The position numbers were made by a program, and so were the translations under genes. This document shows, piece by piece, positions 1 through 64,000 of a stretch of DNA of 64,000 nucleotides (position 1 is the first letter of the stretch; every line of letters starts with the position of its first letter). This DNA comes from Mycolicibacterium cosmeticum. GTDB lineage: Bacteria > Actinomycetota > Actinomycetes > Mycobacteriales > Mycobacteriaceae. The stretch spans positions 992,001 to 1,056,000 of the forward strand of contig NZ_CCBB010000001.1 of the NCBI RefSeq assembly GCF_000613185.1, given 5' to 3'. Under the pieces are notes generated by a model. The model made no database searches. It was not told where the DNA came from and was given only the letters and a program-made list of their open reading frames with translations.

Positions 1-998
1 AGGATCTCCGAATCCGCGGTGGCCCGTAAGTCCGGCGAGACCACCGGCGGGTCGAAACCCAGACCGAGGCCGTGTGCCACCGGCATGGCAGGCAACCGCT
101 CGCCGGCGTGGGCGTAGGCATCCAGCAGCGCACTGGCCGGTGCGCCGGGACGGCAAGCGTCGATCAGTCTGCCCCACAGGTCATCCCGGCGCCGGAACAG
201 CGACCGGACGGCCTCGGTCGGCTCGCCGACGTGCACCGTCCTGGCCACCTCGCCGACATATCCGTCGGCGAGCACACCCGCGGACAGCGCCACCAGGTCA
301 CCCTCCCGCACCCGGCCGTCCCCGGCCGCGCGCCGCCAGGGGTGTTCGGTGGAGGTCACCCAGGCCGCGTCCTGGGTGGCGGGGGTGCTGACCCCGCCGG
401 CGGCCTCGGCCTCGAGCACGGCGCCCGCCAGGACCTGCTCGGTGATTCCCGGTTCCAACTGCGTCACGCCACGGGCCAGCCCCTCCTCGGCGACCAGCAG
501 TGCTCGCCGCAAGGCCGCGATCTCCTCGGGCGTCTTGACCCGCCGGGCGGCACGCATCGCCTCCTCACCGTCGACCAGCTCGGCTTGGGGGAAGGCCATC
601 GGCAACAACGTCGCGAAGGTGGGTGTCAGCGCATCGGTTCCGACCCGGTGTGCGGTGGCGGTGCCGGTGATGTTCTGCAGCACGCCGATCAGCGTCATCG
701 GGTTCCACGCCAGGCCGTACAGGTGCTCGTGCGGGATCTCCTCCGGGATGCCCTCGTCCCACGTGCTGTTCAGGTGGATCTCACCGGTGGCGCGGACGAA
801 GGTGCAGATCGGCCCGAACGGCCGGGTGCCCACCACCCACAGTTGTGGCGCACCGGAGATGTAGCGGACGTTGGCCTGCCTGCCGAGTACCAGCACGTCG
901 AGGTCGTGGGCCTGCATCTGCGCCAGGGCGCGCTCCCGACGGCTGAAGCGCAATGCGCGGTCGTCGGCCTCGATGTCAACTCCCACTGGGCACCTCAT
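1..998 (-). CDS. M24-fold (creatinase/aminopeptidase P-like) protein with altered metal site, C-terminus cut by window edge
   Basis: I read this minus-strand frame directly; it is open from an ATG at 998 (or GTG at 986) to the window edge, about 332 residues. The N-terminal domain has the creatinase-like pattern LDVLVLGRQANVRYISG (about residues 39-55), and the pita-bread domain starts at RVKTPEEIAALRRA. The usual first metal-site block (GDLVWxDxG...GYxSDxxRT) reads GDLVALSAG...GYVGEVART here. The first Asp is therefore Ser and the second is Glu, while the AHGLGL histidine remains. I infer a non-peptidase or a regulatory paralogue. It starts inside the end of the second M24 gene (23-base overlap), so the two are probably translationally coupled. 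M24 membership is clear; the substrate is unknown. Confidence 0.8.
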   Translation of the reverse strand, partial: MRCPVGVDIEADDRALRFSRRERALAQMQAHDLDVLVLGRQANVRYISGAPQLWVVGTRPFGPICTFVRATGEIHLNSTWDEGIPEEIPHEHLYGLAWNPMTLIGVLQNITGTATAHRVGTDALTPTFATLLPMAFPQAELVDGEEAMRAARRVKTPEEIAALRRALLVAEEGLARGVTQLEPGITEQVLAGAVLEAEAAGGVSTPATQDAAWVTSTEHPWRRAAGDGRVREGDLVALSAGVLADGYVGEVARTVHVGEPTEAVRSLFRRRDDLWGRLIDACRPGAPASALLDAYAHAGERLPAMPVAHGLGLGFDPPVVSPDLRATADSEI

Positions 999-2244
999 AC
1001 GGGTCGTACGGATATGCGGTCAGCGGCATCCAGCCGCTTTCGGTGACGACCACGATCTCCTCGCCGCGGTAGCCACCCGTGCCGTCCTCCCAGACCACCG
1101 GCTCGAAGACCAACAACATGCCGGCGGGGAAGACGAAGGTGTCGTCCCATTCCTGGCCGAGATCCGTCCCGATCATCGGCATTTCGGCCGCGCTGGTGCC
1201 GATGCCGTGGCCCAGATAGAAATGCGGCAACCAGGGCTTGCGGCCCCCGGCGGCGGCGGTGGCCGCCCGGCCCAGGTCCCCGCAGGTCGCACCGGCCTTG
1301 GTCACCGCGAGTACGGCGTCGACGATGGCACGCCACTTGTCGAACTGCTGTTGCTGGGCCGGTGTCGGATCCTGACCGACGATCCAGGTGCGACCGTGGT
1401 CGGAGCAGTAGCCGTGATAGGCGATCGACACGTCGGTCCACAACACGTCGCCCTGGGCAACCTCTCGTTCGGTGGTCAGCAGGGGCAGTGCGAGGTCGCC
1501 CGTGGTGGTCCAGGTGCCTTCGGCCCGGGACGCCGGCATGACCTGCCAGATGGAGTCGAACATGTTGGTCGTGGCGCCGAGTTCGAAAGTGCGGCGGACG
1601 AATTGCGCGGACAGGTCGATCTGGCGCGCCCCGGGAGTCAAGGACTGCTGGATTTCCCCGACGGCCTGTTCGGTGATCTGGCAGGCGCGCCGGATACACG
1701 CGATCTGGTCGATGGTCTTGACCAGTTTCGCCGCACCGACCACGGCGGCCGCATCCACCGGTGCGCTGGGGAACAGCGCGCTGCCGGCCCGGCGCATCGC
1801 ACCGGTCAACTCGTCGACGCCGATGGTGGCTCCGGCGGGTACCAGCCCGGCCAGAATCTTGGCGAATTCGCCTACGCCCTCCTCGAATTCGAGGTAGACG
1901 GCGCCGTGCAGGTGGTCGTCGGGCAGACCGGACTCCATCGCCGCACCCTCCCGAAACGGCAGGAACAGGTGCGGATGAGCGTCGTCGGCGAGCACGACGG
2001 CCACCGGCCGCTCGACGTGCGACAGGCCGGCATCGGCCAGTGGCCAGCTGATGCCGGTGGCGTACATGACGTTGCTGTTACCCAGCAGGACCAGCGCGTC
2101 CACGCCCTGCTCGGCCATTGCGGCGTGCAGGCGGGCACCGACCTCCCTGCGCAACCGCACCAGGTCCGGCTCGGCGGGAATGTCCAGCCGGCTGTATCCG
2201 GTGCGGGCGATCTGGGTGACGCCGGGCTGCGTCGACGTGGTCAT
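976..2244 (-). CDS. M24-family metallohydrolase (Xaa-Pro peptidase/creatinase-like)
   Basis: 422 residues from the ATG at 2244, which overlaps the stop of the upstream amidohydrolase as ATGA. An N-terminal creatinase domain (DALVLLGNSNVMYATGISW) is followed by the pita-bread catalytic domain. All five expected metal ligands are visible: Asp in LWTDVSIAYHGY, Asp in CSDHGRTW, His in GHGIGTSAAEMP, Glu in LVFEPVVW and Glu in YRGEEIVVV. A dinuclear metal hydrolase acting on C-N bonds is expected. In a catabolic operon it may hydrolyse a small amide or guanidino-type compound rather than peptides; this is inference. The adjacent downstream gene is a paralogue with lost ligands. An upstream extension of the frame is unlikely because it would run into the amidohydrolase. 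Confidence 0.85.
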   Translation of the reverse strand: MTTSTQPGVTQIARTGYSRLDIPAEPDLVRLRREVGARLHAAMAEQGVDALVLLGNSNVMYATGISWPLADAGLSHVERPVAVVLADDAHPHLFLPFREGAAMESGLPDDHLHGAVYLEFEEGVGEFAKILAGLVPAGATIGVDELTGAMRRAGSALFPSAPVDAAAVVGAAKLVKTIDQIACIRRACQITEQAVGEIQQSLTPGARQIDLSAQFVRRTFELGATTNMFDSIWQVMPASRAEGTWTTTGDLALPLLTTEREVAQGDVLWTDVSIAYHGYCSDHGRTWIVGQDPTPAQQQQFDKWRAIVDAVLAVTKAGATCGDLGRAATAAAGGRKPWLPHFYLGHGIGTSAAEMPMIGTDLGQEWDDTFVFPAGMLLVFEPVVWEDGTGGYRGEEIVVVTESGWMPLTAYPYDPYEVPSGS

Positions 2245-3410
2245 GCGGTGGTCAGCCCCAGGAACTTCTGGATGTTGGTGCTGACGATCTTGACCGCGTT
2301 CTCCGGGCCCACCGCGTCCACCACCGTGGCGAGGGACCTCTCCGAATAGCCGAAGGTGGACTCGTTGTGCGGGTAGTCGCTGGACCACATCACGTTGTCG
2401 ACGCCGATCTCGTCCAGCAACCGCAGACCGAGCGGATCGACCATGAACGATGCGCTCATGTGATGGTCCCAGTAGTACCGAATGTCTTGCTGCAGTTCGT
2501 GGTTGAACATGTGGCGGTACGAGGCCAGCATGTGTTCGGCGTCCTGCAGGGCGGTGGGCACCCAGGCGATACCGCCCTCGAACCAGCCGATCCGCAGCGA
2601 CGGATGGCGATCCAGGATGCCGGAGAAGACGTACTTGGCGAACTGTTCACGGAACGAGTCGACGTTGACCATCATCCCGACGACGACGCTGTTGTGCTGG
2701 CACGGTGTCTTGGGAGGCGTCTCCCCGATGTGGTGGCTGACCGGCAGGCCGGCGGCCTCGATCTCGTCCCACACGGCATCCATCTCGGTGCTGCCGTAGT
2801 CGTAGATGTTGCCCTCGTCGTCCTTACCGGGGTTCAGCGGCAGCAGGAAGGTCTTGAGGCCCAGCGACTTCAACTGCTCGAGGGTGGACCGGGTTCCGGC
2901 GGGATCCCACCAGTTGATCAGGCCGACGCCGTAGAAGTGGCCGTTGCTGCGCTCCTGCAACTCGGCCATCACCTCGTTGTAGATCCGGAACACCCGTTCC
3001 CGGATGCCCTTGTCGGGGTAGTGGAACAACGCCAGCACCGCATTGGGGAAGGCGAGTTCCTTGTCGATGCCGTCCTCGCGCAGCTCCCGGATCCTGGCCT
3101 CGATGTTGTTGGTGGCCGCACCGGCCAGATCGTCGTACTGCATGAGGACCCGGCCGAAATCGCCACCGGTCCAGGCCTTGCCCTTCATCCCGACCATGTA
3201 GGCGCCGTCCTCATACCAGATACGCGGCGCGGCACCCTTGAGGTCGTCGGGGAACCGTTCGTAGAAGATGTCGTCGGCCACCGAGATGTGATTGTCGGCC
3301 GAGAAGATCTCCGTTCCGGCCGGCAGTCCCAGCTCACGCGTGGCGTGGCCTTTGCGGTGTTTGGGCGCGCCGAAGCCCTCGGGCGGGTAGAGCGTGGTCA
3401 GAGCAGACAT
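2241..3410 (-). CDS. Amidohydrolase-2 family metal-dependent hydrolase/decarboxylase
   Basis: 389 residues, TIM-barrel amidohydrolase of the family that includes ACMSD and resorcylate decarboxylases (PF04909-type). Seen: EIFSADNHISVADD at the N-terminus where the family metal motif lies (Asp-x-His rather than His-x-His), HHIGETPP in the middle, GWFEGGIAWVP, and the C-terminal VMWSSDYPHNESTFGYS with the conserved Asp. Mycobacterial members of this subgroup often sit in steroid or aromatic catabolic clusters. It lies 27 bases after the P450 and overlaps the M24 gene by 4 bases, so it is co-transcribed. A decarboxylase or hydrolase acting on a ring-derived carboxylate is my inference; the substrate cannot be read. 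Confidence 0.85.
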   Translation of the reverse strand: MSALTTLYPPEGFGAPKHRKGHATRELGLPAGTEIFSADNHISVADDIFYERFPDDLKGAAPRIWYEDGAYMVGMKGKAWTGGDFGRVLMQYDDLAGAATNNIEARIRELREDGIDKELAFPNAVLALFHYPDKGIRERVFRIYNEVMAELQERSNGHFYGVGLINWWDPAGTRSTLEQLKSLGLKTFLLPLNPGKDDEGNIYDYGSTEMDAVWDEIEAAGLPVSHHIGETPPKTPCQHNSVVVGMMVNVDSFREQFAKYVFSGILDRHPSLRIGWFEGGIAWVPTALQDAEHMLASYRHMFNHELQQDIRYYWDHHMSASFMVDPLGLRLLDEIGVDNVMWSSDYPHNESTFGYSERSLATVVDAVGPENAVKIVSTNIQKFLGLTTA

Positions 3411-3437
3411 CGGTGGTTACTCCAATCGGGCCGTCGG

Positions 3438-4655
3438 TTACCAGGTAACGGGCAGTTCGTAGACGCCGTAGGCGAGGCGGTCGTGTTTGAACGGCACCTC
3501 GTCGAGCGGGATGGCCAGGCGCATGGTGGGAATGCGGCGCAGCAAGGTGTGGAAGACGATCTGCAGTTCGGCGCGGGCCAGCTGCTGGCCCACGCACTGG
3601 TGCCGGCCGTAGCCGAAGCCCAGCTGTTGGCCGGCATCCCGGCTCAGGTCCAGCTTGTCGGGTTCCGGGTATGCCTTGGCATCCCAGTTGGCCGGTGCCA
3701 GGTCGATGATGATGCCTTCGCCGGCCCGGATGGTTTCACCGCTGATCTCGATGTCCTCGATGGCGACCCGGCGTTGGCCGGTCTGGATGATGGACAGGTA
3801 GCGCATCAATTCCTCGACCGCGTTGGCGATCACCTTGGGATCCTGCGCGTTACGCAGGAAGTCGGCCTGGTCGGGATTCTCCAGCAGGGCCAGGATCCCG
3901 ATGCCGATCATGTTGGCGGTGGTCTCGTGCCCGGCGATGAGCAGGCCGGTGCCCAGCTGGGCCGCCTCCTTCACGCTGATCTCACCCGCGGTGACCCGCT
4001 CGGCCAGGTCGGACACCGCGTCCTCGCCGGGGTGCGCCTGCTTCTCCTCGACCAGGTCGATCAGATACTGGTGCAGACTCATCGCGCCCTTCTGCATGGC
4101 GTCCGCGGCGGCGTAGCGCGCCAGGCCGGCGTTGGCGTGTTCCTGGAAGAATTCGTGGTCTTCGTATGGGACACCCAGCATCTCGCTGATCACGACGGTC
4201 GGCACCGGCAGCGCCAGCTGGGACACCAGCTCGGCGGGTTGGGGGCCGGCCAGAATCGCGTCGATGCACTCGTCGGTGATCTTCTGGATCGCCGGGCGCA
4301 GCCCCTCCACGCGCCGGAAGGTGAACGGCTTGGACAGCATCCGGCGGAATCGGGTGTGCTCCTCGGCATCCGAGGTGAACACCGACCGCGGTCGCTTGTC
4401 GACGGTGGCGAGCATGTGCTCGTTCCAGTGCGGGAATCCGGACCTACGGTCGTCGACACTGACCCGCGAATCGGCGAACAGCGTGCGCGCCTCCTCGTGC
4501 CCGGTGATCAACCACGGGGTATCGCCGTTCCAGATCTTCACCCGGAACAGCCCTTTGGGATTCCCGAGCATGGGTGGTGGCGGCGCGAACGGGCACCGGA
4601 CATCGCGTTCCATCGGGTAATCGGGGATGTCTACTTCGGTCAACGTCTCGGACAC
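3438..4655 (-). CDS. Cytochrome P450
   Basis: 405 residues from a GTG at 4655 (VSETLTEVDIPDYPMERD). P450 signatures are complete. The I-helix oxygen-activation motif AGHETTAN lies near residue 243, the ExxR motif is in EELMRY, and the heme-thiolate loop FGYGRHQCVG is at about 347-356 with Cys near 354. Length and the acidic, soluble N-terminus fit a class I bacterial P450 that takes electrons from a ferredoxin. The 3Fe-4S ferredoxin gene ends 13 bases upstream, so the redox partner is encoded next door. A role in hydroxylating the substrate of the surrounding catabolic cluster is likely. The longer open frame upstream of 4655 overlaps the ferredoxin gene out of frame and is rejected. Confidence 0.92.
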   Translation of the reverse strand: MSETLTEVDIPDYPMERDVRCPFAPPPPMLGNPKGLFRVKIWNGDTPWLITGHEEARTLFADSRVSVDDRRSGFPHWNEHMLATVDKRPRSVFTSDAEEHTRFRRMLSKPFTFRRVEGLRPAIQKITDECIDAILAGPQPAELVSQLALPVPTVVISEMLGVPYEDHEFFQEHANAGLARYAAADAMQKGAMSLHQYLIDLVEEKQAHPGEDAVSDLAERVTAGEISVKEAAQLGTGLLIAGHETTANMIGIGILALLENPDQADFLRNAQDPKVIANAVEELMRYLSIIQTGQRRVAIEDIEISGETIRAGEGIIIDLAPANWDAKAYPEPDKLDLSRDAGQQLGFGYGRHQCVGQQLARAELQIVFHTLLRRIPTMRLAIPLDEVPFKHDRLAYGVYELPVTW

Positions 4656-4668
4656 GTGATTCCTCGGT

Positions 4669-4863
4669 TCAGTCGTGGATGTCGATGGCCAGGGCCGGGC
4701 AGGCCGCCGCGGCTCGGCGGGCGTCGTCGAATCGGTCGGGGCGGGGCTCGGGTTCGAGCAACTCGACGACTCCGTCATCGTCGCGTTGGTCGAAGAGGTC
4801 CATCGCATTCAGGACGCACTGCCCGGAGGAAACGCATTTGTCCTGGTGCACAACTATTTTCAT
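4669..4863 (-). CDS. 3Fe-4S ferredoxin, P450 redox partner
   Basis: 64 residues starting MKIVVHQDKCVSSGQC, the standard start of actinobacterial P450-associated ferredoxins. The cluster ligands are in CVSSGQC near the N-terminus and ACPALAI near the C-terminus. The second position of the usual CxxCxxC motif is Ser, as expected for a 3Fe-4S cluster. The ATG at 4863 overlaps the stop of the TetR gene (ATGA), which is why I prefer it to an upstream in-frame ATG. It should shuttle electrons from a ferredoxin reductase, encoded elsewhere, to the P450 immediately downstream. Confidence 0.92.
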   Translation of the reverse strand: MKIVVHQDKCVSSGQCVLNAMDLFDQRDDDGVVELLEPEPRPDRFDDARRAAAACPALAIDIHD

Positions 4864-5537
4864 GACGCGCCTCGGGCGCCCGTGACCGGCGCTCGCCACA
4901 GTCCGACGATCGCGTCGATCAGGCCGGCGCCGGCTGCGCTCCAGGTTCGGCCGGCGACGGCCGCGCCACCGGCGGCCAGCGCGCGCTCACGGTCGGCGCA
5001 GCTGTGCATCAACAGGTTGCGCGCCATGATGTTGCGCTCGAATTGGACCTCGGCGGGCAGGTCGGGCAGGCAGGCGTTGATGCGGCCGATGACGTGCACC
5101 AGCGACGGCGAGCTCAGCGCGTCCTTGACCACGATGGTGTGGTATTCGGGGTCCGTCATGGCCTGCGCGGCGAAACGGGCGTACCAGGTGGGGTTTCCCA
5201 GTTCGGCAAGGTGGTCGGTGAGCGGGCAGACCAGACAAGCCACCCAGTCGCGCAACTCCTCCGAACCCGCGACGGCCGCGATCATCCGTTCGCGCAGCAG
5301 CTCGATCGGTTGGCGATGCTTGTGCTCGATCGCGCGTACCAGGTCGGTCTTGGTGCCGAAGTGGTAACCCACCGCGGCGTTGTTGCCCTGTCCGGCAGCC
5401 TCACTCACCTGACGGTTGGAGACGGCGAAGACACCGTGTTCGGCATAGAGCCGTTCCGCGGCCACCAGGATCGACTCGCGGGTACCGCTGGCCCGCTCCG
5501 AACGCAGGGATCTCGCAGCTGTCACCGTTACAGTCAA
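4860..5537 (-). CDS. TetR-family transcriptional regulator
   Basis: 225 residues if translation starts at the TTG at 5537. A strong AGGAGG (5542-5547) sits 4 bases upstream of it, and a GTG at 5564 is the alternative. The N-terminal TetR helix-turn-helix reads GTRESILVAAERLYAEHGVFAVSNRQVSEAAGQGNNAAVGYHFGTKTDLVRA. The rest is an all-helical ligand domain. The gene is inside the minus-strand catabolic string, directly downstream of the SDR gene. A 24-bp palindrome (5551-5574) covers its translation start region. I infer autoregulation and control of the ferredoxin-P450-amidohydrolase-M24 genes behind it. Confidence 0.9.
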   Translation of the reverse strand: MTVTVTAARSLRSERASGTRESILVAAERLYAEHGVFAVSNRQVSEAAGQGNNAAVGYHFGTKTDLVRAIEHKHRQPIELLRERMIAAVAGSEELRDWVACLVCPLTDHLAELGNPTWYARFAAQAMTDPEYHTIVVKDALSSPSLVHVIGRINACLPDLPAEVQFERNIMARNLLMHSCADRERALAAGGAAVAGRTWSAAGAGLIDAIVGLWRAPVTGARGAS

Positions 5538-5550
5538 CGCTCCTCCTGTA

Positions 5551-5574
5551 ATTAAGTCAAGCACTTGATTTAAT
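5551..5574. promoter_or_regulatory. Palindromic operator in front of the TetR-ferredoxin-P450 genes
   Basis: Two 11-base arms, ATTAAGTCAAG and CTTGATTTAAT, flank a CA spacer; 10 of 11 positions pair. The core CAAGnnCTTG resembles the published KstR2-type motif (AnCAAGnnCTTGnT) with one mismatch. It lies between the SDR stop (5645) and the TetR start, so binding would control the distal half of the gene string. The adjacent TetR is the obvious candidate ligand; this is inference. Confidence 0.7.
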
Positions 5575-5644
5575 CCGCCGATATGCTCGTTTGGGCGAAA
5601 GAGTTCGAGAAGAACCCGACCGAACGTCGATCTCGGCGCCGCGT

Positions 5645-6454
5645 CTAGCTGTTCTCCTTGCGCGCCAGCACCTTGCCCGCCACCGTGCCCCCGTCGATCG
5701 GCAACACCGTGCCGGTGACGTAACGCGACCGGTCCGTGGCGAAGTACAACGCCGCCTCGGCGACGTCGTCGACGGTGCCCTCGCGTTTGAGCGGCCGGTC
5801 GGCGCGCATCTGGGCGCGGATCTTCTCCTCGAACTCGTCCAGCCGCTGGCGGTCCTCGGCCGAGGCCGACTTGGCCACGATCGCCGTCCTGATATTGCCG
5901 GGCGCGATGGCGTTCACCCGGATTTCATGGTGTGCCAATTCGATTGCCACCGACTTGGTGAACTGGATGACCGCCGCCTTGGAGGCGCGGTAGGTCTGCA
6001 CTCCCCCACCTGCCTGGATCCCGCCGATGGAGGTGAGGTTGATGATGGACCCACCGCCGTGCTCGGCCATGTGGCGCGCGGCGTCGCGGGTACCCGCCAT
6101 CACGGCCCGCACGTTGATCCGCATGACCGCATCGAAATCGGCGAGGTCGTCGTCCAGGAACCGCCGGTGCATGGTGCCCGAGACCCCGGCGTTGTTGACC
6201 ATGACGTGTAAGCCGCCGAACGTGTGCACAGCGGTGTCCACCAGGGCGCTGATCTGCTCGACATCGGTGACATCGGAGCGCAGGAACACCGCCTTGCCGC
6301 CGAGTTCGGCCGCCAGCTCGGCGCCGCGCTCGGCCTCGACATCACCGATCACCACCCGCGCGCCCTCGGCCACGAAACGGCGCACCAGGCCCGCGCCGAG
6401 ACCGGACGCGCCACCGGTGACGATGGCGACCTTGCCGTCCAGTTCCTCAGACAT
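5645..6454 (-). CDS. Short-chain dehydrogenase/reductase
   Basis: 269 residues, classical SDR. Cofactor motif TGGASGLG is near residue 14, followed by VNNAG. The catalytic Ser is in INLTSIGG and Tyr-Lys in YRASK near residue 156. The C-terminal YVTGTVLPIDGG is typical. The acidic residue after beta-2 (VVIGDVEAE) suggests NAD(H) rather than NADP(H). It sits 27 bases downstream of the alpha/beta hydrolase and is the last gene before the TetR operator. It would interconvert an alcohol and a ketone on the substrate of this cluster; regiochemistry is unknown. Confidence 0.9.
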   Translation of the reverse strand: MSEELDGKVAIVTGGASGLGAGLVRRFVAEGARVVIGDVEAERGAELAAELGGKAVFLRSDVTDVEQISALVDTAVHTFGGLHVMVNNAGVSGTMHRRFLDDDLADFDAVMRINVRAVMAGTRDAARHMAEHGGGSIINLTSIGGIQAGGGVQTYRASKAAVIQFTKSVAIELAHHEIRVNAIAPGNIRTAIVAKSASAEDRQRLDEFEEKIRAQMRADRPLKREGTVDDVAEAALYFATDRSRYVTGTVLPIDGGTVAGKVLARKENS

Positions 6455-6481
6455 GAGCCATCCCGCTGCGCTTCTCGCTTG

Positions 6482-7306
6482 TCATGGCACACCTTTCAGG
6501 AAGTCCGACACCAGCGCGTTCAGCGCGGCGGGCTGCTCGATCTGGGGACAATGGCCCGCCCCTTCGACGACCGCCGACCGCCCGTCCGGGATCTGGGCGG
6601 CGATTTCGGCGGCCCACCCGGGCGGCAGCAGCTTGTCACCGGCGCCCTCGACGACCAGCACCGGCACCGGGATGCGGTGGTAGGCCCGCTCCGACGACGG
6701 GGTGGTCGGCGGCTCCAGTCCCGGGCGCCGGAAACGCGCCGCCGCCAACGACTCCCAGGCACCCGGGGCGATGCTCGACTCGTACCGCCGCCGCACGTAC
6801 TGCTCGTCGGCCGGGTAGGCGGGGTCGCAGAACAGGGCGGTCACGATGCGACGCATCGCCTCGGGCGTGGCGTCGTAGTCGTACAGCGCCGCGGTGTGCT
6901 CGTTGCGCTGGATGTCCCCGCCACCGCAGATCGCCACCAGGCTGCGCACCGGCAGCACCGGCCTCTCGGACGTGGTGTCCACCAGCAGGTTGATCGCGCC
7001 CATCGAGTTGCCGACGAAGTGCGCCCGGTCGATGCCCAGGATGTCGCAGAACCGGGCGATGTGCCGGATCCGCATGCCGCGACCGTCGTTGAAGTCGACG
7101 ACCTTCGCCGATGCACCGAAGCCGAGCATGTCCGGGGCCAGCACCCGGTGGTGCCGGGCGAGCGCGCCGATGGTGTGCTCCCAGCCGAGCTCGGCACTGG
7201 CGCCGAATTCACCGCCGTGCAGCAACACGACGGGATCGCCCGTGCCCGCCTCGAGGTAGCCGGTCACCAAGCCGTCGACGCTGATCGTCTTGCGGGTGAA
7301 TGTCAT
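6482..7306 (-). CDS. Alpha/beta hydrolase, meta-cleavage-product-hydrolase-like
   Basis: 274 residues from the ATG at 7306, which overlaps the stop of the cyclase-family gene (ATGA). The oxyanion region is LLHGGEFG, the nucleophile elbow GNSMG (Ser near residue 106), the acid VEGAGDKL and the histidine GAGHCPQIEQP. The fold, length and surrounding MhpA/MhpB-like genes suggest a C-C bond hydrolase or an esterase acting on a ring-fission product. It is a second hydrolase in the same string as the MhpC-like gene at 14719, so the two probably act at different steps. Confidence 0.88.
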   Translation of the reverse strand: MTFTRKTISVDGLVTGYLEAGTGDPVVLLHGGEFGASAELGWEHTIGALARHHRVLAPDMLGFGASAKVVDFNDGRGMRIRHIARFCDILGIDRAHFVGNSMGAINLLVDTTSERPVLPVRSLVAICGGGDIQRNEHTAALYDYDATPEAMRRIVTALFCDPAYPADEQYVRRRYESSIAPGAWESLAAARFRRPGLEPPTTPSSERAYHRIPVPVLVVEGAGDKLLPPGWAAEIAAQIPDGRSAVVEGAGHCPQIEQPAALNALVSDFLKGVP

Positions 7307-8298
7307 TTGATCGCAATCGGACTGACCGGTGCCCCCACCGCCCCCACCACCTTCAGCGGCGGTGCGATCAACTGAAATTCGTACACGCCGTCGGCCCGGC
7401 AGTCGGCGGCCAGACCGGTCAGGTCCCAGTACTCGCCCAGCATCAGCCCCATATCGCGCAGGCACAGCATGTGCATCGGCAGGAAGGTGCCTTCCACACC
7501 GTTGGCCGGGTCGGGATCCTCGACCATCAGGTTGTCCGAGGCGACGGCCGCGACCTGGTGGTCGTGCAACCACGACGCGCAGGTCCAGTGCAGCCCGGAC
7601 CCGGCCTCGTGCCCGTCGCCGGTGGACAGGAACCGGGTCCACCATCCGGTGTGCACCACCACGATGTCGCCGGCACCGATCCGCACTCCCTGCGCGGCGG
7701 CGATGTCGTCGAGTTCTCCCGGCGTGATGGGCCGTCCCGGTGCGCAGAACACCTCCTCGCCGCGGTGCGCAACCACGTCGAGCAGCACGCCGCGCGACAC
7801 GATGCCCTTACCGTCGACCTTTTCGATACCGCAGCGATAGGCCCCGAGACTGGTCACCGAGTCCGCCGGGAACCCGTTGTACAGCTTGTCCTCGTAATAG
7901 ACGTGGGACAGCGCGTCCCACTGCGTGGCGGCCTGCAGCGACATGGTGATCATGTCGTCGTTGAACCGGAAGATGTTGTCGACGAAGAACGAACTGAGCT
8001 CTTGGGCAACGGATTTGCGGGCCCACTCCGGAGCGTACCGGACCAGGGTTTCGGCGTCGCCGCCGTCCACGGTCATCACGTGGATCGGGTTGAACCGGAA
8101 CTTGAACGCTCCCTGCGGGCCGTTGGACCCGAAGTCACCGCCCAGTGAGATCACCTTGCCGCGCTTGACCAGGGCGGCAGCCTCGGCCACCTTGTCGGCG
8201 GTGATGAGGTTCAGGGTGCCGAGTTCGTCGTCGGCGCCCCACCGGCCCCAGTTACGCACGTCGTCGGCGACCCGGCGGAAGTCCTGCATGGTGGACAT
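7303..8298 (-). CDS. Cyclase-family (kynurenine-formamidase-like) metal-dependent hydrolase
   Basis: 331 residues, PF04199-type fold. Seen: DELGTLNLITADKV near the N-terminus and the diagnostic TQWDALSHVYYEDKLYNG (metal-binding His region) near residue 130. HTGWWTRF and the C-terminal LIAPPLKVVGAVGAPVSPIAI block are typical of the family. Members hydrolyse amides, lactones or cyclic compounds. The gene starts on the base adjacent to the upstream SDR stop and overlaps the alpha/beta hydrolase by 4 bases, so it belongs to the operon. A lactone or cyclic ketone-derived ester is a reasonable but unproven substrate. Confidence 0.85.
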   Translation of the reverse strand: MSTMQDFRRVADDVRNWGRWGADDELGTLNLITADKVAEAAALVKRGKVISLGGDFGSNGPQGAFKFRFNPIHVMTVDGGDAETLVRYAPEWARKSVAQELSSFFVDNIFRFNDDMITMSLQAATQWDALSHVYYEDKLYNGFPADSVTSLGAYRCGIEKVDGKGIVSRGVLLDVVAHRGEEVFCAPGRPITPGELDDIAAAQGVRIGAGDIVVVHTGWWTRFLSTGDGHEAGSGLHWTCASWLHDHQVAAVASDNLMVEDPDPANGVEGTFLPMHMLCLRDMGLMLGEYWDLTGLAADCRADGVYEFQLIAPPLKVVGAVGAPVSPIAIK

Positions 8299-9132
8299 CT
8301 AGTCGCTTCCCTCCAGTGCCTCTTGCGCCGGCTTCGACGGCAGCGCCGCGGCGATCCGGCCGCCGACGGTGCCGCCGTCCACCCAGATCACCTGTCCCGA
8401 AATGTAACTTGCCGCCGCGCTGTTGAGGAAGGCCAGCACGGACGCCTGTTCGTCGGGACCGCACACGTGGCCCAGCAGCGTCGGGAACGCGTCCAGGTAA
8501 TCCTGGCCGTACGCAGTGCGCAATTGATCCAGGATCGGTGTTTCGGTGACACCGGGCCCGGTGCAGTTGATGCGGATGCCGCGCTGCCCCAGGGACAGGG
8601 CGTGGGCCATCCCGTAGAGGATGATGGCTTCCTTGGAGAGCCGATACCCGCCGTCGGCCAGCGCATCCGGGTTGGCCTGGCACCACGAGATGCCGTCGGC
8701 CATCGACGTGGTGCGCAGCAGTCCCGCGGTCACCGCCGCGTTGGCCAGGTAGTCGGCGGCGGCCAACGACGAGACGTTCGCAATGGCCGAACCGGCCGGC
8801 ATCCGCGGGAGCAGCGCCTCGGTGAAATGCCGCGTGCCGAGGAAGTTGATGCTCACCACCAGCAGCGGATCACCGATCCCCGACGACACACCGGCCACGT
8901 TGAACAGGGCATCGACGGGCCCGCCGACGGCGGTGACCGCCGCGTCGATGGAATCCTCGTCGGCCAAGTCCATTTCGACGAACTCGGCCGGCGGTCGTTC
9001 CGGGCGGCGCAGGTCCAGCCCGGTGACGTGGGCACCCAGGTCGGCGAGTTGGGTGGCCAGGTGCGCGCCGATACCCGACGCGCACCCCGTCACCACCACC
9101 CGTCGGCCGTCGTACCGCCAACGGTCGGGCAC
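8299..9132 (-). CDS. Short-chain dehydrogenase (3-alpha-hydroxysteroid dehydrogenase-like)
   Basis: 277 residues. Cofactor motif TGCASGIG near residue 15, aspartate in TGLDLRRPE (NAD preference), FNVAG in place of NNAG, Ser in ANVSSLAAAD and Tyr-Lys in YRLSKEA near residue 163. The long insertion between the catalytic Ser and Tyr and the NVSSLAAADY block resemble bacterial 3-alpha-hydroxysteroid dehydrogenase/carbonyl reductases. It fits a cluster that also contains KstD-like flavoproteins. It is 2 bases downstream of the luciferase-like gene and abuts the cyclase gene. Steroid specificity is inference. Confidence 0.87.
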   Translation of the reverse strand: MPDRWRYDGRRVVVTGCASGIGAHLATQLADLGAHVTGLDLRRPERPPAEFVEMDLADEDSIDAAVTAVGGPVDALFNVAGVSSGIGDPLLVVSINFLGTRHFTEALLPRMPAGSAIANVSSLAAADYLANAAVTAGLLRTTSMADGISWCQANPDALADGGYRLSKEAIILYGMAHALSLGQRGIRINCTGPGVTETPILDQLRTAYGQDYLDAFPTLLGHVCGPDEQASVLAFLNSAAASYISGQVIWVDGGTVGGRIAAALPSKPAQEALEGSD

Positions 9133-9134
9133 GC

Positions 9135-10445
9135 TCAGCTTCTCGCCTCGCGCTTTTCCTTCTCCAACTGCGCGGCCTTCACCCGGCCCTCGTTGATCTC
9201 GGCCATCGCCTCCGGAATCTCACCGGCGGTGAACTTGCCGCCCCGGCCGGTGGGCAGGCCCCCGAAGGAGTAGGTCTCGTCGAACAGCGGAGCATCCGAC
9301 GGCCGGCGACGCGCCTCGACCTTCTCGATGACGGGTTCCAGGCGCTTGGCCTTGGCCGCCACGGCCTCGGCGTCGCGTTCGATGAACTCGGGCAGGATCT
9401 CCTTGCCCATGATCTCGATGGACTCCATGGTGCCCTCGTGACTGCGCGGGTTGAGCAGCAGGATGATCTCGTCGACGCCGCTGGCCTCGTAGCCGCGCAG
9501 GAACTCGCGCACCGTGTCCGGTGATCCGATGGCGCCGCGCCCCGGGCCGTAGGCCAGCGTGGGATCGTCCTTGACGGCCTTCTCGTAGAGCTCCCACACC
9601 CCGGTGCGGCCGGGCGTGTGCATGCCGGTCAGGTAGTAGTGCATGATGCCGAACGAGAAGAATCCGCCGCCGATGCCCAACCGCGTGAGCGCCTCTTCGT
9701 CGGACTTGGCCACCATCATCGACAGGTCACCGCCGATGGCGAGCAGGTTCGGGTTGATCGCGGGGGTGACGGGCGTGCCCTGCTCTTCGAATTCCCGGTA
9801 GTAGCCGTCCACCCGCTCCTTGAGTGCCTCGGGACCGGTATACGCGAAACTCAATGCCCCGATCGCCTTCTGGGCGGCCATCTGCACCGATGACGGCCGG
9901 GTGCACGCCACCCACACGGGTGGGTGTGGGCCCTGCAGCGGCTTCGGCACCACATTGCGGGCCGGCATCTCGACATGCTCACCCTTGAATCCGGTGAACG
10001 GCGCTTCGGTCATACAGCGGACGGACACCTCCAGCGCCTCCTCCCACATGGTGCGTTTGTCGGCCGGGTCGATGTCGAACCCGCCGAGTTCGGCGACCGA
10101 AGAGCCCTCGCCGGTACCGAATTCGACGCGGCCGTTGGACAGGTGATCCAGGGTGGCGACGCGCTCGGCGATGCGGGCCGGGTGGTTGATCGGCGGCGGC
10201 AGGTGCATCACGCCGAAGCCCAGCCGGATGTTCTCGGTGCGCTGGCTGGCCGCCGCCAGGAACAGCTCCGGTGCCGTCGAGTGGCAGTACTCCTCAAGGA
10301 AGTGATGCTCGGTAAGCCACACGGTGGAGAAGCCGGCCTTGTCGGCCAACTCCACTTCGTCGAGCCCGTGCTGGAACAACTGGTGCTCGTCGTCCTCGGC
10401 CCAGGGCCGTGGCAGCGGAAACTCGTAGAACAGCGAGATTTTCAT
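9135..10445 (-). CDS. LLM-class (luciferase-like) flavin-dependent oxidoreductase
   Basis: 436 residues. The TIM-barrel luciferase family is shown by [15 protein letters not shown] at the N-terminus, FSTVWLTEHHF, the substrate/flavin segment RLGFGVMHLPPPINHPARIAERVATLDHLSNGRVEFGTGEGSS, and VWVACTRPSS. Such enzymes use FMNH2 or F420H2 to oxygenate or reduce small organic compounds. The C-terminal 60 residues are charged and extend beyond the usual barrel. ATGA overlap with the KstD-like gene upstream makes co-translation likely. Whether it is a monooxygenase (for example Baeyer-Villiger type) or a reductase cannot be told from the sequence. Confidence 0.88.
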   Translation of the reverse strand: MKISLFYEFPLPRPWAEDDEHQLFQHGLDEVELADKAGFSTVWLTEHHFLEEYCHSTAPELFLAAASQRTENIRLGFGVMHLPPPINHPARIAERVATLDHLSNGRVEFGTGEGSSVAELGGFDIDPADKRTMWEEALEVSVRCMTEAPFTGFKGEHVEMPARNVVPKPLQGPHPPVWVACTRPSSVQMAAQKAIGALSFAYTGPEALKERVDGYYREFEEQGTPVTPAINPNLLAIGGDLSMMVAKSDEEALTRLGIGGGFFSFGIMHYYLTGMHTPGRTGVWELYEKAVKDDPTLAYGPGRGAIGSPDTVREFLRGYEASGVDEIILLLNPRSHEGTMESIEIMGKEILPEFIERDAEAVAAKAKRLEPVIEKVEARRRPSDAPLFDETYSFGGLPTGRGGKFTAGEIPEAMAEINEGRVKAAQLEKEKREARS

Positions 10446-12178
10446 GCGGGTACCTCTCGGTCGGATTGGGGGGAGTTGTCGAAGATGTGACCGGCGGCGA
10501 CGTAACCGAACGTCATCGCGGGTCCGATGGTGGCGCCGGCCCCGGCGTAGCTGCGACCCATCACCGCCGCCGACGCGTTGCCGGTGGCATACAGCCCGCC
10601 GATCACACTGCCGTCGTCGCGCAGCACCCGGGCGTGCTCGTCGGTGCGCAGTCCGCCCGAGGTGCCCAGGTCGCCGAGGATGATCTGGAAGGCCAGGTAC
10701 GGTGGCTTGCCCAGCGGAGCGAGATTCGGGTTGGGCAGGGTCGGGTCGCCGTAATAGTTGTCATACGCGCTGTCACCGCGGTCGAAGTCGTCGTCGTGCC
10801 CCTTGGCGGCCAGCTCGTTGAAGCGGAAGGCGGTGCGCTGCAGTTCATCGGGCGGTACGCCGATCTTCGCCGCCAGGTCCTTGAAACTGTCGGCGGCCAC
10901 CACGATGCCCGAATCCAACCAGGACTGCGGAATTCTGCGGCCCGTTGGCACCGGGGCGAACGGGATCTTGGGGATGGGCAGATGGCCGCCGACCACGTAT
11001 CGGTGGAAGGACCTGATATCGGTGATCAGCCAGCACGGGATGTGTGTGATGCCGTTCTGCTGGCCCTGGATCATGGCGTGCGCGAAATCCATGTACGGAG
11101 CGGCCTCGTTGACGAACCGCTTGCCTGCACCGTTGATCACGAACTGCGCAGGCATCATCCGCTCGTTGAGCATGAACTGCAGCCGCCCGTCGGGCCAACA
11201 CATGGCCGGGAACCACCATGCCTCGTCCAGGAGGTCGGTGGCGGCACCGACCTTCTCCCCCGCCCGGATGCCGTCCCCGGTGGCCGCGGGATTGCCGAAG
11301 CTCCAGTCCTTTTCGAGTAGCGGGAGGTACTGTCTGCGCCAATCCATGTGATGGTCGAAGCCGCCGGACGCGATGATCACGCCGCGCCGGACCGCCACCC
11401 GCAGCACGCTGCCGTCGCGTTGCACCACCGCGCCGACCACGTTCCCGTCGATATCGGTGATGAGTTCGGTCATCGGCGCCGACAACCACAACGGGATGTT
11501 CTTCTCCTTCAGCGCCAGCCGCATCCGCGCCATCAGGGATTGCCCGATGGCGGCCATCCGATCACCGAACACCCGGGCCCGGATCATCCGCCAGATCAAC
11601 TTGACCAGCACCGCCTTGCCCCGCCAGTTCTGCCGGACCTGGTAGAACAGCCGTAGATCCTTGGGGGCGAACCAGATTCCCTTCGGCGCCAGCGCCAGTG
11701 GAGCGAGCAGATTCTGTTCCTCGTCGCCGAGCGTGCGCAGGTCGATCTCGGGCACGTTGATCGTGCTGCCGCGCGCCGAACCACCGGGCAGCTCCGGGTA
11801 GTAGTCGGCGTACCCGGGCTTCCAGACGAATTCGAACCAGCTGCTGGTCTTCTCCAGGAACTCCATCATCGCCGGGGCCGTGTCGACGTAAGCGCGCAGC
11901 CGCTCGTCGCTGACCAACCCGCCGGTGATGGTCTTCAGGTACCGGAAGACCCCGTCCGGGTCGGGCGAATACCCGGCCTTGCGCTGCGACGGCGCACCCG
12001 GCACCCAGATGCCACCGCCGGACAGGGCCGACGAGCCACCGAATTTCGGTGACTTCTCCACGACGAGGGTGTCCAGGCCCGCCGCGTTCGCCCGCAGCGC
12101 AGCCGTCATGCCACCCGCCCCGGATCCGATGACCAGGACATCGACGGTGTGGTCGAAATGGTCGCTGGCGTCGCTCAT
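10442..12178 (-). CDS. KstD-like FAD-dependent dehydrogenase (3-ketosteroid-delta1-dehydrogenase family)
   Basis: 578 residues from the ATG at 12178, overlapping the dioxygenase stop (ATGA). The FAD dinucleotide motif [17 protein letters not shown] is at about residues 13-29, followed by [22 protein letters not shown]. The C-terminal [36 protein letters not shown] contains the Tyr-x-Gly-x-Gly pattern of KstD and fumarate-reductase-like flavoproteins. Expected reaction: introduction of a C=C bond next to a ketone. It lies between the ring-cleavage genes and a luciferase-like gene. A second KstD-like gene is at 16419, so two dehydrogenations are likely. Confidence 0.87.
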
Positions 12179-13116
12179 ACCACGACCGCCGTCCGGATCG
12201 CGAAGCCCGCGATCAGCTCGGGAGCGGCGCGGTAGTAGCGCTGCTCGGTCTGGTAGTCCCCCGTCGCGGCCAGCGCCGCGAAGGCCGCCACCCAGGTCCT
12301 GATCTCGTGTGCGGAGTTGCCGGCTTCGTGGGCGATCCACTCGTTGCTCCAACCGTCCAGCTCGGCCAGCCGATTGCTGTCGATCAGGTCGAGCAGGGCG
12401 CGGTCCCATTCCGGGTTCAACGGCTGCAGGGAGCTGCGGCCGTGCGCGAAGTCGCGGGCCGCCGCGATGACGGCCTCTTGACGCGCCGCCCTGCCCTCCG
12501 GCGTCATCGGCGCCCCGCCGACGATGCGGGCCAGCGCCGCCGGTGGGGCGGTCGCCAGCGTCGGCACCGGTGGATCATGCGACAGCCCACCGGATCCCAC
12601 GATCAGCACACGCTTACCGAGGCCGCCGAGAAAGTCGCCGATGGCGGCGCCCAAGGCGCGGACCCGCTTGAGTGGGCCGAGCGGGGTGGCCACCGAGTTG
12701 ATGAACACCGGGATCACCGGTCGCGAACCGGCGTCACCGAACAGCACCTCCAGCGGTTGCACCGTCCCGTGGTCGACCTCCATGGCTGCCGAGAGTGAGA
12801 CGTCGACGCCGGCGTCCCAGACGGCCGTCACCATCTGGTCGGCCAGTGCGGCGGGGACGTCCAGCGGGCCGGAGTAGGTGCCGTAATCGCCCACTGCGGT
12901 CGCGGCACCACCGATGCAGAAGGGCGGCATCAGCCGGTAGAAGAATCCGTTGTAGTGGTCCGGGGAGAAGACGACGACGAGCTCCGGATCGAAGTCCGCG
13001 GCGAAGGCGCGGGCCTGGGCGAGGTGGTTGTTGATGTCATCCAGCAGTTCCACCGACGGTCCCGGCAGATTCAGCAGCGGGCTGTGCGACATGCAGCACA
13101 GGGCGATTCGTGACAT
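12175..13116 (-). CDS. mhpB: Class III extradiol ring-cleavage dioxygenase (MhpB/LigB type)
   Basis: 313 residues, matching the roughly 314 of 2,3-dihydroxyphenylpropionate 1,2-dioxygenase. The start [37 protein letters not shown] and [15 protein letters not shown] place the metal-binding and catalytic histidines as in the LigB fold. Non-heme Fe(II) opens a catechol ring next to the hydroxyls. I chose the ATG at 13116 because a GGGAGG lies 6-11 bases upstream; a GTG at 13125 is in frame but falls inside that ribosome site. The start lies 80 bases inside the upstream flavin hydroxylase gene, an unusually long overlap. Confidence 0.9.
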
Positions 13117-14722
13117 GGGGTTCACCTCCCTCGGTCAGACACAGGACGTCGAACACCTCGTTGCTCACGTCGCTCGCAAATTGGGCGATACACGCCGCCG
13201 CGATGCACCGGTCCGGGCGCAGGAACAACACGGACTCGGTATGGGCATCGAAGAACCTCTTCAGCGCCCCGGTCCGGTCACCGACGACGGTGATATCGGG
13301 GTCGTCGTGGCCAGGCCAGTGCAGCTGGGTTGCGGGCCGGGCCTCGATGAACCTGGTGCCCAGCGCTTTCCAGCGGCCGAAGACGTCGGCGTCGAGCAGA
13401 CGACGGAGGTTGTTGTTCCAGGCCAGCACGGCGAAACCGGTGCCGAGCACGTCGTCGAGGAGCACGTTCTGCGCGGTGCGGGTGTCCACGTGCGGCTGGA
13501 TGAACAGGGTGCCCGCCGGCGAGGTCGACCCCGGGTCCGCGTCGTGCACCACGGCACCGGCGTCGTAGCGCGGCATCGGCTTGAACCGCATCTCCAGCAC
13601 GTATCGCTTCAGCGTGGGCACCACCGAGGCAGCGCGGATCACCGTGTCCCGCACCGCGGCCACCTGCCGATTGGTCGGCGAGATGACCCGTCCGACGAGC
13701 GTGGACAGGTCGATCATGGCGCGGGCGTGCTTACGGCGTTCGGTGTCGTAGCTGTCCAGCAGGGTGTCCCGCGCCCGCCCGTTGACGACGGCGGCCAGCT
13801 TCCAGCCGAGGTTGGCGGCGTCGCGGATACCGCTGTTGTAACCCTGGCCCTGCCACACCGGCATCAGGTGTGCGGCGTCACCGCCGAGCAGCAGGCGTCC
13901 GGCGCGGAATGATCCCGCGATGCGGGAGTGATGGGTATAGACCCGGTGCCGGATGATGTCGACCCGGTCGGGGTGCGGGACGAAGGGGGCCAGCATGCGG
14001 GCGATGAACTCCGGCCGCTCCACCTGTTCGTCGGTCTCGCCGGCGTGGATCATGAACTCGAAGCGGCGGATACCGTGCGCGATCGAGATGGACGCATACG
14101 GCCGGGCCGGGTCGGCGCCCACCTCGCTGTTCGGATGACCGAGCGGATCGTTGGCCAGATCGACCACCAGCCACCGCGTCTCGGAGGTGGTGCCCTCGAA
14201 CGTCACACCCATCATGCGCCGGGTGGCACTGCGCCCGCCGTCGCAGCCGACGACATAGCGAGCCCGCACCGTCGATGGGGTGCCGTCCTGGTGCAGCTGC
14301 ACAGTCACGCCGTCGGGGTCCTGCACGCAGTTCTCCATCCGGGTGCTCCAGGACACCTGTACATCGGGGAAGCGCTCCAGCCCCCTGAGCAGTTCGGCAT
14401 CGACCAATGGCTGGACGAAACCGTTGCGTTTGGGCCAGCCGAACCGGGCGTCGGGCGGTGCCACCTCGGCGAGCAACCGGCGGTTGCCGTCGTAGAACCG
14501 CAGGATCTGGTTCGGCACGGTGTGCGGCAGGATCTGTTCGACCAGGCCGATCGACTGGAACGTGCGCAGCGATTCGTCGTCGAGGCCGACGCCGCGCGGA
14601 TAGTCGATGAGCGTGTTCCGGTCCTCCACCACGAGGGTCCGGACGCTCTGGGCGCCAAGGGTATTGGCCAGGGTCAGGCCGACGGGCCCGGCCCCGACGA
14701 CGAGGACGTCGATATCGGTCAT
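13037..14722 (-). CDS. mhpA: FAD-dependent aromatic hydroxylase (MhpA-like)
   Basis: 561 residues from the ATG at 14722 (ATGA overlap with the hydrolase). Class A flavin hydroxylase motifs: [18 protein letters not shown] (FAD), [15 protein letters not shown] (DG motif) and [34 protein letters not shown] (GD motif). Length and order relative to MhpB and MhpC match 3-(3-hydroxyphenyl)propionate 2-hydroxylase. It would add an ortho hydroxyl using NAD(P)H and O2 to make a catechol for the next enzyme. The last about 26 codons are shared, in another frame, with the dioxygenase gene. The exact phenolic substrate is not determinable. Confidence 0.9.
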
Positions 14723-15594
14723 GCGCGACCCAACAGGAAGTCCAGGTGCAGGCGGTTGAACGTCTTCGGATCCTCGTACTGCGGCCAGTGCCCGCAACCG
14801 GCCATCACCTCGAACCTGGCGCCGGGAATCATCTCCGAGATGCGCCTGCCCTCACTGACATCGGCCGTCGGATCGTCACTGGTCCACAGCACCAGGGTGG
14901 GGGCCGTGATCGCGCCGTACTCGGCGGGACCGAGCAGGTTCCGTGCGCGGATCTCGGGATCCTGCAGCGCCATGATGTCGCTCATCGCGGCGACGAAACC
15001 GGGTTGCTGGTACACCTTCTGGCGGCTGGCGACGATATCGTCGTAACCCTTGGACTTGTCGGCCATCAGCCATGTGATGCGGGCCTGCACCGTCGCCCAG
15101 TCCGGGTTCTCGGCGGCGGCCATCGACAGCGTCCTGATGCGTTTCATCACCTCCGGGTCGGCCTGGGATCCGCCCGCGGTGTTGAGGACCAGCCGTTCGA
15201 TGCGATCCGGGTGGTCCGACGCGGCACGGGCGGCGACCCAACCGCCGAGCGACTCACCCGAGAGATACACCCGCTGTGCGCCGATCGCGTCGAAGACGGC
15301 GAGCAGATGATCGACATAGTGGGCGACTTCGAGCGGGTGGCCCGGCTTGTCGGTGTAGCCGTGGCCGAGCATGTCGATGGACCAGGTGGAGAAGTGCTCG
15401 GCGTGCGATTCCAGGTTGCGCACGTACGCCTCGGCGTGGCCACCGGACCCGTGCAGCAGAACCAGCACCGGCCGGCCCTCCTGCCCCGCGTGCAGGTAGC
15501 GGGTGCGCACCCCGCCGGCGTCGAGGTAGCCCTGCTCGAACGCCACGCCCTGAAGGTCACTCCAGACGCTTTCGTGCACCGGAGTCGCTGCCAT
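14719..15594 (-). CDS. mhpC: Alpha/beta hydrolase, meta-cleavage product hydrolase (MhpC-like)
   Basis: 291 residues, first gene of the long minus-strand string. [12 protein letters not shown] (oxyanion), SGESLGGW nucleophile elbow with Ser near residue 114, [11 protein letters not shown] acid and [12 protein letters not shown] histidine match C-C hydrolases that split the ring-fission product. A good ribosome site, GGAAGGGG, precedes the ATG. The order hydrolase, hydroxylase, dioxygenase is a compact phenylpropionate-type meta module. The downstream genes for the dienoate (hydratase, aldolase, dehydrogenase; MhpD/E/F) are not found in this window. Confidence 0.88.
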
Positions 15595-15690
15595 GCCGCC
15601 CCTTCCTGCGGAAACATCATTCTCGTCTTCGACTAATCAAGTGTGCTAATATCGGACATCAATGTGCACTATGTATAGAGCATCACTCTC
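15595..15690. promoter_or_regulatory. Divergent promoter region between the mhpC-like operon and the IclR gene
   Basis: 96 bases with locally high A+T. On the plus strand TATAGA (15674-15679) could be a -10 for the IclR gene, placing the start of transcription close to the GTG/ATG codons at 15691-15697. Two similar segments, starting TGTGC and ending CATCA (about 15640 and 15663), are candidate IclR half-sites. These are visual matches only. Confidence 0.45.
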
Positions 15691-16404
15691 GTGATGATGT
15701 CTGTCAAGGGACCGAACGGCGGTGGACCGGAACGCGCCGCCGCCGGATCACAGACCCTGGCCAGAGGCCTTTCCGCGCTGCAAGCCGTCGCCAGCGCCCC
15801 GTCGGGCATCACGGCGGCCGAGGTCGCCGATTTCGTGGGCGTGCATCGGACCATCGCCTACCGGTTGCTGAGCACGCTCGCGCAATCGCGTTTCATCACC
15901 AAGGGCGAGGACGGCAAGTATCGGCCGGCCGCCACGCTGGCGGTGCTCGGTGCATCCTTCGACAACAATGTGCGCCAGCTCAGCGTGCCGACGCTGCGCC
16001 TGCTCGCCGACGATCTCGGCACGACGGTGTCGCTCCTGGTGGCCGAGGGTGACCAGCAGGTCGCCATCGCCGTCATCGTTCCGACGCTGGTCTTCTACCA
16101 ACTGTCCTTCCACGAGGGCAGCCGTTACCCGCTGGAGCGCGGCTCGGCCGGCATCGCGCTGCTGTCGAGCATGCCGCCGCGGCCGGGTGAACGCGACCTG
16201 GTGCGGCAGGCCCGCGATCAGGGCTGGGTGATCACCCACGGCGAGATCGAGCCGGACACCTACGGGTTGGCGGTGCCCGTGCGCCGGCGGCCGCCGTCGC
16301 CCCCGACCTGCATCAACCTCATCTCCCACCGGGAGGACGTCGTGCTGCGCGGCCGGGATGCCGTGATGCGCGCGGCCAGCCAACTTTCCGAGATTCTCGG
16401 CTGA
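15691..16404 (+). CDS. IclR-family transcriptional regulator
   Basis: 237 residues; start GTG 15691, or the ATGs at 15694 or 15697, cannot be separated because no clear ribosome site is present and transcription may begin almost at the codon. The winged helix (LARGLSALQAVASAPSGITAAEVADFVGVHRTIAYRLLSTLAQSRF) is followed by the IclR ligand domain. The region around GWVITHGEIEPDTYGLAVPV is typical of its C-terminal half. It is divergent from the mhpC-like operon and convergent with nothing, so it most likely senses a pathway aromatic acid and controls the operon, the common arrangement for mhpR-type regulators. Confidence 0.9.
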   Translation: MMMSVKGPNGGGPERAAAGSQTLARGLSALQAVASAPSGITAAEVADFVGVHRTIAYRLLSTLAQSRFITKGEDGKYRPAATLAVLGASFDNNVRQLSVPTLRLLADDLGTTVSLLVAEGDQQVAIAVIVPTLVFYQLSFHEGSRYPLERGSAGIALLSSMPPRPGERDLVRQARDQGWVITHGEIEPDTYGLAVPVRRRPPSPPTCINLISHREDVVLRGRDAVMRAASQLSEILG

Positions 16405-16418
16405 AAGGAATTGCAACC

Positions 16419-18038
16419 GTGTCGGTTTGGGACCAGGAAGTCGACGTCGTCGTTCTCGGATCCGGCGGCGCCGGGCTGGCGGCCGCGCTCACCGCCGCGG
16501 TGCACGGCGCGTCGGTCGCGGTCTACGAGAAGGCGCCCACGGTGGGCGGCACCACCGCGGTGTCGGGCGGTATCGTCTGGATCCCCGCCCACGACCGGCT
16601 CGCCGGCGCCGATCTGAGCGTGGCGGATGGACTGAGGTACCTTGCGGCCCAGTCGCTGGGCGTCATGGACCGCGGCCTGGTCGAGACGTTCGTGCGCACC
16701 GGGCCCGTCATGCTGGACTTCCTGGAGGCACACAGCGAGCTGCGCTTCGACATCGCCGAGGGTTTCCCGGATTACAAACCGGAACTGCCGGGCGGGCGCC
16801 CGGGCGGCGGACGATCGCTGAATGCCAAGCCCTTCGATCTGTCCCGGATCGGGGAATGGCACGACCGGATCACCGCCTTCCCGGTGGACTTCAGCAACGT
16901 CGGCATCGACGCCGAAACGCGCGCCCGCATCCACGCCGCCGTCGACGACATGGACGGCGATTACTGTGTGGCCGGCACCGCGCTGATCGCCGGGCTGCTC
17001 AAGGGACTGCTGGACCGCGGCGTGACGCCGGTGACGCAAGCCCGCGCGCAGGAGTTGATCGAAGAGTCCGGCCGGATCACCGGCGTGCGAATCACCGTCG
17101 ACGGCACCGATATCCGGGTCGGTGCCCGTCGCGGTGTCATCCTGGCCACCGGCGGCTTCGAATGGGACCCGCAACTGGTGGAGGCCTACCTGCGCGGGCC
17201 GATGCGCGGCGCGGTGTCCCCGCCGAACAACACCGGTGACGGCTTGCGGATGGCCATGGCACACGGTGCCGACCTGGCCAACATGGGTGAGGCGTGGTGG
17301 GTGCCGATCGTGCAGATTCCCGGCGATACGCTCGGCGGCGTGCCGCGCAGCCGAAGCGTCCGGCTGGAGCGCACCCGGCCGCGCAGCATCATCGTCAACC
17401 GGGCCGGCAAGCGGTTCCTCAACGAAGCGGGCGAATACAACTCGATGGCCGGGCCGTTCCACCATCTGGACCCGCGCGCCGGTTACCTCAACGATCCGGC
17501 CTGGATCGTCTTCGACGACCAGCACCTCAAGCGCTACGGCTTCCTGGGCGTCGAGCCCGGCGGCACGGCGCCCGACTGGTTCCACCGCTCGGCCACGCTG
17601 GAAGACCTCGCCGACGCGACCGGCATCGACGCCGGTGGCCTACGCCGGACCGTCGATGCCTGGAACGCCGGCGTCGAACACGAACAGGATCCCGACTTCG
17701 GTCGTGGCGCAAGCGCTTACGACGGCTACTGGGGTGACAACGCGGCACCGACACCGGCCTTGCAGACCCTCGGGCCACTGGACACCGCACCGTTCTACGC
17801 GGTCCCGGTGGCCATCGGCGCCATGGGCACCAAGGGCGGGCCGCGCACCGATGGTGATGGCCGGGTGCTGCACGTCAACGGCACGGTGATCGAGGGGCTG
17901 TTCGCCGCGGGCAACGCGATGGCCGGGGTGACCGGCAAGGCCTACGGCGGCGCCGGCGGCACACTGGGTCCGGCGTTGGTGTTCGGCTATCGCAGCGGCC
18001 ACACCGCCGCCACCGGCGAATCCGCCCCCACCCCATAG
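16419..18038 (+). CDS. KstD-like FAD-dependent dehydrogenase
   Basis: 539 residues from GTG 16419, preceded by GAAAGGAA. FAD motif VVVLGSGGAGLAAALTA at about residues 9-25, then VYEKAPTVGGTTAVSGGIVWIP. The C-terminal IEGLFAAGNAMAGVTGKAYGGAGGTLGPALVFGYRSG has the Tyr-Gly-Gly-Ala-Gly pattern shared with 3-ketosteroid dehydrogenases. It follows the IclR gene by 14 bases and is presumably co-transcribed with it, outside the main operon. With the paralogue at 10442 it suggests successive alpha,beta-desaturations of a cyclic ketone. Its stop codon lies in the left arm of a long hairpin. Confidence 0.87.
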   Translation: MSVWDQEVDVVVLGSGGAGLAAALTAAVHGASVAVYEKAPTVGGTTAVSGGIVWIPAHDRLAGADLSVADGLRYLAAQSLGVMDRGLVETFVRTGPVMLDFLEAHSELRFDIAEGFPDYKPELPGGRPGGGRSLNAKPFDLSRIGEWHDRITAFPVDFSNVGIDAETRARIHAAVDDMDGDYCVAGTALIAGLLKGLLDRGVTPVTQARAQELIEESGRITGVRITVDGTDIRVGARRGVILATGGFEWDPQLVEAYLRGPMRGAVSPPNNTGDGLRMAMAHGADLANMGEAWWVPIVQIPGDTLGGVPRSRSVRLERTRPRSIIVNRAGKRFLNEAGEYNSMAGPFHHLDPRAGYLNDPAWIVFDDQHLKRYGFLGVEPGGTAPDWFHRSATLEDLADATGIDAGGLRRTVDAWNAGVEHEQDPDFGRGASAYDGYWGDNAAPTPALQTLGPLDTAPFYAVPVAIGAMGTKGGPRTDGDGRVLHVNGTVIEGLFAAGNAMAGVTGKAYGGAGGTLGPALVFGYRSGHTAATGESAPTP

Positions 18039-18091
18039 CGATTTGTGGAGCCGCACCCGTAATGATTACGGGTGCGGCTCCACAAATCGCT
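18037..18091. terminator. 55-base perfect inverted repeat, bidirectional terminator between convergent genes
   Basis: Two perfectly complementary 27-base arms (18037-18063 and 18065-18091) flank a single G at 18064. The last two bases of the KstD-like stop codon lie in the left arm, and the minus-strand crotonase stop begins 3 bases after the right arm. The hairpin therefore fills the whole convergent intergenic gap. There is no T-run. Such a strong stem should stop transcription in both directions. Confidence 0.85.
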
Positions 18092-18093
18092 GG

Positions 18094-19020
18094 TCAGGGC
18101 TGGTCTTTGACGGCGGCCTTCGGCGGGCCCGCGGTGCGCCAATCGTCCAGGCCGTCCTCGGCCAGTCCCACCGGGAACTTGTTGTCGTGCACCTGCGACC
18201 AGTGGCTGTGGTTGAGCTGGTGCATGGTGAAGCAGGCGTTCAGCGAGTTGTAGAAACCCTGGTTGTCCTGCGTCTGGTTGACCGATTCCTTGATCAGCAG
18301 CGCGGCCATGGTCGGCACCTTGGCGATCCGCCGCGCGAATTCCACTGTCTTGTCCGCCAGTTCGTCGAGCGGGAAGATCTTGGACACCATGCCCAGCGCG
18401 TGGCCCTCCTCGACCGAGAGGGTGTCGCCGGTGAGCATCAGCTCCTTGGTCTTGCGGGCGCCGAACTCCCACGGGTGGGCGAAGTACTCGACACCGCACA
18501 TGCCCAGCCGGGTGCCGACGACGTCGGTGAATCGGGTGTTGTCCGCCGCGACGATCAGGTCACAGGACCACATCAGCATCAGCGCCGCGGCGTAGACGTC
18601 GCCGTGCACCGAGGCGATGGTGATCTTGCGTAGATTGCGCCACCGCCGGGTGTTCTCGAAATAGTGATGCCACTCCTGCAACATCAGCTTCTCCGCACCC
18701 TCCCGGGTGCCTCCGTCGACGGTGAAGCTCGGGTGCTGGTTCGGGCCGGGCGAGTACTCACCGATCTGGACCTTGGATCCGACGTCGTGGCCGGCCGAGA
18801 ACATCGGCCCGTGCCCGCCCAGGATCACCACCCGCACGGTGTCGTCGGCCTCGGCCCGCAGGAAGGCGTCGTGCAGTTCGACGAGCATGCCGCGGTTCTG
18901 CGCATTGCGGGCCTCGGGGCGGTTGAGCATGATCCGGGCGATCGTGCCTTCGTCGAGGGTTTCGTAGGTGACGAAGCGATAGTCGGGGGTCTCCGAGTCG
19001 GTCACAGCCATGAATCGCAC
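18094..19020 (-). CDS. Crotonase-fold acyl-CoA enzyme lacking both usual catalytic glutamates
   Basis: 308 residues from GTG 19020, favoured over an ATG at 19011 because AGGA sits 5 bases upstream of the GTG. Crotonase features: RIMLNRPEARNAQNRGM, VVILGGHGPMFSAGHDVGS and WSCDLIVAADNTRFTD. In enoyl-CoA hydratases the segment before CDL reads GGG-x-EL and the next block carries Q-P-E; here they read AAALMLMW and TDVV. Both acid/base Glu positions are therefore hydrophobic. It may be a hydrolase, isomerase or dehalogenase-type crotonase. It is last in the DUF35-aldolase operon, 40 bases after the aldolase. The family is clear; the reaction is open. Confidence 0.85.
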   Translation of the reverse strand: MRFMAVTDSETPDYRFVTYETLDEGTIARIMLNRPEARNAQNRGMLVELHDAFLRAEADDTVRVVILGGHGPMFSAGHDVGSKVQIGEYSPGPNQHPSFTVDGGTREGAEKLMLQEWHHYFENTRRWRNLRKITIASVHGDVYAAALMLMWSCDLIVAADNTRFTDVVGTRLGMCGVEYFAHPWEFGARKTKELMLTGDTLSVEEGHALGMVSKIFPLDELADKTVEFARRIAKVPTMAALLIKESVNQTQDNQGFYNSLNACFTMHQLNHSHWSQVHDNKFPVGLAEDGLDDWRTAGPPKAAVKDQP

Positions 19021-19060
19021 TCTATTCCTACGAGAACGCCATTACCGCACACGGGGCGTC

Positions 19061-20206
19061 TCAGAGCGACAGGATGGTCGCCGACGCGGTGCCGGGCGCC
19101 CCGTACACCTGGGCCAACCCCACCCGAGGCTTGCCCGGGACCTGCCGCTCCCCCGCCTGGCCGCGCAACTGACGCACCAGTTCGTGCATCTGCCGCAGGC
19201 CCGAGGCCCCGATCGGCTCGCCGTTGGCGATCAGCCCGCCGTCGGTGTTGACCGGGATGGACCCGTGGATCTCGGTGGCACCGTCGGCGAGCAGCTTCTC
19301 CTGCTCACCGTCGGCGCACAGTCCGGTCTCGGCCATATGGATGATCTCGGCGCCGGCGTCGGTGTCCTGCAACTGGGCGATATCGACGTCTTCTGGGCCG
19401 ATACCCGCCGCCTCGTAGGCCGCCTTGGCGGCGAACACCGTCGGTGACGGGTCCTCGTCCAGCGGCGCCGACGTGGCATGCACCTCGTAGGCGCCGTAGG
19501 TGCGGGTGCGGATCTCGCTGGCACGCACGTACACCGGTGTGTCGGTGTAGCGGTGCGCGATATCGGCGCGGCACATGATCACCGCGGCGGCGCCCTCGTC
19601 GGGCGCACAGAACATGTACTGCCGCAGCGGGTAGTTCAGCACCGGCGAGGCCATGATCTCGTCCACCGAGATCTCCTTGCGGCGGAACGCGTTCGGGTTG
19701 AGCACGCCGTTGCGGAAGTTCTTGTTGGCCACCCGTGCCAGCGTCTCCTCGGAGATGTTGTGCTTGTGGATGTAGTGGTTGGCCTTCATACCGAAGAACT
19801 TGGTGGTGACGAACTGGCCGTTGTTCGCATACCACTGCGGCAAGGCCAACTTGGCGGGGTCGTCGGTGAACGCACCGCGCGGGTGCTTGTCCAAACCGAT
19901 GGCGATACCGATGTCGTACTTGCCCAGCCGGATGGTGTCGGCGGTCTGCTGAATGGCGCTGGCCGACGTCGCGCACGCGTTGAAGACGTTGGTGAAGGTG
20001 ATGCCGGTGAGCCCGACCAGCCGGGTGACCGCGTCCGGGTTCGACACCTCGTAACTGCCACCGAAGCCGAACTGGATGTCCTTCCACTCCAGCTTGGCGT
20101 CGGCCAGCGCACTCGTGATGGCCTCGGCACCCATCTCCATGGCGGTCTTGTCGAACCGGCCGAACGGGTGGATGCCGACGCCGATGATGGCCACGTCACT
20201 ACTCAT
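19061..20206 (-). CDS. Ltp2-like thiolase-fold acyl-CoA aldolase (lipid-transfer protein type)
   Basis: 381 residues. The thiolase fold is shown by VFNACATSASAIQQTAD near residue 75 (the Cys position) and NTDGGLIANGEPIGASGLRQ near 325. The catalytic GHP motif of true thiolases reads GEP, and the second catalytic cysteine block at the C-terminus is replaced by VYGAPGTASATILSL. These are features of Ltp2-type proteins that perform retro-aldol rather than Claisen cleavage. Known Ltp2 works as a complex with a DUF35 domain, and such a gene is immediately upstream (55-base gap). Expected: cleavage of a 3-hydroxyacyl-CoA to a ketone plus a short acyl-CoA. Confidence 0.85.
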   Translation of the reverse strand: MSSDVAIIGVGIHPFGRFDKTAMEMGAEAITSALADAKLEWKDIQFGFGGSYEVSNPDAVTRLVGLTGITFTNVFNACATSASAIQQTADTIRLGKYDIGIAIGLDKHPRGAFTDDPAKLALPQWYANNGQFVTTKFFGMKANHYIHKHNISEETLARVANKNFRNGVLNPNAFRRKEISVDEIMASPVLNYPLRQYMFCAPDEGAAAVIMCRADIAHRYTDTPVYVRASEIRTRTYGAYEVHATSAPLDEDPSPTVFAAKAAYEAAGIGPEDVDIAQLQDTDAGAEIIHMAETGLCADGEQEKLLADGATEIHGSIPVNTDGGLIANGEPIGASGLRQMHELVRQLRGQAGERQVPGKPRVGLAQVYGAPGTASATILSL

Positions 20207-20261
20207 ATCGAAAACCCCTGTGTTGGTTGGCTCTTCGTGCCGGTGCTCATCTGCAGAACTT

Positions 20262-20675
20262 TCAGACCGGCTGGAATGCGAAGGTGATGATCTCGTCGCC
20301 GTCGGCGTCGGTGGTGAACGGCACCATGGTCAGCTCGACCTCCATGCCGAATTTCAGCTTGGCGGGATCGCTTTCGGTGAGCCGGCCCTCGACGCGGATC
20401 CGGTCACCGAGCTGTACCAGCCCGACGCCGAACGGGACGAAGTCTTTGCCGGTGGGCCCGGCGTACGGCGCACCGGGCGGGAAACCCTGCGTGGTCCAGG
20501 CGATCACCGTGCCGCGGCGCGGCAACAGCACATCGGACATCTCGGCCTTGCTGCACTTCGGGCAACGCTGCTGGCGGGGGAACGTCGTGGCCGAGCAGGC
20601 AGCGCACTGACTACCGATCAGTTGCGGATCCTCGTCCGGCCAGGTGGAGATCTCGGGGGCAAGCGCCTTCGGCAT
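20262..20675 (-). CDS. DUF35 zinc-ribbon/OB-fold protein, partner of the Ltp2-like aldolase
   Basis: 137 residues. Four cysteines in a zinc ribbon (CAACSATTFPRQQRCPKCSK) at about 24-43 are followed by an OB-fold acyl-CoA-binding part (GTVIAWTTQGFPPGAP, PFGVGLVQLGDRIRVEGRL). DUF35 proteins bind thiolase-fold partners; in cholesterol catabolism the DUF35 part of ChsH2 activates Ltp2. Here it is a separate small protein directly upstream of the aldolase. The ATG at 20675 is preceded by GGAG. This is the first gene of the three-gene operon and has its own 70-base upstream gap. Confidence 0.9.
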   Translation of the reverse strand: MPKALAPEISTWPDEDPQLIGSQCAACSATTFPRQQRCPKCSKAEMSDVLLPRRGTVIAWTTQGFPPGAPYAGPTGKDFVPFGVGLVQLGDRIRVEGRLTESDPAKLKFGMEVELTMVPFTTDADGDEIITFAFQPV

Positions 20676-20745
20676 CGGACTCCTCGGAACAGAATACGTT
20701 AACGGTTTCGTACAGTAGCACTTCCGAAAGTTGGAAACCAGATTC

Positions 20746-21624
20746 TCATTCGGCCTTGACCTGGGCTCCGTCCAACAACCGGGCCGTCGCGGCGTACACG
20801 TCGATATCGCCGGCCGCGACCTCGGCGGCCAATTCGGCCAGTCCCGGATGCGCCCGCAGCGCACTCTGCGCCAGCGACAAGATCTGCAACCGCGCCCGTG
20901 CCGCGCGCCGACCCGCGTCATCGGCGCGGTGGTGGGCGTCGACGGCGTCGACGAGTTCCCCGATACCGTCGTTCTGTGCGGCGATGATCTTCAGTACCGG
21001 CATTCCGGTCTCGATGTGCAGGTCGCGCACCGTCTGATCGGCACCTTCGCGGTCGGCCTTGTTCACGACGATGATGTCGGCCACCTCCAGCAGGCCGGCC
21101 TTGGCCGCCTGAACCGCGTCACCGGCACCGGGATTCAAGATGGCCACGGTGGGATCGGCGACCGCCGCGATCTCCACCTCGGACTGACCGACCCCGACCG
21201 TCTCCAATACGACGAGGTCGTAGCGCAGATCGGCGAGCAGGCTGATCGACGCCGGCACCGCCGCCGACAGGCCGCCGAGATGGCCGCGGGTGGCCACCGA
21301 TCGGATCAGGACATCGGAATCGTCGAGATGGGCCGCCATCCGGATGCGGTCCCCCAACAGCGCGCCACCGCTGTACGGCGAGGACGGATCGACGGCCAGG
21401 ACGGCGACCCGCAGCCCGCGGGCCCGGTACGCGGCGACGAGCACCGCGACGGTGGTCGACTTGCCCGCGCCGGGCGGCCCGGTGATACCGATGGTGCGGA
21501 TCGGCCGCGGCGACAGCGCGGCGAGCACCTCCGCCCGTCGGTCGCCTTCCACCAGGCTCAGCAGCCGGCCGGTGGCCCGCTGGGATCCATCCCGCGCGGC
21601 CGTCAGGAGCTCGTGAATGTCCAT
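20746..21624 (-). CDS. meaB: MeaB-family GTPase, B12-mutase chaperone
   Basis: 292 residues. G3E P-loop GTPase: Walker A GITGPPGAGKSTT at about 46-58, DPSSPYSGGALLGDRIRM, the switch segment ETVGVGQSEVEIA and base-recognition NKAD at about 193. These are the hallmarks of MeaB/ArgK, which gates cofactor loading and repairs adenosylcobalamin-dependent acyl-CoA mutases. The cognate mutase subunits are at 26332 and 26730 in the same region. The gene is divergent from an SDR across a palindromic operator at 21650-21666. Confidence 0.93.
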   Translation of the reverse strand: MDIHELLTAARDGSQRATGRLLSLVEGDRRAEVLAALSPRPIRTIGITGPPGAGKSTTVAVLVAAYRARGLRVAVLAVDPSSPYSGGALLGDRIRMAAHLDDSDVLIRSVATRGHLGGLSAAVPASISLLADLRYDLVVLETVGVGQSEVEIAAVADPTVAILNPGAGDAVQAAKAGLLEVADIIVVNKADREGADQTVRDLHIETGMPVLKIIAAQNDGIGELVDAVDAHHRADDAGRRAARARLQILSLAQSALRAHPGLAELAAEVAAGDIDVYAATARLLDGAQVKAE

Positions 21625-21649
21625 CGGAAGTGACCTTAGGCGCTCGTCA

Positions 21650-21666
21650 TGAGAATGTTATTCTCA
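21650..21666. promoter_or_regulatory. Palindromic operator TGAGAAT-GTT-ATTCTCA
   Basis: Perfect 7-base arms with a 3-base spacer between the divergent meaB and SDR genes. The core GAGAATGnTATTCTC recurs at 23894-23916, and the left half recurs twice at 28345 and 28483. A TetR-type regulator not encoded in this window is the likely ligand (inference). Confidence 0.75.
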
Positions 21667-21701
21667 CGTGTCGAGAGTGACAGTTGCAAGAAGGGAACCA
21701 C

Positions 21702-22466
21702 ATGGACATCGCCGGTAGCTCAGCGCTCGTCGTCGGCGGAGCCGGAGGCTTGGGGGAAGCCACCGTCCGGCGACTGCATGCCGCGGGCGCCAAGGTCGTG
21801 GTCGCCGACCTTGCCGACGAGAAAGGCCCGAAGCTCGCCGACGAGCTCGGTGTGCGCTACGTGCGCACCGATGCCACGTCGGAGGAGTCCGTCAACGCCG
21901 CGATCGCTGAAGCAGAATCCCTTGCGCCGCTGCGTATCTCGGTGGACACCCACGGCGGACCGGCGACCGGCGGCCGGCTGATCGGCAAGGACGGTTCCCC
22001 GCTGGACCTCGCGGGTTTCGAGAAGACGATCAAGTTCTACCTGACCGCGGTGTTCAACGTGCTGCGCCTGTCCGCCGCCGCGATCGCCCGCACCGAGCCG
22101 CTGGCCGAGGGCGCCCGCGGCGTCATCGTCAACACCGCCTCCATCGCCGGTTACGAAGGGCAGATCGGCCAGCTGCCGTACGCCGCCGCCAAGGGCGGGG
22201 TGCTGGGCATGACCTTGGTGGCCGCGCGCGATCTGTCACCGCTGGGCATCCGGGTGGTCACCATCGCCCCGGGCACCATCAACACTCCCGCCTACGGCAA
22301 GGCCGCCGATCAGCTCGAGCAGTACTGGGCCCCGCAGGTTCCCTTCCCCAAGCGCATGGGGCGTTCGACGGAGTACGCCCAACTGGCGCAGAGCATCATC
22401 GAGAACGACTATCTCAACGGCGAGGTGATCCGGCTCGACGGGGCGCTGCGGTTCCCGCCCAAGTGA
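21702..22466 (+). CDS. SDR, 3-hydroxyacyl-CoA dehydrogenase type II-like
   Basis: 254 residues from ATG 21702, with AAGGGA 6-11 bases upstream. Cofactor motif VVGGAGGLG near residue 9, Asp in VVVADLADE (NAD), a long insert after beta-4 (DTHGGPATGGRLIGKDGSPLD), Ser in VNTASIAGYEGQIGQ and Tyr-Lys in YAAAK near residue 163. The insert and overall pattern match the 17-beta-HSD10/HADH-II group, which oxidises 3-hydroxyacyl-CoA. Within this locus it would feed a 3-ketoacyl intermediate or act in the reverse direction before aldol cleavage. It is controlled from the palindrome at 21650-21666. Confidence 0.88.
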   Translation: MDIAGSSALVVGGAGGLGEATVRRLHAAGAKVVVADLADEKGPKLADELGVRYVRTDATSEESVNAAIAEAESLAPLRISVDTHGGPATGGRLIGKDGSPLDLAGFEKTIKFYLTAVFNVLRLSAAAIARTEPLAEGARGVIVNTASIAGYEGQIGQLPYAAAKGGVLGMTLVAARDLSPLGIRVVTIAPGTINTPAYGKAADQLEQYWAPQVPFPKRMGRSTEYAQLAQSIIENDYLNGEVIRLDGALRFPPK

Positions 22467-22505
22467 GGCCGGCGGGCAACACCGGGCAACGCCGCGAGGA
22501 GTCGG

Positions 22506-23873
22506 TCAGCGGGTGACGGCCGGGCCCGCACAGCGGTCCCGAAGCACCCGCCGCAACACCTTTCCCGAAGGCAGACGCGGAATCTCGTCGACGACCACCA
22601 CCCGGCGCGGTTTCTTGTAGGAGGCCAATCGCTGTGCGACCCAGTCGGCGATCTCGGCCTCCGACAGCTGCGCGCCCACCACTGCCGCGACAACCGCCTC
22701 ACCGTCGGCGGGATCGGGTATCCCGAACACCGCGCAGTCCGCGACGGCGGGGTGGGCGTGCAATACCGCCTCCACCTCGGCCGGGGCGACCTGGAATCCG
22801 CGTACCTTGATCATCTCCTTGAGCCGGTCGGTGATGTGCAGCCAACCGTCCTCGTCCAGATGTCCGATGTCACCCGTGCGGTACCAGCCGTCCTCGCAGA
22901 CCGCGGCGGTGTCGCTGTCGGGCAGGTAGCCGGCCATGACCGACTCCGAGCGGACCTCGATCTCCCCGGTCGGCGCGATGCGCACCCTCACCCCGGGCAC
23001 CGGTTTGCCGACCGTGTCCAGCCGGGCCGCCCCGATGGGGCAGCACGAGATGACCGGCAGCTCGCTCGCGCCGTACGCCGAGACCCATTGCACCCCAGCC
23101 CGTTCGGTGACGGTGTCGGCGACACTCTTGGTCACCGGGGTGGCACACCACATGATGTACCGCAAGGACGACAGGTCATAGCACTCCAGATCCGGGTGGG
23201 CGCTCATGGCCAGGGCGATGGGCGCGACGGCCATCTCGACGGTGATCCGGTCGGCCTGGATGTGGCGCAGCATGGCGTCGATGTCGAAGCGACGGTGCAG
23301 CCGCATCCACGCGCCGGCGTCGAGCACGGTGGCGATGTTGAGCAGGCCCAGGATGTGCGATGGCGGTGTCATGATCTGCATCCGGTCGTGCGCGGTGAGG
23401 CCGAGGGCGTGCCGCCAGTGCCGGATCGCCGTGGCGAAACCGGCGTGGGTGTGGCGGACCGCCTTGGGCATGCCGGTGGTCCCCGAACTGAAGACGAACA
23501 GCGCATCGGCGTCCGCCCGCACCGCCGCCCAACTGCCGCCGCCCGGGATGATCGGCTCGTCGAGATGCAGCGTGGGCACCAACTCGGCCAGCAGCGGTTG
23601 GTCCCCGACACCGAGCGCGGGCCGGGTCAACGCCAGCGCATGCGCCACTTCGGCGCGCTTCCAGGACGGGCTGATCAGGACGACCGCGGCACCGAGCCGC
23701 CAGATGGCGCGCAGCGCGATGACGAACTCGGGCCGGTTGGAGGACATCAGCGCCACCCGATCTCCGCGCCGGACACCACGACCGGCCAGGGTGCCCGCCA
23801 GCCCGTCGGCAAGCGCGTCGAGTTCGGCCAGTGTGTACTGCTGGTCGTCGAAAGCGAGCACGGCGCCGGTCAT
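22506..23873 (-). CDS. AMP-forming acyl-CoA synthetase (FadD-like)
   Basis: 455 residues, somewhat short for the ANL family (usually about 500). The P-loop FVFSSGTTGMPKAVRHTH is near residue 127. SAYGASELPVISC, GWYRTGDIGHLDEDGWLHITDRLKEMIKVRGFQVAPAEVEA and the C-terminal catalytic Lys in PRLPSGKVLRR are all present. It should activate a carboxylic acid to its CoA thioester with ATP. The gene is divergent from the 2Fe-2S ferredoxin across a 23-base palindrome and convergent with the SDR at 21702. A second ligase is at 29360, so two different acids or two stages are activated. Confidence 0.9.
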   Translation of the reverse strand: MTGAVLAFDDQQYTLAELDALADGLAGTLAGRGVRRGDRVALMSSNRPEFVIALRAIWRLGAAVVLISPSWKRAEVAHALALTRPALGVGDQPLLAELVPTLHLDEPIIPGGGSWAAVRADADALFVFSSGTTGMPKAVRHTHAGFATAIRHWRHALGLTAHDRMQIMTPPSHILGLLNIATVLDAGAWMRLHRRFDIDAMLRHIQADRITVEMAVAPIALAMSAHPDLECYDLSSLRYIMWCATPVTKSVADTVTERAGVQWVSAYGASELPVISCCPIGAARLDTVGKPVPGVRVRIAPTGEIEVRSESVMAGYLPDSDTAAVCEDGWYRTGDIGHLDEDGWLHITDRLKEMIKVRGFQVAPAEVEAVLHAHPAVADCAVFGIPDPADGEAVVAAVVGAQLSEAEIADWVAQRLASYKKPRRVVVVDEIPRLPSGKVLRRVLRDRCAGPAVTR

Positions 23874-23893
23874 CAGACCCCTATCTTATCCAG

Positions 23894-23916
23894 ATTGGAG
23901 AATGATATTCTCCAAT
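23894..23916. promoter_or_regulatory. Palindromic operator, 10-base arms around GAT
   Basis: Perfect inverted repeat ATTGGAGAAT-GAT-ATTCTCCAAT centred between the acyl-CoA synthetase start (23873, minus) and the ferredoxin start (23946, plus). It shares the 15-base core GAGAATGnTATTCTC with 21650-21666. Occupation would block both divergent promoters. Confidence 0.8.
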
Positions 23917-23945
23917 TGTCAGAACGACGAGTCCAGGAGAGGTCC

Positions 23946-24242
23946 ATGACGGCAGAACCCGTGCCCGCCGACGAGGTGACGATCCTGTTGGATCGCGCAC
24001 GTACGACGGTGACCGCCAAGCCGGGCGAGACGCTCTTGGAGACCGCCCGCCGCAACGGGCTGACACCGCCCTTCTCCTGCGAGGCGGGCAACTGCGGCAC
24101 GTGCATCGCCAAGCTCACCGAGGGCAGCGCGACCATGCGCGTCAACGACGCCCTCACCCAGGACGAGGTGGACGAGGGCTACGTCCTGACCTGCCAGGCC
24201 GTGCCCGACCCGGGACCGGTCGTCGTCGACTACGAAGACTGA
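23946..24242 (+). CDS. 2Fe-2S plant-type ferredoxin
   Basis: 98 residues from ATG 23946. The cluster motif FSCEAGNCGTC (C-x4-C-x2-C) is at about 46-56, with the fourth Cys in YVLTCQAV near residue 84, the plant/adrenodoxin-like arrangement used in oxygenase electron chains. It is read from the palindrome at 23894-23916, divergent from the acyl-CoA synthetase. No oxygenase or reductase is adjacent, so the partner must be elsewhere; this is odd for a stand-alone catabolic ferredoxin. Its last 13 bases overlap the convergent CoA-transferase gene. Confidence 0.9.
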   Translation: MTAEPVPADEVTILLDRARTTVTAKPGETLLETARRNGLTPPFSCEAGNCGTCIAKLTEGSATMRVNDALTQDEVDEGYVLTCQAVPDPGPVVVDYED

Positions 24243-25264
24243 GTCTCGAACACCGGCGCGGGCCGGTACTCGGGTTGATAGCCCGTCACCTTCACCGGGC
24301 TGCCCACCAGCCGGAATTCACCGGCCTGCACCACCATTTCGGGCGTCTGGGCGAGCGCCTGCGGCAAGGTGCGCACCGCCGCCGCCGGAATGCCGAGTGG
24401 TTTCAGGCGGGCTTCCCAGTTCGCCGCGGTGTCCCGCGCCAGCGCCGCCGAGACCACGGCCAGCACCTCGTCGCGCGCCGCGGCGCGCTCGGCCATGGTG
24501 GCGAACCCCTCGATAGCCGCTTCGCCCGCGAACGCCCTCCAGAACCCGTCGTGGGTGATGAACAGCGCCAGGTAGCCCTCAGCGGTGGGAAAGAGCTGGG
24601 CGGGAACGTAATACGAGTGCGCTCCGAACGGATAGCGGCGCGGGTGGGCACCGTCGTTCAGGTACGCGGCCGCCCGATAGTTCAGCTGGGACAGCATCAC
24701 GTCGCGCAGCGACACCTCCACCTGGCCGCCGCGACCCGACACGATCTGGGCCAGCAGGCCCAGCGCCGCGGTCAAGCCGGTGGAGTTGTCGGCGGCGGAG
24801 TAACCGGGCAGCGTGGGCGGGCCGTCCGGGTCACCCGTCATCGCCGCCACCCCGGTGGCCGCCTGGATGACGTAGTCGAAGGCCGGATCGTCACCGCCGT
24901 GCAACCCGAAGCCGGTGAGCGCGACACACACCAGCTTCTCGTTGTGCCTACGCAGCGACTCGTAGGTCAGGCCCAGCCGCTTGATGGCCGACGGTTTCAT
25001 GTTCACCAGCAGCGCGTGTGAATCCGCCACCAGCGCAGCGAGTTTCGCCTGACCGTCGGCCGACTGCAGATCCAGGCAGACGCTGCGCTTGTTGCGGTTG
25101 AGGCTGGCGAAATAGCTGTCACCGACCTGCCGGGAGATCTCGCCACCGGGCGGCTCGACCTTGATCACCTCGGCACCCAGGTCGGCCAGCATCATGGTGG
25201 CGTACGGCCCGGCCAGCATCACCCCGACCTCGATGATGCGGATACCCGCCAGCGGTCCGGTCAT
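24230..25264 (-). CDS. CaiB/BaiF-type (family III) CoA transferase
   Basis: 344 residues, slightly shorter than the typical 380-400. The N-terminal GIRIIEVGVMLAGPYATMMLADLGAEVIKVEPPGGE and NRNKRSVCLDLQS blocks, LVCVALTGFG, and GYSAADNSTGLTAALGLLAQ (region of the catalytic Asp) are diagnostic. It moves CoA between carboxylic acids, sparing ATP; alternatively members act as 2-methylacyl-CoA racemases. Racemisation at a methyl-branched carbon would fit a locus with a B12 mutase; I cannot decide between the two. It is downstream of the luciferase-like gene, separated by a nested inverted repeat. Confidence 0.88.
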   Translation of the reverse strand: MTGPLAGIRIIEVGVMLAGPYATMMLADLGAEVIKVEPPGGEISRQVGDSYFASLNRNKRSVCLDLQSADGQAKLAALVADSHALLVNMKPSAIKRLGLTYESLRRHNEKLVCVALTGFGLHGGDDPAFDYVIQAATGVAAMTGDPDGPPTLPGYSAADNSTGLTAALGLLAQIVSGRGGQVEVSLRDVMLSQLNYRAAAYLNDGAHPRRYPFGAHSYYVPAQLFPTAEGYLALFITHDGFWRAFAGEAAIEGFATMAERAAARDEVLAVVSAALARDTAANWEARLKPLGIPAAAVRTLPQALAQTPEMVVQAGEFRLVGSPVKVTGYQPEYRPAPVFETQSS

Positions 25265-25266
25265 GA

Positions 25267-25329
25267 CGCCGAGACTACGGTTGTTGCGGGAATCAGGCCG
25301 AAATCACGCAATAAACCGTCGTTTCGGCG
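25267..25329. repeat. Nested inverted repeat in the gap between CoA transferase and luciferase-like genes
   Basis: Outer arms CGCCGA/TCGGCG and ACGGTT/AACCGT are separated by 4 unpaired bases on each side. An inner TTGCG/CGCAA pair (25284-25288, 25307-25311) lies inside. The structure fills most of the 79-base gap between two same-direction minus-strand genes. It could be a terminator, an mRNA processing structure or a REP-like element. Confidence 0.55.
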
Positions 25330-25343
25330 CGTCGTTGCCCCCT

Positions 25344-26300
25344 TCACCGCACCTGCTCGGCGAGCTCGGCGATCACCTCGCGGGTCCGGTATTTCGATGC
25401 GATCAACTCGTCGCGGTTGTCCCCGATCGGCAACAACCGCACCGACAGATCGGTCACGCCGGCATCGGCGAACCTCTGGAATCGACCCAGAATCGCTTCC
25501 ATATCACCCGCTGCGAGCAGATCACCGACGTTGCGGGCCTCGCCGCGGTCCAGCAAGCGCTGGTAGTTCGGCGACGTCTCGGCCTCGGCGAGCACCCGGT
25601 TGGCCCGCTCCTTGGCTTCCTCGATCTCCGAATTGGCGCACAGGGTGACCGGGATACCGGCCACGATACGCGGGGCCGGCTTGCCGGCCTGGGCGGCGGC
25701 CTTGGTGATCTTCGGCGCGATGTGCTCACCGATCGCCTTCTCGTCGGCCATCCACAGCGAGGTGCCGTCCGCTTGTTCCCCGGCGATCTGCAACATCACC
25801 GGACCCAACGCCGACACCAGCACCGGCATCGGAGTATCGGCGCTCAGCACGGTCGGATTGTGCACGGTGAACGAATCGTTCTCCACGTCAACAGCTCCGG
25901 GCCCGGAGATGGCCGCGTTGAGCACCTCCAAGTAATCCCGGGTATAGGCCGCCGGCTTCTCGTAGGGCAGACCCAGCATGTCCCGGACGATCCAGTGGTG
26001 CGACGGCCCCACCCCGAGGGCCAGCCGGCCGCCGGACATGGCGTGTACCGAAAGCGACTGACGGGCAAGGGCGATCGGATGCTGCGCCTGCAGCGGCACG
26101 ACCGCGGTGCCGAGTTCGATCCGCGAGGTGTTCGCCGCCATCAGCGCCACCATGGTGAGGCAGTCGAAATCGTTGGGTACCTGCGGCATCCATGCGCTGT
26201 CCAGTCCGGCCGACTCGGCCCACTGGATATCGGACACCAGCTTGGCAACCTTGCGCGCCATATCGCCGCGCTCGGCCCCGATCATCACGCCCAGTTTCAC
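25344..26300 (-). CDS. LLM-class F420/FMN-dependent oxidoreductase
   Basis: 318 residues. MKLGVMIGAERGD, WAESAGLDSAWMPQVPNDFDCLTMVALMA and IELGTAVVPLQAQHPIALARQSLSVHAMSGGRLALGVGPSHH are hallmarks of mycobacterial F420-dependent luciferase-like proteins. PMPVLVSALGPVMLQIAGEQADGTSLW lies in the middle. The likely cofactor is F420 from resemblance to the mycobacterial MSMEG-type subfamily, but an FMN enzyme is not excluded. The gene follows the mutase small subunit by 31 bases in the same direction, so a redox step adjacent to the mutase reaction is plausible. Confidence 0.87.
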   Translation of the reverse strand: MKLGVMIGAERGDMARKVAKLVSDIQWAESAGLDSAWMPQVPNDFDCLTMVALMAANTSRIELGTAVVPLQAQHPIALARQSLSVHAMSGGRLALGVGPSHHWIVRDMLGLPYEKPAAYTRDYLEVLNAAISGPGAVDVENDSFTVHNPTVLSADTPMPVLVSALGPVMLQIAGEQADGTSLWMADEKAIGEHIAPKITKAAAQAGKPAPRIVAGIPVTLCANSEIEEAKERANRVLAEAETSPNYQRLLDRGEARNVGDLLAAGDMEAILGRFQRFADAGVTDLSVRLLPIGDNRDELIASKYRTREVIAELAEQVR

Positions 26301-26331
26301 TGCCCACCCCTGCTTCGCCCGCCCGACCGCA

Positions 26332-26729
26332 TCAGCCCGACACCCTCTCCGTCAGCGCCCGCACCTCGGACACCAAAGTGTCCAGGCCGGTTCCGGTGGG
26401 GAACACCGCTGCCGCGCCGGCGTCCAACAGTTTCTGCACATCGCCCTGCGGGATGGTGCCCCCGACGACGACGGCGATATCCCCCGCGTCGGCCGCCCGC
26501 AGCGCCTCCACGGTGCGCGCCGTCAGCGCGACGTGGGCTCCCGACAGGATCGAAAGGCCCACCAGCGCAACATCTTCCTGCAGGGCGATGGACACGATGT
26601 CCTCGATGCGCTGCCGGATGCCGGTATAGATGACCTCGAATCCAGCATCGCGCAGGGTACGAGCAACGATCTTGGCGCCGCGATCGTGCCCGTCCAGACC
26701 GGGCTTGGCCACCAGAACGCGGGTGACCA

Positions 26730-26730
<1 letters not shown>
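26332..26730 (-). CDS. B12-binding subunit of an acyl-CoA mutase
   Basis: 132 residues from ATG 26730, sharing one base with the large-subunit stop. The base-off cobalamin motif is complete: GLDGHDRGAK (D-x-H-x-x-G) near residue 14, LVGLSILSGAH (S-x-L) and VVVGGTIP. This is the stand-alone cobalamin subunit found in isobutyryl-CoA, 2-hydroxyisobutyryl-CoA and archaeal methylmalonyl-CoA mutases, whereas typical actinobacterial methylmalonyl-CoA mutase carries the domain fused to the catalytic chain. It pairs with the catalytic subunit encoded just upstream. Confidence 0.93.
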
Positions 26731-28319
<1,589 letters not shown>

Positions 28320-28332
28320 CAGTGGATAACGT

Positions 28333-28360
28333 ACTTGCAAAAAATGAGAATGCCAATACC
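28333..28360 (+). repeat. Copy 1 of a 28-base direct repeat in the mutase/SDR divergent promoter
   Basis: ACTTGC, six A, then TGAGAATGCCAATACC. It matches copy 2 at 28471-28498 at 25 of 28 positions in the same orientation, 138 bases apart. It contains the TGAGAATG half-site of the region's palindromic operators. Copy 1 lies 14 bases from the mutase start codon. Confidence 0.7.
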
Positions 28361-28470
28361 GCGCCTGGGAAACGTGCACGATGCGGGCCTATCGTGCTCT
28401 CCCGGCGCCGCCTCCGCGGCCTTCCACCACCCCCCGGCGGCCGACGTACCTGCCAATGGGTGATTATGGG

Positions 28471-28498
28471 ACTTGCTGAGAATGAGAATGCCAATACC
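28471..28498 (+). repeat. Copy 2 of the 28-base direct repeat
   Basis: ACTTGC, TGAGAA, then TGAGAATGCCAATACC. The half-site TGAGAAT occurs twice overlapping here (28477 and 28483). TACCAT at 28495-28500 could serve as a -10 for the SDR gene at 28527. The 110 bases between the copies hold no other structure I can name. Confidence 0.7.
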
Positions 28499-28526
28499 AT
28501 CGAGGGGTACGAGTCCAGGGAGGCCC

Positions 28527-29363
28527 ATGTCCAGCGCGCACCGTCCATTAGCCGACCGCACCGTGGTGGTGTCCGGCGGCAGCCGCGGCATCGGGCTGGC
28601 CATCGCACTCGGCGCGGCCGCCCAAGGTGCCAATATCGTGCTCCTCGCCAAGACGGCCGAACCCCACCCCAAGCTGCCCGGCACCGTGTACACCGCGGTG
28701 GCCGACGTGGAGGCGGTGGGCGCCAAGGCCGCCGCCGTGGTGGGTGACGTCCGCAAGGAGGACGATGTGCAGCGGGCGATCGACACCGCGGTGCACACCT
28801 TCGGCGGCGTCGACATCGTGATCAACAACGCCAGCGCCATCGCGACGGAAGCCACCGAATCCCTCGCGGCCAAGAAGTTCGACCTCATGATGGACATCAA
28901 CGTGCGGGGTACGTTCCTGCTCACCAAGGCGGCGCTGCCGCACCTGCGGCAATCCCCCAATGCCCACGTGGTCACGCTCGCCCCTCCCCTCAACCTGAAC
29001 CCGCACTGGCTGGGCGCTCACCCGGCCTACACGGTGAGCAAGTACGGCATGACCTTGTTGTCGCTGGGCTGGGCGGCCGAATACGCGGACGCCGGGATCG
29101 GCTTCAGCTGTCTGTGGCCGCAGACCTACATCGCCACCTCGGCGGTGACCAACCTGGCCGACGGCCAGAACATGGTGGCGGCCGCACGGAGCCCGCAGAT
29201 CATGGCCGACGCCGCGGTGCAGATCCTCACCGGACCCGCGAAGGAAGCCAACGGCCAGACCTATATCGACGCCGACGTGCTGGCCGCCGCCGGGATCACC
29301 GACCTGTCCGGATACGGCGGTGGGGACGATCCGATCTGGGATATCTTCGTGGACAAGTCATGA
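28527..29363 (+). CDS. SDR, HSDL2-like short-chain dehydrogenase
   Basis: 278 residues from ATG 28527, with GGGAGG just upstream. VVVSGGSRGIGLAIALGAAAQGANIVLLAKTAEPHPKLPGTVYTA is the typical N-terminus of the HSDL2-type family. NNASAIA follows, then HVVTLAPPLNLNPHWLGAHPAYTVSKYGM with Tyr-Lys in YTVSK near residue 173. The position of the catalytic Ser is taken by LAPP, a variation common in this subgroup. It leads a three-gene operon, with an ATGA overlap into the ligase. It probably acts on an acyl-CoA or alcohol intermediate. Confidence 0.87.
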   Translation: MSSAHRPLADRTVVVSGGSRGIGLAIALGAAAQGANIVLLAKTAEPHPKLPGTVYTAVADVEAVGAKAAAVVGDVRKEDDVQRAIDTAVHTFGGVDIVINNASAIATEATESLAAKKFDLMMDINVRGTFLLTKAALPHLRQSPNAHVVTLAPPLNLNPHWLGAHPAYTVSKYGMTLLSLGWAAEYADAGIGFSCLWPQTYIATSAVTNLADGQNMVAAARSPQIMADAAVQILTGPAKEANGQTYIDADVLAAAGITDLSGYGGGDDPIWDIFVDKS

Positions 29364-30856
29364 GTATCTCACTGCTGCTGGAGATGTCGTCGTCCGCGAA
29401 CCCGGACCGGACGGCGGTGGTGTCGGGTGAGTTGCGCCTGACCGTCGAGGAACTCAGCGTCCACGCCGACGGCGGGGCCGGGGTGATCGCGGCCTCGGGT
29501 GCCGGGCATGTCGCCTACGTCGGCAGCGGCGGCGCACTGCTTCCGCTGCTGTTGTTCTCGGCCGCACGCGCCGGCGTCGCGTTCACCCCACTGAACTACC
29601 GGCTGTCCGCCGACGGGTTGCGCACACTGATCGACCGGCTGCCGGACCCGCTGGTGATCGTCGACGACGACTATCGCGACGCGGTCGGTCTCGGCTACCG
29701 GGTGATCGGTTCCGACGAGTTCGTCGCGCAGGCCCGCACCGCCGAGCCGACTGCCGAGTTCGCCGACCCCGAATCCGTCGCCGTCGTGCTGTTCACCTCA
29801 GGCACCACGTCGCAGCCCAAAGCCGTTGAGCTGACCCACAACAATCTCACCAGTTACATCACCGGGACCGTCGATTTCGACTCGGCCGAGCCCGGCGATG
29901 CCGCCCTGATCTGCGTGCCCCCGTATCACATCGCCGGCGTGAGCGCCGCGCTGTCGAACCTGTATGCCGGGCGCAAGATGGTGTACCTGCCGCATTTCGA
30001 TGCCCGGGAATGGGTGCGTTTGGCGGCGGCCGAGGACGTCACGTCGGCCACGGTGGTGCCGACCATGCTGGATCGCATCGTCGGCGTGCTCGAGGTCGAG
30101 GGCGCCGCGCTGCCGTCCCTGCGCACGTTGGCTTACGGCGGTTCCAAGGTGGCATTGCCCTTGGTACGCAAGGCGCTCGAGTTGCTACCGCACGTCGGGT
30201 TCGTCAACGCCTACGGGTTGACCGAGACCAGCTCCACCATCGCGGTGCTCACCCCCGACGACCACCGGATCGCACTCGGCTCGGCCGGCGGAGCGCCGGC
30301 CAAACGGCTGGCTTCGGTGGGCCGGCCGGTGCCGAGTATCGAGGTGCAGATCCGCGGAGAGGACGGCTCCGTGCTCGGCCCGAACCAAACGGGAGAACTG
30401 TTCGTCCGAGGCGAGCAGGTTTCGGGCCGCTACACCGGGATCGGGTCGGTACTCGATGCGGAAGGCTGGTTTCCCACCAAAGACGTTGCGACCCTTGATG
30501 AGGACGGCTACCTCTACATCGGCGGCCGCTCCGACGACACCATCATCCGCGGCGGGGAGAACATCGCGCCGGCCGAGATCGAGGACGTGCTGGTCGAGCA
30601 TCCCGAGGTGCGGGACTGCGCCGTCGTCGGCGCCGAGGACGCGGAGTGGGGGCAGATCATCGTCGCCGTCGTGGTGCCCGCGGTGGGCGCCGACCCCGAC
30701 CCCGAGGATCTTCGGGCGTTCGTGCGTGCGCAGTTGCGCGGCTCCCGCACCCCGGACCGCGTCGTCTTCCGTGCCGAACTCCCCACCAATGCGACCGGCA
30801 AGGTGCTGCGCCGCGAACTCGTCAGCGAGCTGAACACTTCCAAGGAGCCAGCATGA
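29360..30856 (+). CDS. AMP-forming acyl-CoA synthetase (second ligase of the locus)
   Basis: 498 residues, full ANL length. LFTSGTTSQPKAVELTHNN near residue 151, VNAYGLTETSSTIAVL near 285, TKDVATLDEDGYLYIGGRSDDTIIRGGENIAPAEIEDVL, and the catalytic Lys in LPTNATGKVLRREL near the C-terminus. The glycine-rich P-loop has GTTSQPKA in place of the usual GTTGxPK, still compatible with ATP binding. Translation is coupled to the SDR upstream and to the small unknown gene downstream by ATGA overlaps, so the three products probably act together. Confidence 0.92.
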   Translation: MSISLLLEMSSSANPDRTAVVSGELRLTVEELSVHADGGAGVIAASGAGHVAYVGSGGALLPLLLFSAARAGVAFTPLNYRLSADGLRTLIDRLPDPLVIVDDDYRDAVGLGYRVIGSDEFVAQARTAEPTAEFADPESVAVVLFTSGTTSQPKAVELTHNNLTSYITGTVDFDSAEPGDAALICVPPYHIAGVSAALSNLYAGRKMVYLPHFDAREWVRLAAAEDVTSATVVPTMLDRIVGVLEVEGAALPSLRTLAYGGSKVALPLVRKALELLPHVGFVNAYGLTETSSTIAVLTPDDHRIALGSAGGAPAKRLASVGRPVPSIEVQIRGEDGSVLGPNQTGELFVRGEQVSGRYTGIGSVLDAEGWFPTKDVATLDEDGYLYIGGRSDDTIIRGGENIAPAEIEDVLVEHPEVRDCAVVGAEDAEWGQIIVAVVVPAVGADPDPEDLRAFVRAQLRGSRTPDRVVFRAELPTNATGKVLRRELVSELNTSKEPA

Positions 30857-31155
30857 TCAAGAACGGCACCCGCCTGCAGAGCCAGGTCTGTGACACCCAG
30901 GTGATCGTGGTGCGCAGCAGTGACAGTCTCGATGACCTGCGTGCTGGCGGCGCCCCGATGGTGCCCGTGGGTGCAGCGGTCGCGGACGGCTTGGCGTTGG
31001 ACCCGACGCTGTCCGACGGGAATCTCATGGGCAAACGTTACGTCGACGGCAGCGGTGCCGAGGTGCTGGTGACCAAGGCCGGGGCGGGCACGCTGAGCGT
31101 CGGCGCCACCCCGCTGAGCGTCAAGGAGGCCAAGCCGCTGCCCGCCAGCGACTGA
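30853..31155 (+). CDS. Small conserved protein of unknown function coupled to an acyl-CoA synthetase
   Basis: 100 residues, ATGA-coupled to the ligase. I do not recognise a named domain. It has no signal peptide or membrane segment. It begins MIKNGTRLQSQVCDTQVIVVR, has a GGAPMVPVG turn and ends in short beta-like strands (RYVDGSGAEVLVTKAGAGTLSVGATPLSVKEAK). The pattern suggests a compact all-beta protein with one cysteine. Strict coupling to an AMP ligase suggests a carrier, cofactor-handling or regulatory partner; this is inference. A terminator-like hairpin follows immediately. Confidence 0.75.
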   Translation: MIKNGTRLQSQVCDTQVIVVRSSDSLDDLRAGGAPMVPVGAAVADGLALDPTLSDGNLMGKRYVDGSGAEVLVTKAGAGTLSVGATPLSVKEAKPLPASD

Positions 31156-31159
31156 GCCG

Positions 31160-31184
31160 CCGAACGGGAATTATTCCCGTTCGG
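31160..31184. terminator. Stem-loop terminator after the SDR-ligase-small protein operon
   Basis: Perfect 12-base arms CCGAACGGGAAT/ATTCCCGTTCGG around one T, starting 5 bases after the stop codon. No T-run follows, as is common in mycobacteria. Confidence 0.75.
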
Positions 31185-31217
31185 GGAATCTGTGACTTTC
31201 TCCTCGCCGGTCGGCAT

Positions 31218-31232
31218 CTCAAGCAGCTTGAG
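31218..31232. promoter_or_regulatory. Short palindrome CTCAAG-CAG-CTTGAG upstream of the membrane-protein gene
   Basis: Perfect 6-base arms 79 bases upstream of the gene at 31311. It could be an operator or part of the leader RNA; no regulator is adjacent. Confidence 0.35.
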
Positions 31233-31310
31233 GTACCGTCTTCAGGTCATCGGCGAGTCGGTGCCTGCGCGGCCGCTTGCCAATCTGACGGCGGGGCAAA
31301 GGAACAGCGT

Positions 31311-31757
31311 ATGGATTCCAGGACGTTCGGTGATCTGGCGGTGATCGCCTTCGTGGGGCTTCTGGTGTTCGCGACGGGCATGTTCGTCCATACCCGCCGA
31401 TTACGACTTCGGCCGATATCGGCTTTCGGTGAAGAAGTCGGCGGCACCAAGGCGATGCTCAACAAGGTACGCAAGCTGGAGCCGATGACCCCCGATGAGC
31501 TCGACTTCGCCAAACAAGCTATCGCCGATCGCAGTTCATTGCTTGCCTTCTCGATTCCCGCCGCCATCTTCAGCCTCGGCTGCTTCTACGTGCTGGGCAG
31601 CCTGGAGCACCTGCACGGGGCCACCCCGTCGGAGCGGACCTTCCTGGGGGTGATCCCGATGTTCTCGTCGCTGAACATCACCATGCAGATCCTGCGGAAC
31701 AAGGCCCTCAAACGCCGCATCCCCCGGGTCCCGGTGGTGACCCCCGAACCGGCCTGA
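31311..31757 (+). CDS. Small membrane protein of unknown function
   Basis: 148 residues from ATG 31311. Three probable membrane segments: VIAFVGLLVFATGMFV near residues 10-26, LLAFSIPAAIFSLGCFYVLG near 75-95 and FLGVIPMFSSLNITMQIL near 108-126. A basic tail RNKALKRRIPRVPVV probably sits in the cytoplasm. No enzymatic motif is visible and I do not recognise a family. It stands alone between a terminator and the MmpS operator. Confidence 0.75.
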   Translation: MDSRTFGDLAVIAFVGLLVFATGMFVHTRRLRLRPISAFGEEVGGTKAMLNKVRKLEPMTPDELDFAKQAIADRSSLLAFSIPAAIFSLGCFYVLGSLEHLHGATPSERTFLGVIPMFSSLNITMQILRNKALKRRIPRVPVVTPEPA

Positions 31758-31822
31758 CAGCCGATTCACAGGTTTCGAACCTTCGATAGATCGTGAAAGC
31801 ACTGGTAATGTTCATCGGTCCA

Positions 31823-31843
31823 TATATCAACATGGTTGATATA
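31823..31843. promoter_or_regulatory. Palindromic operator TATATCAAC-ATG-GTTGATATA upstream of mmpS-mmpL
   Basis: Perfect 9-base arms with a 3-base spacer, 44 bases before the chosen mmpS start. The form is that of a TetR operator; no TetR gene is adjacent, so the regulator is encoded elsewhere. Confidence 0.75.
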
Positions 31844-31887
31844 GCTCCGCGTCGTCCGTTATGCCGGGGACGCCGAAAGGTGTTGTG

Positions 31888-32331
31888 GTGAGGCCTCAGC
31901 CATCTGGTCGGACCATGCTGGTGCGCGGGTGGATGCCGTTGGTGACCGTGATCGCCCTCGGCATCGGCGCGCTGTGCATGTGGAAGGTCCATGAGATGTC
32001 CGCGCCCGGACCCGTCGTCGCGGTGAACCTGCCGCAGGCGCCGCCGGAATTCACCCCGAAGAAGCTGACCTACGAGTTGTACGGGTCGGCCGGCAGCGGC
32101 GGGATCGTCTCCTATGTCGATATCGAGGGGCATCCGCACCAGGAAGACCTGACCGATCTGCCGTGGTCGCACGACGAGACGACGACCCTGACCGTGGTGT
32201 CCGGCAGCCTGTCCGCACAGGTGCGAGGCGGCCAGGTCGGGTGCCGCATCCTGGTCAACGACGTTGTGCGCGACGAGCATTCCGACGACCGCCAGGACGC
32301 CAACGTCACCTGCCGGGTGAAGTCGGCATGA
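31888..32331 (+). CDS. mmpS: MmpS-family membrane accessory protein
   Basis: 147 residues from GTG 31888, chosen because AAAGG (31876-31880) lies 7 bases upstream; an ATG at 31861 has no ribosome site. One N-terminal membrane anchor (WMPLVTVIALGIGALCMW) precedes a periplasmic beta-rich domain with VTYELYGS-like KLTYELYGSAGSGGIVSYVDIEGHP and CRILVNDVVRDEHSDDRQDANVTCRVKSA, the MmpS signature with two cysteines. It partners the RND transporter encoded 7 bases downstream. Confidence 0.92.
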   Translation: MRPQPSGRTMLVRGWMPLVTVIALGIGALCMWKVHEMSAPGPVVAVNLPQAPPEFTPKKLTYELYGSAGSGGIVSYVDIEGHPHQEDLTDLPWSHDETTTLTVVSGSLSAQVRGGQVGCRILVNDVVRDEHSDDRQDANVTCRVKSA

Positions 32332-32338
32332 GCGCCGC

Positions 32339-35197
32339 ATGAGCGCCCACCGGGCCGGCCGGCCGTTCTTCGCCAGGATGGTGCGCGTCCTGGCGGTTCC
32401 CATCATCGTGTTCTGGGCGATCCTGGCCGTGTGCACCAACACCTTCGTCCCGCAGGTGGAACGGGTGGCCGAGGAGCTCGCCGGTCCGCTGGTGCCGCAC
32501 TACGCCCCGTCCCAGGTCGCCATGCTGCAGATCGGGCAAAAGTTCCAGGAGTCCACCTCCACCAGCATGACCATGCTGGTGCTGGAGGCCGATCACCCCC
32601 TGGCCGACGCCGACCACCAGTACTACGACGACCTGGTGCGCCGGCTGCGCGCCGACACCGCGCACGTGCAGTACGTGATGGACACCTGGGGCCGGCCGAT
32701 CACAGCGGCCGGCGCCCAGAGCCTGGACGGCAAGTCCGCCTATGTGCTGCTGCGACTGGCCGGTGACATTGGGCAGATCCAGGCCAACGACTCCGTCAAC
32801 GCGGTGCGGGATATCGTCGCGAAAGACAGTCCGCCACAGGGACTGAAGGTCTATGTCAGCGGTGCGGCTCCGCTGGCGGCGGACACCGTGAACATCGCGA
32901 ATTCCAGCCTGAACAACATCACCATCGTCACGATCTTCCTGATCATCTTCATGCTGCTGCTGGTCTACCGTTCCATCACGACGCTGCTGGTGCCGTTGTT
33001 CGGGGTGCTGGTGCTCATGCTGGCCGCCAAGGGCGTGATCGCGACGCTGGGGCATTTCGGGTACATCGAGCTGTCCTCCTTCGCCGTCAACATGGTCGTC
33101 TCGCTGACGTTGGGCGCGGGCACCGATTACGGCATCTTCCTGCTGGGCCGCTATCACGAGGCCCGCCTGAACGGTGAGACCCGCGAGGACGCCTACTACT
33201 CCGCCTACCGCGGTGTATCGCACGTCATCATCGGATCCGGGCTGACGATCGCCGGGGCCTGCTTCTGCCTGAGTTTCGCGCGGCTGAACTACTTCCACAC
33301 CATGGGTCCCGCGGTGGCGATCAGCATGGTGCTCACCATCACCGGTGCGCTCACCCTGGTGCCCGCCCTGCTGAGCCTCGGCAGCCTGTTCGGCCTGTTC
33401 GATCCCAAACGCAAGGTCAAGGCCCGGCTCTACCGGCGCATCGGCACCAGCGTGGTCCGGTGGCCCAAGCCCATCCTGGTCGCCGCCGTCACCATCGTCT
33501 CGCTCGGCGCGGTGTTCGTCCCCACCTACCGGGTCAGTTACGACGACCGCGCCTACCAACCGACCGACGCCCCGGCCAATCAGGGGTTCCAGGCCGCCGA
33601 CCGGCACTTCCCGCAGAGCAAGCTGTTCAGCGAGATGCTGATGATCGAGTCCGACCACGACATGCGCAACTCGGCGGACTTCATCTCGCTCGACCGTGCC
33701 GCCAAGGCGCTGATGCGCCTGCCCGGCGTGGCGATGGTACAGAGCATCACCCGACCGATGGGCCGGGCCCTCGAACACGCCAGCCTGCCTTACCTTTTCA
33801 CCACCCAGGGCAGCGGCAACGGGATGCAGCTACCGTTCGTTCGCCAGTCCAACAGCAATACCGACCAGCAGGCGCAGATCATGGCGCACACCATCACGGT
33901 GCTGCAGAAGATGATCGCGCTGACGCAGAACCTGGCCGACGAGATGCACAACACCGTGGTCACCATGGAGGACATGCAGCAGGTCACCGACCAGATGAAT
34001 TCCGAGGTCGCCAACCTGGATGACTTCATGCGCCCGCTGCGCAACTACTTCTATTGGGAACCGCACTGTTTCGACATCCCCGCATGTTGGGCCTTCCGTT
34101 CCCTGTTCGACATGCTCGACAGCGTGGACAGTCTGGCCAGTGACATCAAGGACGCGGTCGCGTCGTTGGAGGTTGTCGACAAGCTGCTGCCCCAGCTGGT
34201 TTCGCAACTGAAGATCATGGCCGACGACATGCAGGGCCTGCAGGCGCTGATCGTCAACACCTACGGGCCGTCGAACATCCAGGCCGACAACACCGATCAG
34301 ACCTTCGACGACATGATCAACGTCGGCAACGACTTCGACACCGCACGCAGCGACGACTTCTTCTACATTCCGCGGGAGGCTTTCGACAACGAGGACATCA
34401 AGACCGGCATGCAGTTGATGATGTCGCCGGACGGAAAGGCCGCTCGCCTCATCGTCACCCATGAAGGCAATGCCATGGGGCAGGAAGGGATCGATCACGT
34501 CCAGCAGTTCCCCGACGCCATCAAGGTGGCACTCAAGGAGACCTCGCTGGCAGGTGCGAAGATCTACATCGGCGGGTCGGGGTCGAACAACCGGGACATC
34601 CAGGAGTACGCCAAGTCCGATCTGCTCATCGCGGCGATCGCGGCGTTCGTGCTGATCTTCCTCATCATGATGTTCATCACGCGAAGCCTGGTGGCCGCCT
34701 TGGTGATTCCCGGCACGGTGGCGTTCTCGTTCGCCGGCGCATTCGGGTTGTCCGTGCTGATCTGGCAGCACCTGATCGGCTTGCCACTGCACTGGCTGAT
34801 CCTGCCGCTGACGTTCATCATCCTGGTGGCGGTCGGTTCCGACTACAACCTGTTGCTGATCGCCAGGTTGAAGGAGGAGGTGCACGCCGGGATCAACACC
34901 GGTCTGGTCCGCGCGCTCGGCAGCACCGGTGGCGTGGTGACCTCGGCCGGGTTGGTGTTCGCGTTCACCATGCTGGCCATGCTCTCCAGCGATCTGCGCA
35001 CCATCGGCCAGGTCGGGTCGACGGTGTGCATCGGGTTGCTGCTCGACACCTTGATCGTGCGGTCCTTCATCGTGCCGTGCCTGGTGCGACTGCTCGGCCC
35101 GTGGTTCTGGTGGCCGACGTTCATCCGGCAACGTCCGCTGCCTCCGCGCCTGCGCGCACGGTCGACACCCGTGGACCCGGCGACCACGCCCGTGTGA
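32339..35197 (+). CDS. mmpL: MmpL-family RND lipid/small-molecule transporter
   Basis: 952 residues, typical MmpL length. Membrane segments lie near residues 15-35, 195-345 (including MVVSLTLGAGTDYGIFLLGRYHEA) and 760-930 (LILPLTFIILVAVGSDYNLLLIARLKEEV); the GTDYGIF and GSDYNLL blocks carry the proton-relay Asp-Tyr pairs of MmpL proteins. Two large periplasmic domains intervene, the second with helical, coiled-coil-like stretches (TITVLQKMIALTQNLADEMHNTVVTMEDMQQVTDQM). It exports lipids or siderophore-like compounds, or confers drug efflux. With MmpS it is controlled from the 31823 palindrome. Confidence 0.94.
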   Translation: MSAHRAGRPFFARMVRVLAVPIIVFWAILAVCTNTFVPQVERVAEELAGPLVPHYAPSQVAMLQIGQKFQESTSTSMTMLVLEADHPLADADHQYYDDLVRRLRADTAHVQYVMDTWGRPITAAGAQSLDGKSAYVLLRLAGDIGQIQANDSVNAVRDIVAKDSPPQGLKVYVSGAAPLAADTVNIANSSLNNITIVTIFLIIFMLLLVYRSITTLLVPLFGVLVLMLAAKGVIATLGHFGYIELSSFAVNMVVSLTLGAGTDYGIFLLGRYHEARLNGETREDAYYSAYRGVSHVIIGSGLTIAGACFCLSFARLNYFHTMGPAVAISMVLTITGALTLVPALLSLGSLFGLFDPKRKVKARLYRRIGTSVVRWPKPILVAAVTIVSLGAVFVPTYRVSYDDRAYQPTDAPANQGFQAADRHFPQSKLFSEMLMIESDHDMRNSADFISLDRAAKALMRLPGVAMVQSITRPMGRALEHASLPYLFTTQGSGNGMQLPFVRQSNSNTDQQAQIMAHTITVLQKMIALTQNLADEMHNTVVTMEDMQQVTDQMNSEVANLDDFMRPLRNYFYWEPHCFDIPACWAFRSLFDMLDSVDSLASDIKDAVASLEVVDKLLPQLVSQLKIMADDMQGLQALIVNTYGPSNIQADNTDQTFDDMINVGNDFDTARSDDFFYIPREAFDNEDIKTGMQLMMSPDGKAARLIVTHEGNAMGQEGIDHVQQFPDAIKVALKETSLAGAKIYIGGSGSNNRDIQEYAKSDLLIAAIAAFVLIFLIMMFITRSLVAALVIPGTVAFSFAGAFGLSVLIWQHLIGLPLHWLILPLTFIILVAVGSDYNLLLIARLKEEVHAGINTGLVRALGSTGGVVTSAGLVFAFTMLAMLSSDLRTIGQVGSTVCIGLLLDTLIVRSFIVPCLVRLLGPWFWWPTFIRQRPLPPRLRARSTPVDPATTPV

Positions 35198-35210
35198 CCG
35201 CGCAAAGCCG

Positions 35211-35256
35211 CAACGTCACTGCTAAGTATAGTGCTCTATACTTAGCGGTGACGTTG
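35211..35256. promoter_or_regulatory. 46-base near-perfect inverted repeat in front of the carboxylic acid reductase
   Basis: 21-base arms (35211-35231 and 35236-35256) pair at 20 of 21 positions around TGCT. It ends 14 bases before the CAR start. The arms include CTAAGTATAG/CTATACTTAG and AACGTCAC/GTGACGTT blocks. A TATACT inside the right arm could be a -10 element. It is either a double operator or a terminator after mmpL. Confidence 0.75.
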
Positions 35257-35270
35257 ACGAAAGGTGCGCC

Positions 35271-38200
35271 ATGACCACCGAAATCCGCCCGGATGTCCGG
35301 ACCGAACGACTGGCCTGGCTGTACGCCACCGACACCGACCTGCAGGCGGCGCGCCCCTCCGCGGCCGTTGTGGAGGCCGCCCGCCGCCCCGGGACGCGGC
35401 TGGCCGAGATCCTGCGGATCTACGCCGAGAGTTATGCCGACCGGCCTGCCCTGGGCACCCGCGCGGGCTCGGTGGTCCGCAACCCGGGCACCGGCCGCAC
35501 CGAGCAGCGGCTGCTGCAGCACTTCGACACCATCACCTACCAGCGGTTGTGGTCGAACGTGACGGCCATCGCGGCGGCCTGGAGCGCCGACGAGGAGCCG
35601 GTGTGTCCCGGTGACTTCGTGGCCACCATCGGTTTCGCCAGCGCCGATTACCTGACCGTCGATCTGGTGACCAACTATCTGGGGTTGGTAGCCGTTCCGC
35701 TGCAGCACAATTCACCGGCCTCGCGGCTCCAGCCGATCTTGGCCGAGACGGAGCCGCGAGTACTGGCCGTCAGCGCCGCCTACCTGGACCTCGCCATCGA
35801 GTGCGCGGTGCAGAGCCCATCGGTGCGCCGGCTCACCGTCTTCGACTACCAGCCGGCGATCGACGACCAGCGGGAGGCGCTGCACCGCGCCCGCACCCGA
35901 CTGGCGGGCCGAGGCGTCACCGTCGAAATCCTGGCCGATGTCATCGCCCGCGGCGAGGGACTCCCGGTGCCGCCCGGTTACGACGGTGCCGACGATCAGC
36001 GACTGGCGATGATTCTCTACACCTCGGGCAGCACCGGACTGCCCAAGGGCGCGATGTGGACCGAGCGCATGCTCGCGCTGATGTGGACCAGCGGATTCGT
36101 CGCCGACGGCGAGGTGCCGGTGCGCAACGTGAACTTCATGCCCCTCAACCACCTCGGCGGCCGCATCGCCCTGGTGGCGTCGTTCCAGGCCGGCGGCACG
36201 AGCTACTTCGTTCCCGAGCCGGATCTGTCCACCCTGTTCGAGGACTGGCAACTGGTCCGCCCCACCCAACTCGCGGTGGTGCCCCGCGTCGTCGACATGC
36301 TCTACCAGCGTTACCAGACCCGGGTCGATCGGCTCCGCGGCGACGGTGAGACCGCCACCGAGGCGGCCGCCCACGCCAAGACCGAACTGCGCGAGCACCT
36401 GCTGGGCGGCCGGGTGCTCAACGGTTTCGTCGGCACCGCTCCCCTGGCACCGGAGATGCGGGCATTCCTCGAAAGCACGCTGGAGGCGCCGTTGTTCGAC
36501 GTGTACGGCCTGACCGAGGTGGGTGGGGTGACCCGCGACGGTGTCGTCAGCCGGCCGCCGGTGCTCGACTACAAATTGGTCGACGTGCCCGAACTCGGCT
36601 ACTTCGGCACCGACCGCCCGTATCCGCGCGGGGAGCTGCTGGTGCGGACCGCCACCGCGACACCGGGGTACTACAAGCGGCCCGACGTGACGGCCGAGGT
36701 CTTCGATGCCGACGGGTACTACCGCACCGGTGACGTGATGGCCGAGATCGCGCCCGACCGCCTGGCCTACGTCGACCGCCGCAACAACGTCCTCAAACTC
36801 GCGCAAGGTGAATTCGTCGCGGTCTCCCACCTGGAGGCCGTTTACGCCGGAGCACCGCCGGTGCGGCAGATCTTCGTCTACGGCAACAGTGAACGGTCAT
36901 CGCTGTTGGCCGTCGTCGTGCCCACCGACGAGGCGCTCACCCGCCACCACGACCACGCTGAGCTGAAGGCGGCGTTGCACGACGCGCTGCGGGCCACCGC
37001 GCGCGCCGCCGAACTGCAGTCCTACGAGGTGCCCGCGGACTTCCTGATCGAGACGGAACCGTTCACCACCGTGAACGGTCTGCTCTCCGGTGTCGGCAAA
37101 CTCCTGCGGCCCAAGCTCAAAGAGCATTACGGCGAGCGATTGGAGCAGCTGTACACCGCGTTGGCGGCGGCCCGCGACGACGAACTGCGGGCACTGCGTG
37201 AGGTTGCCGCGACGCAACCGGTGCTGACCACCGTGGCCGGCGCGGCCCAGGCGCTGCTCGGGTTGCCAGGGGCTGCGCCGAAGGCCGACGAGCACTTCAC
37301 CGATCTGGGCGGGGACTCGTTGTCCGCGTTGAACTTCTCGAACCTCCTCGGCGAGATATTCGGTGTGGAGGTTCCCGTCGGCGTGATCATCGGGCCCTCG
37401 GCCGATCTCGCGACGGTGGCGGCCTACGTCGAATCCGAGCGGGCGTCGGGCGGTACCCGTCCCACCGCAACGGGTGTGCACGGGGGTGGCGTCAGCTCCA
37501 TCTCGGCCGCGGACCTCACGTTGGACAAGTTCATCGACGACGCCACGTTGGCTGCGGCGCCGTCCGCGCTGCCGGTCACCGACCACGTCCGGACCGTGTT
37601 GCTGACCGGCGCCAACGGGTATCTCGGCCGGTTCCTGACGCTGGAATGGTTGCAGCGGTTGGCGGCCACCGGCGGCCGGATGATCGCCCTGGTGCGTGGT
37701 CACGATGCCGAGTCGGCGTGGCGCCGGCTGACCCAGGTGTTCGAGTCGGATCCGGCCATGGCACAAGAATTCCGGGTACTGGCCGCCGACCATCTGGAGG
37801 TGGTTCCCGGCGATATCGGCGAACCCAACCTCGGGCTCGACCATGCGACATGGCAACGACTGGCACACGAGGTCGACCTCGTGGTCCACCCGGCGGCACT
37901 GGTCAACCATGTGCTGCCGTACGGACAGCTGTTCGGCCCCAACGTCGTCGGTACCGCCGAGGTGATCCGGCTGGCGATCAGCCACCGGATCAAGCCGGTG
38001 ACGTACCTGTCGACCGTCGCGGTCGCCATGACGGTGCCCGACTTCGTCGAGGATGGTGACATCCGGGTGGTGAGCGCCGAGCGGTCGCTGGATGACGGGT
38101 ACGCCAACGGTTACGCGAACAGCAAATGGGCCGGCGAGGTGCTGTTGCGGGAGGCCCACGACCTGTGCGGTCTGCCGGTCAGCGTCTTCCGTTCGGATCT

Positions 38201-38771
38201 GATCCTGGCGCACAGCCGGTTCCGCGGCCAGGTCAACATTCCCGACGCGTTCACCAGGCTGCTGATCAGTGTGGTGGCCACGGGGCTGGCACCGCGCACC
38301 TTCTACGCCGAGGACGGGTCCGGGGAGCGCCCGCGCGCGCACTTCGACGGGTTGCCGGCCGATTTCGTCGCCGACGCCATCACCACACTCGGTGGCCACA
38401 GTCTGGACGGCTTCCGCTCTTACGATGTGATGAACCCGCACGATGACGGCATCTCGCTCGATGTCATCGTGGACTGGTTGATCGGCGCCGGCGTTGCGAT
38501 CACCCGGGTGGACGATCACAGCGAATGGGTCCGCCGTTTCGAGGGAGCCCTGCGGGCCCTGCCGGAGCAGCAGCGGCAACGCTCCGCCCTGGCGTTGCTG
38601 GATGCGTATCGGCAGCCGGAGCGGCCACTGCGCGGTGCGGTGGCACCCACCGCGGTGTTCCACGAAGCCGTGCGTGCCGCGAAAATCGGCCCGTCACACG
38701 ATATCCCGCACATCACCGAGGACCTGATCCGCAAGTACCTCACGGATCTGACCCGGCTGGACGTGCTCTGA
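35271..38771 (+). CDS. car: Carboxylic acid reductase (adenylation-carrier-reductase)
   Basis: 1166 residues, the size of Nocardia/Mycobacterium CAR. The adenylation domain has LYTSGSTGLPKGAMW near 248 and VYGLTEVGG near 410. The carrier domain has FTDLGGDSLSALNFSNLL, Ser near 683 accepting phosphopantetheine. The reductase domain has VLLTGANGYLGRFL near 780 and Tyr-Lys in YANSKWAGE near 948. It reduces acids to aldehydes with ATP and NADPH and needs a phosphopantetheinyl transferase, which is not in this window. AAAGG precedes the ATG. Regulation from the inverted repeat upstream is likely. Confidence 0.96.
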   Translation: MTTEIRPDVRTERLAWLYATDTDLQAARPSAAVVEAARRPGTRLAEILRIYAESYADRPALGTRAGSVVRNPGTGRTEQRLLQHFDTITYQRLWSNVTAIAAAWSADEEPVCPGDFVATIGFASADYLTVDLVTNYLGLVAVPLQHNSPASRLQPILAETEPRVLAVSAAYLDLAIECAVQSPSVRRLTVFDYQPAIDDQREALHRARTRLAGRGVTVEILADVIARGEGLPVPPGYDGADDQRLAMILYTSGSTGLPKGAMWTERMLALMWTSGFVADGEVPVRNVNFMPLNHLGGRIALVASFQAGGTSYFVPEPDLSTLFEDWQLVRPTQLAVVPRVVDMLYQRYQTRVDRLRGDGETATEAAAHAKTELREHLLGGRVLNGFVGTAPLAPEMRAFLESTLEAPLFDVYGLTEVGGVTRDGVVSRPPVLDYKLVDVPELGYFGTDRPYPRGELLVRTATATPGYYKRPDVTAEVFDADGYYRTGDVMAEIAPDRLAYVDRRNNVLKLAQGEFVAVSHLEAVYAGAPPVRQIFVYGNSERSSLLAVVVPTDEALTRHHDHAELKAALHDALRATARAAELQSYEVPADFLIETEPFTTVNGLLSGVGKLLRPKLKEHYGERLEQLYTALAAARDDELRALREVAATQPVLTTVAGAAQALLGLPGAAPKADEHFTDLGGDSLSALNFSNLLGEIFGVEVPVGVIIGPSADLATVAAYVESERASGGTRPTATGVHGGGVSSISAADLTLDKFIDDATLAAAPSALPVTDHVRTVLLTGANGYLGRFLTLEWLQRLAATGGRMIALVRGHDAESAWRRLTQVFESDPAMAQEFRVLAADHLEVVPGDIGEPNLGLDHATWQRLAHEVDLVVHPAALVNHVLPYGQLFGPNVVGTAEVIRLAISHRIKPVTYLSTVAVAMTVPDFVEDGDIRVVSAERSLDDGYANGYANSKWAGEVLLREAHDLCGLPVSVFRSDLILAHSRFRGQVNIPDAFTRLLISVVATGLAPRTFYAEDGSGERPRAHFDGLPADFVADAITTLGGHSLDGFRSYDVMNPHDDGISLDVIVDWLIGAGVAITRVDDHSEWVRRFEGALRALPEQQRQRSALALLDAYRQPERPLRGAVAPTAVFHEAVRAAKIGPSHDIPHITEDLIRKYLTDLTRLDVL

Positions 38772-39773
<1,002 letters not shown>

Positions 39774-39905
39774 TTAGCCCTTCTACCCTATGGGGCGTTC
39801 CCACCAAACCCGCCGGGCACCACCCGTGCCGCTTCTCACATCGGTCGGGGCGTGAGGCGAGGACCACTCGAGGCCGACTGGCGTCATATGCGCCAGATCC
39901 CACGC

Positions 39906-40793
39906 CTATCGGCTGATTCGCTCTGTCTCAGATCTCGTGAGCACCGCGTCGCGCACTGCCGACACGGTGTGGCGTTGCCATACCGCCTGCACGGGCACCA
40001 GCAGCGTGGGTTCCAGGTCGACCACCCGGACGCGGCCGCCCATGGTGATGCCGGGTTCGGCGGTCACCATGGCGATGGCGCCGGTGGTCACCGGTGCGGC
40101 CACCATGGCCGCGCCCTGGACCCTGCTGACCACATAATCCGGCTCGAAACCCGCACGGCGGCAAGCACTCATGAGGAAGTCGCTGAAGTAGGAGGATCCG
40201 GGCGGCGCCCACAATGCCAGCCGCTCGCCGGCCAGCTCGGCGATGTCGACGCAGTCGGCGCCGGCGAGACGGTGGGCACTGTCCATCGCGACGCGCACCC
40301 GGTGGTAGCCGATGACCGCGCCGGACAAGTCGCCGGTCGGTGCGATCCCCCGCCGCAGGCCCAGCTGCACCGATCCGTCCCGCACACCTGCCGACAGCAC
40401 GTCGGGGTAGAGCTGACGAAACGTGAAGGACAGATCGGGGAAGGCGTCGATGGCAGGCTCCATCAGTTCGTAGACCTCGGCTCCGCTCAGTGCCGGGCTG
40501 TGCCCGACCACCCAGGCGTGCTCACCGGAGGCGGCGGTGCGCACGTGGGCATGTACGGTTCGGGCGGCGGCCAGCAGGGGACGCGACTCGGCGAGCAATG
40601 CGGCCCCAGCGGGTGTGAGGGCGATACGGCGCCCGGCCCTGGTGAACAGCGCAACGCCGAGGTCAATTTCGAGCTGGCGTACCGAGCTGCTCAGCGCTTG
40701 CTGGCTGAGGTGTAACCGCCCGGCGGCGCTGGTGAAGCTGCCGGTCTCGGCGACAGTCACGAACTGTTCCACCCGCCGCAGGTCACGAAGCAT
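39906..40793 (-). CDS. LysR-family transcriptional regulator
   Basis: 295 residues from ATG 40793 (an in-frame TTG at 40799 is possible). N-terminal winged helix [51 protein letters not shown] is canonical LysR. The effector domain is recognisable in [48 protein letters not shown]. It is divergent from the SDR at 40867 with a 73-base A+T-rich gap, the usual arrangement for a LysR that controls its divergent neighbour. Confidence 0.92.
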
Positions 40794-40866
40794 CCACAAA
40801 TTCTACTTGTAGGTTCATCGATATTTACTGTTTTTCAATTGTGCATAGTCTGGCTAGGGTTGTGGC

Positions 40867-41616
40867 ATGAGCACACTCGAAGGGAAATCGGCAGTCGTCG
40901 CCGCGGGAGCCAAGAACCTCGGCGGCCTCATCAGCACGACACTGGCGCAGCACGGCGTCAACGTCGCGGTCCACTACAACAGCGCGGCCAGCGAGGCGGA
41001 TGCGGATCGCACGGTGGCCGAGGTGACCGCCGCCGGCGCGCAAGCCATCAAGGTCCAGGGTGATCTCACCGTGCCGGCCAACATCACCGCCCTGTTCGAC
41101 GCCGCGGTCGACGCGTTCGGCGGTGTGGACATCGCGGTGAACACCGTGGGCAAGGTGCTGCGGAAGCCGATCCTGGAAACGACTGAGGCCGAATATGATT
41201 CGATGTTCGACATCAACGCCAAGGCCGCGTACTTCTTCATTCAGGAAGCCGGTCGGCGACTCAACGACCAGGGCAGTCTGACCACCATCGTGACCTCGCT
41301 GCTGGCCGCCTACACCGACGGTTACTCCACCTACGCGGGCGCCAAGTCACCGGTGGAGCACTTCGTCCGGGCCGCCTCCAAGGAGTTCGCACCCCGTCTG
41401 ATCAACGTCAACAACATCGCACCCGGTCCGATGGACACGCCCTTCTTCTACCCGCAGGAGACTCCGGAGCGCGCCGAGTTTCACGCCAGCCAGGCGATGG
41501 GCAACCGGCTGACCAACATCACCGACATCGCCCCGCTGGCGGTCTTCCTTGCCGGCGACGGGCATTGGATCACCGGGCAGACCATCTTCGCCAACGGCGG
41601 GTACACCACGCGTTGA
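40867..41616 (+). CDS. Short-chain dehydrogenase with atypical glycine motif
   Basis: 249 residues. The cofactor loop reads VVAAGAKNLGG instead of TGxxxGIG (Thr to Ala and the middle Gly to Leu), and NNAG reads NTVG. The catalytic Ser-Tyr-Lys is intact (IVTSLLAA, YAGAK near residue 158) and the C-terminal ITGQTIFANGGYTTR is standard. Reduced stringency at the dinucleotide loop could alter cofactor preference. It is divergent from LysR and is probably its target. No pathway genes adjoin, so the substrate is unknown. Confidence 0.88.
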   Translation: MSTLEGKSAVVAAGAKNLGGLISTTLAQHGVNVAVHYNSAASEADADRTVAEVTAAGAQAIKVQGDLTVPANITALFDAAVDAFGGVDIAVNTVGKVLRKPILETTEAEYDSMFDINAKAAYFFIQEAGRRLNDQGSLTTIVTSLLAAYTDGYSTYAGAKSPVEHFVRAASKEFAPRLINVNNIAPGPMDTPFFYPQETPERAEFHASQAMGNRLTNITDIAPLAVFLAGDGHWITGQTIFANGGYTTR

Positions 41617-41640
41617 GGGCGGGCCGCCTCCCCCGCTCAA
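41613..41640. terminator. Imperfect stem-loop between the convergent SDR and nagB-like genes
   Basis: TTGAG and CGGG on the left pair with CCCG and CTCAA on the right, with a 2-base bulge. The stem starts at the SDR stop codon and ends 23 bases before the NagB-like stop. Visual assessment only. Confidence 0.4.
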
Positions 41641-41662
41641 CCGTATCGACCGCCCCGGCGTT

Positions 41663-42412
41663 TCACTGCGCCGCACACCGGATTTCGCGCAGTTCCGCGG
41701 CGGCGCCGGCGTCCACGCTGACCCGAACGTCCGAATGCCGCCGAAGGATGCTCGCCGGGCATTGTTCGGTGATCGGACCGTACAACGCCGCGGCAATCGC
41801 GCCGGCCTTGTGCTCTCCGAAGGCGACCAGCTCGATGCGCTCGGCGCGCATGATGGTCGCCAGACCTTGGGTCAGGCATTCGTCGGGAACCGCGTCCACC
41901 GAGTCGAAGAACCGGGCGTTGGCCATCCGGGTGGATCGCGTGAGTCCGGCCCGATGAGTGGTGGCGGTGAACGGTGTGCCCGGCTCGTTGAAACCGATAT
42001 GCCCGTTCCCGCCGATGCCCAGGATCTGCAGATCCACCGTGGTTCCCGCGAGTGCCGTCTCATATGCCTCGGCGGCCGCGTCCGGATCCGCGGCGGCACC
42101 GTCGGGGACGTGCAGCGATGCCGCATCCAGGCCCAGCGGTGCGATGAGCACACGCTCGAGCACCGCCCGATAGGACTGTGGATGGCCAAGGGGCAGACCG
42201 ATGTACTCGTCCAAGGCGAACCAGCTGACCCCGGATGCATCGAGACCGTCGTCGACATGGCGAGCCAGGGCGCGATAGACCGGCTCGGGTGACGACCCCG
42301 TCGCCACACCGATGACCGCGTCGGGCTTGGCGCGGATCAGCGCCGCTATCCGCTCCGCCACTCTGAGCCCGGTGGCCGCGGCGTCGGCGCTGATCTCGAC
42401 GACCGGCGTCAC
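41663..42412 (-). CDS. nagB: Glucosamine-6-phosphate deaminase/isomerase-like protein
   Basis: 249 residues. ATGSSPEPVYRAL near residue 38, FALDEYIGLPLGHPQSYRAVL near 65, GIGGNGHIGFNEPGTPF near 132 and the surrounding fold match NagB. The DGH catalytic triplet of E. coli NagB reads NGH, as in some Gram-positive-type NagB enzymes, so activity is still expected. Reaction: glucosamine-6-phosphate to fructose-6-phosphate plus ammonia. It overlaps the GH4 gene by 4 bases. No NagA deacetylase lies nearby, which suggests a free amino sugar or a non-acetylated substrate. Confidence 0.87.
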   Translation of the reverse strand: MTPVVEISADAAATGLRVAERIAALIRAKPDAVIGVATGSSPEPVYRALARHVDDGLDASGVSWFALDEYIGLPLGHPQSYRAVLERVLIAPLGLDAASLHVPDGAAADPDAAAEAYETALAGTTVDLQILGIGGNGHIGFNEPGTPFTATTHRAGLTRSTRMANARFFDSVDAVPDECLTQGLATIMRAERIELVAFGEHKAGAIAAALYGPITEQCPASILRRHSDVRVSVDAGAAAELREIRCAAQ

Positions 42413-43785
42413 GCTACCTTCGAACGCTTGGCCAGTACCCGGGCGATGTCGGGATTGGCATCGACGTAGCGCGCGAGCAGTTCGCGTGCCACGCTCACCG
42501 AGTCGACCAGTGGGTGCAGAGCGAACGCCTTGAGCGCTTCGGCAGTCGACCCGGTGGTCGCCGCGGCGATGGTGTGCCGCTCAACGGCTTTCACCTGTTG
42601 CATCAACCCGAGTTGATGCAGGTCCGGCTGAGTTTCCAGGGTCAGCGGATGGACACCGTTGGCATCCACCATCGTCGAAACCTCGACCACCGCATCGGCG
42701 GGCAGCCCGTGGATGGTGCCCCGGTTACGTACGTTGAGGATCATGGTCCGCTTCTCGTTACGGCTGATCGCCGTCATCACCCCCAGAGCCACACCGGCGT
42801 AGCCCAGATGCGCCGGGTCGGTCTCACGCTCCCGCTCGATGACCGGGGCGCCCTGAACACCGCCCTTGGCCTCGGCCATATAGCTGGCACCGCGCTCGTC
42901 GACCGCGGCGGTCCACAGCTTGGCCGCGATCTCCGGTTGGGCGGCGGCGTCGGCGAAGAACCGCCCCTGGGTCTCCAGCAGGAAATCGCCACGGGTCTGC
43001 GGGGATTCGAGGATGCGCCGCACGGCGTCACGGTGAAAGTAGTAGTAGTACAGGTACTCGTTGGGGATGACGTCGAGCGTGCGGATCCAGTCGACCCCGA
43101 AGACCTGCGCCTCCTCCAACCGCTTCAGCCGCGGTTCGTCGGCCAGCAGATCCGGCAGCACGTCGCGGCCGTCGACCAGCACCCTGCGCATCCAGCCGAG
43201 GTGGTTCAGACCGACATAGTCCATGTCGATGCGGGTGTGGTCATGACCGAGCACCCCGGCCACCCGTCGGCCCAAACCCGATGGCGTGTCACAGATCCCG
43301 AGCGCCTTGTCGCCCAGCACGCTCTGCAGCGCCTCGGTGATGATCCCGGCCGGATTGGTGAAATTCAGGAAATAGGCATCGGGGGCGACTCTGCGGATCG
43401 TCTCGGCGATGTCGAGCATCACCGGTACGGTGCGCAGCGCGTAGGCGATACCCCCGGGCCCGGTGGTCTCCTGCCCGATCACGTCGAGGTCCAGCGCTAC
43501 GTGTTCGTCGCAGCAGCGCTGCTCGACGCCGCCGACGCGGACGGCCGCGAAGATGAAATCCGCGCCCTCCAGAGCCGGTTCCAGTTGCGTGTAGGTGTGC
43601 AGGGTCGGCGGGTCGCCGAATCCGGCGGCGAGCTGCTCCAGGATCGTGGTGATGGTGGCCAGCCTGCCCTCGTCGACGTCGTAGAGCGCGACCTCGGTCA
43701 CCCGGGGCGAGCCCTGATCGCGGATCAGCGCCTGCCAGACGTAGGGAGTGCGGAATCCGCCCCCGCCGAGGATCGTGAGTTTCAT
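42409..43785 (-). CDS. Family GH4 glycosidase (6-phospho-beta-glucosidase-like)
   Basis: 458 residues from ATG 43785, overlapping the DeoR stop (ATGA). GH4 enzymes use NAD+ and Mn2+ in a redox-elimination mechanism. Seen: NAD loop MKLTILGGGGFRTPYVW, VGGVEQRCCDEHVALDLDVIGQETTGPGGI, LNFTNPAGIITEAL, GICDTPSGLGRRVAG with the metal-binding Cys, and GLNHLGW with the His ligand. GH4 members usually act on 6-phosphorylated glycosides delivered by a PTS; here a kinase and an ABC importer replace the PTS. Substrate specificity (beta-gluco, glucosaminide) cannot be settled by eye. Confidence 0.9.
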   Translation of the reverse strand: MKLTILGGGGFRTPYVWQALIRDQGSPRVTEVALYDVDEGRLATITTILEQLAAGFGDPPTLHTYTQLEPALEGADFIFAAVRVGGVEQRCCDEHVALDLDVIGQETTGPGGIAYALRTVPVMLDIAETIRRVAPDAYFLNFTNPAGIITEALQSVLGDKALGICDTPSGLGRRVAGVLGHDHTRIDMDYVGLNHLGWMRRVLVDGRDVLPDLLADEPRLKRLEEAQVFGVDWIRTLDVIPNEYLYYYYFHRDAVRRILESPQTRGDFLLETQGRFFADAAAQPEIAAKLWTAAVDERGASYMAEAKGGVQGAPVIERERETDPAHLGYAGVALGVMTAISRNEKRTMILNVRNRGTIHGLPADAVVEVSTMVDANGVHPLTLETQPDLHQLGLMQQVKAVERHTIAAATTGSTAEALKAFALHPLVDSVSVARELLARYVDANPDIARVLAKRSKVA

Positions 43786-44558
43786 GCGACGATGACCTTT
43801 CTGCCGGTCTCCCGGCGATGCGCGAGTTCGTCGTGGGGCGTGCCCGCCGTGGTGATGAGCACATCGACTTCGTCGAGAGAACACAGGCGCAACGCGCCCG
43901 AGCCTGGAAATTTCAGTTCACTGGCCAACAGCACGATGCGCTGCGAGGCGGCGATGAGGGCTTGTTTGATCGGCGCTTCGACGGCCATGTTGTCCAGCAC
44001 GTGGCCATTCCGAACGCCGGTGCAGCTCAAGAACATCATGTCGGCACTGAGCTGACCGATGACCTGCTCGGCCAGCGGGCCGACCAGAGACTGCTGATTG
44101 CGCCGCAGCACCCCGCCCAGCAGCACCACTTCGACGACGTCGTCGTCGCGCACCTCGTCGAGGACCGCCAGGTTCGAGGTGATGATGGTGACCGGACGGC
44201 CCCGCAATTCACGCGCCACCAATTGGGTCGTCGAGCCGATGTCGAGCACCACGACGTCGCCGTCGGACACCAGTTGCGCCGCCTCGGCCGCCATCTTGCG
44301 GCGCAGCTCGAGATCACCGCGGGTGTCGGAGGTGAACGGGTCTTCCACGCTGCCCGAGTCGGTGATGTTGGCCCGGCTGCCCTGCGTCAGCATGGCTCCG
44401 CCGTACAGACGCTCGAGCCGGCCGCCCTTGGCGAGGATGTCCAGATCGCGGCGGATCGTCGACTCGCTCACCCCCAACGCCTCGGCGAGTTGCACCACGG
44501 ACTGGCCGCCACCGGCGAGCGCGGCCAGGATGCGTTCGTGACGCTGGGCTAGGAACAT
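43782..44558 (-). CDS. DeoR-family sugar-responsive repressor
   Basis: 258 residues from ATG 44558. DeoR helix-turn-helix RHERILAALAGGGQSVVQLAEALGVSESTIRRDLDILAKGGRLERLYGGA fills the N-terminus. The sugar-phosphate-binding domain follows, with VVLDIGSTTQLVAREL and the effector-site block of the DeoRC fold. It is the first gene of the repressor-GH4-NagB operon and divergent from the kinase-ABC operon. Four phased ACTTT repeats (44586-44621) in the gap are its probable operator. Sugar-phosphate induction is expected by family analogy. Confidence 0.91.
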   Translation of the reverse strand: MFLAQRHERILAALAGGGQSVVQLAEALGVSESTIRRDLDILAKGGRLERLYGGAMLTQGSRANITDSGSVEDPFTSDTRGDLELRRKMAAEAAQLVSDGDVVVLDIGSTTQLVARELRGRPVTIITSNLAVLDEVRDDDVVEVVLLGGVLRRNQQSLVGPLAEQVIGQLSADMMFLSCTGVRNGHVLDNMAVEAPIKQALIAASQRIVLLASELKFPGSGALRLCSLDEVDVLITTAGTPHDELAHRRETGRKVIVA

Positions 44559-44585
44559 GTCCGGATCGTACCCAGAGGTTGACTG

Positions 44586-44621
44586 ACTTTGCACAACTTT
44601 GGATGACTTCTGGAAAACTTT
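44586..44621. promoter_or_regulatory. Four phased ACTTT-type direct repeats, candidate DeoR operator
   Basis: ACTTT at 44586 and 44596, ACTTC at 44606 and ACTTT at 44617, spaced 10, 10 and 11 bases, one helical turn each. They lie in the divergent gap between the DeoR and PfkB genes. DeoR-family proteins commonly bind phased direct repeats. Confidence 0.6.
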
Positions 44622-44732
44622 TCGCAAAATAACCCGCGGGAGACGACGGAGAAACATAATCGTCATGCAAGCCGGTCACGCTGACCGCGCAAAGACCGCC
44701 AAACTCTGTCAAACAGGTGGAGGTACCCACGA

Positions 44733-45722
44733 GTGACCGATCGTGAAATCGACGTCCTGGTCTCGGGCCGGGTGTTCAGCGATCTGGTGTTCACCGGTGT
44801 CGAGGCGCCGGCACCGGGAGCCGAGGTGTACGCCAGGGACTTCGCCATATCGCCCGGCGGTGCCGCCAACCGGGCAGTCGCTGCGGCCCGCTTGGGGGCA
44901 TACACCGCGTTGGTGACCGAACTCGGCGACGACCCGATCGGCTGCATCATCGAGCGCGCCCTGCGCGGCGAACCCAATCTCGATCTGCGCTTCGCCGTCC
45001 AGCATGCCGAGTACCAGAACCCGATCACGGTGGCGATCACCGATGGGCACGACCGATCCTTCGTGACCTTCGAGCAGCAGCCGCCGCATCTGCCGTCCTG
45101 GCCCGACTCGACTCCGGTCCGGGTCGCCCATGTCGGTATGGGACGCGGACCCATCGACACCGAGGCGGCGCAACTCCGCTCGCGGGGAACGACTTTGGTG
45201 GGTGGCGTGGGGTGGGATCCGTCGGGCGAGTGGTCGGAGGCTCTGCTCGACCAACTCGACGCCATCGACATCCTCATCGTCAACGAGGTCGAGGCGCTCG
45301 CCTACACGCGGGCGCGGACCGCCGACGCCGCACTCGACATCCTCGCCGACCGGGTCGGCCTCGCCGTCATCACGTTGGGGCCGAACGGCGCGCTGGCCGC
45401 CCAGGGGGCGGACCGGCTGACGGTCCCGGCGCTCACCGTTCATGCGGTGGACCCGACCGGCGCCGGTGACGCCTTCACCGCCGCGTTCATGGCGGCCACG
45501 GCCTGGGACTGGCCGCTGGATCAACGCCTGCGACTGGCCAGCATCAGCGCCACCTGCTCGGTGCGCGGCGCCGGGGGTGCCCGCAGCGCACCCCGGCCCG
45601 CCGATATCGCCGACCTGCTCGCCGACCACCACCACGACCCGCTCTGGGCTCCGGTCCACGACTGGGCCGAACAGCACCGCAACTCCCCCGTCACCGCAAC
45701 TCCAGGAGCGCTCTCGCTATGA
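44733..45722 (+). CDS. PfkB-family sugar kinase
   Basis: 329 residues from GTG 44733 with GGAGG upstream. N-terminal VLVSGRVFSDLVFTG and the PfkB signature ISPGGAANRAVAAARLG near residue 39. The ATP-binding and catalytic block VDPTGAGDAFTAAFMAA near 241 contains the base Asp. It phosphorylates a sugar or nucleoside with ATP. In this divergent operon it precedes the ABC importer with an ATGA overlap, so it most likely phosphorylates the imported sugar, providing the phospho-substrate needed by GH4 and NagB. Confidence 0.92.
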   Translation: MTDREIDVLVSGRVFSDLVFTGVEAPAPGAEVYARDFAISPGGAANRAVAAARLGAYTALVTELGDDPIGCIIERALRGEPNLDLRFAVQHAEYQNPITVAITDGHDRSFVTFEQQPPHLPSWPDSTPVRVAHVGMGRGPIDTEAAQLRSRGTTLVGGVGWDPSGEWSEALLDQLDAIDILIVNEVEALAYTRARTADAALDILADRVGLAVITLGPNGALAAQGADRLTVPALTVHAVDPTGAGDAFTAAFMAATAWDWPLDQRLRLASISATCSVRGAGGARSAPRPADIADLLADHHHDPLWAPVHDWAEQHRNSPVTATPGALSL

Positions 45723-47080
45723 CCAGAATCCGCCTGTACCGACTCGGGGCCGCTGTCGCCGCGGCCGCCACGCTGCTGACCGCCACCGCATGCGCACCCG
45801 GACCGTCCGGTGGTGGCACTCCCGCCGCTCCCACCAACCAGGTCTCCAAGGACATCGCCGCGGCGGGCCCGGTCACACTGGCGGTGTGGGACCAGAACAC
45901 CGACGGCGGCATGGTGAAGGCCCAGCAACAGCTCAATGCCGAGTTCGAGAAGATGTATCCCAACGTCACGATCAAGCGGACCGTCGAGTCGTTCAGTGAC
46001 CTGAAGTCCACGCTGAAACTGGCGCTCTCCAGCAATACTCCCCCCGACGTCGTCCAGGCCAACCAGGGTTACCCGGACATGGGTGCCTTCGTCGCGGCCG
46101 GGATGCTGCGCCCGATGAACGACTACGCCAAGCTATACGGCTGGAACACCTACTATCCCGAAAGCCTGCTCAAGCAGAACAGTTTCAGCAGTGACGGCAA
46201 GACATGGCAGGGCGACACGCTGTTCGGTGTCTCCCAAACAGGTGAGGTCGTGGGTATCTACTACAACCGTCAGAAACTGGCGTCGCTCGGGTTGCCCGCT
46301 CCGACCACACTCGGCGAGTTGGACGCCGCGATGGCCGCCGCCAAGGCAAAAGGCATGCTGCCGATGGCTTTCGGCAATCTCGACAAGTCACCCGGTATCC
46401 ACCTGTTCGGTGTGGTCCAGGCGGCGTTGGCCGGTGCGCCGGCGGTGAACAATCTGGTCAGCGGCCGCGACGGCGCCTGGACCGATCCCGCGTCGCTGAA
46501 AGCCGCCGAACAGGTCGCCAAATGGTCCGCCGAGGGCTATCTGACACCGGGAACCAACGGCGTCTCCCGTGACGACGCCGTCGGCACCTTCGGCAAGGGC
46601 GGTGCGCTGTTCACCCTCACCGGCACCTGGCTGCAGCAGCCCTTACAGGATGCCTTGGGGGACAACGTCGGCTTCACCACGCTGACTTCCGATGACGGCA
46701 AGCCCGCCACCACCGGCGGGCAGGGCCTGGCGTGGGCCATCACGTCGAAGTCGGCCCACCCCGATGTCGCCGCCGCCTACATCGACTTCGTCACCAACGC
46801 CAAAGCCGCTCAGGTGCTGCTGGATGCGGGCAATCTGCCGACGGTGCTGCCGGCGGGTTATGAACCGAAGGCCGGCACGTTGGCCGCCGATATCGCGACG
46901 CGGTATCGCGAGACGCAGAAGGCCGACGGTGTGGTGCCCTACCTCGACTACAGCACGCCGACCTTCTACGACACCATCACCACGGGCATGCAGGAACTGC
47001 TCGGCGGCCAGGCCGATCCGCAACAGTTCGTCGATTCACTGCAGAAGGATTACGCCGCCTTCCTGAAGAACCAGAAATGA
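45719..47080 (+). CDS. ABC sugar importer, extracellular solute-binding lipoprotein
   Basis: 453 residues. Lipoprotein signal peptide with lipobox TATAC, Cys near residue 25, then a Gly/Ser/Pro-rich linker. The mature protein is a family-1 solute-binding protein: VTLAVWDQNTDGGMVKAQQQLNAEFEKMYPNVTIKRTVESFSDLKSTL, and EVVGIYYNRQKLASLGLPAPTTLGELDAAM with GVVQAALAG. It captures a mono- or oligosaccharide and delivers it to the permeases encoded just downstream. Start overlaps the kinase stop. Confidence 0.93.
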   Translation: MTRIRLYRLGAAVAAAATLLTATACAPGPSGGGTPAAPTNQVSKDIAAAGPVTLAVWDQNTDGGMVKAQQQLNAEFEKMYPNVTIKRTVESFSDLKSTLKLALSSNTPPDVVQANQGYPDMGAFVAAGMLRPMNDYAKLYGWNTYYPESLLKQNSFSSDGKTWQGDTLFGVSQTGEVVGIYYNRQKLASLGLPAPTTLGELDAAMAAAKAKGMLPMAFGNLDKSPGIHLFGVVQAALAGAPAVNNLVSGRDGAWTDPASLKAAEQVAKWSAEGYLTPGTNGVSRDDAVGTFGKGGALFTLTGTWLQQPLQDALGDNVGFTTLTSDDGKPATTGGQGLAWAITSKSAHPDVAAAYIDFVTNAKAAQVLLDAGNLPTVLPAGYEPKAGTLAADIATRYRETQKADGVVPYLDYSTPTFYDTITTGMQELLGGQADPQQFVDSLQKDYAAFLKNQK

Positions 47081-48051
47081 CCGTGACGCTGCGCCCACCA
47101 CGACGACGGGCCGCGCCCGACACGACGGACACCGACGTGGTGGGTGACCGCCGCGGCCCGGCAGCACCGGCGCGCAGGGTGCGGCCGCGCGCGGCGATCC
47201 GCGGTTATCTCTATGTGGTACCGGCATTCCTGGTGTTCGTGGTGTTCCTCGGCGCCCCGCTGGTGCAGACCGTCCAGTACTCGTTCTACAACTGGAACGG
47301 TATCGGGACCGCCACCGTTGCCGGAATCTCCAACTACCTCAACGTCTTCGACGACGATCAGTTGCGGGCATCCTTTCTGCACGCCGGCGTCCTGATCCTG
47401 TTCTACGCGGCGGTGCCCGTCGTCATCGCGCTGGTGCTCAGTGCCGTGATCTCACGGGCGCATGCGATGCGGTCGATGTCGTTCTTCCGCACAGTTCTCT
47501 TCCTGCCGCAGGTGATCGCCACCGTCGTCATCGGCACGATCTGGATTTCCATCTACTCCCAGAACGGCCTGCTGAACCAGACACTGCGGGCGGTCGGACT
47601 GGACACCCTGACCCGGGTCTGGTTGGGCGACCACACCTTCGCGCTGATCGCCATCGGCCTGATCGGGACCTGGCTCAACATCGGGTTGTGCATGGTGCTC
47701 TTCCTGTCCGGCATCGGCAACATCGCACCGGAACTGTTCGAAGCCGCTCGGCTCGACGGCGCCGGACGGGTCCGTGAGTTCGTGGCCATCACGCTGCCGT
47801 CCCTGCGCGGCCAGATCGCGGTGGCCTTGACCCTCACCGTGGTGTCGGCCTTGAAGACCTTCGACCTGGTCTACATCACCACCCGCGGCGGGCCCGGAAC
47901 CGCCACCACCGTGCCCGCCTTCGAGGCGTACAACCGAGCCTTCAACACCGGGCAGGTGGGCCTGGCTTCAGCCATCGCCGTGGTGCTGACCATCGCGATC
48001 GTCACCCTGACCTTCTTGATCAGCCGGATCAGTCCGCGGGAGGCCGAATGA
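47077..48051 (+). CDS. ABC sugar importer, permease subunit 1 (MalF-like)
   Basis: 324 residues with an Arg/Pro-rich cytoplasmic N-terminus of about 45 residues. Six membrane segments follow. The first is GYLYVVPAFLVFVVFLGAPLV and the C-terminal half carries the coupling loop EAARLDGAGRVREFVAITLPSLRGQIAVAL, the EAA motif that contacts the ATPase. It overlaps the binding-protein gene by 4 bases and the second permease by 4 bases, so translation of the set is coupled. Confidence 0.93.
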   Translation: MTVTLRPPRRRAAPDTTDTDVVGDRRGPAAPARRVRPRAAIRGYLYVVPAFLVFVVFLGAPLVQTVQYSFYNWNGIGTATVAGISNYLNVFDDDQLRASFLHAGVLILFYAAVPVVIALVLSAVISRAHAMRSMSFFRTVLFLPQVIATVVIGTIWISIYSQNGLLNQTLRAVGLDTLTRVWLGDHTFALIAIGLIGTWLNIGLCMVLFLSGIGNIAPELFEAARLDGAGRVREFVAITLPSLRGQIAVALTLTVVSALKTFDLVYITTRGGPGTATTVPAFEAYNRAFNTGQVGLASAIAVVLTIAIVTLTFLISRISPREAE

Positions 48052-48872
48052 ACCCCAGCCGTACCGAAAAGACCGTCAACCAAGTCATTCTCGCTCTGTT
48101 CGCGGTCTTCGCCCTGGTGCCGTTGTTCGGTGTGCTGATGTCCTCCGTCACCCCGAGCAAGGAAAACTCGGGTGGTTTCGCCATACCGACGAGCATCGAT
48201 CTGCACAACTACGGCGCGGCATGGGATCGCGGCAATTTCAGCAGCTATCTGTTGTCCAGCGTCGTGGTGACCGGTGCCGTCGTGACGCTGACGGTGGTCC
48301 TGGCGACCTTCGCCGGCTACGCGTTCGCCCGGATGCGTTTTCCCGGCTCGTCGGTGTTGTTCTACATCCTGCTGCTGGGCCTGACCCTGCCTGCCGAAGC
48401 CTTCATCATTCCGCTGTATTTCAACCTGCGCACCGTCGGGCTCACCGACACCTACTGGGCACTGATCCTGCCGCAGACCGCCCAATCGCTCGGATTCGCG
48501 GTGTTCTGGATGCGCAATCAGTTCCGCGGTTTCCCCGGCGAGATCATCGAAGCCGCACGGCTGGACGGTGCCAGTGACCTGCGGCTGCTGTGGCGCATCG
48601 TCGTGCCGCCGAGCCTGGCACCGATGATGACGATGGCCGTGATCGTGACGATGTGGACCTGGAACGAATTCCTGCTGCCGCTGGTGCTGGTGGTCTCCGA
48701 CAACCGGCGGACCGCCCCGCTGGGCCTGGCCCTGTTCCAAGGGCAGCACCTCACGGACTACTCACTGCTGGCGGCCGCCGGTGTGATGGTCGCGCTACCG
48801 ATCGCCGTGCTGTTCTTCGCCTTACAGAAGCGATTCATCACCGGCATGGTCGGCGGAATCTCCTCCCGCTGA
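48048..48872 (+). CDS. ABC sugar importer, permease subunit 2 (MalG-like)
   Basis: 274 residues, six membrane segments. EAA-loop block GEIIEAARLDGASDLRLLWRIVVPPSLAPMMTM near residue 163 and the C-terminal QKRFITGMVGGISSR, both standard for MalG-type subunits. With the MalF-like partner it forms the membrane channel. The ATPase gene follows after 40 bases. Confidence 0.93.
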   Translation: MNPSRTEKTVNQVILALFAVFALVPLFGVLMSSVTPSKENSGGFAIPTSIDLHNYGAAWDRGNFSSYLLSSVVVTGAVVTLTVVLATFAGYAFARMRFPGSSVLFYILLLGLTLPAEAFIIPLYFNLRTVGLTDTYWALILPQTAQSLGFAVFWMRNQFRGFPGEIIEAARLDGASDLRLLWRIVVPPSLAPMMTMAVIVTMWTWNEFLLPLVLVVSDNRRTAPLGLALFQGQHLTDYSLLAAAGVMVALPIAVLFFALQKRFITGMVGGISSR

Positions 48873-48912
48873 TACCGGCCCACCCGAGCCCCACGACCCA
48901 AGGAGAAAACCC

Positions 48913-49977
48913 ATGGCAACCATCCAATTCGAGAAGGCCCAGCGGTGGTTCCCGAAAGCACCGACGCCCGCGGTGGCCGGTATCGACCTGGACATCGCCG
49001 ACGGTGAATTCATGGTCCTCGTCGGCCCTTCCGGTTGTGGGAAATCCACCACGCTGCGCATGCTGGCGGGCTTGGAGGAGGTGACCGCCGGCTCCATTCG
49101 CCTGGGCGGGCGGGATATCACCACGACCGCGCCGAAGGACCGCGATATCGCCATGGTGTTCCAGAACTACGCCCTCTACCCGCACATGACGGTCGCCGGG
49201 AACATGGAATTCTGCCTCAAGAACGCCGGCCTACCCAAACATGAGCGCGAGCGTCGGGTTGCCGCGGCCGCTGCGACGCTCGGTCTCACCGACTACCTCG
49301 ACCGTAAACCCAAGGCCCTGTCGGGTGGACAGCGCCAGCGGGTCGCCATGGGCCGGGCCATTGTTCGCAATCCGCAGGTGTTCTGCATGGACGAACCGCT
49401 GTCCAACCTGGATGCCAAGATGCGGGTGCAGACGCGCACCGACATCGCCAAACTGCAGCGTGAACTCGGCGTCACCACGGTCTATGTCACCCATGACCAG
49501 ACCGAAGCCATGACAATGGGTGATCGCGTGGCCGTCATGAAAGACGGTGAGCTGCAACAGGTCGGTGTACCCATGGAGCTCTACGACCGGCCGGCCAACG
49601 TGTTCGTCGCCGGGTTCATCGGATCCCCTGCGATGAAGTTCTTCGAAGGCGAGCTCGGCGAGTCCGGGGTCACCGCCGCCGGACACACCATGGCGGTGGC
49701 GCGCTCGACGGCCGCGACCGGGCCCGTCATCGTCGGCGTGCGGCCCGAAGGATGGCGACTGACCCAGCCGGGGGCCGGCATCCCGGTCACCGTCGCCGTG
49801 GTCGAGACGCTGGGGGCCGACGCCTACCTGTACGGCACCGTCGGCGGTGTCGGCTCGGATGTCATCGTCCGGACCAGCGGCCGCGACCGGATCGGCATGG
49901 GCGATATCGTGCACGTGACCGCGGACTCGCACGCGATTCATCTCTTCGACAAGGACACCGGCGTCCGGATTCCGTGA
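48913..49977 (+). CDS. ABC sugar importer ATPase (UgpC/MsmK-like)
   Basis: 354 residues with a Shine-Dalgarno AAGGAGAAAA. Walker A GPSGCGKSTTLRM near residue 37, Q-loop FQNYALYPHMTV, signature LSGGQRQRVAMGRA near 135, Walker B VFCMDEPLSNLDAKMR and switch His in THDQTEAMTM. The C-terminal 110 residues form the TOBE-type regulatory domain (VGVRPEGWRL). It powers the importer encoded upstream. Having its own ATPase in the operon is less common than sharing a genome-wide MsmK, so the system is self-contained. Confidence 0.95.
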   Translation: MATIQFEKAQRWFPKAPTPAVAGIDLDIADGEFMVLVGPSGCGKSTTLRMLAGLEEVTAGSIRLGGRDITTTAPKDRDIAMVFQNYALYPHMTVAGNMEFCLKNAGLPKHERERRVAAAAATLGLTDYLDRKPKALSGGQRQRVAMGRAIVRNPQVFCMDEPLSNLDAKMRVQTRTDIAKLQRELGVTTVYVTHDQTEAMTMGDRVAVMKDGELQQVGVPMELYDRPANVFVAGFIGSPAMKFFEGELGESGVTAAGHTMAVARSTAATGPVIVGVRPEGWRLTQPGAGIPVTVAVVETLGADAYLYGTVGGVGSDVIVRTSGRDRIGMGDIVHVTADSHAIHLFDKDTGVRIP

Positions 49978-50011
49978 CCCTTGCGCAGGCACCGCAGTTA
50001 GGATCGGGCGA

Positions 50012-50569
50012 GTGTTGTCAGCATGTGACCCGATCACCTGGCAGCCGCGGCGTATCGCGATCGCCGGGGTGTCCGGATCAGGAAAAACAACGTTGGCCGA
50101 ACATGTTTCGGATCGGCTGCATCTGCCGCACGTCGAGATCGACGGCCTGTTCCACGGGCCGAACTGGCGGCCGCGAGACAGTTTCGTCGACGACGTTCAC
50201 ACCATCATCTCGGGCACGTCATGGGTCATCGAGTGGCAGTATGCGGCGGTACGCGACCAGATCGCCGAACGCGCCGACACCATTCTGTGGCTCGACCTGC
50301 CCACACCGCTGACGCTGTACCAACTGACCCGCCGCACGTTGCACCGGCGGTTGCGCCGCGTGGAGCTGTGGAACGGCAATTACGAAGGGCCGCTGCGCAA
50401 CTTCTTCACCGACCCGGAGCACATCGTGCGGTGGGGCATCCGCACCCGCAACAAGTATCGGGGCCTGCTGCCGGCCATCGAGGGTCGTCACCCTCATCTG
50501 CACGTCGTTCGGCTGACGTCCCGGCGGGACGGTGCGCACTGGGTCAGCCGGGCGGCGACCCGCAGTTAG
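50012..50569 (+). CDS. P-loop nucleotide kinase-like protein (adenylate-kinase/topology-modulation type)
   Basis: 185 residues from GTG 50012, with AGGA upstream. Walker A IAGVSGSGKTTLAEHVSDRL near residue 18, then PHVEIDGLFHGPNW and an LID-like basic stretch RTLHRRLRRVELWNGNYEGPLRNFF. It resembles FlaR/topology-modulation and shikimate-kinase-like proteins of the AAA/adenylate kinase group; the substrate is unknown. It follows the ABC operon by 34 bases but is functionally unlinked as far as I can see. Confidence 0.82.
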   Translation: MLSACDPITWQPRRIAIAGVSGSGKTTLAEHVSDRLHLPHVEIDGLFHGPNWRPRDSFVDDVHTIISGTSWVIEWQYAAVRDQIAERADTILWLDLPTPLTLYQLTRRTLHRRLRRVELWNGNYEGPLRNFFTDPEHIVRWGIRTRNKYRGLLPAIEGRHPHLHVVRLTSRRDGAHWVSRAATRS

Positions 50570-50592
50570 CGCCCGCGCGGCGAGTCAGTGGG

Positions 50593-51072
50593 TCAGCGCA
50601 GATCCTTGAGCATCGCCACACCGAGCGGACCTCGGCCCTGACCAACCACCGCAAAACCCTTGCGCTGGTATAGGCGTTGAGCCGGGTTGCGAATGTGCAC
50701 ATTGGTGCACATGACACTCATGGTCGTGGCGCAGCGGGCGAATAGCGCCTCCAACAGCACGCCCCCGATGCCCGTACCGCGCCGGCCCGGCGCGACGGCG
50801 ATACACAATTCGGGAATCGATTCACCGCCGGCATCAAGCCACAGCGGCGGATCGTTGTGCCTCGTCCAGGTCGCTCCGACCGGCTCGCCCGGCCGATCTT
50901 CGGCGATGATGGGTATCTCGCCTTCCGCCGGAAGCATGCGCAGCACCTCGTCGTCCTCCGGGTCGGGAAGCGGCCAGTCCTCGATGATGCAGGCGTGCCG
51001 GGCCATCTCGACGACGAAGGCGTGGTCGGCGATCGTTGCCGCGCGCAAGCGCACCGCCGGTAGCTGAGGCAT
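50593..51072 (-). CDS. GNAT-family N-acetyltransferase
   Basis: 159 residues. GNAT beta-bulge and acetyl-CoA loop IPELCIAVAPGRRGTGIGGVLLEALFARC near residue 86 and the C-terminal NVHIRNPAQRLYQRKGFAVVG are diagnostic. The N-terminal third (VRLRAATIADHAFVVEMARHAC) fits the usual fold. It would acetylate a small molecule or protein amine. It is the second gene of a short pair with the SnoaL-like gene 15 bases upstream. Confidence 0.88.
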   Translation of the reverse strand: MPQLPAVRLRAATIADHAFVVEMARHACIIEDWPLPDPEDDEVLRMLPAEGEIPIIAEDRPGEPVGATWTRHNDPPLWLDAGGESIPELCIAVAPGRRGTGIGGVLLEALFARCATTMSVMCTNVHIRNPAQRLYQRKGFAVVGQGRGPLGVAMLKDLR

Positions 51073-51087
51073 GGCGTGTCCTCGCAG

Positions 51088-51486
51088 TCAGGAGCCGATC
51101 TGAGCCAGCAAGGACGTCATGTCCGACAAATCCCACACATCGGCGAACAGTCCGTCGTCGACACGGTAGATGGTGAATTCGGGGATGCTCACCCGCCGAT
51201 TGGTGCCCGGTACACCCGCGAAGGTACCGAGATGGGTGCCGCCCACCTCGAACCGCAGCGAAATCAGATCACCATCGATGGCCAGACCCTTCACTTCCCA
51301 GCGCCAGTCTGGGAAAGCCGCGAAGATGGGGGCGAACTGTTCGGCGACCGCACCGGGCGGCATCGGTTTGTCGTTGACCCTGATGGCGCCACTGTAGAAG
51401 GTCGACATGCGATCGATGTCGTGGTCGTTACACGCGTTCAGGTAGCGGCGATACAGGTCTTCGAGCTCGGCGCGGTTGCTGGCCAA
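51088..51486 (-). CDS. SnoaL/NTF2-like small alpha+beta protein
   Basis: 132 residues from TTG 51486, with GAGGAGGG about 10 bases upstream; no ATG or GTG is available in frame. ELEDLYRRYLNACNDHDIDRMSTFYSGAIRVNDKPMPPGAVAEQFAPIFAAFPDWRWEV and the LISLRFEVGGTHLGTFAGVPGTNRRVSIPEFTIYRVDDG stretch match the SnoaL-like ester cyclase / NTF2 cone. Such proteins bind small hydrophobic ligands or catalyse cyclisation and isomerisation. No biosynthetic cluster adjoins, so no function is assigned. Confidence 0.85.
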   Translation of the reverse strand: MASNRAELEDLYRRYLNACNDHDIDRMSTFYSGAIRVNDKPMPPGAVAEQFAPIFAAFPDWRWEVKGLAIDGDLISLRFEVGGTHLGTFAGVPGTNRRVSIPEFTIYRVDDGLFADVWDLSDMTSLLAQIGS

Positions 51487-51689
51487 TCTGCGTTGCCCTC
51501 CTCGTTCGTGAGTATTCGATTACAGCATGTTCAAGAGGATGCCAGGGTGCCCGACAGCCGCCGTCGTGCTCGGCTGTGCTTCCCAACTGATCACCGTTCA
51601 CATGTGATCGAGGCTCGAAACACCCGCTGTTCGTCCTCCCAAACCATTTGGTCGCGGGTGGTGGCTGCCACCGCATAGCCTTTTGGCCC

Positions 51690-52097
51690 ATGACGTTCAT
51701 CGAGGTCGTGGAGACCGTCGGCACGGTTATCGACGGAACCGGAGTGGCGATCATCGCGATCGGCGCGGTGATCGCGGCGGGCGTCGCGATCGGCCGGCTA
51801 CGGCGAAAGGAAAACGACACCTACGAGAAGTTGCGCCAACAACTCGGCCGGTCGATTCTGCTCGGCCTCGAGCTGCTGGTGGCGGCCGACATCATCCGCA
51901 CGGTCGCAGTGACACCGACCGCGCAGAGCGTGGCCGTACTCGCCGGGATCGTGCTGATCCGAACCTTCTTGAGCTGGTCACTGGAGTTGGAGATCAGCGG
52001 TCGCTGGCCATGGCAGAAGAAGCGACCGGCGGCCGCCCCGTCACCCGGCGCGCGCCGCGATGATGACCGGTCCTCGGCGGCGACCCTTCCCGACTAG
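51690..52097 (+). CDS. DUF1622-family membrane protein
   Basis: 135 residues from ATG 51690. No ribosome site is visible and TAGCCT at 51676-51681 could place transcription at the ATG itself. Three membrane segments: DGTGVAIIAIGAVIAAGVAIG near 15-36, LLGLELLVAADIIRTVAV near 57-75 and VAVLAGIVLIRTFLSWSLELEI near 80-103. The Gly-Leu-Glu and Arg-Thr-Phe residues characteristic of DUF1622 are present. A basic, low-complexity tail ends the protein. Function unknown; possibly a small transporter or channel-like protein. Confidence 0.82.
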   Translation: MTFIEVVETVGTVIDGTGVAIIAIGAVIAAGVAIGRLRRKENDTYEKLRQQLGRSILLGLELLVAADIIRTVAVTPTAQSVAVLAGIVLIRTFLSWSLELEISGRWPWQKKRPAAAPSPGARRDDDRSSAATLPD

Positions 52098-52333
52098 GCA
52101 CGCCACGGTGTCGCGGTGGCCCGGTGCAACGAGGAGCCGAATGCACTAACCATGCCGCCACGTCGCGAACGGCGACAATGGAAGGCATTGGACCCCAGAC
52201 CACCCCACCCCGACTGTCGATCAACGACGGCGACTTTGGCGGGCATAGATCACACGGTTTGCGACGTTCGGTTTAGCAGGCGATTCCCGACAAACCAGGC
52301 AAGAAGAAGTCGAGCACCACGGGGGGAGTGACG

Positions 52334-52471
52334 ATGAGTTATCTGGGGGGACAGCTGGCCGCCTTGGCGGTCATGGCGGCACTGGTCGGCGGCGTGGCCT
52401 GGGCGGTAGTGGTGATGAGCAAACCGCGGCCGCCACTGGAGGACGACGACGAACCGGAATCGGAGATGTAG
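52334..52471 (+). CDS. Very small membrane protein, 45 residues
   Basis: Read directly from the sequence: one membrane helix (GQLAALAVMAALVGGVAWAVV) followed by an acidic tail (PPLEDDDEPESEM). GGGGGGAG at 52321-52328 is a strong ribosome site 5 bases before the ATG. A second tiny gene starts 9 bases after its stop. I do not recognise either protein. Single-helix proteins of this form are often subunits or regulators of membrane complexes; here that is only inference. Confidence 0.6.
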   Translation: MSYLGGQLAALAVMAALVGGVAWAVVVMSKPRPPLEDDDEPESEM

Positions 52472-52479
52472 GAGTCCGG

Positions 52480-52617
52480 GTGACTCTCGTACACACGCTC
52501 ACCCAAGGCGATGTCGCGCCGTGGATCGCCCCCGCAGCCCGGGCGGTCGTGTTCATCACCATTGGCGTGGCACTGATGGCTCTCGTTGCGACACTCCATG
52601 TTTCGGGAGTGATCTGA
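52480..52617 (+). CDS. Very small membrane protein, 45 residues, second of a pair
   Basis: GTG start at 52480, with GGAG of TAGGAGTCCGG 5 bases upstream, giving 45 residues to the TGA at 52615. One membrane helix (VVFITIGVALMALVATLHV) lies near the C-terminus, preceded by a short amphipathic part (LTQGDVAPWIAPAARA). Same size as the gene before it but different sequence. The tandem arrangement with good ribosome sites supports real translation. Confidence 0.5.
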   Translation: MTLVHTLTQGDVAPWIAPAARAVVFITIGVALMALVATLHVSGVI

Positions 52618-52774
52618 CCAATCGCTCTGGCACGCAGCACGGTTCGCCGCGGCCGCGCAATAGCCGAGGTTTCAGCCGTCGCACGGTGACGCAGCAGCCG
52701 GCAGCCGCCCGATCGCGCCGAAGCTTTGTGTTGATCGAGGGCCATACCGCATAGCGGGCGGCCGTCGCCAGAGA

Positions 52775-52803
52775 TTGACACTTTGTCTGCTAACAGACAT
52801 TAT
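52775..52803 (+). promoter_or_regulatory. Promoter of the MarR gene (TTGACA, 17 bp, CATTAT)
   Basis: Consensus -35 TTGACA at 52775-52780 and CATTAT at 52798-52803 with 17 bases between. Predicted transcription start is near 52810, the GTG used as start codon, so the mRNA is probably leaderless. Confidence 0.6.
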
Positions 52804-52820
52804 TGTCTGGTGGCAGACAA
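52784..52820. promoter_or_regulatory. Tandem palindromes overlapping the MarR promoter and start codon
   Basis: Box 1 TGTCTG-CTAA-CAGACA (52784-52799) lies between the -35 and -10. Box 2 TTGTCTG-GTGG-CAGACAA (52803-52820) is centred on the GTG start. Centres are 20 bases apart, two helical turns. The likely ligand is the MarR protein encoded here. Confidence 0.8.
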
Positions 52821-53268
52821 AATCTGGGCGGCTCAGCATGACACCGTCGGTGCGTGGACCAAGCGCTGCTATCTCGCCGCGCGTGCAGCCATGGAGGACT
52901 CGCTGAGGCCCTACGACCTCGGTGCGACCCAGTGGTATGTGCTGTACCAACTCGTGCATGCCGGACCCACCCGACAACGGGAATTGCAGCGCATCCTGCA
53001 GGTCGAGCGTGCGACGCTCAGCGCCGTCGTCGTCACTCTGGTACGCAAGCAACTCGTCGAGCAGATTCCCGACAGCGTCGATCAGCGGCAGAAACTGCTG
53101 CGTCTCACCGCAGCCGGCCAAGCGTTGTGGCGCGAACTGCCCGACTTGACCCGAATACACGCCGTGGCCTTCGACGGGATGGACCCTGCCGACATCGACG
53201 TCGCGATCCGGGTGCTGCGAGCCGCCACCGAGCGCCTCGAACAATTCTCACAGAAGGAAGACTCATGA
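52810..53268 (+). CDS. MarR-family transcriptional regulator
   Basis: 152 residues from GTG 52810, chosen because a consensus promoter predicts transcription starting there; an in-frame TTG at 52783 would lie inside the promoter. Winged helix: GATQWYVLYQLVHAGPTRQRELQRILQVERATLSAVVVTLVRKQLVEQIPDSVDQRQKLLRLTAAG, including the D-x-R wing (SVDQRQK). Dimer helices at both ends. It is translationally coupled to the epimerase gene (ATGA) and autoregulation via the tandem palindromes is very likely. Confidence 0.88.
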   Translation: MADKIWAAQHDTVGAWTKRCYLAARAAMEDSLRPYDLGATQWYVLYQLVHAGPTRQRELQRILQVERATLSAVVVTLVRKQLVEQIPDSVDQRQKLLRLTAAGQALWRELPDLTRIHAVAFDGMDPADIDVAIRVLRAATERLEQFSQKEDS

Positions 53269-54080
53269 AGGTTTTGGTAACCGGCGCCACCGGCTTGGTG
53301 GGCGCCCGCCTGCTGCCGCGTCTCGTCGAGGATGGCCACGACTGCCGCGTCGTGGTCCGTCGGTCGGGGTCGGTGCCGCACGACGTGACAGAGGTGATCG
53401 CCGACCTGTCCGATGGTGAGTCACTCGCGGCCGCGGTAAGCGGCGTCGAGGCGATCGTCCATCTGGCCGCCGTGTTTCGCACGACGGACACCGATCTGAT
53501 CTGGAAGACGAACCTCGACGGAACCGTCGACCTCATCGCTGCGGTCCAACAGCACGCGCCTATGGCGCGGGTGATCATGGCGAGCACCGCGCACATTTAC
53601 GATGCCGACGGCACGCGTCCGGGCCGCGAGGACGACTCCGCAGACCCGAAGCAGGCCTACCCGGCAAGCAAGCTGGCCGCCGAAAATGCCCTGCGCACCA
53701 GTGGTTTGACGTGGGCAATTCAACGTTATGGCTTCGTCTACGGCGACGGCGACGGCCACTTGGAGTCACTGCCCGCTCACGCCGCGAACGCCCGTATGCA
53801 CCCGGCACAACGAATGAGCCTCATCCATCACCGCGACATCGCGACCGCCACCCGCATCGCGCTTACCGGCGCCTGGGACGGCCGCATCGTCAACATCACC
53901 GATGAAGCACCGACCACCCTCTACGAGCTCGTCGAGATTGGCGGCGGCGCGATGAACCCGTCGTCGCAAGCACTGGAACACCCTTGGCGCCTGCACATGG
54001 ATGGCGGGCTCGCGCGCCGACTGGGCTTCAAGCCCAGCGTGCGCACCATTCACCACGCGATCGAGCAGGACATACTCTGA
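53265..54080 (+). CDS. NAD(P)-dependent epimerase/dehydratase (extended SDR)
   Basis: 271 residues from ATG 53265, coupled to the MarR gene. Dinucleotide motif MKVLVTGATGLVGARLLPRLVEDGH, VEAIVHLAAVFRT, Ser/Thr in IMASTAHIYDADG and YPASK (Tyr-Lys) near residue 131. IQRYGFVYGDGDGH is present; no other domain. Related proteins reduce or isomerise small carbonyls or nucleotide sugars. Being the only gene under MarR control it could detoxify the compound that MarR senses. Confidence 0.88.
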   Translation: MKVLVTGATGLVGARLLPRLVEDGHDCRVVVRRSGSVPHDVTEVIADLSDGESLAAAVSGVEAIVHLAAVFRTTDTDLIWKTNLDGTVDLIAAVQQHAPMARVIMASTAHIYDADGTRPGREDDSADPKQAYPASKLAAENALRTSGLTWAIQRYGFVYGDGDGHLESLPAHAANARMHPAQRMSLIHHRDIATATRIALTGAWDGRIVNITDEAPTTLYELVEIGGGAMNPSSQALEHPWRLHMDGGLARRLGFKPSVRTIHHAIEQDIL

Positions 54081-54213
54081 AATCTCCGCGGTAGCGGGTC
54101 ACACCCGCCGGCATCGGCGACGCCCACTTCGCTCCCGCAAACTCGAACATCCCTGTGCCGGACGGTGATACGACCCACGACGGTCGCTCGCCATGTGACT
54201 CAAACGCAAGCAC

Positions 54214-54591
54214 TCAGTCGGGGCCGGCAAACTGCAGCGTGATCATGCCGCTCATGGCAACGCGCTCCCCCGGGCCCGGATCCTGCGTGACAATCACGTT
54301 AGGTGCATACGCCGAGCCGCGGACATCAGGACCCTTGAGAAGACTCCCCGACCAACCCACGGCCTGCAATTGCCGCGCAACATCAACCCAGAACATGCCC
54401 CGCACATCCGGCATGACGAACGATGCGGGCTGATTCTTGCCGGGCACCGGTGGTACTGAGTGCAGCGATGACGCCGAGCGCGGCGGCGCCTCACTCGGTG
54501 AACACCCACCTACGGCGAGCACACCGATCGCGGCCCATCCCACGATCCCCGCCGACAACGCCACGCCCCGAGCCACCACCGCCGTCCCCAC
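54214..54591 (-). CDS. PASTA-domain lipoprotein
   Basis: 125 residues from GTG 54591. TAGCAT 7 bases upstream on the minus strand suggests a leaderless mRNA. The signal peptide ends in lipobox VGGC (Cys near residue 30), followed by a Ser/Pro-rich linker and one PASTA domain: FVMPDVRGMFWVDVARQLQAVGWSGSLLKGPDV and VIVTQDPGPGERVAMSGMITLQFA. PASTA domains bind peptidoglycan or stem peptides. It is likely exposed on the outer leaflet facing the cell wall. Confidence 0.85.
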   Translation of the reverse strand: MGTAVVARGVALSAGIVGWAAIGVLAVGGCSPSEAPPRSASSLHSVPPVPGKNQPASFVMPDVRGMFWVDVARQLQAVGWSGSLLKGPDVRGSAYAPNVIVTQDPGPGERVAMSGMITLQFAGPD

Positions 54592-54658
54592 ACCGCGATG
54601 CTAGGCGCCCGATCACCTTCCGGACATCGACGCAGACGATCGCGCTGTCAATATGAAC

Positions 54659-54688
54659 TTGACATCCGACCATACGTCAATTGATTCT
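54659..54688 (+). promoter_or_regulatory. Promoter TTGACA-N18-GATTCT with three TTGAC half-sites
   Basis: -35 at 54659-54664, -10 at 54683-54688, with the ATG of the next gene 6 bases further, so the transcript should be leaderless. TTGAC occurs at 54659, its complement GTCAA at 54676, and TTGAC again at 54688: possible repressor half-sites. Confidence 0.55.
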
Positions 54689-54694
54689 TGACAC

Positions 54695-55330
54695 ATGACG
54701 GGCTCATTCACCGCACTGGGTCGACAACTCCACCACGAACTCGGCCAGATCCTCGCCGCCCCGGTTCTCCGCAGCGAGAATGATCCGCTCGACCGGGTGC
54801 GCGCCGCTCGCGCTATCCAGCATCGGGCCGACGCCCTGATGGCCGCGGCCGTCGAGCAAGCCCGCGACGATGGCCGAACATGGCAGGAGATTGGCGACAT
54901 CCTCGGAGTGTCGCGACAGGCCGCTTTCCAGCGTTACGGCAAGCCAATTGATCCGAGAACCGGAGAAGCCATGAACACCAATCCCCTGCCAGGGGCCGGC
55001 GAATTGGCCGGAACAGTCATCGCCGATCTTGCGCACGGTCGATGGGCTGAGGTCAGCGCACGCTTCGACGACACGATGCGCGACCGGCTCACCGACGAAG
55101 GTCTTGCTCAAGCCTGGGCTCACATAGTGGGCTTGGCCGGAGCCTACGAAAGCCACGGCGACACCGAGGCCGTGCGCGCCGGTGATTTCACCACCACGAA
55201 CACGCCGTTGAGTTTCGAGGCTGGTGACTTCGTCGCTCGTATCACCTTCCGCGACGATCGGACGGTCGCGGGCCTGTACATCCTTGATCCGCTGGTCGCC
55301 GGCAGCTCGAGCACATCGACCACCCTGTGA
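54695..55330 (+). CDS. HTH protein with C-terminal DUF3887-like domain
   Basis: 211 residues. The N-terminal half is helical with a clear helix-turn-helix, DGRTWQEIGDILGVSRQAAFQRYG, near residue 61. A linker leads to the C-terminal DUF3887-type cone (ADLAHGRWAEVSARFDDTMRDRLTDEGLAQAWAHIVGLAGAYESHGD, VARITFRDDRTVAGLYIL). The fusion suggests a ligand-responsive DNA-binding protein; the TTGAC half-sites in its own promoter may be its target. No pathway neighbour. Confidence 0.82.
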   Translation: MTGSFTALGRQLHHELGQILAAPVLRSENDPLDRVRAARAIQHRADALMAAAVEQARDDGRTWQEIGDILGVSRQAAFQRYGKPIDPRTGEAMNTNPLPGAGELAGTVIADLAHGRWAEVSARFDDTMRDRLTDEGLAQAWAHIVGLAGAYESHGDTEAVRAGDFTTTNTPLSFEAGDFVARITFRDDRTVAGLYILDPLVAGSSSTSTTL

Positions 55331-55381
55331 ACCACCAAGCCATCCAACAGATCTGAACGAGTCCCAGTGGGACGAGCATCG

Positions 55382-55837
55382 TCAACGAAGTTCGGAAAAA
55401 CTCCGGGAAGGCCGATGATCACCGCTTTGATCGATCATCGTCGGAAACCACGGCGCTCCCCGCAGCGGCCGGTAGTCAGCGGCCGCCAAGGCGGCTGCGG
55501 CCGCCGATAACAAAGCCAGAACCAGGGCCGGCTGGCGGATGGCGTGAGCCGGAAGGTTGTGGAACAACAGCCAGCCCAGCGTCACCGTGATGATCACTCC
55601 GAGACCATCGGTCGCGCCGATGATAGAAACATCGGGCCTGTTCAGGCCGATCTGCCCACCGGTGATCGCGGTGACCAACGCACAGATGGCTACGGCAGCG
55701 CAGAGCGGGAAGGTGAGCTTCCACAGGCCCCATGCCACGCGGTCGGCCTCCTGAAACTCCTTCCACGGCAGGAATAGTGCGACAACCATCAAGACGCCCG
55801 CCGCGCCGCAGATCAAGCGTCGAATCAATGTGATCAT
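55382..55837 (-). CDS. Membrane protein of unknown function, four segments
   Basis: 151 residues from ATG 55837 with AGGAGG upstream. Probable helices: LICGAAGVLMVVALFLPW, LTFPLCAAVAICALVTAI, GLGVIITVTLGWLLFHNL and PALVLALLSAAAAALAAADY, then a 30-residue hydrophilic tail. The short charged loop after helix 1 (KEFQEADRVAW) is the main conserved-looking part. No family recognised. Convergent with the HTH-DUF3887 gene with a 51-base gap. Confidence 0.75.
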   Translation of the reverse strand: MITLIRRLICGAAGVLMVVALFLPWKEFQEADRVAWGLWKLTFPLCAAVAICALVTAITGGQIGLNRPDVSIIGATDGLGVIITVTLGWLLFHNLPAHAIRQPALVLALLSAAAAALAAADYRPLRGAPWFPTMIDQSGDHRPSRSFSELR

Positions 55838-55942
55838 CTCGTCCTCCTCGGTCCTACCGAGGATGGTTGCGTTCGGAGGTCGTGCTGTCGATTACGTCGA
55901 GGTAATGGAACAGCCAACTTGGTACGGCTACAGTCGGTGCGA

Positions 55943-56749
55943 ATGGCGACCATTGGCTCCGCTGCTCAGGTCGGCCCGTTGCTGCGCGAGTGGCGGCAAC
56001 GGCGCCGGCTGACCCAACTGGAACTTGCACTGGATGCGGGCGTCTCGGCGCGACACCTGAGCTTCATCGAGACCGGCCGCTCCAAACCCGGAAGAGAGAT
56101 GCTGCTTCGCCTCGGAGAGCGGCTCGACATGCCGTTCCGCGAACGCAACCGGTTACTGCTCGCCGCTGGGCACGCCCCGGCCTTCCCTGAGCACCCGTTC
56201 GGGGCACCCGAACTCGCTCCGATCCGGGAAGCGCTGGAGCGGATCCTGAAAAGTCATGAGCCCTATCCGGCGGTCGTCTTCGACCGGCAGTGGAACCTGG
56301 TCGCCGCGAACGCGGCCATCCAACCGCTCATCGCAACCATCGACCGTGCCCTCCTGGTTCCGCCGGTCAACGTCCTGCGGGTCGCCCTGGCGTTGACTCC
56401 GCAGATCATCAACGCCAGCGACGTCATGGGCTACTTTCGTGATCGCATCCAGCGGCAGCTCACCGACACCTCCGACAAGCAGCTCGAGCAACTACTGCAC
56501 GAGTTCGAGGAATATCTGCCACGTGAAGACCGCCACGCGGCAAGGGAATCCGACTTCGCACAAAACCTCGGCCCCGTCAGAGTACGGGCGCCTGACGGTG
56601 GAGAGTGGTCGTTCTTCGGCATGTTCGGCACGTTCGATATGCCGTTCGAGGTCACGATTTCCGAGTTGGCCATCGAGATGCTCTTTCCCGCCGATCGCAC
56701 AACTGCCGAGGCATTCGAATCGCTTGCGCGACAAGGGGGAGATGGTTAG
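55943..56749 (+). CDS. XRE-family regulator with MmyB-like ligand domain
   Basis: 268 residues from ATG 55943. TACAGT at 55929-55934 would start transcription at this ATG, so I prefer it to a TTG at 55919. HTH at VGPLLREWRQRRRLTQLELALDAGVSARHLSFIETGRSKPGREMLLRLGERLDMPFRERNRLLLAAG, followed by the MmyB-like PAS-type ligand domain (YPAVVFDRQWNLVAANAAI, MFGTFDMPFEVTISELAIEMLFPADRTT). Such regulators often sense fatty acids or related lipids and control a neighbouring dehydrogenase. The adjacent convergent gene is a haloalkane-dehalogenase-like enzyme. Confidence 0.88.
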   Translation: MATIGSAAQVGPLLREWRQRRRLTQLELALDAGVSARHLSFIETGRSKPGREMLLRLGERLDMPFRERNRLLLAAGHAPAFPEHPFGAPELAPIREALERILKSHEPYPAVVFDRQWNLVAANAAIQPLIATIDRALLVPPVNVLRVALALTPQIINASDVMGYFRDRIQRQLTDTSDKQLEQLLHEFEEYLPREDRHAARESDFAQNLGPVRVRAPDGGEWSFFGMFGTFDMPFEVTISELAIEMLFPADRTTAEAFESLARQGGDG

Positions 56750-56789
56750 ACGGACCAGGTTGGCTGTACCGCAATCGGCGCCCGATCTC

Positions 56790-57674
56790 TTATGACGAAT
56801 CAGTCGGAGCGTTGCGCCAATGGCGGATGGCAGATGCAAACTGGTCGGGAGCGTCAGAGGGGACGAAGTGGCCGGCACCTTTGACGACCACGGTCTGATG
56901 GTCGGCGAAAATCCCCTGCCACTTTTGCAGTTCCTTATCCCCGAACGCGAAGTCGCTGTCGCCCCAGACGATCAGTGTCGGCAGTGCCGCAATATCGGGC
57001 AGCCCGGCCTCGATCTCAGCCAGAAATGCTCGGCTGGAGGTGATCTCACGCGGGAACACGGCTGAACCCTCGCGACGACTGGGACTGTCGAGGGCGTTTT
57101 GATAGTGGACCATCTGCGCACGCGTGGGCTTGGTCAGTCGGTGCCCCACGGGGATCATCACGTTGACGAACAGATTGAGCTGGCGGATCAGCAAGCGCCC
57201 GAGCTGGCTACCCATCGCATAGGACATGACCTGTACGAGCGGGTCGCCGACCGGCCACGCCCACGTGTTGGTCAACACCAACCCTGCAAAGGCCTGAGGC
57301 CGGCGCCGCACCGCGGCAAGCCCGATGGGGCCGCCCCAGTCGTGGCCGACAAGAGTGGCATTGCTCAACGCGAGAAGATCCACGAATCGGTCGACGACCT
57401 CAGCGTGCTGTGCTGGCAGAAACTGGTAGCCCTTTGCCGCGACCGACAGGCCAAAACCGGGGTAGTCGATTGCGATACAGCGGAATTCCGTTCGCAAGGA
57501 TTCGATGACCTTGCTGTAGTCGAATGACCAGGTGGGGTTGCCGTGCAGGAACAGCAACGTGGGTCCCGAACCTTCATCGACGTAATGCACCCGATGCCCA
57601 TCGATGTCGATGAATCGGCTCTCGAACGGGAACAGTTGGTTGTCGACCCACGCGGGCCTTTCACTGACAGTCAT
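56790..57674 (-). CDS. Haloalkane dehalogenase-like alpha/beta hydrolase
   Basis: 294 residues. The characteristic motifs are HGNPTWSFDY (halide-stabilising Asn) near residue 45, GHDWGGPIG (Asp nucleophile with the halide-binding Trp) near 111, VWGDSDFAFGD (acid) and GAGHFVPSDAP (His). These are the haloalkane dehalogenase signatures. The acid position after strand 7 resembles the DhlA/HLD-III group, and a fluoroacetate-type or epoxide hydrolase is an alternative. It is divergent from the HxlR gene with a 63-base gap, which suggests HxlR control. Confidence 0.87.
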   Translation of the reverse strand: MTVSERPAWVDNQLFPFESRFIDIDGHRVHYVDEGSGPTLLFLHGNPTWSFDYSKVIESLRTEFRCIAIDYPGFGLSVAAKGYQFLPAQHAEVVDRFVDLLALSNATLVGHDWGGPIGLAAVRRRPQAFAGLVLTNTWAWPVGDPLVQVMSYAMGSQLGRLLIRQLNLFVNVMIPVGHRLTKPTRAQMVHYQNALDSPSRREGSAVFPREITSSRAFLAEIEAGLPDIAALPTLIVWGDSDFAFGDKELQKWQGIFADHQTVVVKGAGHFVPSDAPDQFASAIRHWRNAPTDSS

Positions 57675-57737
57675 GTCCCACCCCCCTCTACTTACCTGAT
57701 ATGATCAAGTTCACTTTAAAATAGCAAGTAGGTGGCG

Positions 57738-58388
57738 ATGAGTCGAGACTACGGTCAATATTGCGGATTAGCACGCGCACTGGATGTTGTGGGTGACCGT
57801 TGGAACCTGTTGATCGTCCGAGAACTGCTCATCGGACCCGCACGGTATGGCGAGCTACGGGAGGGACTCTTCGGCATTGCGACCAATCTGCTGACCGACC
57901 GGCTGCGCGACCTGGAAACCGCCGGTGTCGTGGAGCGGCGCCTGTCTGACGACAGTAATGCGATCACCTATGCATTAACGCCTTGGGGCGCTCAGCTCCG
58001 CGAGCCGATCAACGGCCTGATTCGCTGGTCGACCCCGCTCATGATCCATGGACGTGAGGGCGATGATTTCCGCGCCGAAGGATTGTTGGTGGCGCTGCCC
58101 GCACTGTTCGAAAGGCGGCTACCCGCACGTCACGACGCATCCGTCGCAGTCGCAGTGGACGGTGTGGTGATCCAACTACGAGCCAGTAAGAGCGGGATCG
58201 AAGTGAGCAGACCAGAGGGCGGCGAATATGACGCAGTGCTCACCGGTGACGGGGCGATTGTGCTGGGACTCTCGGCCGGCGCATTGGCGCTCGATGACGT
58301 TCGCACGCTGGTCGACATCGACGGTGACGAGTCAGCCCTGCGCGTCTTTTTCGACGCGCCTACGTCGTCGGTTCACGTCACTTCCTGA
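57738..58388 (+). CDS. HxlR-family regulator with C-terminal SCP2-like extension
   Basis: 216 residues from ATG 57738; GTG 57732 is also in frame and TAGGTGG lies just upstream. Winged helix YCGLARALDVVGDRWNLLIVRELLIGPARYGELREGLFGIATNLLTDRLRDLETAGVVERR is canonical. The C-terminal 100 residues (VAVAVDGVVIQLRASKSGIEVSRPEGGEYDAVLTGDGAIVLGLSAGALALDDV) resemble a sterol-carrier-like fold, giving a ligand-sensing regulator. CTACTT and AAGTAG half-sites at 57688 and 57726 flank the divergent promoter. Its last 57 bases overlap the convergent kinase-like gene. Confidence 0.87.
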   Translation: MSRDYGQYCGLARALDVVGDRWNLLIVRELLIGPARYGELREGLFGIATNLLTDRLRDLETAGVVERRLSDDSNAITYALTPWGAQLREPINGLIRWSTPLMIHGREGDDFRAEGLLVALPALFERRLPARHDASVAVAVDGVVIQLRASKSGIEVSRPEGGEYDAVLTGDGAIVLGLSAGALALDDVRTLVDIDGDESALRVFFDAPTSSVHVTS

Positions 58389-58928
58389 CCGCCATGCGCG
58401 TGATTCTGCGGGCATCAGCACCGCCTCAATGCGAGCGGCCAACTCCGCAATGTCTATGGGGACAAGGGTGTCGATGCGCAGCACCGGCGTGATCGCCAGC
58501 GGCTCGGCAGTGGCCGCCCAAACTTCCCAATCGGTGGCCAAGCGATGCTGATCGTCGTGCAGCACCGAACGCGTCCGACGTCGATACCGTTCCCGGATGA
58601 CATCGACAGGCGCACTGCACCACACCTCGACGGCGCGCAGTGCACCGCTGCGCCGCAATCCTTCTGCGGCATAGCGCAGATCTCGCGGCCGATACCACCA
58701 CGAATCGAGGATCACACGCCCCTGATACTGCGCCGCCAGGGACCACACCAACTCTGATGCAACCGCCCCCACCGCTTCTGGCGAGGGCGCATCGGCATTC
58801 GTTGCCAACCGCTCCTTCAAGACGTCCTTCGCGATTAGCTCGACATCCAGCCGCGATGCCAGCGTAGTCGCCAATGTCGACTTCCCAACCCCGGGCAAGC
58901 CATTGACGAGCACCACTTCTTCAGCCAT
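58332..58928 (-). CDS. AAA-type P-loop kinase-like protein
   Basis: 198 residues from ATG 58928 (an upstream start would add an unlike basic leader). Walker A VVLVNGLPGVGKSTLATTLASRLDVELIAKDVLKE near residue 6, DSWWYRPRDLRYAAEG, and CSAPVDVIRERYRRRTRS. It resembles the chloramphenicol phosphotransferase/zeta-toxin-like P-loop group. The C-terminal 20 residues (RRRRRVEKDAQG) run into the convergent HxlR gene. Substrate unknown. Confidence 0.8.
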   Translation of the reverse strand: MAEEVVLVNGLPGVGKSTLATTLASRLDVELIAKDVLKERLATNADAPSPEAVGAVASELVWSLAAQYQGRVILDSWWYRPRDLRYAAEGLRRSGALRAVEVWCSAPVDVIRERYRRRTRSVLHDDQHRLATDWEVWAATAEPLAITPVLRIDTLVPIDIAELAARIEAVLMPAESRAWRSGSDVNRRRRRVEKDAQG

Positions 58929-59018
58929 GACACATCCGCGGTCGCAATCGGGCCAGCCGCCTCTGCCCAATAGTCGGACGGGACATGGCCGTCGCCCCGT
59001 CGTTCGGCAATCTGCTCA

Positions 59019-59747
59019 TCACCGCAACCGGCGCACATCGAGCACCGTCTCCATCGCTCCGGTTCCCGCTCGCTCGACGAAATACGCGCCCGCAGTGTCA
59101 TTCTCGGCGACGGCCTCCACGAATTCAGTGCCCCGATAGAGCAGCCCGGCGCCGTCATCGGTGGCGTACGCCGATGGCAACACGCCGGAACCGACCAACT
59201 CATGTAGGAATGGGCGACGCTGCTCTTCGGAGTCGTAGTGCACCCCATTGGCGTATGGTAGGAACCCGAGGCCGTTGGTGACGGGGCGCAACTCCGGCCC
59301 GAACGAGTCGGTGGTGCCGCCGGCATGCCAACAGATCGATCCGGCCGAGACCCCGGTCAACACGACCCCAGCCCGCCACGCCACACGCAGTGCTTCATCC
59401 ACGCCATGCAACCGCCACATTGCCAGCAAGCCGGCCACGCTGCCGCCGAACACCCAGACCACATCGTGCTCCAACAGATGAGCGGTGATGTCGTCAACCG
59501 TAGGCATCGGGAACAGGGCGACGTGCGACGCCACGAAACCACGGAGCTGAGCAGCCTCGGTCAGGTAGTGCAGAACCGCCTTGTCGTCGCCCATCGCCGT
59601 CGCCAGCAGACAGATCCGCGGAGCCCGCCCGGAGACGCCGGAAAGCTCGACCGCGAAATCGGTCATCGCGGTGAACGCGAACCGGGTGCGGCGGCCGGCA
59701 CCGATTCCACCGCTGGTGGCCAGAATGGTGGGGACGTCAGCGGGCAT
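59019..59747 (-). CDS. Peptidase E-like serine peptidase (family S51)
   Basis: 242 residues from ATG 59747. The family pattern is ICLLATAMGDDKAVLHYLTEA, VVWVFGGSVAGLLAMWRLHGVDEALR, nucleophile VLTGVSAGSICWHAGGT (Ser near residue 135) and GLGFLPYANGVHYDSEEQRRP carrying the His. Peptidase E cleaves Asp-Xaa dipeptides; mycobacterial homologues exist with unknown role. No ribosome site at this ATG is evident. It lies 90 bases upstream of, and in the same direction as, the P-loop kinase gene. Confidence 0.85.
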   Translation of the reverse strand: MPADVPTILATSGGIGAGRRTRFAFTAMTDFAVELSGVSGRAPRICLLATAMGDDKAVLHYLTEAAQLRGFVASHVALFPMPTVDDITAHLLEHDVVWVFGGSVAGLLAMWRLHGVDEALRVAWRAGVVLTGVSAGSICWHAGGTTDSFGPELRPVTNGLGFLPYANGVHYDSEEQRRPFLHELVGSGVLPSAYATDDGAGLLYRGTEFVEAVAENDTAGAYFVERAGTGAMETVLDVRRLR

Positions 59748-59869
59748 AGCCGTGACGGTAGGCGAATCCGCGACCGCCAGACAATCAGACAACGGCCATG
59801 AATCCGGAGTTTCTTACCGGCCCAGTCCACTCACCGCTCCCACCCTAGCCACCCGGCTATCCTGACACC

Positions 59870-60448
59870 GTGACCCCCGAGGCCCGGTTGACGCGCACCG
59901 AATACAGCGCCGCCCAGACCCGCGTGCTCAATGCCGCGTATGACTTGTTCGGCAGCCACGGTGTCAGCGGCACCTCACTACAGATGATCGCCGACGCCAT
60001 CGGCGTCACCAAAGCCGCTGTCTACCATCAGTTCAAGACCAAGGAAGAGATCGTCATCGCGGTCGCCGAGACCGAACTGATCGGGCTGCAGGACGCGCTC
60101 GATGCCGCGGAGGCCCAAACCGACCGCACCACAGCCCGCGAGGTGCTGCTCACCCAGGTGGTCGACATGGCCGTCAGCCGCCGCCGGCTCACCGGGGTAC
60201 TGCAATTCGACCCCGTGGTCGTCCGCCTGCTGGCCGAGCACCCGCCGTTTGCGCAGTTCATCGAACGGCTCTACCGGGTGCTGCTCGGCGAGGGTGACGG
60301 CGTCGAAGCCCGGGTGAACGCCGCGGTGATGTCGGGTGCGCTCAGCGCCGCCGTCATGCATCCCCTGGTCATCGATGTCGACGACGAACCGTTGCGCAGA
60401 CAGATCCTCAAGGTCACCCACCGGATCCTCGACCTACCTCAGGGATGA
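59870..60448 (+). CDS. TetR-family transcriptional regulator
   Basis: 192 residues from GTG 59870; TATCCT at 59858-59863 places transcription near the GTG, so it may be leaderless. [56 protein letters not shown]. The ligand domain is short and helical. It is convergent with the SDR gene, overlapping by 10 bases. The target is unknown; autoregulation or control of the SDR is possible. Confidence 0.9.
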
Positions 60449-61164
60449 CGGCTGGTCACTCCCCCGTCGACCACCAGATAGGTGCCGGTGATGAACGACG
60501 CCTTGGGCGACATCAAGAACGCCACTGCCGCGGCCACCTCCTCGGGCCGGCCGAGCCGGCCCAACGGGGCGGCCTGCTCGAAGCCGACGCGTAGCTCCTC
60601 GACATCGAGTGCCATCTGCAGCATCGGGGTGCGGATGAAGCCCGTGCACACGGCATTCACCCGGATACCCACCGGCCCGAACTGCGCCGCCATCGAGCGG
60701 GTGAGCCCGAGCAGACCCGCCTTGGACGCGCAGTACGCCGGGATGAACGGATTGGCACTCAGCCCTTCGATGCTCGAAATACCCACCACCGCAGGCGATT
60801 CCCCCGACCGGGCGGCGGCCTCCAATTGCGGCAACATGGCCTGCACCAGCAGCGCCTGCGCGCGCAGGTTCACATCCAGCACCGCATCCCACGACTCGGC
60901 GGTATAAGCGCCGACCGGCTCGGGTATGACCCGGCCCGCCGCGTGCACCAGCCCGCTGAGATCACCGACGGCCTCAAGAGCCTCGGTCACCGCCGCCATA
61001 TCGGTGACGTCGATGACGGCGCCGCGCATACCGAACTGGCCGGCCACCTCCGGTACGTCGGCGGCCAGGTCCCACAGCACCACCTCGCGCCCGTCGGCAA
61101 TCAACGCCTCCACGCTGGCCCGCCCGATTCCGGACGCCGCACCCGTCACCACAACTGCACCCAT
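60439..61164 (-). CDS. Short-chain dehydrogenase
   Basis: 241 residues from ATG 61164. [13 protein letters not shown] near residue 4, Asp in [10 protein letters not shown] (NAD), [17 protein letters not shown] (Ser), YCASK (Tyr-Lys) near residue 147 and [13 protein letters not shown]. Classical SDR. Overlaps the convergent TetR gene by 10 bases. No catabolic neighbours, so the substrate is unknown; a 3-oxoacyl or alcohol dehydrogenase are equally possible. Confidence 0.88.
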
Positions 61165-61377
61165 GCGCGCCAACCTAAGTCAGCAGCACCGTGCCGTGTG
61201 TGGCTTTGCACCACGAACCGCACGCACCGGGCTCGCGGAACGTTGTCCCACCTGCCGTGGGCTACGTGCGCACCGGGCGGGTCGTTGCCGCACCGCAAAC
61301 CCCTTGCCGTTCGCTACGAATAGCGCCGACGGGCCGTCATCTGTGCCATTCTTGTGCATCGACTTGGAGGAGGCTCG

Positions 61378-61914
61378 ATGAACCCGATGACGCGGTGGAT
61401 GGCGGCGCCGGTGATGCTGGCGGCGGCGACGCTGGCGGCCTGTTCGTTCTCGGCCTCGGTGGGCGACAATACGGTGAGCAAAGACCAGGTCCAGAACCAG
61501 ATCAGCGAGAAGGTCACCGAGCAGGGCGGCACCAAGCCCGCGTCGGTGACGTGCCCGGCCGACCTCAAGGCCGAGGTCGGCGCCACGCTGGACTGCAAGA
61601 TGTCCGACGGCTCGAAGGACTACGGCGTCAACGTGACCGTCACCAGCGTCGACGGCAAGACGGTGAACTTCGACATCGTGCAGACCGTCGACAAGAACGC
61701 GGTGGCCGAGCAGATTTCCCAGCAACTCAGCCAGCAGGTGGGACGCGCCCCCGAGTCGGTGACGTGCCCGTCGGACCTCAAGGGCGACAAGGGTCAGACG
61801 CTGCGCTGTCAGCTCACCGACTCGGGTGAGACCTACGGCGTCACCGTCACCGTCACCAGCGTCAAGGGTGGCGATGTGAAGTTCGACTTCAAGGTCGACG
61901 ACCAGCCGCAGTGA
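61378..61914 (+). CDS. Lipoprotein with two DUF4333 repeats
   Basis: 178 residues from ATG 61378 with GGAGGAGG upstream. Lipobox LAAC (Cys near residue 22). Two tandem DUF4333 units follow, each with a Cys pair: TKPASVTCPADLKAEVGATLDCKMSDG with VNVTVTSVDGK, and APESVTCPSDLKGDKGQTLRCQLTDSG with VTVTVTSVKGG. DUF4333 is common in actinobacterial surface proteins; function unknown. Convergent with the flavin monooxygenase, overlapping by 26 bases. A 213-base non-coding region lies upstream, without features I can name. Confidence 0.88.
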   Translation: MNPMTRWMAAPVMLAAATLAACSFSASVGDNTVSKDQVQNQISEKVTEQGGTKPASVTCPADLKAEVGATLDCKMSDGSKDYGVNVTVTSVDGKTVNFDIVQTVDKNAVAEQISQQLSQQVGRAPESVTCPSDLKGDKGQTLRCQLTDSGETYGVTVTVTSVKGGDVKFDFKVDDQPQ

Positions 61915-63382
61915 CGCCCGGCGTGACCATCCACGTTGCCAGCGCCTCAGTCACCTCGTCGGCATCGGGTGCGTCATCGCACGCCCAGGCCACCACCCCG
62001 TCAGGTCGGACCAGGACGGCGCGTACACCGAGACTTTCCTCGACTTCGGCTCTCACATAACGCAACTCGCCACCCATCAGAGCAGCGATGGTGCGCAACT
62101 CGTCGTACCCGTGGAAATCGAGCAGCACTGCCGCCCCGCCGGTGAGAAGCTCGCCGAGTCTGCTGCCGCTCACGAATCGGAAGTCCGGGGCACTGCGACC
62201 GACGAGCGGGTGCCGACCGGCCAGTGCATAGCGCACCGACAGTCCCGACGAGCGTTCGGCGAAGTAGGTCGCGCCGTCCCGGGTCTCGATGAGGTCGCGA
62301 ACGATGCCGGCGATGGCCCGCGCATTTGCGTTCGGCTCCAGAAGGGCCACCTGCGCGCGCGACCAGTCCAGCACTGCGGCCCCGACCGCATGCCGTTCGC
62401 GCGTGTATCCGTCGAGCAGGTTCTCCGGTGCGGTACCCCTGATGACCGCGCCGAGTTTCCAGCCGAGATTCATGGCGTCGCCGAGCCCCAAATTGAGGCC
62501 CTGGCCGCCCAACGGCGAGTGAACATGTGCGGCATCACCGGCCAACAGGACGCGGCCTTGCCGGTACGTGGTGACCTGCTGCGCGCGGTCGGTCCAGGTG
62601 GTGGCCAGGTGCACCGCCGTCACGGTGACCTCGATCCCGGTGATATGGCGTAGCACCGCCTGCACACGCTCGGCGGTGACGGGCACACTGCGATGGGCCG
62701 CACCGCCGTCGAAATGTGCCAACGCGAAGACGCCGGGCTGTGATTGCACGTACATGCCGGTGGGCGTGTAGTTCCGGCCCAGCGGAAGCGTCGATCCGTC
62801 GGCCAGGTCGACATGAACGGAGTAGCCCGTGAACCGGGGCTCGGTACCGGGAAACGCGAAGGCTGCCGCCTTGCGCACGACGCTGCGGCCGCCGTCGCAC
62901 CCGACGAGCCAGCGGGCGTGATACGACCGGCCATCCGCTGCGGCGACCGAGACGGCGTCGTTGGTCTGCTGCACGTCGTCCACGCGAACACCCCGACGGA
63001 TCACTGCGCCCATGGCGGTCGCCCGCGCCGACAGAATGGTCTCGAGGTGCTCCATTGTGGTTGCCACCGTGTGGTTTACCGCGTCCGGAAGTCGGTACGG
63101 TGCTGGGTCGATTCGGGCCTCGTCCCACGTGAGGCCGGCAAAGTGCCCGCCGCGCTGCGCATGCGCCCCGCCGACTGCGACATCGCCCAACATCCCGCGC
63201 CGGTCGAGGGCTTCGACGGTCGACGCAGACAGACCACGCAGCCCGAACGGAGCACCTTTGAGGGGCGCGTCAGGACGGTCGTCACGCTCGAGGACGACAA
63301 CGGACGCCCCGGCCAGGCGCAGTTCGGTCGCAAGGAACAAGCCGACCGGTCCGGCCCCGATGATCGCCACGTCGTACCTCAC
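61889..63382 (-). CDS. FAD-dependent aromatic monooxygenase
   Basis: 497 residues from GTG 63382; GATACT 8 bases upstream on the minus strand suggests a leaderless transcript. RYDVAIIGAGPVGLFLATELRLAGASVVVLERDD (FAD), [17 protein letters not shown] (DG motif) and LLAGDAAHVHSPLGGQGLNLGLGDAMNLGWKLGAV (GD motif). The C-terminal thioredoxin-like domain expected in rifampicin-type and phenol hydroxylases is partly present (VRAVLVRPDGVVAWACDDAPD). It probably hydroxylates an aromatic or antibiotic substrate. Divergent from the LysR gene. Confidence 0.88.
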   Translation of the reverse strand: MRYDVAIIGAGPVGLFLATELRLAGASVVVLERDDRPDAPLKGAPFGLRGLSASTVEALDRRGMLGDVAVGGAHAQRGGHFAGLTWDEARIDPAPYRLPDAVNHTVATTMEHLETILSARATAMGAVIRRGVRVDDVQQTNDAVSVAAADGRSYHARWLVGCDGGRSVVRKAAAFAFPGTEPRFTGYSVHVDLADGSTLPLGRNYTPTGMYVQSQPGVFALAHFDGGAAHRSVPVTAERVQAVLRHITGIEVTVTAVHLATTWTDRAQQVTTYRQGRVLLAGDAAHVHSPLGGQGLNLGLGDAMNLGWKLGAVIRGTAPENLLDGYTRERHAVGAAVLDWSRAQVALLEPNANARAIAGIVRDLIETRDGATYFAERSSGLSVRYALAGRHPLVGRSAPDFRFVSGSRLGELLTGGAAVLLDFHGYDELRTIAALMGGELRYVRAEVEESLGVRAVLVRPDGVVAWACDDAPDADEVTEALATWMVTPGVTAAGRRP

Positions 63383-63433
63383 GACGCGAAAGTATCGGCC
63401 CGCCAGTAATCGATCAAATGGTATGTATTCACC

Positions 63434-64000
63434 ATGTCGATGCATGAAATCGATCTCACTCGAATGGACCTCAATCTGCTCGTGGTCTTCGAGGCTCTGC
63501 TGCGCGAACGCCACGTCGGACGCGCGGCCGCCACGCTGTCCCTGTCCCAATCGGCGACCAGCCACGCACTCGGCCGACTGCGCACGATGTTCGACGATCC
63601 GCTGTTCGTCCGTCACCCGCGCGGCGTCGAACCCACCACACGGGCAAGGGAACTGGCAGAACCCATCGCCGACGCTTTGTCGCGCGTGCGGCGGATCATG
63701 GCTCCGCAGCCGACTTTCGAGCCGGCGACCCTCCGGCGCACTTTCACGGTTGCCACCCACGATTACGCGCTCGCGGTGCTCGCACCGGCCCTGATGGCGG
63801 AGTTGCGCGCGCAAGCTCCCGGCGTGGATCTCCGATGCGTCAGCGCCGACCCGGTCACCGTCGTCGACGGGCTGGACCGCGGCGAATTCGACTTTGCCCT
63901 CGGCGGTTTCGTCGATCTGACCGTCGATCGGATGGCGCGGACAGTGCTGTTCTCCGATCGGTTCGTCGGCGTGGCCCGCATCGGCCATCCGGACATCCGG
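63434..64000 (+). CDS. LysR-family regulator, C-terminus cut by window edge
   Basis: 189 residues visible from ATG 63434, frame open to the edge. EIDLTRMDLNLLVVFEALLRERHVGRAAATLSLSQSATSHALGRLRTMFDDPLFVR is the NodD/NahR-type LysR winged helix. The effector domain begins at RTFTVATHDYALAVLAPALM. It is divergent from the flavin monooxygenase with a 51-base gap and is probably its activator, the classical nahR-like layout. Confidence 0.9.
   Translation, partial: MSMHEIDLTRMDLNLLVVFEALLRERHVGRAAATLSLSQSATSHALGRLRTMFDDPLFVRHPRGVEPTTRARELAEPIADALSRVRRIMAPQPTFEPATLRRTFTVATHDYALAVLAPALMAELRAQAPGVDLRCVSADPVTVVDGLDRGEFDFALGGFVDLTVDRMARTVLFSDRFVGVARIGHPDIR

Follow-up and report, generated by a model that had tools for sequence, protein, structure and literature searches.

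A region built around a split cobalamin-dependent mutase in Mycolicibacterium cosmeticum, possibly the far end of a catabolic regulon under TetR control

The question raised by this locus is whether the genes gathered around a split B12-dependent acyl-CoA mutase form one catabolic unit and what such a unit might degrade. The region occupies positions 18094-31155 of the window, which is the whole stretch of 64,000 nt that was analysed. Gene calls combined with Pfam and NCBIfam searches recovered there every enzyme type named in the original prediction. The features are given below, with the number of distinct loci in which each gene or site was found (see next section).

18094..19011, minus strand: crotonase-fold protein of the PRK08290 subfamily, accessory (NF006140, 393.5 bits, cut-off 280; 12/119 loci)
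19061..20206, minus strand: Ltp2-like thiolase-fold protein, accessory (PF22691, PF00108; 16/119 loci)
20262..20675, minus strand: DUF35/ChsH2-like protein with four Cys, accessory (PF01796, PF12172; 18/119 loci)
20746..21624, minus strand: MeaB-type GTPase chaperone (PF03308, 227.6 bits; 77/119 loci)
21651..21665, no strand: perfect operator GAGAATGTTATTCTC, between MeaB and SDR a
21702..22466, plus strand: SDR a (PF00106; 79/119 loci)
22506..23873, minus strand: acyl-CoA ligase a, ACSa (PF00501/PF13193; 108/119 loci)
23898..23912, no strand: perfect operator GAGAATGATATTCTC, between ACSa and Fer2
23946..24242, plus strand: 2Fe-2S ferredoxin, Fer2 (PF00111, 63.9 bits; 108/119 loci)
24230..25264, minus strand: class-III CoA-transferase, CaiB (PF02515, 282.6 bits; 117/119 loci)
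25344..26300, minus strand: F420-dependent LLM oxidoreductase (TIGR03564, 346.1 bits, cut-off 234.25; 115/119 loci)
26332..26730, minus strand: separate B12-binding subunit with GLDGHDRG motif (PF02310; TIGR00640, 141.5 bits; 118/119 loci)
26730..28295, minus strand: mutase catalytic subunit (PF01642, MM_CoA_mutase, 646.6 bits; residue counts and tree)
28346..28360, plus strand: GAGAATGCCAATACC in the mutase promoter (exact copy in 117/119 mutase promoters)
28484..28498, plus strand: second GAGAATGCCAATACC, in the SDR b promoter (motif scan)
28563..29363, plus strand: SDR b, divergent from the mutase (NF006133, 396 bits, cut-off 250; 86/119 loci)
29360..30856, plus strand: acyl-CoA ligase b, ACSb (PF00501/PF13193; 72/119 loci)
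30853..31155, plus strand: conserved 100-aa protein (74/119 loci)

The MeaB-type protein scores slightly below the cut-off of TIGR00750 (235.0 versus 240.75 bits), and SDR a is likely a 3-hydroxyacyl-CoA dehydrogenase. The 100-aa protein has no match in Pfam or NCBIfam, and a fold search of the PDB with its model (pLDDT 85) gave 0 matches at E <= 0.001. The CaiB product, predicted at the outset as either a CoA-transferase or a racemase, is much closer to the transferases, its best match among solved structures being formyl-CoA transferase (155.9 bits, versus 65-69 bits for racemases). Alignment with three PDB members places an Asp in its GxxxxDxxxG segment, which we take to be the catalytic residue of class-III CoA-transferases and to occur in racemases of the same fold as well. 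The sequence AFDY stands at the place (assigned without a racemase alignment) of the racemase GHD motif, whose His is presumably the hallmark of alpha-methylacyl-CoA racemase.

Conserved gene order and shared promoter elements

Conservation of the neighbourhood was assessed in 128 loci, reduced to 119 after dropping nine that were identical to others over the mutase DNA compared, a gene being scored as present at >= 50% identity over at least half of the query. The 4.7-kb locus of G005 was excluded from these counts, as were two of the 46 order-sample genomes (G209 and G374). Since the loci span ca. 20 kb and the cluster is in some cases cut off by the end of a contig, all counts per gene are lower bounds, including that of MeaB, for which the fetched stretches end too early. 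The order mutase, B12 subunit, F420 LLM oxidoreductase and CaiB, all on one strand, occurs in 115 of the 119 loci. In G428, which belongs to another order, homologues of many of these genes lie within one 57-kb stretch, and in G251 the mutase, CaiB, a ligase, MeaB, a Rieske protein and the crotonase lie within 14 kb. The homologues are thus not scattered, and the original idea of a catabolic unit centred on a split B12 mutase is supported, no description of which was found in the literature search; papers on the mutase together with DUF35, or on methylmalonyl-CoA mutase and lipid-transfer proteins in Mycolicibacterium, yielded nothing useful.

Of the 42 same-genus genomes shown from the order sample, 40 have the mutase, as do 9/13 genus members among the nearest relatives, where two of the four genomes lacking it are incomplete. 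Beyond Actinobacteria, four plasmid operons (Sulfitobacter, Paraburkholderia, Marinobacter and Diaphorobacter) carry crotonase, mutase, B12 subunit, CoA-transferase and a MeaB-type GTPase in this order, with a CoA-transferase 51-55% identical to that of the region. An F420 LLM oxidoreductase was neither annotated in these four operons nor found beside the mutase of L039. Genes for TRAP or tricarboxylate-type transporters directly adjoin three of the four operons.

The proposal of a shared operator and a single regulon was borne out, with one refinement concerning the mutase promoter. Allowing <= 3 mismatches, GAGAATGNNATTCTC gives 22 matches in the window versus 7.3 +/- 3.1 in shuffled sequences, none of 100 shuffles reaching 22 (both strands are counted, so that a palindromic site counts twice). 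Both perfect sites of this type sit in divergent promoters of the region, and an operator matching at 11 or 12 of 12 positions occurs in 107/108 ACSa promoters and 77/79 SDR a promoters of the 119 loci. In the mutase promoter the conserved element is another one, the 15-mer GAGAATGCCAATAYC, which with <= 1 mismatch occurs in only three copies in 6.46 Mb, all at the crotonase (see below) and mutase/SDR b promoters. In 11 further mutase-bearing genomes all 23 exact sites adjoin the mutase or the crotonase, including G236, where 3.26 Mb of the contig separates the two genes; this second element is absent at L039 and L171, and none was found in the G428 stretches searched. The main operator is common to a TetR gene and to island genes encoding Rieske, P450 and acyl-CoA dehydrogenase proteins. 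The TetR orthologue occurs in the same nine mutase-bearing genomes (see below) and in the incomplete G008, and its gene has an operator copy with 11 or 12 matches in 10/10 stretches compared. GAGAATnnnATTCTC and GAGAATGCCAATAYC are candidate target sites of this TetR.

Residue signature of the mutase

PF01642 spans residues 1-512 of the 512 of the mutase, which, with a partner carrying the DxHxxG B12-binding motif, belongs to the MCM/ICM superfamily. Alignment with MCM (in its usual numbering) indicates that Y49, R167, H204 and E332 correspond to Tyr89, Arg207, His244 and Glu370, while A203, G290, V292, F326 and A328 stand at the positions of Tyr243, His328, Gln330, His364 and Asn366. The first four residues are kept in all 240 homologues examined (the best 120 of 7,809 matches and the best 120 of the 1,520 proteins matching the Marinobacter mutase at E <= 1e-200) and the other five are lost in all 240, although kept in 8/8 comparison mutases of other types. 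We take Tyr89/Arg207 to be the carboxylate-binding pair and the lost residues to line the adenosyl pocket; the roles of the remaining residues other than Glu370 are likewise assumed. The role of Glu370 is described in PMC4413051, beyond which the literature search on this residue set returned nothing useful.

In the tree a branch with support 100/99 sets the clade apart from the other sequences. Those of MCM and HCM were flagged as long branches, so that their exact placement is unsure, and the comparison set covers MCM, HCM and ICM-like sequences. The mutase is therefore distinct from known methylmalonyl-, isobutyryl- and 2-hydroxyisobutyryl-CoA mutases, as judged from its sequence, and belongs to a separate, previously unnamed clade. 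Judged by its active-site residues, the substrate is more likely a mono-CoA ester of a dicarboxylic acid than the simple branched or cyclic acid initially considered.

Partner crotonase and candidate pathway

A crotonase-fold protein is present in the region, as predicted, but the one with the closest links to the mutase lies outside the window. Among the proteins compared, the best match of the proteobacterial operon crotonase is encoded at G000:C1:904769 (35-47% identity), 113 kb from the mutase. Its orthologue and the mutase occur in exactly the same 9 of 21 genomes, a match which shared descent alone could partly explain because these nine represent one genus. The PRK08290 crotonase shares 21-24% identity with two of the proteobacterial crotonases, no match being listed to the remaining two of the four, and is on this comparison not the partner of the mutase. 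In 21 distinct genes (22 rows) residue 144 of the partner is Glu and residue 164 is Gln; we take these to be the places of the two catalytic Glu of enoyl-CoA hydratase, the second thus being replaced.

The reading that we favour, with a probability of about 40%, is that the region forms the distal end of a ca. 116-kb TetR-controlled catabolic regulon organised around a split AdoCbl mutase, a CoA-transferase, MeaB and this particular crotonase. Gene content, synteny, co-occurrence, shared cis elements, mutase clade and residue signature are observed, the dicarboxylate nature of the mutase substrate is deduced from the residues, and the direction of the mutase, the decarboxylation and the order of steps are proposed by analogy. 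The substrate of the regulon, probably hydrophobic and cyclic to judge from gene content, would be oxidized and its ring opened to give a branched dicarboxylic acid, of which ACSa or the CoA-transferase would make the mono-CoA ester. The mutase would then shift the thioester carbonyl to the adjacent carbon, converting a substituted succinyl-CoA to a substituted malonyl-CoA that the Gln-crotonase probably decarboxylates, and the resulting acyl-CoA would enter a round of beta-oxidation by a FadE heteromer, ECH, SDR a and thiolase. Some genomes, a minority to which M. cosmeticum belongs, would add the Ltp2/DUF35 aldolase. From the operons that stand alone in Proteobacteria one would expect a small dicarboxylate, which agrees only loosely with a substrate that is large and hydrophobic in actinobacteria.

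The opposite direction, from substituted malonyl-CoA to substituted succinyl-CoA as in ethylmalonyl-CoA mutase, with the crotonase acting upstream or as an isomerase or hydrolase, is rather unlikely. Mutases of this type are reversible, and the Tyr/Arg pair would presumably suit malonyl and succinyl esters alike. Moreover, no decarboxylase appears among the 25 of 73 NCBIfam matches listed for the partner crotonase (mostly generic hydratases, all below cut-off), nor among the 60 of 227 listed from a profile search of the PDB. Against this direction, neither the window proteins scanned nor the annotated neighbours of the four proteobacterial mutases include a carboxylase or reductive carboxylase, which leaves the source of the malonyl-CoA unclear.

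Within the favoured succinyl-to-malonyl direction, a more speculative and improbable version is that the adenosyl-side pocket has been remodelled for alpha-quaternary (gem-dialkyl) succinyl-CoA, giving a branched malonyl-CoA for the Gln-crotonase to decarboxylate. This would provide a general radical route past the quaternary carbons of cyclic isoprenoids, in an Mce-fed pathway in soil actinobacteria and on the remaining small dicarboxylates in Proteobacteria. Among the matches listed for dimethylsuccin- compounds with mutase and cobalamin, none was relevant by title. A link of the regulon to cholesterol was also considered, the cluster MSMEG_4864-4873 being listed as induced on cholesterol versus glycerol (PMC4881515). 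Judged by locus tag alone, this cluster lies near the M. smegmatis mutase gene, whose tag falls outside that range; MSMEG_4881 is the presumed orthologue, going by its name and the order of the tags.

The pathway originally predicted, in which activation of an acid, skeleton rearrangement and oxidation lead to a defining step of retro-aldol cleavage that Ltp2/DUF35 would catalyse, now appears quite improbable as a whole, even though its catabolic unit, regulon and synteny stand. All the genes that it requires are present, and the thiolase fold with a DUF35 partner is that of the Ltp2/ChsH2 retro-aldolase type, an activity predicted from sequence; the nearest solved chains of the Ltp2-like protein include a benzoylsuccinyl-CoA thiolase subunit (7pxp). 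Ltp2/DUF35 occur in the arrangement seen here, with the PRK08290 crotonase, in 4 of 48 loci (window included) and in a different arrangement in four more (L063, L066, L067 and L069). Over the 119 loci, however, the aldolase genes are found in only 16-18, and none is annotated beside the four proteobacterial mutases. The trio at 18094-20675 was rejected as the core of the cluster, its members occurring in 12-18 loci, whereas a FadE_s-FadE_l-ECH set lies inside the cluster in 98-101 (here it is on another contig, behind an 11/12 operator). Retro-aldol cleavage is thus optional at best.

Similarly improbable is that the protein has ceased to be an AdoCbl mutase of the classical kind, and binds another cobamide or a shifted adenosyl group or catalyses a non-mutase reaction. 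Altered or absent mutase chemistry could follow from the loss of the five putative adenosyl-pocket residues; against it, Glu370, His244, the GLDGHDRG motif and the MeaB G motifs are all kept, and a MeaB-type protein accompanies the mutase in both phyla. Finally, it is hardly credible that an ordinary mutase for methylmalonyl-, isobutyryl-, pivalyl- or 2-hydroxyisobutyryl-CoA stands among these genes by chance, despite the methylmalonyl-CoA mutase label of source databases: residue signature and tree ruled out MCM, ICM and HCM, synteny over the 119 loci ruled out chance, and a canonical two-subunit MCM is already encoded on another contig.

A widespread enzyme named methylmalonyl-CoA mutase is thus very probably something else in soil mycobacteria and many other bacteria, and its correct annotation alters predictions of B12 dependence for environmental mycobacteria. 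The set of mutase, crotonase and CoA-transferase is small enough for in vitro testing and offers a handle on a large catabolic regulon for which the literature found names no substrate. If the mutase does work without the usual adenosyl-contacting residues, this bears on radical control in such enzymes.

Comparison with known systems

With MCM the mutase shares the full-length domain family, Tyr89/Arg207, His244, Glu370 and a MeaB partner; it differs in its separate small subunit, the five replaced residues and its clade. The 2-hydroxyisobutyryl-CoA mutase HcmAB is likewise split, provides the best PDB match (4r3u) and in M. petroleiphilum PM1 adjoins an AMP-binding protein and MeaB; in the PM1 protein, however, Ile/Gln occupy the positions of Tyr89/Arg207, and the Tyr, His, Gln, His, Asn set is intact. 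Isobutyryl- and pivalyl-CoA mutases and IcmF are presumably also split or modular with a G-protein, but the sequences compared, which are ICM-like, have Phe/Gln at these positions. The non-polar residue plus Gln typical of HCM and ICM was thus found in none of the 240 homologues, all of which have Tyr/Arg. Ecm/MeaA and the anaerobic alkylsuccinate mutases would resemble the mutase in the substituted succinyl/malonyl chemistry proposed here. The Sbm pathway of E. coli comprises a mutase, a MeaB-like protein, the crotonase decarboxylase YgfG and a CoA-transferase. It differs from the present system, which has a class-III CoA-transferase, a split mutase of another clade and a crotonase without a decarboxylase-model match among the hits listed, yet the same four roles are united in one operon in the proteobacterial version.

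Conservation of the cluster in actinobacteria

The window maps to positions 992001-1056000 of contig C1 in the 6.46-Mb genome of M. cosmeticum (G000). All gene types that the original prediction had placed in 18094-31155 were recovered there by a codon-model gene caller and by Pfam and NCBIfam scans, with the mutase at 26730-28295 on the minus strand. A canonical two-subunit methylmalonyl-CoA mutase (MCM) is encoded on a separate contig of the same genome, C2, so the split mutase is distinct from the housekeeping enzyme.

Comparison of 48 loci and a further 80 named ones, of which 119 are distinct by mutase DNA, revealed the mutase, B12 subunit, LLM and CaiB genes in this order and on one strand in 115. 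The other genes vary in occurrence, as listed below.

Genes found at the 119 mutase loci (presence scored at an identity of at least 50%)
B12 subunit: 118/119
CaiB, class-III CoA-transferase: 117/119
LLM, F420 oxidoreductase: 115/119
Fer2, ferredoxin: 108/119
ACSa, acyl-CoA ligase: 108/119
FadE_s: 101/119
FadE_l: 99/119
ECH of the FadE trio: 98/119
SDR b: 86/119
SDR a: 79/119
MeaB, GTPase chaperone: 77/119
Small protein of 100 aa: 74/119
ACSb, acyl-CoA ligase: 72/119
Thiolase: 31/119
DUF35: 18/119
Ltp2: 16/119
ECH of the window type: 12/119

DUF35 (18) and Ltp2 (16) are accessory to the conserved four-gene core (115/119). The commonest order is mutase, B12 subunit, LLM, CaiB, Fer2 (divergent), ACSa, FadE_s, FadE_l, ECH, SDR a (divergent), a thiolase or none, and MeaB. 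Only the C-terminal acyl-CoA dehydrogenase domain was matched in FadE_s while all three domains were matched in FadE_l, a split resembling that of the heteromeric acyl-CoA dehydrogenases of steroid degradation. In M. cosmeticum the FadE_s-FadE_l-ECH trio occurs on contig C3 (L085:7117-9830), directly behind an operator matching at 11/12 positions, and the window's Ltp2/DUF35/ECH arrangement is also found in M. neoaurum ATCC 25795 (L097, identical to L045 over the mutase DNA compared). The cluster is a real, conserved system that is undescribed in the literature searched.

The 100-aa protein (30853-31155) is conserved, ends in KPLPASD and accompanies SDR b and ACSb; a search for a known family or fold gave no match.

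The mutase clade and its crotonase partner

Comparison with human MCM and 2-hydroxyisobutyryl-CoA mutase (HCM), and multiple alignments, indicate that the mutase retains the residues aligned with Tyr89, Arg207, His244 and Glu370 of P. shermanii MCM and that it carries Ala for Tyr243, Gly for His328, Val for Gln330, Phe for His364 and Ala for Asn366, a position at which the proteobacterial proteins have Cys or Ala. In MCM, Tyr89 and Arg207 contact the substrate carboxylate, and Tyr243, Gln330 and Asn366 lie on the adenosyl side. Glu370 interacts with the adenosyl group in MCM according to one report (PMC4413051). This signature of kept and lost residues was found in 240/240 proteins, the best 120 from each of two homologue searches, and the five lost positions were intact in all eight comparison mutases of other types. 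In a tree of 32 rows the clade forms one side of a branch (support 100/99) and comprises an actinobacterial and a proteobacterial group, the MCM and HCM rows being long branches of unsure placement. A second mutase group (L011, L012, L188 and L189) has the Tyr/Arg pair and normal adenosyl-side residues; its member on a Streptomyces canus plasmid (L189) adjoins metH, metF and ahcY.

The mutase occurs in 46/397 genomes of the order (E <= 1e-190), 40 of which belong to the window's genus, and at least two genomes of that genus in this sample lack it. Related loci are mostly from Mycobacterium and Mycolicibacterium species; among the nearest relatives 9/21 genomes are positive (9/13 genus members, 0/8 others). 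A phylum sample gave matches in 18/396 genomes, 12 above 1,000 bits and six at ca. 640 bits that may be other mutases. Protein-database names, among the matches listed, include at least Nocardia, Rhodococcus, Gordonia, Actinomadura, Parafrankia, Streptomyces and Blastococcus for the actinobacterial group, and at least Halomonas, Billgrantia, Azospirillum and alphaproteobacterial assemblies for the second.

Homologues with 56-58% identity reside on plasmids of Sulfitobacter dubius, Paraburkholderia, Marinobacter and Diaphorobacter, each in one run of crotonase, mutase, B12 subunit, CoA transferase and a GTPase or hypothetical protein. The latter is a PF03308 MeaB in Sulfitobacter (215 bits) and is 44-50% identical to the window's MeaB in the other three. 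IclR-type regulators lie nearby in Sulfitobacter and Diaphorobacter, as does a KdgR-named one in Paraburkholderia. TRAP or tricarboxylate-type transporter genes directly follow the operon in these three, and in Marinobacter a TRAP substrate-binding gene is located ca. 5 kb upstream with transposase genes intervening. Annotated genes for LLM, ligase or FadE are absent from the four runs, and these operons with their transporters suggest a minimal set of import, CoA transfer, isomerisation and a crotonase step. On the Diaphorobacter plasmid (L187), a second acyl-CoA mutase large subunit, a MeaB and an AMP-binding protein are encoded ca. 8-11 kb upstream of the operon that holds the new-clade mutase.

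When the proteobacterial crotonase was compared with the window cluster, the relatives' extra genes and a 166-kb stretch of the window's contig, its best match (35-47% identity) was a crotonase of 238 aa whose gene, at C1:904769, lies 113 kb away from that of the mutase. Orthologues (E <= 1e-55) occur in 9/21 genomes, exactly those with a mutase orthologue at >= 86% identity; three of the 12 genomes without one are less than 90% complete, and relatedness confounds this co-occurrence because all nine belong to one genus. In the more distant actinobacteria G251 and G428 the crotonase lies within 7 kb of the mutase. In all 22 aligned rows (21 distinct genes) the residue aligned with rat hydratase Glu144 is Glu, while Glu164 is replaced by Gln. 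As canonical hydratases use both Glu residues, hydration by the partner crotonase is unlikely. By analogy with E. coli Sbm/YgfG, in which a mutase is paired with a crotonase-type decarboxylase, it may act as a decarboxylase; no decarboxylase model was among the matches listed from family-model and PDB profile searches. For the system as a whole, the mechanism is moderately supported.

Promoter elements and a putative repressor

The palindrome GAGAATnnnATTCTC matches at >= 11/12 positions in 107/108 ACSa and 77/79 SDR a promoters, and in 54 of 2000 random 300-bp intervals of the same loci, true sites included. With one mismatch, the pattern GAGAATRKYATTCTC occurs at eight places in M. cosmeticum, all on C1 and seven between 900 and 1016 kb, the reversed pattern giving none. 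Eight further genomes again have many sites near the mutase, with stray sites elsewhere. A TetR protein (C1:985717-986370; TetR_N 30.4 bits, cut-off 24) has orthologues in 10/21 genomes, namely the nine with the mutase and the incomplete G008, and each of the ten stretches fetched around them (ca. 3-3.7 kb) contains an operator matching at 11 or 12 positions. Its gene adjoins MeaB in G004 and G012, and DUF35/Ltp2 beside the mutase at loci L063 and L067. This protein is presumably the repressor.

A second element, GAGAATGCCAATAYC, is present as an exact copy in 117/119 mutase promoters (at >= 14/15 in 31/2000 random intervals), the two without it being L039, from another family, and L171. Allowing one mismatch, M. 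cosmeticum has three places, two between mutase and SDR b and one before the crotonase; the element lies upstream of 9/9 crotonase orthologues. Across 16 further genomes all 23 exact places belong to the 11 mutase-bearing ones and flank either mutase or crotonase, including in G236, whose contig of 5.06 Mb separates the two genes by 3.26 Mb. Ten places have one mismatch, of which seven are covered by the tally: one flanks the crotonase and none of the six others flanks either gene. No place was found in G002 and G009, of the same genus and without the mutase, nor in three G428 stretches searched.

The surrounding island and known systems

In the island (ca. 900-1016 kb of C1), CoA ligase and Amidohydro_2 genes, FadE pairs and the genes of a cytochrome P450 and a Rieske oxygenase have operators at or close to them. 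An Mce operon in the same interval, which also encodes a thiolase, a ChsH2-like protein and a CaiB, has upstream sites of only 10/12. In G428, of the same class but another order, one 57-kb stretch holds the crotonase and the mutase set without MeaB, together with homologues of the island's Rieske oxygenase, of its two types of amidohydrolase, of a FadE pair, of ligases, of the DUF35-thiolase fusion, of SDR a and of the thiolase, some of these genes being preceded by sites of 11-12 matches. Within 14 kb, G251 has a Rieske oxygenase, an amidohydrolase, mutase, B12 subunit, CaiB, a ligase, MeaB, two FadE-type genes and the crotonase, the operator being absent from this stretch. At L063 and L067, two genes homologous to the Mce permease genes of the island stand immediately before the mutase. 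The island operators, the grouping in G428 and G251 and this Mce adjacency support one pathway for a hydrophobic, probably cyclic compound.

Besides its own thiolase, ChsH2-like protein and CaiB, the Mce operon (L089, C1:911-928 kb) includes an aldehyde dehydrogenase. Adjoining the cluster, 13037-18038 encodes an MhpA-like hydroxylase, an MhpC/HsaD-like hydrolase, an IclR regulator and a KstD-like dehydrogenase. A membrane protein of the MmpS type (PF05423) is encoded in 31915-35197, and after it comes an ORF of 952 aa that is probably MmpL. Further on (50000-64000), many genes have low caller scores and G+C drops to 0.61-0.65 between 50 and 60 kb, possibly reflecting acquired DNA.

PMC4881515 reports MSMEG_4864-4873 of M. 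smegmatis as induced on cholesterol, the first gene of this range being the KstD-named MSMEG_4864. MSMEG_4881, called a methylmalonyl CoA mutase gene in PMC10066036, carried a shared mutation in two phage-resistant isolates in which other mutations were also present; it is probably the mutase orthologue, judging from its name and from the fact that NCBIfam names the LLM family for MSMEG_4879. No paper found in the literature search named a function for the mutase. HcmAB and RcmAB are 2-hydroxyisobutyryl-CoA mutases, as given in PMC7176365. The kind of enzyme is known; apparently new to us are the clade, the residue set that marks it, and the crotonase and CoA-transferase that partner the mutase.
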